The notes below the pieces were generated by a model that did no database searches, was not told the DNA's origin, and worked only from the letters and a program-made list of their open reading frames with translations. From the IMG/VR virus record IMGVR_UViG_3300006805_000139, positions 1 through 25,627 of that record: a stretch of DNA of 25,627 bases, one strand, 5' to 3'. Positions 1 through 25,627 of the stretch are shown here, one piece after another (within the stretch, counting starts at the first letter, position 1; each line of letters begins with the position of its first letter). Origin of the DNA: a virus. Position numbers and translations under genes: made by a program.

Positions 1-729
1 AGTACCGGGCAGCAAACAGCTGGAAGGTGTTCAGGGAGTGCTGACGCAGGAGCCCCTGATGCCAGGCCAGACTGATGAGGCTCTCGGTCTCATCGTCCAG
101 CCGTGTTATTTTTTTGCCGGGGCTCCCAGCTTGTTCAGCTTGATGGCGAGCATGGCAAACTCGCGTTCCAGGTCCATGATGGCGTCGTAGATGCGGCTGA
201 TGACCACCGGGTAGAACTCGCCCAGAGCCTCCACGTTCTTGGCAAATACCTCGTCAGGGTCTTCCACAGGCATCAGTGACTGCCACAGCGGCTGGTTCTT
301 GATCTCCACGATGCCCGCCGCGCAGACGCCGACGTGATAAGCCCTGGCGAACCCCTGAGTGTCCAGGTAGGGCTTGGTGTGCAGACCGATGCGCATCTCG
401 TCAACGCTGGTCAAGGTCTGGATGGTGACCTTGTGCCCGGCCACGTCGATGGTCTTGCGGCGGCGTCCGACGGTCAGCAGCTTGGCGAAGTCAGTGCGCT
501 CCTCCAAGGTCAGCGTCAGGCGCTCCTCGACCTCTTCTTCTTCGTCTTCGATCAACTCGCCGACGATGGTGCGGTCTTCGAATTCCACCGGCTCCTCCAG
601 GTCGCTGCCGTCCTTGAAGACGACGGAGTGATCGGTGGTCGGGGCCTTCTTCTTGCCTTTTCGTGCTGGTGGGGCGATGCCTGGTTCGATTGTGGGGTCC
701 ACTGGGACGTCATCGCTGGGGTAGGTCAC
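1..729 (-). CDS. Tail assembly chaperone GT-type -1 frameshift product (cut by window edge)
   Basis: If the ribosome slips back one base on the A7 run at 115-109, translation continues in the -1 frame. The read-through begins ITRLDDETESLISLAWHQGL and stays open for all of the roughly 35 codons left in the window. The other alternative frame meets a TGA within six codons. In lambda-like and many myoviral tail operons the minor frameshift product joins the chaperone to a second domain that contacts the tape measure protein. The extension has the mixed acidic and hydrophobic helical look expected of that domain, but its C-terminus lies outside the window. Confidence 0.75.
106..729 (-). CDS. Tail assembly chaperone (gpG-like, upstream frameshift partner)
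   Basis: A 207-residue protein starting with GTG at 729, preceded by GAGGAACC. The N-terminal third is acidic and proline-rich, with an EDEEEEVEER stretch. The second half is compact and alpha-helical. Tail assembly chaperones act in the cytoplasm, where they coat the tape measure protein during tail assembly; they are absent from the finished virion. The assignment rests on three things: its position after the sheath and tube genes, where these chaperones normally sit just before the tape measure gene; its size and acidity; and its end. It ends in Ala-Lys-Lys on a run of seven A followed by TAA, the classic arrangement for a -1 frameshift into a second chaperone frame. The role is inferred from position and the slippery end, not from a family motif. 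Confidence 0.8.
   Translation of the reverse strand: MTYPSDDVPVDPTIEPGIAPPARKGKKKAPTTDHSVVFKDGSDLEEPVEFEDRTIVGELIEDEEEEVEERLTLTLEERTDFAKLLTVGRRRKTIDVAGHKVTIQTLTSVDEMRIGLHTKPYLDTQGFARAYHVGVCAAGIVEIKNQPLWQSLMPVEDPDEVFAKNVEALGEFYPVVISRIYDAIMDLEREFAMLAIKLNKLGAPAKK
109..115 (-). promoter_or_regulatory. Programmed -1 ribosomal frameshift slippery heptamer (A AAA AAA)
   Basis: On the minus strand the 0-frame reads GCA AAA AAA TAA, so the heptamer A AAA AAA sits in the X XXY YYZ register directly before the stop codon. This is among the most slip-prone heptamers in bacteria. It lies exactly at the end of the chaperone gene, and the -1 frame after it is open. Confidence 0.8.
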
Positions 730-744
730 TTACCTGGTTCCTCA

Positions 745-1524
745 CTAGTAAAGCGGGTGAATAGCCGAAGGCTCCTCAACCGAGTGCTGGCCGTCGTCCC
801 ATCGGACGCCGACATTGGTTCCATCCAGGTGCGTCACTGTCCCCGGAAGGGTCTGGCCGCGCCACGGCATACCGACTCGGTGTGCGGGCGCGTAGGTGTG
901 CCCCAACCAGACTGGTGCGGCTGGAGCGGCAGGTTGTGCTTGTGGTGCCGCCAAAGCGGTAACCCAGTGCTCAGGCTCACCGCCGAGCAGCATGGACTTG
1001 GCGTCCAGCTTGTCTCCCGGCGAGTAGAGGTTGGGCGTGAATGCCGGAAGATCAGACCCGCCATCATCGGCTGTGCGATGACGGGTCGCGCTAAAAGACG
1101 AGCCGCCGGGATGGTACGTCGGCGTCCCGAACGGGAGCGGCTGGCCGTCGTGGAAGTTCGGGTCAGGTCCAGGCTCTGCGCCGGGATCGTGGCCGGGCTC
1201 CGGTCCCCAGTTGTAGCCGGACTCGTCGTCCTGGGCTACGCCGGGCGACTCTTCCCCGTAGTAGTCCGGTTCGAACTGCGGGTTCGGGCTGGGCATCAGC
1301 TCGCGCTCGTCGCCGTGATAGGCATGGGAGTTCGGGTCCATGCCCATGGTGTTCACCGCTGTGCGGGTGTCGAGCAGGCCTGCCTGAATGGACGGACCGA
1401 CCAGGTAGTCATGGACGTCGCCCTCGACATCGAAGACAGCCACACGGTCACGCTGCGCGTACCGAGTAGGGTCCTCGTCAAAGGCCGCGTACTGCTGGCT
1501 CTGTGTCTGAATCGGGAAGCTCAC
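745..1524 (-). CDS. Proline-rich acidic virion-associated protein of unknown function
   Basis: A 259-residue protein. I chose the GTG at 1524 because GGAGGA lies seven bases upstream and the GTG overlaps the TGA of the preceding small membrane gene (GTGA). A longer reading from 1677 has no such support. Residues about 75-140 are low-complexity and rich in Pro, Gly, Asp and Glu (for example GPEPGHDPGAEPGPDP). The last 45 residues (GMPWRGQTLPGTVTHLDG through VRWDDGQHSVEEPSAIHPLY) look like a small SH3/KOW-type beta-barrel with a W-D-D-G turn. It lies between tail tube and tail chaperone genes, so a tail role is possible. I recognise no family. Confidence 0.7.
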   Translation of the reverse strand: MSFPIQTQSQQYAAFDEDPTRYAQRDRVAVFDVEGDVHDYLVGPSIQAGLLDTRTAVNTMGMDPNSHAYHGDERELMPSPNPQFEPDYYGEESPGVAQDDESGYNWGPEPGHDPGAEPGPDPNFHDGQPLPFGTPTYHPGGSSFSATRHRTADDGGSDLPAFTPNLYSPGDKLDAKSMLLGGEPEHWVTALAAPQAQPAAPAAPVWLGHTYAPAHRVGMPWRGQTLPGTVTHLDGTNVGVRWDDGQHSVEEPSAIHPLY

Positions 1525-1745
1525 CGCTGCTCCTCCATCTTCTCTTCGTGATTGATCCTGCGGATACGTTCGGTCATGACTCCGACGACGAACATGGAGG
1601 ATGACATGATGACCATGGCCACAATGCGTCCGACCTCGAACCCGACCGCTAGCCGGACCGTGACGGTGGCTGCCCACAGAATCAAGGCGATGCCGATGAT
1701 CGGCCAGTTCCGGAGAAACTCCCGCCGCGCCATCCGTCGGATCAT
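1521..1745 (-). CDS. Small membrane protein with two transmembrane segments
   Basis: A 74-residue protein with a basic N-terminus (MIRRMARREFLRNW), two hydrophobic segments at about residues 15-34 and 40-58 separated by a short linker containing Arg and Glu, and a charged tail ending EEKMEEQR. This predicts a helical hairpin in the inner membrane. The start overlaps the end of the preceding endonuclease gene, and the stop overlaps the GTG of the next gene, so it is translationally coupled. Size and topology would suit a class II holin-like protein, but no lysis genes are near. A membrane-associated assembly or superinfection role is equally possible. Confidence 0.7.
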   Translation of the reverse strand: MIRRMARREFLRNWPIIGIALILWAATVTVRLAVGFEVGRIVAMVIMSSSMFVVGVMTERIRRINHEEKMEEQR

Positions 1746-2362
1746 CAGACCACCGCCAGCTCAGGCTTGCGGTACCCGTTGTTCACGTGCGCCGCCTTCC
1801 ATGCGAACTGGTGTTCTTCTTCACTCACTAGTTCTTGGTGGCTCGCGAGCCATTTGAACAGGTCGTCCTCCCAGAGGACCTCACACGTCCAGCCCATGGA
1901 GGCGTAGTACTCGGTCAGCCGCTGCTCTTCAGAGCGATCAGGGTGCCAGAAGCTGCCGAAGTACTCGAAGACGCGACGACCCTCGATGTCTACGAAGTCA
2001 GGGACCTTACGACCGATGAAGGTGTAGGCATCATGGTTGTGCCGGTACCCCAGCTTGACCAAGTAGGGAGCTAGAGCGTACTCGTGCTGAGAGACCCGTG
2101 GCCTGACGTTGGGACGGAAGACGACGTCGTCATACACACCAGCAGCCCAGTTGGCCTTGACGCCCTCTGAGCGCTTTCGGGTGTCCTTGGCTTTCTGCTC
2201 TGGAGTCCAAGCAGCCCGAGTGGCCGCGATCTTCTCTGCACGGCCTTCAAAGACGCCAGAAGACCAAGCCTTGCGGTTGAACTCACGCGCGGCTTCACGC
2301 TGCTTTTCTGACGTCTTGTGACGTCCGCAAGAGCAGCCAGAATCACATTTACGCCCTGGCAT
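1745..2362 (-). CDS. Putative free-standing homing endonuclease, Vsr/EDxHD-like
   Basis: A 205-residue protein from ATG 2362; a GTG at 2377 overlapping the upstream TGA would add five residues. The N-terminus has a small metal-binding cluster (CDSGCSCGRH, residues 6-14), common at the start of phage homing endonucleases. Two copies of a DNA-binding-like motif follow, W-x-x-G-V-[FY]-[ED]-x (WSSGVFEG about 33-40 and WAAGVYDD about 72-79). The C-terminal nuclease core has PDF at 121-123 and FEYFGSFWH at 132-140, matching the Vsr-type pattern of an Asp followed by a G-x-F-W-H segment. Such enzymes cut intron-less or insertion-less alleles to spread their own gene. It sits between tail tube and tail genes with no sign of an intron. 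Confidence 0.75.
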   Translation of the reverse strand: MPGRKCDSGCSCGRHKTSEKQREAAREFNRKAWSSGVFEGRAEKIAATRAAWTPEQKAKDTRKRSEGVKANWAAGVYDDVVFRPNVRPRVSQHEYALAPYLVKLGYRHNHDAYTFIGRKVPDFVDIEGRRVFEYFGSFWHPDRSEEQRLTEYYASMGWTCEVLWEDDLFKWLASHQELVSEEEHQFAWKAAHVNNGYRKPELAVV

Positions 2363-2373
2363 TCTAGGACCTG

Positions 2374-2841
2374 TCACACGACAGTTGTTCTAATGTACTG
2401 CATGGTGATCGTCTTGGGCAGCGTCATGGTGCCGATGTTGATCTGTTCACCCTCGTCAATGTCGGTGATGACACAGCCGTGGTAGACGCGGGCACGAGTG
2501 ATACCCGAAGGGCTCTTGATGAGCTTGCGGCAGGTGACCTCGCCCATCTGAATCTGACGCTTGAGCACGTCCAGGAGGTTGTTGGTGCCCTCCAGGCCGG
2601 GCAGCGACGACCAGACAGGCTGGTTCCACAGTTCGTAGAAGGTCAACCGCAAGCTGCCCGCACCGACGGCCAGTGCGGTCACGATCTCCCGAGGCGTCTC
2701 ATCATCGATCGCCTGAACGACCTGAGCGCCTGCCACAGGCTGGGGCGGGGTGTCCTGCAGGGTCTGCAGATAGGCCAGCCGGGTTCCACGAAAGGTCATC
2801 GTGGTAAGACCGGAGCCACCAATGCGTGTCTTGCTCTCCAT
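2374..2841 (-). CDS. Probable tail tube protein
   Basis: A 155-residue protein two genes after the sheath, where contractile-tailed phages encode the tube. The residues form alternating beta-strands with a conserved-looking C-terminal block (VYHGCVITDIDEGEQINIG followed by TMTLPKTITMQYIRTT), resembling the closing beta-sheet of tube proteins of the XkdM/gp19 kind. The tube polymerises inside the sheath as the DNA conduit. The ATG overlaps the TAA of the preceding endonuclease gene (TAATG). The assignment rests on size, position and beta-rich character. I see no diagnostic motif, so another small tail protein remains possible. Confidence 0.6.
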   Translation of the reverse strand: MESKTRIGGSGLTTMTFRGTRLAYLQTLQDTPPQPVAGAQVVQAIDDETPREIVTALAVGAGSLRLTFYELWNQPVWSSLPGLEGTNNLLDVLKRQIQMGEVTCRKLIKSPSGITRARVYHGCVITDIDEGEQINIGTMTLPKTITMQYIRTTVV

Positions 2842-3398
2842 TAGGCAGCCACGTCCTCTCTCACTTGAGCTTTCAGTTCTTCTAGGAACTCAGCGTCGTT
2901 TTGACCTGTCACCAGAACGGCTCGGTATCCCAGGCCGCAGAACAGGTCGAACTTGGCCAGAGCGTTATACGTGGCGAACCCCTTGACTTCTACCCAAAGG
3001 TCAAGCTCGGGGAGGTAGAAGTCGGGCCAGTAGTACTGGCCGGTGGGGAGACGGAACTTGCGAGGCTCGTACTCCCACGACAGGCCTTCACCATCGAAGA
3101 AGGCGGCAGCCAGACGCTCCCAGTTGGACCGCATGGGCGTCCCGTCGGCGTACACGAACTTGGCCTGACGCTTGAATTTGTCGTCGTAGAGACCAGCCGC
3201 CCATCGTCGCTGGGTCTCGGTACGGCGCTGTTCAACTCGCTCGGGAGAGAACTTCTTGCCGATGCGAGTAGCTGCAGCCGCAGCAATATGCTCCGGGGTT
3301 TGCTTCTTCCCCTTCTGCGCACCGGCTCCGTTAGCAAACCTCTTGGCGATGTGCTCAGGAGACTGCGGACCGAACTTGTGACCCTTCTGAACAGGCAT
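2841..3398 (-). CDS. Putative homing endonuclease, PD-(D/E)XK type with NUMOD3-like repeats
   Basis: A 185-residue protein. ATG 3398 overlaps the TAA of the sheath gene (TAATG), which supports this start over longer readings. Residues 5-60 hold three repeats of the form G-[HK]-K-[FQ]-x-[ST]-P-E-[HR]-[IV] (about 6-16, 30-38, 47-55), like the NUMOD3 DNA-binding modules of homing endonucleases. The nuclease core follows, with a possible conserved Glu at about 94 (SNWERLAAAF) and YYWPDF (Asp126) leading to WVEVKG (Glu137, Lys139), a textbook PD-(D/E)XK active site. It lies between the sheath and tube genes, a typical site for a mobile intergenic endonuclease. Confidence 0.82.
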   Translation of the reverse strand: MPVQKGHKFGPQSPEHIAKRFANGAGAQKGKKQTPEHIAAAAATRIGKKFSPERVEQRRTETQRRWAAGLYDDKFKRQAKFVYADGTPMRSNWERLAAAFFDGEGLSWEYEPRKFRLPTGQYYWPDFYLPELDLWVEVKGFATYNALAKFDLFCGLGYRAVLVTGQNDAEFLEELKAQVREDVAA

Positions 3399-4870
3399 TA
3401 CAGGCCACCGTTCACCGTATTGTCGCCACTCACGGTGATGTCTCCGGTCTCTACAGCAATGGAATACCGTACCACGATGTAATTCAAAGGATATGCCGGA
3501 CGCCACTCGTACCGAACCTCGATGACGTCGGGGTGGATACCGATCTGTCGAGCCTTGAGGTTCTGGTAGCCACGGATAACCTCGTCGGTCACCAGAGACG
3601 TCAGGGCGGCTTCGGCGGAGGCCTTGACCTGCACGATCGTCTCGTCGTAGATCGGCATGCCGATCAGGCCGTCGGCGTCCAGGTAGTCCCGGATGCGATA
3701 GACCATGACGTCGCCCTGACGAATGATCGACCACTCGCGAGTGTTCAGGTCGGTTGGGTTGGTGGTCACGCCGTGACGCACCTGCACCTGCTGGCGACGG
3801 GTCTTCTCGACCACCATGAGGCCCTGACTCGACTCCAGGTTCTTCAGACCCTCGCGCATGACCTCGGCGGGGCCGACGAAACCGCTGATGGACTTACGGG
3901 TCAGCGGCATGGCGGCGTTCATCGATACGGCCTTACCAGCGACGGCAGCGGCCATGTACTGGCCACCCACCACGATCGGAGCGTTCAGCTCCGGTGCGTA
4001 GTAGGTGAAGTTCGACGGGCTGATCAGGGCGATGCGTTCGCCGCCGTTGGTGCCCAGCGCCTGCGCGTTGGCGATACGAGTGCTCGACTGCACGGGGGTG
4101 ATCGAACCATCCATGCCGATGATCGACATGCGCTCGAACTTGTTGTTCGACTGCGCCGTGACGTGCTGCAGCACCAGAGCCTGAATAGCCTGCGCGCCCG
4201 TGCATGGCACGATGATGGCGATCTGCTCTTCGTCACGGAACTTGTCCAGCGCGTCGGCGTAGTCGGCCATGGTCACCGAGTCCGGGTTCTCCGGGTCGAC
4301 GGCGCAGGTCAGGACAGTGCTGGCACCGTTGATGAAGGCGAACTTGGCACACAGCGACAGTTCGGACTGGATGTTGCCCGAGGCGTCGAACGGATCACCG
4401 TACATGTCCCGGACGTCGTCGTAGTCGTAGAACGCGTACACCTCGAAGTAGCTCGGGTCGGTGTAGTTGTAGGACACCTGAATGATGTCGCCCGGATCGA
4501 TGTGACCACCGTCGATGACGCGTTGGATGGTGTAGGTGTCGTCACGGGTGTTGACCGTGGCGTCCTCACCGGCATTCACGCGCGTGACGACGTAGTCGGT
4601 GCCGACGACGTAGACCTGACCGGAGTTCGGGTTGACCACCTTCACCGTGGACGACTTGATGCCCTTCTGGGTCAGTGTCTTGTTCATCGCCGGGGTGTCG
4701 GCATCGACATCCGGGTTGATGGTGATGGACTCAGTGAAGGTGCGGTAGCCGATGGCCTGGCCGAACAGCGCCACGGCGGTCGGAACGGACGAACGCACAG
4801 ACAGCTGCGGGCCACCGATGTTCTCGATGTACACACCAGGTTTCTGGTAGCGCGTGAAGTCAATTGCCAT
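3398..4870 (-). CDS. Phage tail sheath protein
   Basis: A 490-residue protein starting at ATG 4870, with AGGGAGAGG about ten bases upstream. The N-terminus DFTRYQKPGVYIENIGGP is the hallmark of tail sheath proteins, followed by SVPTAVALFGQA. The C-terminal third (TREWSIIRQGDVMVYRIRDY and the VEVRYEWRPAYPLNYIVVRY region) is the conserved sheath core that links subunits. The sheath surrounds the tail tube and contracts during infection to drive the tube through the host envelope, so this gene defines the phage as a myovirus. The central part (residues about 60-250) is the variable outer domain. Confidence 0.95.
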   Translation of the reverse strand: MAIDFTRYQKPGVYIENIGGPQLSVRSSVPTAVALFGQAIGYRTFTESITINPDVDADTPAMNKTLTQKGIKSSTVKVVNPNSGQVYVVGTDYVVTRVNAGEDATVNTRDDTYTIQRVIDGGHIDPGDIIQVSYNYTDPSYFEVYAFYDYDDVRDMYGDPFDASGNIQSELSLCAKFAFINGASTVLTCAVDPENPDSVTMADYADALDKFRDEEQIAIIVPCTGAQAIQALVLQHVTAQSNNKFERMSIIGMDGSITPVQSSTRIANAQALGTNGGERIALISPSNFTYYAPELNAPIVVGGQYMAAAVAGKAVSMNAAMPLTRKSISGFVGPAEVMREGLKNLESSQGLMVVEKTRRQQVQVRHGVTTNPTDLNTREWSIIRQGDVMVYRIRDYLDADGLIGMPIYDETIVQVKASAEAALTSLVTDEVIRGYQNLKARQIGIHPDVIEVRYEWRPAYPLNYIVVRYSIAVETGDITVSGDNTVNGGL

Positions 4871-4931
4871 TCTGAGTGGTCCTCTCCCTGCCTTCTATGT
4901 CTTCGTGGTGTTCGCCCGCACGGTCACAGGG

Positions 4932-5639
4932 TCATTGCCAGTCGAAACGAGTTGGTGGTTCCACCTTCTGACCACCAACATCGATAGCTTTCAGCGAGAA
5001 AGTGCCATCGTGGCGGAAGACGATGTTGGCCTGACCGAGAATCGAGAAGCTGTAGCTGTCCTCGTAACCGGGCAGCTCGGGGTCCCAGGGCACGCCGGGG
5101 GTCATCGCCTGACCGCCGGGCTGCAGCGTGTCGGTGTCGATGGTCATGGCGATGTAGGGGTTGCTCGCCAGGCTCTTGCTCAGCGTCCGGAACTGCTGGG
5201 TGTCCTTGCTCGGATCGGTGACGACGTACTGCGGGGCGCGGGCGTAGAGCATCATGGTGACGATCTGATCGGAGATGCGGTCGCGCTGCAGGTTGGTCAG
5301 AGCCATGACGGTCATTGTCACGGTGCCCTTGAACTGGAACTCCTTGAGCACCGCCCAGTTGCCGTTGTCCTCCTTGAACGGCAGCTCCATGCCGATGCCA
5401 GAGTTCATGAACTCGGTGAAGGAGAACTGCACCCAAATGCCGGGGTAGTGCTCCTTGACCATGGGGTATTCCATCTCGACTGAGACGTCCGTACCGCTCA
5501 TGTCGGTGCCCAAGGTCGTGCCTTGGATGGCCTGCTTGAGTGCCACCACCACAGCGGTCTTGACGCCTTCGATCACGCCACCGGGTGTGCTTCCGGGGAT
5601 GGAGGCGTTCTCCCGGAATTCCGGTCCTAGTCCAGCCAT
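4932..5639 (-). CDS. Neck or tail-terminator candidate virion protein
   Basis: A 235-residue protein from ATG 5639, overlapping the 3' end of the preceding gene by 13 bases. It has the TDVSVEMEYPMVKEHYPGIWVQFSFTEF-type beta core (residues about 48-76), then LQRDRISDQIVTMML (about 115-129), an alpha helix followed by strands. This resembles tail-terminator and tail-completion proteins, which cap the tail tube and join it to the neck; such proteins commonly lie just before the sheath gene. No decisive family motif is visible, so the call rests on position, fold impression and size. Confidence 0.55.
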   Translation of the reverse strand: MAGLGPEFRENASIPGSTPGGVIEGVKTAVVVALKQAIQGTTLGTDMSGTDVSVEMEYPMVKEHYPGIWVQFSFTEFMNSGIGMELPFKEDNGNWAVLKEFQFKGTVTMTVMALTNLQRDRISDQIVTMMLYARAPQYVVTDPSKDTQQFRTLSKSLASNPYIAMTIDTDTLQPGGQAMTPGVPWDPELPGYEDSYSFSILGQANIVFRHDGTFSLKAIDVGGQKVEPPTRFDWQ

Positions 5640-6112
5640 GGGATGTCGTTCCTCTTGTCGTCGGCGATGGCTTTCAGGAGCGACACCTGAATCAGATGCC
5701 TGTTGTCACGGATCGTGGACGCCAGCGCATCCTCGATGAATCGCTTGGGCTTGATGCCGGGGTACTTCCAGCGCTGATCACGCCAAACCTTCCCCCGGTG
5801 AGGGATGTTGACGTAGCCGGGTGTGCCGACGGTGCCGGGCTTGACGCGGGCGAAGTGCGGTCCGTCGCCCTGCTTGCAGCCCATCGGCACCGTGCGCCCC
5901 TCGGCCCAGTACATGAGGAAGCTCTTGACACCCGAGTTTTGGTAGAGTAGGTGCTTCATGGTCGACCGAATGCCGACCTCACCCTGACCGCTGATCGGCA
6001 TTAGGGCTCCGGAGGACTTCCAGCCGCGACCGGCGACGTCCTGGCGGGCACGCTGGACAGCCAGGTTGCTCAGTGTGGCGCACAGCTCGGAGGGGGCAGG
6101 GACTAGACTCAT
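5627..6112 (-). CDS. Head-tail joining or tail-completion protein (HK97 gp10-like candidate)
   Basis: A 161-residue protein. ATG 6112 overlaps the TGA of the upstream acetyltransferase gene (ATGA); a GTG at 6121 would add three residues. The C-terminal half contains WRDQRWKYPGIKPKRFIEDAL, resembling the closing segment of HK97 gp10-like neck proteins, in which a W-x-Y-P-G-x-[KR] motif precedes a long helix. Such proteins join the head connector to the tail. The next gene overlaps its 3' end, as expected for coupled neck genes. Confidence 0.6.
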   Translation of the reverse strand: MSLVPAPSELCATLSNLAVQRARQDVAGRGWKSSGALMPISGQGEVGIRSTMKHLLYQNSGVKSFLMYWAEGRTVPMGCKQGDGPHFARVKPGTVGTPGYVNIPHRGKVWRDQRWKYPGIKPKRFIEDALASTIRDNRHLIQVSLLKAIADDKRNDIPWLD

Positions 6113-6495
6113 TGGTCCCACACCCCGTCATCCGGAGGCTGTCGATTCCACTTCTTGGGATCGTGACCCTGAGCCTTCGACCAGGCTCGACCGTTAGGTG
6201 TCAGGTTGGTGGAATGCTCTAGCGGACCCACGTTCTGCCGATGCCAATTCAACATGTCGGTCCCCACACCACGCCTGCGATAGTCGGGGTGGACCTGAAT
6301 CATGTCGATGGTTGGGGTCTCGTCACGGCTTGGGCGTAGATAACCAATTTCTTGATCACCGAGGTAACCAAATGTCGATCCCCCTGTGCCCTTGTTCTCG
6401 TACCGGATTCCTTCCGGAAGATCGCCTCGACGCCCAGATTCCCTACTCCACGGAAGAAGCATCTCCGCTTGTTCACGGGCAGTGATGATTCTCAT
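6109..6495 (-). CDS. GNAT-family N-acetyltransferase with shared N-terminal leader
   Basis: A 128-residue protein. Residues 1-16 (MRIITAREQAEMLLPW) form the leader also found on three other proteins in the window. The rest is a compact GNAT fold: an acceptor strand region about 35-55, then IDMIQVHPDYRRRGVGT (63-79) carrying the R-x-x-G-x-G/A acetyl-CoA pyrophosphate-binding loop, and a C-terminal helix-strand LTPNGRAWSKA. GNAT enzymes move an acetyl group from acetyl-CoA to amines such as lysines, N-termini or small molecules; the substrate is unknown here. It is coupled at both ends to neck genes (ATGA overlaps), which suggests virion-linked expression at late times. Confidence 0.8.
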   Translation of the reverse strand: MRIITAREQAEMLLPWSRESGRRGDLPEGIRYENKGTGGSTFGYLGDQEIGYLRPSRDETPTIDMIQVHPDYRRRGVGTDMLNWHRQNVGPLEHSTNLTPNGRAWSKAQGHDPKKWNRQPPDDGVWDQ

Positions 6496-7088
6496 CGAAC
6501 CCTCCCGTCGTAGCGGTCGAACCGCTGACCGATCACAGGGAATTTGCTGATCGGCATGTCGTCAGAGATGCGGTCCAGGTCGGCGATCTGGCTGACGCTA
6601 TCTAGGCTTGTCTGGCCGTGGGCGTTTCCGGTGCGCAACGACTCGTTGGTGACCTGCTTCATGACGTACATGCCGTCAACTTCCAGCACCCGATGATCAG
6701 GGCTCCAGCGGTTCACCCGAATGACGTAGTCGCGCTTCCAGAGGTCCGGCACATGCTCGGTGTGCATACTGGAGGCCATCGGGTGCCACAGACCACGCTT
6801 GGTGAAGCTCTCGTCGTCGTTGGAGTCGGTGAAGATGGCCCATCCTCGATGGACGTCCTTCACCCCACCTTCGAACGTGGTTCCGTAGCACTTCTCGCAG
6901 TCGAAGCGCTCGCCCTGCTTGTAGATGTCGTTCCAGCAGGCCGGGCAGCGCGGCTGCACACCCTCACCCTCGTTGGCATGCCAGAGGTGAATCAGGACGC
7001 ACTCTTCACCGTGACTCATGAGGGAGTCACGGATGGACTGGCGCGCCAGGCGGACGGCGTACGGTTCGATTAGATCAATTCTGCTCAC
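6492..7088 (-). CDS. Neck/head-tail connector candidate with zinc-ribbon insert
   Basis: A 198-residue protein. GTG 7088 is chosen because GAGGGAG lies ten bases upstream; longer readings run through the start region of the divergent HNH gene. Residues 48-67 carry CPAC and CEKC, a four-cysteine zinc ribbon inserted in an otherwise mixed alpha/beta protein. The middle (LWKRDYVIRVNRWSPDHRVLEVDGMYVMKQV) looks like the beta-barrel of head-tail stopper proteins, which close the connector after DNA packaging. It lies between connector and tail-completion genes, which fits. The zinc ribbon is unusual for a neck protein. Confidence 0.6.
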   Translation of the reverse strand: MSRIDLIEPYAVRLARQSIRDSLMSHGEECVLIHLWHANEGEGVQPRCPACWNDIYKQGERFDCEKCYGTTFEGGVKDVHRGWAIFTDSNDDESFTKRGLWHPMASSMHTEHVPDLWKRDYVIRVNRWSPDHRVLEVDGMYVMKQVTNESLRTGNAHGQTSLDSVSQIADLDRISDDMPISKFPVIGQRFDRYDGRVR

Positions 7089-7090
7089 TT

Positions 7091-7105
7091 GAGGTATACT
7101 CCCTC
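7091..7105. promoter_or_regulatory. Palindromic divergent start region (two SD-like GAGG arms and TATACT)
   Basis: The 15-base near-palindrome GAGGTATACTCCCTC lies between the divergent GTG starts at 7088 (minus) and 7109 (plus). Read on the minus strand, GAGGGAG is a well-placed ribosome binding site for the neck gene. Read on the plus strand, GAGG is 14 bases from the HNH start. It also contains TATACT at 7095-7100, a good -10 hexamer that would start plus-strand RNA within a few bases of the HNH GTG. No matching -35 is obvious. Confidence 0.4.
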
Positions 7106-7108
7106 TTC

Positions 7109-7684
7109 GTGAAGGACTGCTCGGTTGCCAATTGCGACGTCCCCGCCCGACGCTGGGGGTTCTGTCCCTCTCACGCCGGTCGGTTCTACCGCCACGGTGA
7201 CCCCTTGGCTGGCACCACCCCAAGGAAACCTAGGGGACTCTCCGAAGAGGATGCCTTCGCCTGGTACATGCCCGGTCCACCACCGGATGACGGGTGCTGG
7301 GATTGGACCGGCGGCACCCTCAAGAGCTACGGCTACGGCGTCGTGGCCTTTGGCGGGACCCAGCACAGAGCACATGTCGTCTCGTATCACATCCACTGCG
7401 GAGAGACCCACGGCCTGTACGTCCTGCACTCCTGTGACCGCCCGATCTGTGTCCAGCCCAAGCACCTCAACCTCGGCTCCCAGGCTAAGAACATGGCTGA
7501 GATGGTCGAACGAGACCGTCATTCCAGAGGGGAAAGAAACGGGCACGCCAAGCTCACCGAGGATGACGTCCGCGCGATTCGGGAAAGCCCGTTGCCTCAA
7601 AGAACCTTGGGTGAGATGTTCGGAATCAATCAGGCGACCGTCAGTCAGATTCGTACTGGTAAGCGCTGGAAGCACATCGAGTAG
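7109..7684 (+). CDS. HNH homing endonuclease
   Basis: A 191-residue protein and the only plus-strand gene. The N-terminus has a zinc knuckle (CSVANC ... CPSH, residues 4-22). The HNH core follows: CWDWTG at 63-68, YGYGVVAF at 74-81, AHVVSYHIHCGE at 88-99, then VLHSCDRPICVQPKHLNLG (105-123) with His107 and Asn121 in catalytic-like positions, and a KNMAEMVERDRHSRGERNGHAKLT linker. Residues 149-187 form a DNA-binding helix-turn-helix (DDVRAIRES ... TLGEMFGINQATVSQIRTGKRW). It starts with GTG and ends six bases from the stop of the converging 416-residue gene. Its orientation against all neighbours marks it as a mobile insertion. Confidence 0.9.
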   Translation: MKDCSVANCDVPARRWGFCPSHAGRFYRHGDPLAGTTPRKPRGLSEEDAFAWYMPGPPPDDGCWDWTGGTLKSYGYGVVAFGGTQHRAHVVSYHIHCGETHGLYVLHSCDRPICVQPKHLNLGSQAKNMAEMVERDRHSRGERNGHAKLTEDDVRAIRESPLPQRTLGEMFGINQATVSQIRTGKRWKHIE

Positions 7685-7689
7685 AGCCA

Positions 7690-8940
7690 TCAGACCACCT
7701 GACCTGGGTGGCTGGGACCGTGGTAGCCCATCTCGTAATAGCTGTCACCGTTATGCCAGAGGTGACTGGCCGGGACGGTGCTCTTGATGACGGGCATGTC
7801 CTGCGAAGGGTCGTCGGGGTGCTGAGCGTGTTGGCGCGCGTACTCCAGCGACGGTGTAACCCAGTCTCCAGTGTTGAAGTTGGTCTTGCCGTGCGGAAGC
7901 GCCCGGTAGACGTCAACCGGCGCGTCAGGGTTGCCCTGGGTGCGCTGGTACATCTGCTGGACCTTGCGCGTCTCAGGCTTACTGACCTCGCCATAGCTGT
8001 AGTAGTGCGGGTGCGTCATCCAGTCAGCGGGCACTCCACCCAGCTCGCCGCCTGTGGCCTCGCCGGTCATGTCATGCAGTGGGAACCCGGAGCCGTCAGG
8101 ACCCGGTGCTCGGTGCTGCATGTGGTAGTCGTCGTCCGATGCCGTGATCGTCCGGCGCGCGTGCAGGTGACGCTGATGGGTCAGCTCGTTGCCGTTGCCC
8201 CAGTCGACATCGTGATAGGTGCCCAAGCCATCGTGCTTGTAGCCGGGGACGCTGTCCTTCATCTGCTGGGCGTAGTCATCATCGCTGACGTACTGAGGAG
8301 GGCTGTGGTGGTCGACGCGGCCACGTTGCCATTGACCTGTCTCGGGGTGCTGACGGAACACGTAGCGCGTCGTCGGGTATTCGTCGCCGACCTGCTCATA
8401 CGGGTGGTTCTGCACCAGCTGCTGAATGTGCTTGCCCAGCGCGGTGTCGTGGTCTACCGGCGCTTCGAAGTCGTCGTCGTCCATGGCGTGCGGGTTGTAA
8501 TTGATGTAGCTGGCCATGTCCGGCTGACTCATCATGTCGGCAGTTTCAGCACGGTGATTACCGTCGGTCAACGTCGCGCCGACGCCATTGGTGCTGACCT
8601 CCACCGGAGGCAGCTTGTGACCTTGACCGGACTCGAACGCGTCCACGATGTCGTCAGAGTTGCGGCTGCCTTCGTCGCCGCCGCCCGAATGAAAGTCGGT
8701 GTCACCCGGCCTGCGGTACGGCTGCGCATCGCCGTCGCTGCTCCACGGTGTGCGGTACAGCGTGTTGAACATGTCCTCCGGGGTGCTGGGAGACGGGTTG
8801 AACTGCCGGTGCTTGAGCAGGTCACTCGTGGGCACCTGGTAGGTCTGGTCGCCGGGCTTGGAGAACCACGGTGCGGCTTCACGCTGCCATGGCGTGAGCA
8901 TCTCGGCTTGCTCACGTGCGGTGACGATTTTGCGTGCCAT
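7690..8940 (-). CDS. Leader-tagged protein with ParB-like and ADP-ribosyltransferase-like segments
   Basis: A 416-residue protein; ATG 8940 overlaps the TAA of the preceding gene (TAATG). Residues 4-18 are the shared leader (KIVTAREQAEMLTPW). Residues 108-132 (HKLPPVEVSTNGVGATLTDG, then NHRAE) match the ParB/sulfiredoxin-like pattern of a strand followed by D-G-N-H-R, a nucleotide- or DNA-binding active site. Residues 342-405 (VDVYRALPHG, GDWVTPSLEYARQHA, then a Y-Y-E-M-G-Y segment) have the order of an ADP-ribosyltransferase: Arg on strand one, a [ST]-x-S segment, and a late Glu (403). The whole is His-, Asp- and Gln-rich. Such a two-domain protein in a virion operon suggests an effector rather than a structural part. 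Activity and targets are unproven. Confidence 0.65.
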   Translation of the reverse strand: MARKIVTAREQAEMLTPWQREAAPWFSKPGDQTYQVPTSDLLKHRQFNPSPSTPEDMFNTLYRTPWSSDGDAQPYRRPGDTDFHSGGGDEGSRNSDDIVDAFESGQGHKLPPVEVSTNGVGATLTDGNHRAETADMMSQPDMASYINYNPHAMDDDDFEAPVDHDTALGKHIQQLVQNHPYEQVGDEYPTTRYVFRQHPETGQWQRGRVDHHSPPQYVSDDDYAQQMKDSVPGYKHDGLGTYHDVDWGNGNELTHQRHLHARRTITASDDDYHMQHRAPGPDGSGFPLHDMTGEATGGELGGVPADWMTHPHYYSYGEVSKPETRKVQQMYQRTQGNPDAPVDVYRALPHGKTNFNTGDWVTPSLEYARQHAQHPDDPSQDMPVIKSTVPASHLWHNGDSYYEMGYHGPSHPGQVV

Positions 8941-9737
8941 TACCAGTGCTCCGGGGCCATGGCCGCGATCTTCTGCGGGCCGAAGCCGCCGTTGTAGATC
9001 AGCGAGCTGTTCTGCCCCTTGGTCTCCGACGCCAGCGCGGGCCGGGCGTGCGGGGAGAACATCTGGGCGTGCGCCAGGTAGGCAGCCTGCTCACCGTGGC
9101 GGTCGAAGCTACGACCGGTAGCCGCATGGCCGAAGAAGTCATGCACCGCGCGGAACTTGTCATTCTCGTCGTTGGAGAAGAATGGGTGGCCGCCGGTTGC
9201 GTGGGTGCCGAGGACCTTCAGCGTCTTGTTGTTGTTGATGTCGTGCAGCATCTCGTGCACGTCCGAGTACGGATCATGGTTAACCATCTGAGTGTTGATG
9301 CCCAGCTGATTGGTCATGAAGTCGTGCTGCTTGTTCAGGTCGTCGCGCATGGCAGCGAAGTGCTTCTCCGCGCCGGGCTGGTAGACCGGCAGGGAGTCGT
9401 AATGCTGGGCGGCAGCCTTCAGCTCACCCGGCTCGCGCCCGGCGTTCAGGTAGTCGATGCTGCCGTTGTGGGGGTCGCTGAGTCCGGCCAGCGAGGCGTA
9501 TGCGCTAGCGCCCTGCTTGGCGATCGGGGACGGCTCGAACGCGTGGTGGAAGGTCCAGCCGGACGGGTCATCGAAGTGAGCTGCGACCCGGTGACCAGAC
9601 AGGATGCGGCCACCCGTGGTGTGCCGGGTTCCGTGCATGTGCTGCTGAAGATCAAGGTCCGGGTGGGTCATCGCGGCGATGCGGACCCAGGGAAGCAACA
9701 TTTCAGCCTGCTCTCGGGCAGTCACGATTCGGCACAT
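8940..9737 (-). CDS. Leader-tagged HDxFGH/ETxGQN-domain protein
   Basis: A 265-residue protein. ATG 9737 overlaps the TAA of the connector-like gene (TAATG). Residues 1-17 are the shared leader (MCRIVTAREQAEMLLPW). The C-terminal half carries FRAVHDFFGHAATG (195-208), RHGEQAAYLAHAQMFSP (213-229) and ALASETKGQN (234-243). From memory, this H-D-x-[FI]-[FG]-G-H, G-E, E-T-[RK]-G-Q-N pattern recurs in multidomain phage and conjugative-element proteins (polyvalent proteins). The His, Asp and Glu spacing would suit metal binding and possibly hydrolysis. I cannot name an activity. Coupled translation with the connector implies high late expression. Confidence 0.6.
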   Translation of the reverse strand: MCRIVTAREQAEMLLPWVRIAAMTHPDLDLQQHMHGTRHTTGGRILSGHRVAAHFDDPSGWTFHHAFEPSPIAKQGASAYASLAGLSDPHNGSIDYLNAGREPGELKAAAQHYDSLPVYQPGAEKHFAAMRDDLNKQHDFMTNQLGINTQMVNHDPYSDVHEMLHDINNNKTLKVLGTHATGGHPFFSNDENDKFRAVHDFFGHAATGRSFDRHGEQAAYLAHAQMFSPHARPALASETKGQNSSLIYNGGFGPQKIAAMAPEHW

Positions 9738-10729
9738 TAGACAGGACCTCCAGCCACCAGGTTTCCGACCGTGATGGCGAACTGAGCGGGATAGAAACGG
9801 AACGATCGTGTTTGCTGGGCGTACAGGCCGGGGATGAAGAATCCACCCTTCATGCCGCCGCCGTAGATGCCACCAGCGACCAGCAGCGAACCGCGACCCA
9901 GGTTCAGCAGGGAGCGCTTGGCCATCTTGATGGCCTTCTCGTAGGTCGCCTCTTCTTCTTCCAGCACGCGGTACCAGCGTTCGCTGTAGTCGCGGCGGTC
10001 GGTGTAGGTGACCTGCATGTTCCGGAAGTCGGGCTGCTCGGTGTAGCTCAGCGCCAGGTGCCGGATGCATTCGAGCTTGGTGCCCCAGACGATGAGCTGG
10101 TTGAAGTTGGCGGGAATCTTCTTCATCCCGGCTTCGATCTCCATGCCGTACGCCGTCACGGGGTACCCCAGCAGGTTGAACTTCATCACCGCCTGAGCGC
10201 TCAGCTGGGCGATGCGCTCGTAGGTGAAGTGGGTCTGAAAGTTCTCCTGCAGCCAGGGGCCACCGGCAGTCGAGTCGAACATATCGCCGAAGAACCAGGA
10301 CACCTGTTCTACGATCATCTTGCCCTCGGGGCGCAGGCTCTCGTAGTAGGGCATCTGCTCCAGGATTTGCATGTCGTCCTGGTAGGTGAACTCGGTACCG
10401 GCGACCTTGTAGGCCCACTCGGCGTGCAGCAGACCAACCCGCTTGGTCCACTCGGGGCCGATGTCGAAGTGGTACATGCCGGTGCCGTCGTTGACGATGC
10501 CGGTGCCCGGCGTGCCGGTGACGATCTGGACGCCACGCGGGTCCGGTGCGGTGCCTGAGAGGTCATCGAACCAGACGGTGACCACCAGGGTGTTGTCGTC
10601 GGCGTTGACGGGTGCGCCGCCCGCGTCGAAAATGCCGATGGCCATGTAGCCACGGCTGTTCTGGGACACGAACTTGCGTGCGACCGCGCGGTCCCGCAGC
10701 TTGGGGCTGAAAGGGTCAGTGATGGTCAC
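9737..10729 (-). CDS. Head-tail connector / virion structural protein candidate
   Basis: A 330-residue protein beginning at GTG 10729, two bases after the preceding TGA with no clear SD of its own, so probably made by reinitiation. Residues 25-115 form an immunoglobulin-like beta sandwich (FDAGGAPVNADDNTLVVTVWF through LLHAEWAYKVAGTEFTYQDD). Residues 120-280 are mostly helical (YERIAQLSAQAVMKFNLLGY, RRDYSERWYRVLEEEEATYEKAI), and the C-terminus is glycine-rich (GGIYGGGMKGGFFIPGLY). A strand domain followed by a helical bundle, placed upstream of neck genes, suits an adaptor attached to the portal. No motif proves it. Confidence 0.5.
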   Translation of the reverse strand: MTITDPFSPKLRDRAVARKFVSQNSRGYMAIGIFDAGGAPVNADDNTLVVTVWFDDLSGTAPDPRGVQIVTGTPGTGIVNDGTGMYHFDIGPEWTKRVGLLHAEWAYKVAGTEFTYQDDMQILEQMPYYESLRPEGKMIVEQVSWFFGDMFDSTAGGPWLQENFQTHFTYERIAQLSAQAVMKFNLLGYPVTAYGMEIEAGMKKIPANFNQLIVWGTKLECIRHLALSYTEQPDFRNMQVTYTDRRDYSERWYRVLEEEEATYEKAIKMAKRSLLNLGRGSLLVAGGIYGGGMKGGFFIPGLYAQQTRSFRFYPAQFAITVGNLVAGGPV

Positions 10730-10732
10730 GGG

Positions 10733-12352
10733 TCACACTCGAATGTAGGCGAGATCGATGCGGCTGTTGATCCTGGACGCGCTGTCGAACCAGGTGAAAA
10801 TCTGATCGATGATGTTGCCGCTGGCGGTGTAGCGCACCTTGACAGTGAGCACGTCGTTGGTGTTGAAACGCAGCTGGCCGTTGACGTCCAGTGTCTGGCT
10901 GAAGCCGGGGTTGAATCCGCCGCCGCGCATGAACTGCTGCTTGCGGATGGTGGTCTCGATGCCGTTGATGCACAGCACGACGTGGGCGACGTCCGGGGTC
11001 ACCGACGGGTTCCACTGGATGGCCACCTTGACGTCGTAGAGGCCGGGCTCCTTCATCACGATGTCGGTCTTGTTGGCCGTGTTGAAGAAGTCGAAGTCGT
11101 CTTCCAGCTCGTCGCTCCACTCCACCAGCGAACCGGCGGAGACCAGCTTCTGGTTTGCCGACTGGCGCAGGCGGACCACAGGAATCTTGCCGACGGGCAG
11201 AACCGTCCAGCGGTTGGTGGCGACGTAGTAGACGAGGTCCTGGATACGGACCCACTGCTCGTTGGCCGGGGTGGTCTGACCAAAGCCTCGCTGGCCGACC
11301 TTCATGCCGATGCCCCAGCCTCGGTTGCCAGCGCCCTTGTTGGAGGCGTTCTGGGTGTCCACCACGCTGCCCATGAACTCGCCAGCGCGGTACAGCGACA
11401 AGGTGCGTCCCACCAGCTGGGCCCGCCACACGAGGTTGACGGTTCCGGCGGCGACGCCAGGCAGGGTGCCGAGAACCTTCTCATTGGCCTTGCCGGTAGT
11501 GGTGTAGTAGATGGTCGCACCATCGTGGCCGACGGCCAGACGCCAGTACGACTGCTTGGTGTCATCCATGCGGAAGTACTTGTCATTGCTGGCGGGCGAG
11601 GTGAAGATCGAATCGATATCTTCGATGGCGATGTTGCCGGTCTGCCAGGTAATGACCTGGTCATCGGTCTGGGTGACGGCGTCGACAGGGTTGATGCGCC
11701 GGGTGAATCCCCGGTTGGTCCAGCCAGACTGATCGGTCCACGACAGGTTCTGGCCGTCCGGGGTGCCCATCTTGCCGTGCGTCAGGTCGCCTGTGTCGTA
11801 CTCGACGGCTTCCCAGTTGGTGAGCGAGAGGTCGCCTGCGCCCTGATCGAAGTTGTCGATCGAGTTCAGCCCGGCGACGGGTTCGGTGGGGGCGAAGCTG
11901 CCCCACACGCGCACGCGGTCGGTGTCGGTCTCGTAAATCTGCAGGCCCTTGTAGGGCTCAGCTGGCCGCGTCAGCGACGTGCAGATGACGTAGGGGCGAT
12001 TGAGTAGCCGGGAACCGTCATTGTAGTCGTGGACGTGGTTGCCCTTGGCAGCCTGATTCTCGGTCTCACCCAGGGTGTGGTGCATGGCCGAGTGCGCCGA
12101 GTCGGTGTCGGCTTCCTCGTGGGTATAGACCTGCTTGAGCTTGGCACCCTTGCTGATGTCTGCCGGGTCGCCAGAGTGATCGTGGCCCTTGAGCGCAGCG
12201 TTATGCTGCAGGGCCTCGATGGCGTCACCCTCGTCAGTGTGAAGCTGGGGGTGGTTGCGCGTCGCACCGGGACCCGCCTGAGAAAGCGGGGTGTCTTCCG
12301 GAGCGGTAGTGACGCTGAAGTCGTCAAACCCCTCGGGGTAATTGGTTGGCAC
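10733..12352 (-). CDS. Fibre/appendage protein with His-rich head and TNF-like C-terminus
   Basis: A 539-residue protein; GTG 12352 has AGGAGAC nine bases upstream. Residues 30-110 are His-rich, with GHDHSG (56-61) and GNHVHDY (104-110). Such H-x-H motifs bind iron or zinc along trimeric phage fibres. The middle (about 190-370) resembles a concanavalin-like beta-sandwich (WEAVEYDTGD, SYWRLAVGHDGATIYYTTTG, GRTLSLYRAGEFMGSVVDT). The last 150 residues (YDVKVAIQWNPS, VVLCINGIETTI, LRFNTNDVLTVKVRY, IDLAYIRV) look like a C1q/TNF-type jelly roll, a common trimeric receptor-binding tip. It is therefore probably an adhesin or decoration fibre. It lies between neck genes and small structural genes, away from the tape measure region where fibres often lie. 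Confidence 0.7.
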   Translation of the reverse strand: MPTNYPEGFDDFSVTTAPEDTPLSQAGPGATRNHPQLHTDEGDAIEALQHNAALKGHDHSGDPADISKGAKLKQVYTHEEADTDSAHSAMHHTLGETENQAAKGNHVHDYNDGSRLLNRPYVICTSLTRPAEPYKGLQIYETDTDRVRVWGSFAPTEPVAGLNSIDNFDQGAGDLSLTNWEAVEYDTGDLTHGKMGTPDGQNLSWTDQSGWTNRGFTRRINPVDAVTQTDDQVITWQTGNIAIEDIDSIFTSPASNDKYFRMDDTKQSYWRLAVGHDGATIYYTTTGKANEKVLGTLPGVAAGTVNLVWRAQLVGRTLSLYRAGEFMGSVVDTQNASNKGAGNRGWGIGMKVGQRGFGQTTPANEQWVRIQDLVYYVATNRWTVLPVGKIPVVRLRQSANQKLVSAGSLVEWSDELEDDFDFFNTANKTDIVMKEPGLYDVKVAIQWNPSVTPDVAHVVLCINGIETTIRKQQFMRGGGFNPGFSQTLDVNGQLRFNTNDVLTVKVRYTASGNIIDQIFTWFDSASRINSRIDLAYIRV

Positions 12353-12377
12353 CCTGTCTCCTTCTGGTCAGGCTGAG

Positions 12378-12417
12378 TTCCCGGCGGGGTAGAGGGTCGC
12401 CCTACCCACGCCGGGAA
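12378..12417 (-). terminator. Long GC-rich hairpin upstream of the fibre gene (terminator or RNA processing site)
   Basis: A perfect 9-bp outer stem (TTCCCGGCG at 12378-12386 with CGCCGGGAA at 12409-12417) encloses an inner stem (GGGTAG at 12387-12392 with CTACCC at 12402-12407) and a 9-base loop, with one unpaired base. There is no T-run downstream on the minus strand, so it may be a U-less terminator, an attenuator or a processing and stabilising element. It fills most of the space between the 90-residue gene and the 539-residue fibre gene. Confidence 0.55.
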
Positions 12418-12435
12418 GCATGTGGCCGGGAAGGG

Positions 12436-12708
12436 TTACAGCACGCCCTCGTCAAGATCAGGACGCTTCTTGATGGAGCGCGAGTCCTGCTCGTTGCGGT
12501 AGTAATCCCGGTGTGCGAAGACATCCGGACGCGGGTTCGACGGCGGGTAGTGCCCGGTGTTGCGGGCACGCTGCAGCGAGTCGTTCTCCGCTTCCAACGC
12601 CTTTGGCGACGGGTCAGCTACGGCAGTCAGGATCGTCTCTCCCCGACCGGGGTTGCGATCGAACTGCCGGGTCTGCCAAGTCAGCTTGGGACGGTCTGTT
12701 CCTGCCAT
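12436..12708 (-). CDS. Small hypothetical protein (90 residues), possibly virion-associated
   Basis: ATG 12708 is preceded by AAGGAGAT at a normal distance. The protein is hydrophilic and basic, with many Arg, Asp, Pro and Asn residues (RQFDRNPGRG, TGHYPPSNPRPDVFAHRDYY, RSIKKRPDLDEGVL) and little predicted hydrophobic core. It follows the 206-residue structural gene by 21 bases and is followed by a strong hairpin, so it ends a short transcription or processing unit. I recognise no family. It resembles other short, disordered proteins scattered among structural genes. Confidence 0.65.
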   Translation of the reverse strand: MAGTDRPKLTWQTRQFDRNPGRGETILTAVADPSPKALEAENDSLQRARNTGHYPPSNPRPDVFAHRDYYRNEQDSRSIKKRPDLDEGVL

Positions 12709-12729
12709 GCTGGTTTATCTCCTTCGGGG

Positions 12730-13350
12730 TTACCCGCCCGCTGGAAGATTGCTCTTCACGGTGGGCTGGATGGACGACAGCTGGTGCGTCCAGCTGTTGT
12801 CGGCTTGTGGCGTCGACACCACGCGCCAGGCTTCGCTCTGGTGCTCTGGGCACAGCGGCGGCGCACCTTCAGCGCGCTCCTGCTCGGTCTGGAAGATGGA
12901 CTCGCCACCGATGATGCAGCGCGGCTGGACGGTCTGACCGTAGGTGCGGCTGGTCGGATCGTTGTCGATGTCGACCGAAAGGCTGTTCTTGCCCTGCGGC
13001 TGCAGAATCTGCGGCTCGACGTTGCTCCAGGTGCCGTCCTCGTTCTGGACCTGCGCCTTCGGGGCCTGTTCGATCTGGCCACCCATGAGAAGAGTGATCT
13101 CGTTCTCCATGTCCTCGTCGTCGGAGATGGTGACGTGCTTCTTCATCCACAGGCGCTGAAAGCCGGGGACGTTAAGGCACTCCTTCGGGACGATGCGGAT
13201 GGAGTCGTCGCGACCGGCGGGCTCCAGTTCAAAGCTGATGGTGTCGGTGTTGCACGTGATCTTGTGCGGGGTGTTGTTCTTGGCGAACAGCGTGCCGTTC
13301 GATTCACGCAGTGCACGCAGGGACTTCCGCTGCGCAGTAGGTGTGGTCAC
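12730..13350 (-). CDS. Virion-associated protein, paralogue of the 162-residue protein at 15519-16007
   Basis: A 206-residue protein. I chose GTG 13350 because AAGGAGACC lies seven bases upstream; the longer reading from ATG 13392 has no SD. Residues 21-88 align without gaps to residues 22-89 of the protein encoded at 15519-16007, with about 27 of 68 identical, including L-[YF]-A-[RK]-N-x-T, D-S-I and P-G-F-x-R-L-W. This points to duplication. The C-terminal half differs and contains a lone C-P-E-H. The shared domain is probably a small beta module of a tail or capsid accessory protein. It lies between fibre-type genes. Confidence 0.65.
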   Translation of the reverse strand: MTTPTAQRKSLRALRESNGTLFAKNNTPHKITCNTDTISFELEPAGRDDSIRIVPKECLNVPGFQRLWMKKHVTISDDEDMENEITLLMGGQIEQAPKAQVQNEDGTWSNVEPQILQPQGKNSLSVDIDNDPTSRTYGQTVQPRCIIGGESIFQTEQERAEGAPPLCPEHQSEAWRVVSTPQADNSWTHQLSSIQPTVKSNLPAGG

Positions 13351-13374
13351 CTCGGTCTCCTTCACTTGAGGGGC

Positions 13375-13390
13375 GAAGCCCGCAGGCTTC
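13375..13390 (-). other. Small hairpin in the leader of the 206-residue gene
   Basis: GAAGCC at 13375-13380 pairs perfectly with GGCTTC at 13385-13390 around a four-base loop, in the 75-base gap upstream of the GTG at 13350. No T-run follows. It may stabilise or delimit the mRNA, or be chance. Confidence 0.3.
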
Positions 13391-13425
13391 ATCCATTCAC
13401 GGTGCTGCGAAGGAGGTTGGCAGGA

Positions 13426-14088
13426 TCAGGCAGCGATGAGATCAACACCAGCTGCTGCGACACTCTGAGAGCTGCTGGTGGTAAACGACACGGCTCCCGT
13501 GACGGCGGTGACGCCACGGTCGCCGATCAGGTTGTTGTCGCTGTCCTGGGTCTCGCGGTTGTTCCAGTTCCATCCGGTCTCGGCACCACCAGCGGTGACG
13601 CCGATGAAGGGCATGTTGCCCGCTGTCGAAGTAATGGACAGGTTCACTGTCGCGCTACCGGTGGTGGTCTGCGTGGCCAGGTTCTGGTAGCCGACGACGT
13701 TGCCGTAGAACGCCGCCAGAACGTTCGCCCGAGTGAACGCCTGCGAAGCCTGAATGTTGCCGGTGAGTGTGTGGGTGCCCAATACGGGGTCTTGGCAGTA
13801 GAACAGGATGACGTGACCCCGCCGCTGCCCGGACGGGCCGCGCACCGTGTCGGAGCTGGGAATCTCAGTGAACACCGAGCCGAGGTTGCTGGTGACGGTC
13901 TTGGCGGTGTACGTGTTGTTCCAGTTGGTGTGTCGACCGGTCAGCGCGACGATGGCACCGCCGGTTTGAGCGACCACCAGCGTGCACGTGGGGCTCATGT
14001 TCGAGCCGCCCGTGGTTGTCGTTCCCGAGCCGGAAGCCAGGAACACCGGAGGCGGGGCCTTGACCGGCCTGAGCAAACCGAACGGCAT
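13426..14088 (-). CDS. Thr/Ser-rich structural protein, probable tail appendage
   Basis: A 220-residue protein whose ATG (14088) overlaps the TGA of the previous gene (TGATG). It is rich in Thr, Ser, Gly and Ala, with alternating beta strands (TCTLVVAQTGGAIVALTGRHT, SATVNLSITSTAGNMPFIGV, GAVSFTTSSSQSVAAAGVDLIAA), typical of an extracellular jelly-roll or beta-sandwich. The Ser/Thr-rich composition and ending match proteins that decorate phage tails or capsids. Coupling to the preceding 158-residue beta protein suggests that the two work together, perhaps as stacked parts of one fibre. Confidence 0.6.
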   Translation of the reverse strand: MPFGLLRPVKAPPPVFLASGSGTTTTGGSNMSPTCTLVVAQTGGAIVALTGRHTNWNNTYTAKTVTSNLGSVFTEIPSSDTVRGPSGQRRGHVILFYCQDPVLGTHTLTGNIQASQAFTRANVLAAFYGNVVGYQNLATQTTTGSATVNLSITSTAGNMPFIGVTAGGAETGWNWNNRETQDSDNNLIGDRGVTAVTGAVSFTTSSSQSVAAAGVDLIAA

Positions 14089-14564
14089 CAGGACGCCGTC
14101 ACATTCACGGTGCCGACCAGCACCGCGCTGAAGCCTGCTCCGGGTGTGGTGCCGATGGCTGAGATGTAGGGACGCAGGACGTCGCCAGCGCTAATCGCCT
14201 GGGACAAGCCTGTGACGCGAACATTGCTGCCGTAGGTCCACTGATTGGCTGCCGTAACAGACAGCGAGGAGCCGGTGATGGTGGAGCCGTTGCGGCGCAC
14301 CTCGACCGTGGTTGAACCGCTGGCGTCTGCGCTGATGCCTCGGTAAACGATCTCGGTCAGGGTGAATGCCGCAGGGATGGTGAGACCCATCTGGTTGTCG
14401 CCGTACCCCACAGCCCTGACGGCGTACGTGGCATGAATCTCGAACCACACCGGGACCGCCGCTGTCTTCGTGGTTCCGTCCACGTACTGCTTGCTGGTGG
14501 CGTGGGCGGCGTTGGTCGGGGTGAGGGGAACCTTGATCTGGCTGGAAACAGACTTTGCTGTCAT
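14088..14564 (-). CDS. Short fibre-type protein with attachment-like N-terminus
   Basis: A 158-residue protein; ATG 14564 follows AAAGGCGACC. Residues 10-30 (IKVPLTPTNAAHATSKQYVDG) match the D-A-A-[TN]-K-x-Y-V-D linker repeat common in phage tail fibres. The remainder is a beta-sandwich (FEIHATYAVRAVGYGDNQMG, TTVEVRRNGSTITGSSLSV, GFSAVLVGTVNVTAS) resembling a C1q-like or head-binding tip. The same linker motif occurs in the longer neighbouring fibre, so both may attach through homologous trimeric stems. Confidence 0.65.
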   Translation of the reverse strand: MTAKSVSSQIKVPLTPTNAAHATSKQYVDGTTKTAAVPVWFEIHATYAVRAVGYGDNQMGLTIPAAFTLTEIVYRGISADASGSTTVEVRRNGSTITGSSLSVTAANQWTYGSNVRVTGLSQAISAGDVLRPYISAIGTTPGAGFSAVLVGTVNVTAS

Positions 14565-14595
14565 GTGGTCGCCTTTGCTGTGTCAGCTGCGATGA

Positions 14596-15504
14596 TCAGC
14601 CCTTGGCCTTCCAGACGACACAGTGGTACTGGTTGGACGACCAGACCTCGTCCGGCTCGACGGAGATGGTGTTGATGGTTGGACGCGCCACGTACACGTC
14701 GACCTCGTCGTATGGGCTGGCGTTGCGGAACACGGCGACGCCGACGGCCTTGGTGCCGAAGTTGTGCGTCACGGTGAAGGATGTGGCCGAACCGTCACCC
14801 AGGTCCAGTTCATACGGAGCGGTGCCCGCCGGGGTGCTGCTAATGAACACGACAGCCATGGTGTCGGTGCCCAACGTGAAGCTGCCGTTGGTCATCAGGG
14901 CGAAGTTGTCGGCCTTGGTGCCCTCGCGGACGATCCAGTAGGAGCCCAGGACGGCCTCACCCGAGGTGTCCCAGTTGGCTGCGCGGGTCATCGCGGTAGC
15001 CGAACCATTGAAGATGTACGAGCCGTTCTGGCTGCCGGTGGTCTGGGCAGTCAGCAGGACGAGATCACCGTTGGTCATGGTGACGCCGTCGACCGTGGTG
15101 CCCGGCGTGGCGATGTTGACGTTGGCGGTCGACGCCACACGAACGGTGCCCTTGGGGGTCTGCCCGGACACCAGACCGGTCAGCTGCGCGTCCACATAAG
15201 CGCGGGTGGCGGCGTCCTGAGCGCTGGTCGGGTCAGCCACCGAGGTCAGACGCTGAGAGCCCATGCCGACCGGGTTGGTCGGGGTGGCCATCTGATCCAG
15301 GCGACTGGTGCGGACCTGGGTGTCGAAGTTGCTGATGGTCGACGCCGTCTGGGTGCCGGTGTGGTTGGCGCGGCTGATGGCGTTGGTGTACGACGTGTCG
15401 ACGTCGGTCTTGCGAGCAGCATCGTTAGGATTGCTAGGTGCACCCAGGTTGACGATCTTCTTGCTGTTCATGTCCTTCTGGGAAGCGGACAGGCGTGCAG
15501 TCAT
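14596..15504 (-). CDS. Tail fibre protein with tail-fibre repeats
   Basis: A 302-residue protein; ATG 15504 has TAGGAGA about ten bases upstream. Two fibre repeats are visible: NSKKIVNLGAPSNPNDAARK-TDVD at residues 13-36 and MGSQRLTSVADPTSAQDAAT-RAYVD at 81-104, both of the form K-I-x-N-L-x-x-P-x-x-x-x-D-A-A-x-[KR]-x-x-V-D. ANHTGTQTASTISNFDTQV (46-64) is another classic fibre segment. Residues 112-225 form a beta domain with repeated N-G-D-L-V-L-L and NGSYIF motifs, and 230-302 a terminal beta-sandwich (TSFTVTHNFGTKAVGVAVF). The protein probably forms a trimeric stalk with a tip for surface binding. Confidence 0.85.
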   Translation of the reverse strand: MTARLSASQKDMNSKKIVNLGAPSNPNDAARKTDVDTSYTNAISRANHTGTQTASTISNFDTQVRTSRLDQMATPTNPVGMGSQRLTSVADPTSAQDAATRAYVDAQLTGLVSGQTPKGTVRVASTANVNIATPGTTVDGVTMTNGDLVLLTAQTTGSQNGSYIFNGSATAMTRAANWDTSGEAVLGSYWIVREGTKADNFALMTNGSFTLGTDTMAVVFISSTPAGTAPYELDLGDGSATSFTVTHNFGTKAVGVAVFRNASPYDEVDVYVARPTINTISVEPDEVWSSNQYHCVVWKAKG

Positions 15505-15518
15505 GTGTTTGCTATCTC

Positions 15519-16007
15519 CTAGAACACGGTGGCGACGAAGGTGAGTGGGTCATCGGTGGAGACCCGACAGGTGTTGGGGGTGATCATCTCGGTGAAGAAA
15601 TCGGTGTACTCGGTGTTGCCGTCCAGGCTGAACATAACGACCTTCACCGGTCCGGTCCGATTCAGATCATGCGGGATGACCGTGACCGACTGCGGGGTGT
15701 TCTGGGTGTGCACGTACGGAGCGAACGGCTTGGCAGCCGGAAGCTCGGTGATCAGCTCGGCGAAGTCCGGGTCTAGCGAGACCTCGGCGTACCCGCGCGT
15801 CCACAATCGGGTGAAGCCGGGAGACTTGGCGACAGTCCACGGCAGCGGCTGAATGGAGTCCGGGTCACCCTTGGGCTGCAGCTGCCAGCGGATACGCCCC
15901 AGGTTGAAGGTGATCGGCTGCCGGGTCAGGTTACGGGCGTAGAGGTCCGGGCGCGGCGCATACCCGTCAGGGTCCTGCTCCAGCTCATACACCAGCTCTA
16001 CGGACAC
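15519..16007 (-). CDS. Virion-associated protein, paralogue of the 206-residue protein at 12730-13350
   Basis: A 162-residue protein from GTG 16007, with GGAGGGCGG eight bases upstream. That SD lies inside the 3' arm of a 10-bp hairpin (16011-16056). Residues 22-89 are a gapless match to the 206-residue protein (about 27 of 68 identical; shared L-[YF]-A-[RK]-N, P-x-G-x-x-D-S-I and P-G-F-x-R-L-W). The C-terminal part (SVTVIPHDLNRTGPVKVVMF, TEYTDFFTEMITPNTCRVST) looks like a small beta-sandwich. A role in the virion, perhaps as a fibre adaptor, is inferred from position immediately before the tail fibre gene. Confidence 0.65.
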   Translation of the reverse strand: MSVELVYELEQDPDGYAPRPDLYARNLTRQPITFNLGRIRWQLQPKGDPDSIQPLPWTVAKSPGFTRLWTRGYAEVSLDPDFAELITELPAAKPFAPYVHTQNTPQSVTVIPHDLNRTGPVKVVMFSLDGNTEYTDFFTEMITPNTCRVSTDDPLTFVATVF

Positions 16008-16010
16008 GAA

Positions 16011-16056
16011 ACCGCCCTCCTATCTGCTACCTCTTCAGGGCAGACGGGAGGGCGGT
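16011..16056 (-). promoter_or_regulatory. SD-sequestering hairpin before the 162-residue gene
   Basis: ACCGCCCTCC at 16011-16020 is fully complementary to GGAGGGCGGT at 16047-16056, with an inner TCTGC/GCAGA stem (16023-16027 with 16040-16044). On the minus-strand RNA the 3' arm is GGAGGGCGGT, the ribosome binding site of the gene starting at 16007. Folding would hide it. No T-run follows, so translational control or RNA processing is more likely than termination. Confidence 0.6.
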
Positions 16057-16070
16057 GACAGGGTTACTGG

Positions 16071-16310
16071 TTAGACGGCTGCCTTGTTCACCGTGGGCAT
16101 CACGGTTCCACGCACGGGGCGCTTGATGTGCAGCTTGCGGATGCCGATCACACGGGCGTTGGGGAGCACAGCTTCTCCCTTGGTGCCACGGGTGGCTGGA
16201 TCAAGGATGAAGTTAGCGATGTCCTCGGGGCTGTCGCCTTCCGGGGCGCTAACAATCACCCGCTGGTCCCGACCTTCACGATCGGCGAGCGTCACCATGT
16301 AGGTGTCCAT
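16071..16310 (-). CDS. Small hypothetical protein (79 residues)
   Basis: ATG 16310 is preceded by GAAGGAGACC, a strong SD. It is the first gene after the terminator at 16434-16463 and so probably the first gene of a transcript. The sequence begins YMVTLADREGRDQRVIVSAP and ends with a basic segment (RKLHIKRPVRGTVMP), with a small alpha/beta pattern and an acidic loop (EGDSPEDIANFIL). It may be a small ubiquitin-like or ferredoxin-like fold. I recognise no family. Confidence 0.7.
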   Translation of the reverse strand: MDTYMVTLADREGRDQRVIVSAPEGDSPEDIANFILDPATRGTKGEAVLPNARVIGIRKLHIKRPVRGTVMPTVNKAAV

Positions 16311-16328
16311 GCCGGTCTCCTTCGTTTC

Positions 16329-16348
16329 GGAAACTCGTTTGAGTTTCC
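16329..16348 (-). promoter_or_regulatory. 5' leader hairpin GGAAACTC/GAGTTTCC
   Basis: A perfect 8-bp stem with a four-base loop ends about six bases before the AAGGAGA ribosome binding site of the 79-residue gene. Placement near the 5' end of the presumed transcript suggests an RNA-stabilising or processing element. Confidence 0.5.
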
Positions 16349-16368
16349 TCTATACGGATATTGTGCGT

Positions 16369-16397
16369 CTTCTACACGGTTTGCGCAACATTGGCAA
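16369..16397 (-). promoter_or_regulatory. Possible sigma70-type promoter after the terminator (weak)
   Basis: On the minus strand TTGCCA (16397-16392) is followed after 17 bases by TAGAAG (16374-16369). It sits between the terminator and the 79-residue gene, where a promoter is needed if termination is efficient. The -10 match is only fair; other hexamers such as CAATAT and TATAGA lie just downstream. Confidence 0.35.
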
Positions 16398-16433
16398 CTG
16401 TGATTCACCTGAAATATCCGGTCCCGGAGATAC

Positions 16434-16463
16434 AAAACACCCCCGGTCCGAGGACCGGGGGTG
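16434..16463 (-). terminator. Rho-independent terminator
   Basis: CACCCCCGGTCC (16438-16449) and GGACCGGGGGTG (16452-16463) form a perfect 12-bp GC-rich stem. Read on the minus strand it is followed by TTTTGTAT, so it terminates leftward transcription from the genes above 16559. The 248-base gap 16311-16558 holds this terminator, the promoter candidate, the leader hairpin and otherwise nothing recognisable. Confidence 0.85.
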
Positions 16464-16558
16464 CTTGTGCTTCGCTGATGCAGATCAGCTTAGCAAGTGG
16501 GGCTTTCGCCCGCTTCCCACCCACGGGAAGGCCTTAATCGTAGCAGATCAAACCACCA

Positions 16559-16894
16559 CTAAGCACCATCGTCCTGCTGCTGAGCCGCGACGATGTGGGA
16601 CAACTCACGGTCGCTCGTGCGAGCCACTTCGATGAGCTGCTTGGGCTTCCAGGCCGGGTTGCCCTTGGGAGCCTTCACGCGATCCTCAGCGGTCACCGAG
16701 ACGTACGGCGGGGCTGCCAGGGCGTCGTTGTCGATGCCCTGCTCCTCGGTCACTGGAACGTTGGTCCGCTTGTTGAAGGCGTTGCCGTCCTCCAGGCTGT
16801 GGTCGCCGGGGTTGGGCAGCTCTCCAGACCCCTCCGCGATCGTGACGATCGGGGGCGGGGTACTGCTCGGAGAGTTCGGGATGACCAGGCTCAT
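16559..16894 (-). CDS. Hypothetical hydrophilic protein (111 residues)
   Basis: ATG 16894 overlaps the TAA of the preceding small gene (TAATG), with AGGTGAC as SD inside it. The protein is proline- and serine-rich at the start (SPSSTPPPIVTIAEGSGELP) and then acidic and disordered, with a more ordered helical end (PAWKPKQLIEVARTSDRELSHIVAAQQQ). The final segment could be a short DNA- or protein-binding helix pair. It is the last gene before the terminator at 16434-16463. I recognise no family. Confidence 0.65.
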   Translation of the reverse strand: MSLVIPNSPSSTPPPIVTIAEGSGELPNPGDHSLEDGNAFNKRTNVPVTEEQGIDNDALAAPPYVSVTAEDRVKAPKGNPAWKPKQLIEVARTSDRELSHIVAAQQQDDGA

Positions 16895-17106
16895 TACACG
16901 TCACCTGGGTCCGACTCGAACTTCACCGGCTTGGTCCAGCCGCGCACGACGGTCTTCTTCACCGGGCCCGTGGGGGTCTCGATGGTGATCGTCTGCGTGT
17001 TGGCCGGGTTGCCGGGCGCGCTGGAGCGCCAGAACTCCTTGGGCACCATGTTGGCAGTGGGGTACTCCGGTGGCGCACCGTAGTGCTGTTCAACCTTCAT
17101 CGTCAT
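16894..17106 (-). CDS. Small hypothetical protein (70 residues)
   Basis: ATG 17106 is preceded by AAGGAGAGC, an excellent SD. It is hydrophilic with a beta-hairpin-like centre (TQTITIETPTGPVKKTVVRGW) and an N-terminal EYPTANMVPKEFWRSS segment. It is coupled to the following gene by TAATG and follows the 517-residue gene by 12 bases. The function is unknown. Confidence 0.65.
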   Translation of the reverse strand: MTMKVEQHYGAPPEYPTANMVPKEFWRSSAPGNPANTQTITIETPTGPVKKTVVRGWTKPVKFESDPGDV

Positions 17107-17118
17107 GTCGTGCTCTCC

Positions 17119-18672
17119 TTACTTCAGTAGACCGGCAACCATGGACAAGGTGTCCTGAACCGAATGGACGGGGACCTCGAACGCCGCCATGTGAGCCTGC
17201 ATGGCCATCGCGGCATCGCCGTTCTCGCGAGGATGCTGGCTAACCCACCCGCGTAGCCATTTGTCCCAGACGCCGCCGTGCACCAGGGCGGTGTGCAGCG
17301 ATCCTTGGACCGGCGGCAGGTTGCGCTTGTGTCGCCACTGGCTCGGTGGCGGCATCTCCGGACGCCGTGGGTCTTGCCACTCACCGGGGTCGCCCTGCTG
17401 GTAACGCGGGATTGGGTTATTGAGCGGGTTCTTCGTGCCCCACTCCTGCTCGACCTGTTGTGGATCGCGGCCACGGTTCTTCGGGGCGTCCAGGACCTTC
17501 TGCAGACCCTTGGGGCGCTCACCGGGGGCTACGGAGCCAGCACCACGGCCAGCAGCATCTACGTCGGCCTTGAACTTGCCCCAGGGGCCAGCCTGAGTCT
17601 GCTTCGGCACCTGGTGCTTACCGGGGTCCTGCTGCATCTCGTTGATGCGGCGTGTGGCCTCCCAGGACGCCCGAGCATGCAGATCGTAGGCCAGGTCCTG
17701 GCGCTTGCCGCCGATGCTCATGTCATTGAGCTTGGTGAAGTGCTCAGGGGTGGAGTAAACCGCGTTCGACAGGTCGGCCCCATGTGGGGTCATCTGCAGC
17801 CGGGCGTGGTGAGTGTCCACCGTGGTGGCCTGGTCGGGATGCATGCGCCAGTCCGGTTCACCGCTGTACGGGTTGACCGGGTGCTCGTAGTACCCGTTGT
17901 CGTCTTCCACGCCGGGACGCGGGGGACGGAAGTCGGCGGGGTCCATGATGTTGCTGAAGAAGGCCTTGGTTTTCGGGCCACCGAGTACCGTGCGGGGGTC
18001 CTCACCGTGGTAGATGCGCTTGGCGTCGTTGACCTGGCCGCTCAGGGTCGGCATGGTGAAGTCCGGATTGGAGCCGTCGTAGTTGGCCGCGAAGTGCGTG
18101 CCGTGCTCGATGTTCTCGTCCCAGGACTTGCGCGGGCTGAACGCCGAGAAGGTCGACACGACGCGGGGGTGGTCGCCGTGGGTCTTGTCGGCGACGTCCT
18201 TGGTCAGGTCGTGTGCGGCGCGGTACCAGACGCGACCGTCGTAGTCCTGGTCGGGTGTCTGAGCCAAGTGGTGCGAGACGTGGTTGTTGACCAGGTCTTC
18301 GAAGCTGCGACCGGTACCGTTCAGAACACCCCACGGGTCGTTGACGGGGTCCTCGGAGGCGTTGACACGCTCGATGAGCCCGGCGTTGCGCTTGGGGTGC
18401 AGTCCGGCCTCGGACGGGTGCATGACATCGCTCTCCATGGGAGGACGCGTGTCCGAATGGAAAGCTCCGCCGTCGGTGGCTCCACGCCAGTCGCTCTTCA
18501 TCCACGGGGCGTCTTCGGCTGCCGGGTTGGGGCGCGGGGTCTGGTGTCCGTATGCGGAAGTGTCGCCGCCTCGGCCACCGGGAGCATGAGCGCGCGGGTC
18601 CATGTCCAGGGCCTGACGCAACCACGCATTCGACATGGTGGCCTGGTCACGAGCGGATACGAAAGTACGCAT
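17119..18672 (-). CDS. Leader-tagged 517-residue protein with a possible DNA-glycosylase-like core
   Basis: ATG 18672 has a GGGAGAG SD that lies inside an 11-bp hairpin. Residues 1-17 (MRTFVSARDQATMSNAW) are a diverged copy of the shared leader. Residues 25-90 are disordered. Residues 149-291 contain WYRAAHDLTKDVAD, VVSTFSAFSPRKSWDENI, GGPKTKAFFSNIMDP and TTVDTHHAR. This order, with S-P-[RQ]-x-S-W-D-x-N, then K-[TV]-x-[AS]-F-x-x-N-I and [VI]-D-[TR]-H-A, recurs in actinophage proteins and resembles a helix-hairpin-helix glycosylase fold; I recall this rather than derive it. The C-terminal 180 residues are Pro/Arg/Gln-rich, ending in a helical segment. It is probably a virion-carried or DNA-acting protein; its activity is unknown. 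Confidence 0.6.
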   Translation of the reverse strand: MRTFVSARDQATMSNAWLRQALDMDPRAHAPGGRGGDTSAYGHQTPRPNPAAEDAPWMKSDWRGATDGGAFHSDTRPPMESDVMHPSEAGLHPKRNAGLIERVNASEDPVNDPWGVLNGTGRSFEDLVNNHVSHHLAQTPDQDYDGRVWYRAAHDLTKDVADKTHGDHPRVVSTFSAFSPRKSWDENIEHGTHFAANYDGSNPDFTMPTLSGQVNDAKRIYHGEDPRTVLGGPKTKAFFSNIMDPADFRPPRPGVEDDNGYYEHPVNPYSGEPDWRMHPDQATTVDTHHARLQMTPHGADLSNAVYSTPEHFTKLNDMSIGGKRQDLAYDLHARASWEATRRINEMQQDPGKHQVPKQTQAGPWGKFKADVDAAGRGAGSVAPGERPKGLQKVLDAPKNRGRDPQQVEQEWGTKNPLNNPIPRYQQGDPGEWQDPRRPEMPPPSQWRHKRNLPPVQGSLHTALVHGGVWDKWLRGWVSQHPRENGDAAMAMQAHMAAFEVPVHSVQDTLSMVAGLLK

Positions 18673-18676
18673 GGGT

Positions 18677-18711
18677 GTGGGCTCTCCCTTCTATCAATTA
18701 GGAGAGCCCAC
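18677..18711 (-). promoter_or_regulatory. SD-sequestering hairpin before the 517-residue gene
   Basis: GTGGGCTCTCC (18677-18687) and GGAGAGCCCAC (18701-18711) form an 11-bp perfect stem around a 13-base loop. On the minus-strand RNA the 3' arm GGAGAGCCCAC includes the SD of the gene starting at 18672, only four bases from the ATG. Folding would block initiation. Confidence 0.6.
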
Positions 18712-18719
18712 CAGGTGTC

Positions 18720-18902
18720 TTACAGGCTGACCCGCTTCACCGAACCGGTGGCGATCGAGTCGCCGAGCCACTCGTTGAACTGGAAGTCACCGCCGAACCA
18801 CTGGCCTTCGTCCAGGTCAGCGATCTCGCCCTCGACTCGCGCCTTCAGTTCTGCACGGGTGAACTTGCCGCCGTCATACTCATAGCCGCTTGAAAGAACC
18901 AT
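18720..18902 (-). CDS. Small hypothetical protein (60 residues)
   Basis: ATG 18902 is chosen over an upstream in-frame ATG because GGAGGAGGTGTGAC precedes it and it follows the TGA of the preceding gene by one base. The protein has a strand-like start (VLSSGYEYDGGKFTRAEL), a helix (ELKARVEGEIADLDEGQW) and an acidic-aromatic end (WFGGDFQFNEWLGDSIATG). It is acidic and compact. The function is unknown. It precedes the hairpin that controls the 517-residue gene. Confidence 0.65.
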   Translation of the reverse strand: MVLSSGYEYDGGKFTRAELKARVEGEIADLDEGQWFGGDFQFNEWLGDSIATGSVKRVSL

Positions 18903-18903
18903 G

Positions 18904-19158
18904 TCACACCTCCTCCCGAGCACCCAGGAAGGCGTCCAGCGCCTGCTGCTTGCGGGCGTATCCGGTCTGCGGGTGGGCCCAGTCCTCGGTCAGGGTGTCC
19001 CAGACGCCCCAGTCGTAGGAGATCAGGTCGTCGTCGGAGTCAAACTCCTGGCGCTCCAGACGGAAACGACCCTGGGCTTCAACCCAGACGTTCTCGTCCC
19101 ACCGGGTGAAGATGAAGGGGCCGACCTGGAGAGTTACGGTGCGGTTCTGCGTGGTCAT
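18904..19158 (-). CDS. Small hypothetical protein (84 residues)
   Basis: ATG 19158 is preceded by AGAGGTCACC; a longer reading from 19254 would overlap the fibre gene and lacks an SD. It starts TTQNRTVTLQVGPFIFTRWD and is beta-rich (WVEAQGRFRLERQEFDSDDD), ending in a helix (GYARKQQALDAFLGAREEV). It is the first gene after the promoter at 19189-19217, with a leader of about 24 bases. It is followed by the 60-residue gene across one intervening base. No family is recognised; it may be a small regulatory or structural accessory protein. Confidence 0.7.
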   Translation of the reverse strand: MTTQNRTVTLQVGPFIFTRWDENVWVEAQGRFRLERQEFDSDDDLISYDWGVWDTLTEDWAHPQTGYARKQQALDAFLGAREEV

Positions 19159-19188
19159 GGTGACCTCTTTCTCGTGGGTGCTGATACA

Positions 19189-19217
19189 AGTATTGCAGCT
19201 CCTGGAAGGAATGTCAA
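19189..19217 (-). promoter_or_regulatory. Sigma70-type promoter (TTGACA-17-AATACT)
   Basis: On the minus strand a perfect TTGACA at 19217-19212 is followed after exactly 17 bases by AATACT (19194-19189). It overlaps the stop codon of the collagen-like fibre gene and lies about 24 bases before the SD-led start at 19158. It would drive the 84-, 60- and 517-residue genes. Confidence 0.6.
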
Positions 19218-22200
19218 GTGATGGCCCACCACTGTGTTCCGTCAGAGATGACATTCATGACGGCGTTCTGCGTCGTGACAGCTTTGGTCGACGCGGCGTC
19301 GATCGTTTCAGAGGCGTTGGGGTCGAAAGTCACCGCATTGGCTGAAGAGTCAGTCTTCTTGATGGTGTACACCTGGCCGGGCACCGACGCTGCCGGGGGA
19401 GAGCCGATGGTGATTGCACCACTGGTGGCGTTGCACAAGATGATCTGGTCAGCAGCTGTCGCCGTGTAAGACGTTGTCTTGGCGACAACAGATTGCGCAA
19501 CCAGGGGTACCCAGACACCCGGAGAGCCGCCCGTGACGCACTTCCAGCCGGTCGGGCCAACACCCGAGGTGTTCCAGCACAGGTCGCCAGCCAGCCACTG
19601 GCCGTCGGTGGGGATGCTGCTCTGCTGGAATACCGACCGGCCATTCTCCGGATACCACAGGCCGTTGCGGGTCTGTCCGCCCACGGCGGCAGGGATGGCC
19701 GGGGTGCCCGACCACGCCGCCCAGGCTGTGCCACCGATGTGCGACCCCTGGTCCCAGAGGTATTGCAGGGAGCCGGATGCGGCCACCTGCGCCCACTGCG
19801 TGTAGGTACCCGACGCGGTGCCACGCACGATGCGAACCTGCGAGTGTGGACCCATGGCGTTGAGAATCAGCTGTGGCATCGTGGTGGTGCCGTCAACCGT
19901 CACCGAGAACTCCGCCGACGACGCTGACAGCCGGGTCACCATGTCTCGGACCCAGATTTTGTAGTAGTAGGTCGCAGCAGTCAGGGTGGTGCTGTACCCA
20001 CCGGCAGACATCGCCCACGCTGTGGCGCTGCCGAACGGCTGGCTGTACGCCGTGGTGGGGATGGGCTGGCCGTTGTTGGGCACGATGGCCCACGCAGCCT
20101 GCAGGTACTTGATGGTGAAGTCCGACCCCACGCGCAGGGGAGCTGCCGTCAGCGCGGCGGCGATGTTCGTCGCGTTGGAGGAGGCTCCGGTGGAAGTGAC
20201 ATTCGGAATCAGGAAAGTGCCCGATTGGAATCCAGGCTTGGCCGTGGAAGAGCCGAACACCACCGACCTGGCGCTTTCGAAGGTGATCTCACCCTGCTTG
20301 CCCAAGCTCTGAATGTCGACGTCGGTGTTGCGGAGCGCGCCATAGGTGCTGGCGGGGTCGTCCAGACGCTGAGTGAAACGGACATGACGACTGAAGATCA
20401 CCCGGCTGTTCAGTGTATCGTTGACGTCATCGATCTGGAACGTGGGGCGGTACTTGCGTGCCTCGTAGTAACCGCTGCGCACCGCGACGTTGGACCCCTT
20501 GATCAGGAAGTTTGCCGTGGACGACGTGGTGCCGTCGCCCTCGATGTGGTTACCTTCCAGGACCACGTCCGAACTGACGAACTGGTGCCAACCCGAGATG
20601 CAGCCCCGCACTGTCGCTCCGAGGCAGTTGTTCAAGCTGATGCCAGGGCAGGCGTAGGCCATGATCTGATCGAACACGTATCCGTCACCGTTGCCGGTGC
20701 CCTGATAGACCCATCCCGTGATGGTGTCGGCGCTGATCTGGCTCAGACTCGTGAAGTCGCTGTATCCGGCACTGACGAACCCATTGAGCATGGTGGTCAG
20801 ATTGATGCGGGTGGCCCGGACCGACCGCTGGTACAGCTTGATCAGAGAGCCGTTGGGAGAGTTCGCCCCCGAGAATCCGACATCCTCGAAAACCACTTTC
20901 CAGTGGGTGTTGAAGTCGTTGGTGGAGGTGGAGTTGGCCAGGAACAGGTAGTCCGTGCTGGTCATGCCCGTTGGGAACATGATGCGCGATGTCTTTCCCG
21001 CGCCCTTGAAGACGTAGGTGTTCAGGCTCTGGTAGTAGCTGCCACCAGAAACCGCTGTGTTGTTCAGGCCGACGTTGTACGTGGTGGGGGTCCAGTTTCC
21101 CGGAGGGACGTAGCAATATCCACCGCTGGCCTCCATGGCTGCCACCACGGCAGTCAGGTTGAACGTGTTGCCGGTGGTGATGTAGTCGCGGATATCCACG
21201 ACTGGCCTGGCCGTGCTCTTTGCCACGAGGTCGGAGTACGGGATGCCACCACCGGGCTTCTGGTAGGCGGTGTTGGCCAGACCCAAGGAGGTCTGCACAG
21301 CAGCAGCGAGGTCGACAGCGGGGACGCCGCCGCCAGGCTTCTGGTAGGCCGTGCTGGCCTTGGTCAGATTGGTCTGGGCAGCAGTCTCCAAGTCTGCGAC
21401 CGGGACGCCCGTGCCAGGCTTGGTGTACTTGCTGTCCGCCGTCGACTGAGCGGTGTTGGCCGCTGTGAGCGCGCTGGCGGCGAAGGTGCTGGCCGCTGCA
21501 GCGGAGTTGGCAGCGGTGTCGGCTGTGGCCTGAGCCGCATCGGCAGCCGCTTGAGCCGCATCGGCACCGGGGCCCTGCGGTCCAGTCGGTCCGGTCGGCC
21601 CAGCAGGACCGGTGGCACCCGTGGCTCCAGTGTCACCCTTGGCCCCCTTGGCACCAGTGTTGCCCTGGGGTCCCTGAGGTCCGGTAGCGCCTGTGGGGCC
21701 TGCGGGTCCGGTGAGTCCAGTCAGGCCGCGTGCTCCGGAGGGTCCCTGTTGGCCCGTGGGTCCGGTTGCTCCAGCGGGACCGGGAACACCCACGCCGGTT
21801 GGGCCAGCGACGCCCTGAGGCCCCCGTGGGCCGATGGGGCCTGCGGGTCCTGTGGGTCCGAGGTCACCGCGAGGACCCTTGTCGCCGGGGAAGCCCGGCA
21901 TACCACGCGGGCCTTGAGGACCGGTTGCGCCGTTGGACCCGGCTGCACCACGGTCACCCTTGTCGCCCTTGTCGCCCTTAGGTCCACGAATGCCAGGTGC
22001 TCCCGGAAGACCGATAGGCCCCTGAGGGCCGACGGGGCCACCAGGGGTGCCCGGAGGACCTTGCGGACCGACGGGACCTTGAGGCCCCATGGTCTCGATG
22101 ATCCGGACGTTATCCCCTGAGGTCTCTGTCGGCACCAGGCGCAGGCCCTCCGAAGGCAACGGGGTAATCACCCACATGCCCGGAGACGCTTCACGCTCCC

Positions 22201-22261
22201 AGGTTTGGTTGATGCTGCTGAAGCGCCAGGATGCACCGCTAGCGTCGGTCCACAGGGCCAT
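19214..22261 (-). CDS. Collagen-like tail fibre with beta-helix domain
   Basis: A 1015-residue protein from ATG 22261, with a GAGGGAG SD inside a hairpin. Residues 1-57 form an anchoring head. Residues about 59-232 are Gly-x-y repeats (about 58 triplets) with breaks near 73-78 and 156-160, predicting a trimeric collagen helix. Residues 233-275 are an Ala-rich coiled coil. Residues 279-345 hold three repeats [YQ]-x-K-P-G-x-G-[VI]-P-x-x-D-L. Residues about 352-660 have a pectate-lyase-like beta-helix pattern ([19 protein letters not shown] through [20 protein letters not shown]). The final 90 residues ([29 protein letters not shown]) match a terminal domain common in phage tail proteins. It is a probable receptor-binding or glycan-degrading fibre. 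Confidence 0.9.
20100..21180 (-). other. Beta-helix (receptor-binding or depolymerase-like) domain of the collagen-like fibre
   Basis: Residues about 360-720 begin [21 protein letters not shown] and [11 protein letters not shown], the N-terminal pattern of phage pectate-lyase-like domains (a D-x-R-D-Y start, then a helix and V-P-P-G). Repeating short beta strands follow. Such domains often bind or cleave surface polysaccharide. Catalytic residues cannot be assigned by eye. Confidence 0.55.
21566..22087 (-). repeat. Collagen-like Gly-x-y repeat tract
   Basis: On the minus strand the DNA encodes about 58 Gly-x-y triplets rich in GPQ, GPT, GAT and GDK, forming a degenerate 9- and 18-base repeat. 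KGDKGDKGD (about residues 95-103) supports trimer stability. Two interruptions split the tract, as in other phage collagen-like proteins. Confidence 0.85.
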
Positions 22262-22269
22262 CTGTGTTT

Positions 22270-22296
22270 CTCCCTCGTATCTACCTATTGAGGGAG
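22270..22296 (-). promoter_or_regulatory. SD-sequestering hairpin before the collagen-like fibre gene
   Basis: CTCCCTC (22270-22276) pairs with GAGGGAG (22290-22296) around a 13-base loop. On the minus-strand RNA the 3' arm GAGGGAG is the SD, eight bases before the ATG at 22261. The architecture equals those at 16011-16056 and 18677-18711. Confidence 0.55.
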
Positions 22297-22297
22297 G

Positions 22298-23167
22298 TCA
22301 CAGGACCGAAAGCACTCCTGAGCGCTCGAACTCCAGCAGGTCCTCCCGGCTGACCAGGTGAATCCCCGCTTCGCGATATTTGACCTCGGACTCCGGGCGC
22401 AACCAACCCTTGACGTCGATGACGGTGTCGTCGTTGACGATGAAGTCGGGGCGATAGGTGCCCGCTGAGGTGTCGATGTCGGGACCGTCGTAGGAGCGCC
22501 ACGGGACGTTGAAGCGCTCACAGGCAGCGACGAAACGGACTTCCCACATGCTGTGGAAGACGACCGCGCCGATGGGGAGGTCGGCGATGAACTTGTCGCG
22601 GACCTTCTTGACCTGACGATGACTGCAGGCATTCGAACAGTACTTGAGCTTGCCCTGCCAGTGCGCGGGACGCGAGAACGGTTCCCCGCAACCCAGGCAG
22701 ACAGCTTCCAGACGAGGCTGAGCGGCGCGTCCTGGCGTGGGTCGGTGCTCACTACAGAAGGTTCGGTTGTACGAGCCGGTGGAGATACCGCAGATTCGGC
22801 ACTCAGGGTAGTTCCTGGTGCGCTTGGCGGCAGTATTGCGGTTTCGACACACCGTCGAGCAGAACTGCTGATCCTGTCGCCTGAAAGCAGTCATGGTCTG
22901 TCCACACTCTCCGCAGGTGCGAGATACCACAGCAGCCTCATGAGTCATCTGGTTGTAGCAGGTCTTGGAGCAGAACTGCTGGGGCTTACTGCGGCGATGC
23001 CGGAACTCCTGGCCACATTCCCGTCGAGCGCACGTAGCGGTCAGCCACGACCCGTTGTCGGCGTAGGACTTCTTCATCGCCTGGGCACGCAGTTTCTTGC
23101 CACACTCGGTGGAGCAGGTGCGTGCGGTGCGGTCGTGAGGCTTGTCGCAAATCTCGCAGGACTTCAT
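22298..23167 (-). CDS. Multi-zinc-finger PD-(D/E)XK endonuclease (homing-type)
   Basis: A 289-residue protein from ATG 23167; no SD precedes it. Residues 1-181 contain five zinc-knuckle modules, with cysteines at 4/7/18/22, 46/51/66/70, 85/88/103/107, 123/126/138 with His141, and 157/160/177/181. Four of the five are C-x2-C or C-x4-C followed by C-x3-C. A PD-(D/E)XK nuclease core follows: SMWEVRF (Glu209), YRPDF (Asp241), then TVIDVKGW (Asp251, Lys253). It is probably a free-standing homing endonuclease with an unusually long zinc-finger DNA reader. It lies between the capsid terminator and the collagen-like fibre, and its mRNA may be leaderless. Confidence 0.8.
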   Translation of the reverse strand: MKSCEICDKPHDRTARTCSTECGKKLRAQAMKKSYADNGSWLTATCARRECGQEFRHRRSKPQQFCSKTCYNQMTHEAAVVSRTCGECGQTMTAFRRQDQQFCSTVCRNRNTAAKRTRNYPECRICGISTGSYNRTFCSEHRPTPGRAAQPRLEAVCLGCGEPFSRPAHWQGKLKYCSNACSHRQVKKVRDKFIADLPIGAVVFHSMWEVRFVAACERFNVPWRSYDGPDIDTSAGTYRPDFIVNDDTVIDVKGWLRPESEVKYREAGIHLVSREDLLEFERSGVLSVL

Positions 23168-23178
23168 GGAGTAAGCAT

Positions 23179-23184
23179 ATCGTA
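23179..23184 (-). promoter_or_regulatory. Possible -10 for a leaderless endonuclease mRNA
   Basis: TACGAT on the minus strand lies 11 bases before the ATG at 23167. RNA would then start within a few bases of the codon, and no SD is present between. A -35 resemblance (TTCTTC, 17 bases upstream) is weak. The rest of the 168-base gap 23168-23335 holds only the capsid terminator. Confidence 0.3.
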
Positions 23185-23271
23185 TGTCCGCCTTGGTTAA
23201 GGAAGAACTTGCGAGTATGCCTGTTCCGAACCCCTAGATTAAGGATTGTCATGAAAGCGTGTGCGCAACAG

Positions 23272-23299
23272 AAAACCCGCCACCTTTGCAGGTGACGGG
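23272..23299 (-). terminator. Rho-independent terminator after the major capsid gene
   Basis: On the minus strand CCCGTCACCT (23299-23290) and AGGTGGCGGG (23285-23276) form a 10-bp stem with one G-U pair and a GCAA tetraloop, followed by TTTTCTGTT. It lies 37 bases after the capsid stop codon. Confidence 0.9.
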
Positions 23300-23335
23300 C
23301 CTCTGTGTTAAGGTTTAACCGTTGGTGCGGTGGTC

Positions 23336-24346
23336 TCACGCCTTGCGCAAAATCACGATGCCCCTCGGGTTGAGCACGGCCATACCGACCAGCTCGTCCA
23401 TGACCCAGCCCTTGTGGAACTTGGCCACGGTGTTGTTCTCCTCGACGTCCAGCGAGTACATGACCGGGAAGACACCCAGGAACTGGGGCTCAGGGGTCAG
23501 GTAGACCGTGCCGCGAGGGATGATGATCGATTTGCCGATCTGGAACTCACCGAACTGGACGATACGCTCGCCAGCAACCACGGAGTCCTTGAAGGCCCAA
23601 CCGGTGGTGTTGATGTCCCACCGGTACAGGTCGCGGTATTCCTGGGGGTTAGCCAGCAGGCGCGAGCTGTCCAGCTGACGCTGGTCGGTGTAGGTGACGG
23701 CGGTGTACAGATCGTCCGGCATCAGGTGGGTACCGGCGATGGTGATCTCGTTGGGGAGAGCACCTCCACCCGGACCCGGCACGGCGCTGGCGTCGACCAC
23801 GCGGTAGGAGATCGCCGCAGCTTCCAGCAGCGTCACGAGGCGCGAGTCCTCCTGGCGCATGATGGCCTGCTTGGTCATGTCCTGCGTGTACTCCACGATG
23901 TTGGAGCGCAGGTAGTACAGGTCTTCCTTCTTGATCTCCGGGAAGGAGGCGATACGGAAGAGCTGCACCTCGACGCGCTTGCCCTCGAACGGGGTGATCT
24001 TGACTTCACCCTCGTTGCCGTGGAGCATGTACGCCTGGCCGAGGTCGTCCAGCACGTCGTACTGGATCGGGATGCCCGGCGTCAGCGTGTCCTCCAGGAG
24101 GACGTTACGCAGGATGCCCTGGTAGCGGAGCTGGAGCTGAATCGGTCCGATCATCGACTGACCGAGGCGCTGAATGCCGCCGGTCTTGTCGCTGAGGATG
24201 TGCATCAGCTTGGCCTGCTTCTCCTGAGCGGAGAGCTTGCGATTGCCGAGACGGCGCTTGGCAGCAACAATGTCTGCCACGTAGTCGTCGGATGCCTTGG
24301 CGAAGCGACCGAGGCCGCTGCCTGCTGCGACTGGAAGTCCACTCAT
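23336..24346 (-). CDS. Major capsid protein (HK97-like fold)
   Basis: A 336-residue protein from ATG 24346. Residues 1-60 are helical and charged (ASDDYVADIVAAKRRLGNRK), as in the N-terminal arm. The core shows an E-loop-like stretch (about 80-120: GILRNVLLEDTLTPGIPIQY), a long spine helix (EDLYYLRSNIVEYTQDMTKQ, about 141-160) and a C-terminal P-domain-like sheet (GFAVLNPRG-type ending VGMAVLNPRGIVILRKA). HK97-fold proteins form the icosahedral shell. Size, position after scaffold-like and decoration-like genes, and the strong terminator behind it all agree. I see no obvious sign of an inserted domain. Confidence 0.8.
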   Translation of the reverse strand: MSGLPVAAGSGLGRFAKASDDYVADIVAAKRRLGNRKLSAQEKQAKLMHILSDKTGGIQRLGQSMIGPIQLQLRYQGILRNVLLEDTLTPGIPIQYDVLDDLGQAYMLHGNEGEVKITPFEGKRVEVQLFRIASFPEIKKEDLYYLRSNIVEYTQDMTKQAIMRQEDSRLVTLLEAAAISYRVVDASAVPGPGGGALPNEITIAGTHLMPDDLYTAVTYTDQRQLDSSRLLANPQEYRDLYRWDINTTGWAFKDSVVAGERIVQFGEFQIGKSIIIPRGTVYLTPEPQFLGVFPVMYSLDVEENNTVAKFHKGWVMDELVGMAVLNPRGIVILRKA

Positions 24347-24351
24347 GATGG

Positions 24352-24897
24352 TTAGCTACCACCTTCCAGGGTTCCGCCGGTCGCCGCGAAGTCGTAGCGG
24401 TTCAGGCTGACCACGATCTTGTCCGTCGACGGAATGTCGATCAGAGTCGCAATCGCGTTCTTTGCGTTCACGCCTGCCGGGGTCAGCTGACCCTTGCTGT
24501 TGGCGGTCAGCATGTAGTTGCCGGGACCGGTGACCTCGGGCCAATCGGCCTCTGTGTCGAATGCGGGGGCGAGGATTTCGAACACGGCGTCCGGGCCTCC
24601 GACCCACACCGTGTACAGACCGGTACCGCTGCCGGTCACCTCGTTGACCTCGTGGCCGTTGTACCCGCCCGTGTTGACGAACAGGGCGCTCAGGCCGAAC
24701 GGCACGGTGCCAGCAGCTCCGGTGTACGGCGCGAAAACCTCGCCGTAGACGCGCTGCATGACGGTGCCGGGGTAGATGTCGAAGTCGACGTCCAGATCGG
24801 GGTCAAGGAACCCGCCCCAGGGGGTAGCCTGGTGCTGTGCGTACAGAGGGCGCAGGGTGCGCTTCTGTGCGGGGTTGCTCAATGGCGGACGAAACAC
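24352..24897 (-). CDS. Head protein upstream of capsid, possible capsid decoration protein
   Basis: A 181-residue protein. GTG 24897 has GAGAGGAG about ten bases upstream. It begins FRPPLSNPAQKRTLRPLYAQ, a basic, proline-rich arm. The rest is beta-rich with Gly and Thr (GYNGHEVNEVTGSGTGLYTVWVG, ATLIDIPSTDKIVVSLNRYDF). Placed between the scaffold-like gene and the major capsid gene, it is a candidate decoration or cement protein. The capsid gene starts five bases after its stop. No family motif is diagnostic. Confidence 0.6.
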   Translation of the reverse strand: MFRPPLSNPAQKRTLRPLYAQHQATPWGGFLDPDLDVDFDIYPGTVMQRVYGEVFAPYTGAAGTVPFGLSALFVNTGGYNGHEVNEVTGSGTGLYTVWVGGPDAVFEILAPAFDTEADWPEVTGPGNYMLTANSKGQLTPAGVNAKNAIATLIDIPSTDKIVVSLNRYDFAATGGTLEGGS

Positions 24898-24946
24898 GTT
24901 ACTTCAACTCCTCTCAAATACTCGTTTTTGGTGACGCAGTCGGCGC

Positions 24947-25627
24947 TTAGCCGAACAGGAGAGCGTCGTTTTCGGGGTTGTTCTGGTTTGCCGCGCTCCG
25001 CTGAACGTTGGCCTGGCGCATGTTTCCGCCCTGGCCGAGTCCTGCTGGGATTGGCGACGAAACGGCCCCGCGAGTACTTCCGCTGGCGACCTTCTGCTGG
25101 CGATCCGCCTGGCGGACCATTGCGAACCGTTCAGCCAGAGCGGTGCGGTCCAGGATCAACCCACGGCTCATGGTGCTGTACTCACCGGCAAGCTGATACT
25201 TCCGCTCACGGGTGTTCGGTTCGAGACCGGCGGCGATCATGGCCTCCGCGCAGCGGATAGCCAGAATGCCGTCGGCCTTCTTGCTCGTCTTCGGGGCCTG
25301 GCCCGGAGCGAAGTTCTGGCCGGTGGACAGGTCAGGATCAGTGATGTCCTTACCGGCATTGTTGTCCCAGCCCGACTCATCGAACTGAGAAGCCTGGGCC
25401 TCGGCGTCGGTGGTGTTGCTCACCGGAGTCGGAACGCTGATGCGCTCGTCCGGAGCGGCGGTCTCCAGGTCCACGGCCTGCTTGCGCACGTTGCTCACCT
25501 TCTTCGACTGGGCCTTCTTGGCTGCTTCAACCTTTCGGGCTTCCCGCAGCGCAATTCCCAGTGCCGGGAACATGGCCTGTACCTGAATGCCGTTGTAGTC
25601 GGCGAACTGCTTGGCAGCCTTGCGGAT
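24947..25627 (-). CDS. Scaffold-like head protein, 5' end outside the window
   Basis: The frame is open to the window edge (18 codons before the internal ATG at 25573: IRKAAKQFADYNGIQVQA), so the true start lies beyond 25627. It is charged and low in aromatic residues. It has a Lys/Ala helix (REARKVEAAKKAQSKKVSNV), an acidic disordered middle and a helical segment (AERFAMVRQADRQQK), ending in a Gln/Asn-rich tail (RQANVQRSAANQNNPEN). This composition, just upstream of capsid genes, fits a scaffold or a protease-scaffold fusion. The protease part, if any, would be outside the window. Confidence 0.6.
   Translation of the reverse strand: MRKAAKQFADYNGIQVQAMFPALGIALREARKVEAAKKAQSKKVSNVRKQAVDLETAAPDERISVPTPVSNTTDAEAQASQFDESGWDNNAGKDITDPDLSTGQNFAPGQAPKTSKKADGILAIRCAEAMIAAGLEPNTRERKYQLAGEYSTMSRGLILDRTALAERFAMVRQADRQQKVASGSTRGAVSSPIPAGLGQGGNMRQANVQRSAANQNNPENDALLFG

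What the first reader, a model, noticed from the sequence alone, without database searches (positions are those of the whole stretch)
6444..18672. One N-terminal leader peptide on four unrelated phage proteins: candidate virion-packaging tag
The starts of the genes at 6495, 8940, 9737 and 18672 (all minus) encode MRIITAREQAEMLLPW, KIVTAREQAEMLTPW, MCRIVTAREQAEMLLPW and MRTFVSARDQATMSNAW. After the leader the proteins share nothing I can see: a GNAT, a ParB-like/ADP-ribosyltransferase-like protein, an HDxFGH protein and a 517-residue protein. In the first three, T-A-R-E-Q-A-E-M-L is unchanged, yet the codons for T, A, R, E, Q, A, E and L all vary between copies by synonymous changes. That pattern argues for selection on the peptide, not recent duplication. 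T4 internal proteins carry an N-terminal capsid-targeting sequence removed by the prohead protease, and T4 injects an ADP-ribosyltransferase. I infer an analogous system for loading effectors into the head.
Basis: partly seen in the sequence, partly recalled or inferred. Interest (0 to 1): 0.88.

Follow-up and report, generated by a model that had tools for sequence, protein, structure and literature searches.

The report
Shared N-terminal tag on phage effectors
A group of large bacteriophages of mycobacteria and their relatives puts the same ~20-residue tag on the front of many otherwise unrelated enzymes encoded beside its capsid genes, probably to load them into the virus head for injection into the host; the tag is certain, its job is inferred.

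Summary
The window is part of a Ceeclamvirinae-like myovirus (relatives: Mycobacterium phages ScoobyDoobyDoo, Myrna, I3, Tonenili). All four genes begin with the leader and are otherwise unrelated. I found 47 non-redundant leader-bearing ORFs; in every one the leader is N-terminal. Consensus: M-(x)-R-R-[IV]-[VI]-[TS]-A-R-[ED]-Q-x-E-[ML]-L-[SA]-P-W-R-[TR]-A-A, then conservation stops. It is conserved as peptide (mean pN 0.23, pS 0.66). Cargo includes GNAT, ParB-like, ADP-ribosyltransferase-like, SprT-like, glutaredoxin and DUF7178 domains, reshuffled between phages. The leader is found in about 200 of 50,697 phage records, all in genera whose phages carry this major capsid protein (215 records); an exact pattern finds none in 84,980 bacterial/archaeal genomes. 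With one clear exception, copies lie 0.3-23 kb downstream of the capsid gene. These phages encode a prohead protease; their inner proteins are enriched in R-T-A-A, the motif that ends the leader. Best reading: a capsid-targeting signal for injected effectors, working like the T4 CTS but without detectable homology to it. I found no virion proteomics, so packaging and cleavage remain inference.

The parts
18613..18672 (-). leader (20 aa) of the DUF7178 protein, divergent copy MRTFVSARDQATMSNAWLRQ
   Evidence: homologs of the same protein carry canonical leaders (L031, L024, L061)
17119..18672 (-). 517-aa leader protein: DUF7178 (PF23802), phrog_2878; weakly DNA-glycosylase-like by fold, not significant
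9672..9737 (-). leader (22 aa) MCRIVTAREQAEMLLPWVRIAA
8940..9737 (-). 265-aa leader protein with conserved VHDFFGHAATG motif, phrog_3170; AlphaFold2 model folded from about residue 60, leader low-confidence; no PDB match
8872..8940 (-). leader (23 aa) MARKIVTAREQAEMLTPWQREAA; start codon overlaps upstream stop (TAATG)
7690..8940 (-). 416-aa leader protein: ParB-like half (phrog_3131) fused to an ART-like half (phrog_2579, labelled 'ParB C-terminal domain')
   Evidence: ART and ParB assignment from motifs, not significant Pfam hits
6436..6495 (-). leader (20 aa) MRIITAREQAEMLLPWSRES
6109..6495 (-). 128-aa leader protein: GNAT acetyltransferase (PF13508 above its cut-off)
24947..25627 (-). C-terminal part of the large inner protein (Myrna gp97 homolog, phrog_2774) whose N-terminal domain in complete relatives is a head maturation protease; the protease domain itself lies outside the window
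24352..24897 (-). homolog of the Myrna gp98 minor capsid protein
   Evidence: PMC7150772
23336..24346 (-). major head protein (phrog_2522)
9737..10729 (-). conserved neighbour (Myrna gp118 homolog, phrog_2791) on one side of a cargo slot
6492..7088 (-). conserved neighbour (Myrna gp119 homolog, phrog_2806) between two cargo slots
5627..6121 (-). conserved neighbour (Myrna gp120 homolog, phrog_2819) on the other side of the GNAT slot

Best explanation
The leader is a portable head-targeting signal. Effector proteins made late, from variable gene slots beside the head genes, dock through this ~20-residue, probably helical N-terminus to the prohead core (scaffold, protease-linked inner protein or portal). 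They are enclosed before DNA packaging and are delivered into the next host with the DNA. The prohead protease probably trims the leader near its R-[T/R]-A-A end. Shown: shared N-terminal peptide under purifying selection, unrelated and reshuffled cargo, restriction to phages with one capsid type, location downstream of the capsid gene, a prohead protease in the same phages. Inferred: packaging, the docking partner, cleavage and injection.
For: (1) Every one of 47 non-redundant copies is N-terminal. (2) Peptide-level selection: mean pN 0.226 and pS 0.664 over all pairs, all synonymous codons used. (3) The leader is separable from cargo: homologs lack it (I3 gp129 looks decayed), and the ART-like half sits directly behind the leader in Phabba but behind ParB in the window. 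(4) Cargo looks like injected effectors: GNAT, Arr-like ART, SprT-like, ParB_N, glutaredoxin; one 1021-aa protein combines leader, Arr-like, SprT-like and several GNAT domains. Iyer et al. 2017 (PMC5512222) already proposed capsid deployment for a solo GNAT of phage Alice, a relative. (5) Capsid link: about 200 phage records with the leader, only Mycobacterium/Mycolicibacterium and Gordonia phages, against 215 with this capsid protein; all 12 capsid-bearing records tested have leaders; none in T4, P1 or SPN3US. (6) Copies lie 0.3-23 kb downstream of the capsid gene on the same strand with one clear exception, in slots between conserved gp118/gp119/gp120 homologs. (7) Head maturation protease in the large inner protein. 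(8) Inner proteins are enriched in RTA (44 seen, 6.2 expected) and RxAA (51 versus 15) with local shuffling in a set not used for discovery; portals and other structural proteins are not or only weakly. (9) Small modules are shared between leader proteins and the protease-linked protein (E=6e-5 and 3e-5). (10) AlphaFold2 puts the leader outside the folded domain, as a low-confidence helix.
Against: No virion proteomics; no direct test of packaging. Leaderless ParB-like and GNAT genes occur in comparable places in I3 and Tonenili, so the leader is not required for a gene to sit there. One leader-bearing ART-like gene is about 54 kb from the capsid gene and on the opposite strand (G003:62307; its homolog in G010 is also beside non-structural genes). 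Only about half of the leader ends match R-x(1,2)-A-[AEMDSV] (26 of 47), and homologous sites were counted more than once in the enrichment test. Rhodococcus phage Finch has a related capsid (78% identity) and no leader, so the tag is not needed for the capsid.
Confidence: 0.64

Rival explanations
1. The leader sends proteins somewhere other than the prohead, for example to the tail tube or baseplate, the cell membrane or a replication site, or it is a docking motif for one phage or host partner inside the infected cell. The cargo would act late in infection and not be injected.
For: Virion location is unproven; one leader ART-like gene lies among non-structural genes on the other strand.
Against: Restriction to phages with one capsid type and location downstream of the capsid gene; module sharing with the protease-linked inner protein; RTAA enrichment in the same inner proteins; nucleic-acid- and protein-modifying cargo of the class proposed to be injected (PMC5512222).
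Confidence: 0.17
2. The leader is an ejection or tail-passage signal: it is needed for the protein to leave the head through the portal, while packaging depends on something else.
For: An extended helical N-terminus separate from the folded domain would suit this; several cargo proteins are very large (up to about 1,200 aa).
Against: A leader removed in the prohead, as the RTAA pattern suggests, could not act at ejection; leaderless homologs persist in the same phages' relatives.
Confidence: 0.09
3. The leader is a recombination relic: cassettes swap through a shared 5' end, and the peptide itself does nothing.
For: Cargo is clearly swapped between slots and phages.
Against: DNA identity is too low to serve as an anchor (synonymous sites near saturation, pS 0.66), while the peptide is held.
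Confidence: 0.05

Closest known systems
T4 capsid-targeting sequence (CTS) of internal proteins IPII/IPIII with gp21 prohead protease (PMC9958956)
   Same: Short N-terminal peptide shared by otherwise different proteins; phage with a prohead protease; an ART (Alt) is among T4's head-packaged, injected proteins (PMC5512222)
   Different: No match of the leader profile anywhere in T4; twice as long (about 20 versus ~10 aa); 47 found here over many phages, 1-6 per genome, often multidomain; targeting and cleavage shown only in T4
Polyvalent proteins of phages and conjugative elements (Iyer et al. 2017, PMC5512222)
   Same: Multidomain combinations of ART, ParB-like, GNAT and metalloprotease-like modules, proposed to be carried in the capsid; that paper names a GNAT of phage Alice, a relative
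   Different: In the passages read, the paper describes no common short N-terminal tag; most leader proteins here are small; Pfam ART-PolyVal only weakly matched (E=0.067)
Short N-terminal propeptides of SPN3US head proteins (gp45, gp225) cut by gp245 (PMC10052503)
   Same: 20- and 24-residue N-terminal pieces on head proteins of a large myovirus
   Different: SPN3US cleavage is after A-x-E; the leader has A-R-[ED] but not strictly E (42 E, 5 D of 47), and the enriched motif here is R-T-A-A; no leader match in SPN3US

Membership tests
T4 CTS | short peptide at the extreme N-terminus of several different proteins | tested here: met
   47 of 47
T4 CTS | sequence homology to the T4 tag | tested here: not met
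   no leader match at E<=10 in the whole T4 genome
T4 CTS | phage encodes a prohead protease | tested here: met
   phrog_18299 in 10 of 16 records, including all complete genomes tested; outside the window itself
T4 CTS | tag removed by the protease | tested here: inconclusive
   RTAA at the leader end matches a motif enriched in inner proteins; no cleavage data
T4 CTS | tag is sufficient to bring a foreign protein into the head | not testable with these tools
   needs an experiment
Polyvalent proteins | several disparate enzymatic domains in one polypeptide | tested here: met
   L046:3449-6511 Arr-like + SprT-like + several GNAT; L057:619-2103 ParB-like + ART-like + glutaredoxin; several others are single-domain
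Polyvalent proteins | match to the Pfam domain named for them (ART-PolyVal) | tested here: inconclusive
   E=0.067, below the curated cut-off
Polyvalent proteins | carried in the virion and injected | not testable with these tools
   no proteomics found
SPN3US gp245 propeptides | cleavage motif A-x-E strictly kept | tested here: not met
   D replaces E in 5 of 47

The most novel reading that the evidence does not exclude
A modular virion effector-loading system: one ~20-residue address tag, cut at R-T-A-A by a protease fused to an inner-head protein, lets a whole lineage of actinobacterial myoviruses swap diverse toxins and enzymes in and out of the capsid by plugging genes into fixed slots.
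Probability: 0.4. Interest if true: 0.85.

Novelty: new variant of a known kind. Interest (0 to 1): 0.72.

Why it matters
If true, it gives a simple sequence rule for recognising injected effectors in a much-studied, largely unannotated phage group (many of these ORFs are filed as 'hypothetical protein'), a tag that could be tested for loading chosen proteins into mycobacteriophage heads, and a second, apparently independent example of a T4-like capsid-targeting sequence. It also points to host functions that these phages attack first.

Tried and rejected
The first pattern without PW gave mostly chance internal matches. AREQ as an A-x-E cleavage site of the SPN3US type was considered and dropped, because D replaces E in 5 of 47. 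Leader as DNA-level signal: rejected, codons are free to vary. Leader as part of a single domain family: rejected. Foldseek against PDB gave nothing significant for the 9737 and 18672 proteins; the 8-oxoguanine glycosylase match for 18672 has probability 0.14 only. Sequence search of PDB with the ParB-ART and HDxFGH profiles: no hits. Literature searches for cluster C virion proteomics and for the leader string found nothing; subscription papers are not held.
Full report
What the window is. The window matches Mycobacterium phage Myrna best by DNA (33% covered, 78% identity), then ScoobyDoobyDoo, Phabba and Bixzunavirus members. Its major head protein is 94.6% identical to that of ScoobyDoobyDoo. 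It runs on the minus strand from the end of the large inner protein (24947-25627) through minor and major capsid proteins, tail-fibre-like and head-decoration genes to the tail sheath (3398-4870) and the tail assembly chaperone. IMG/VR holds it as a 25,627-base virus record.

The observation. All four leaders are real and start at the given positions. A profile search shows a clean gap between true copies (E<=2e-7) and chance (E>=0.33). The four proteins show no similarity to one another beyond the leader. Among the three close copies the differences are mostly synonymous (pN 0.07-0.14, pS 0.68-0.98); over all 1,035 pairs mean pN is 0.226 and pS 0.664. The region is conserved as a peptide.

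How wide it is. Degenerate DNA scans of IMG/VR and a PSSM over all loci gave 50 leader-bearing ORFs, 47 after removing near-duplicates; all have the leader at the N-terminus after 1-5 residues. More were seen later in ScoobyDoobyDoo and CherryTomatoes. Phrappuccino gp57 starts with a divergent form, VKRIITHREQAEAMQWWQQGAIMRTAARD, seen by eye and not scored by the profile; it carries a zeta-toxin-like domain (PF06414, E=4e-17). Counting residues by position, information is high from R-R through R-[TR]-A-A and falls to 0.5 bits or less from position 19. An exact pattern found no match in 84,980 bacterial and archaeal species genomes; this is a strict pattern and would miss divergent copies. tblastn of the leader against 50,697 phage records found 199-200 records, all Mycobacterium/Mycolicibacterium or Gordonia phages, to be compared with 215 records holding the capsid protein. 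The two sets were compared by genus counts, not record by record.

Separable from its cargo. Homologs of the HDxFGH protein in L071 (upstream of a portal gene) and L072 have no leader. I3 gp129, a homolog of the ParB-like half of the 8940 protein, begins MSLGDRSQIYAGRRQHQATPWRSKPGD where a relative (L057) has MTRRIVTAREQYDMLAPWLREATPWRSKPGD, which looks like a decayed leader. The ART-like half stands directly behind the leader in Phabba, behind a different insert in Skog, and behind ParB in the window. The AlphaFold2 models of the 265- and 517-residue proteins place the leader as a low-confidence helix outside the folded part.

Cargo. Pfam assigns GNAT above its cut-off to 6495 and to several others; DUF7178 to the 18672 family; glutaredoxin to L057; below cut-off but consistent are Arr-like ADP-ribosyltransferase, SprT-like and ParB_N. 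The assignment of ART to the C-terminal half of the 8940 protein rests on motif reading, since PHROGs label it 'ParB C-terminal domain'. The polyvalent-protein paper makes the same kind of proposal, capsid deployment, for a solo GNAT of phage Alice (PMC5512222).

Link to the head. In the records examined, the capsid protein (phrog_2522) was found in 12 of 16; of the four without it three are leader-bearing fragments of 33-53 kb and one is a chance pattern match without a leader. Distances from capsid gene to leader are 0.3-23 kb on the same strand, except G003:62307. In six annotated relatives the gp118, gp119 and gp120 homologs are conserved, and leader genes sit between them in the window, Skog, ScoobyDoobyDoo and CherryTomatoes, while Myrna and Tonenili have none there and I3 has the leaderless ParB gene. 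In the window 9737 and 8940 start with a TAATG stop-start overlap. Finch, with a related capsid, has no leader, so the tag is an accessory.

Protease and processing. The large protein upstream of the capsid genes carries a head maturation protease domain (Myrna gp97 residues 58-213, phrog_18299 E=9e-18; 10 of 16 records). Only its C-terminal end is inside the window. gp87, gp96 and gp97 homologs are enriched in RR.A, R.AA and R[VT]A (z 7-10), other structural and early proteins are not (z about -0.4 to 2.1), and the cargo after the leader is in between (z about 4 for R.AA and R[VT]A). In 20 ORFs not used for finding the motif, R-T-A was the most enriched triple (44 versus 6.2) with local composition held; portals gave z -1 to 2.8. 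Homologous sites recur across phages, so the z-scores overstate independence. The leader ends in the same motif in about half of the copies (26 of 47). I take this as a lead for a cleavage site, not as proof. Two leader proteins share small modules with the protease-linked protein.

Verdict. The tag is established. That it targets proteins to the prohead is the best reading (0.64); cleavage at R-T-A-A is roughly even odds. It works like the T4 CTS (PMC9958956) but is not shown to be a member: sequence homology was tested and not met.

Noticed in passing
window 7109-7684 (+): HNH endonuclease gene on the opposite strand, inserted between the 8940 gene and the gp119 homolog, probably a free-standing homing-type endonuclease.
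   Followed up: partly
window 22298-23167, 2841-3734 and 1745-2377 (-): Three ORFs; the first two match endonuclease/resolvase-type PHROGs and the third resembles them by eye, looking like mobile nuclease genes scattered in the structural block.
   Followed up: partly
L009:7807-8466 and L009:8466-9242 (+): Two neighbouring ORFs, the first transglycosylase-like and the second hydrolase-like by eye, share a different N-terminal stretch (DSHYEqMAxxEeNRGGYKAPKQQVxPGVPSGY), perhaps a second shared head or tail address region.
   Followed up: no
L004:1701-5336 (Myrna gp97), L009:718-4431 and homologs: The protein that carries the prohead protease has a variable middle: methyltransferase-like in Myrna, L5 gp82-like in L009, with endolysin/tape-measure-like PHROG matches also seen.
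   Followed up: partly
C-terminus of gp97 homologs, window 24947-25627 (-): Conserved C-terminal end R-[VTS]-A-A-N-x-x-x-N-D-x-L-x-F-G, again containing the RxAA motif.
   Followed up: no
L009:107-700 and Myrna gp96 C-terminus: Shared C-terminal segment SLxEQ..L..E....GARNLxxLDLRGTHYE in gp96-type inner proteins.
   Followed up: no
window 19214-22261 (-): 1015-aa tail-fibre-like protein with a long collagen-like G-P-x repeat.
   Followed up: no
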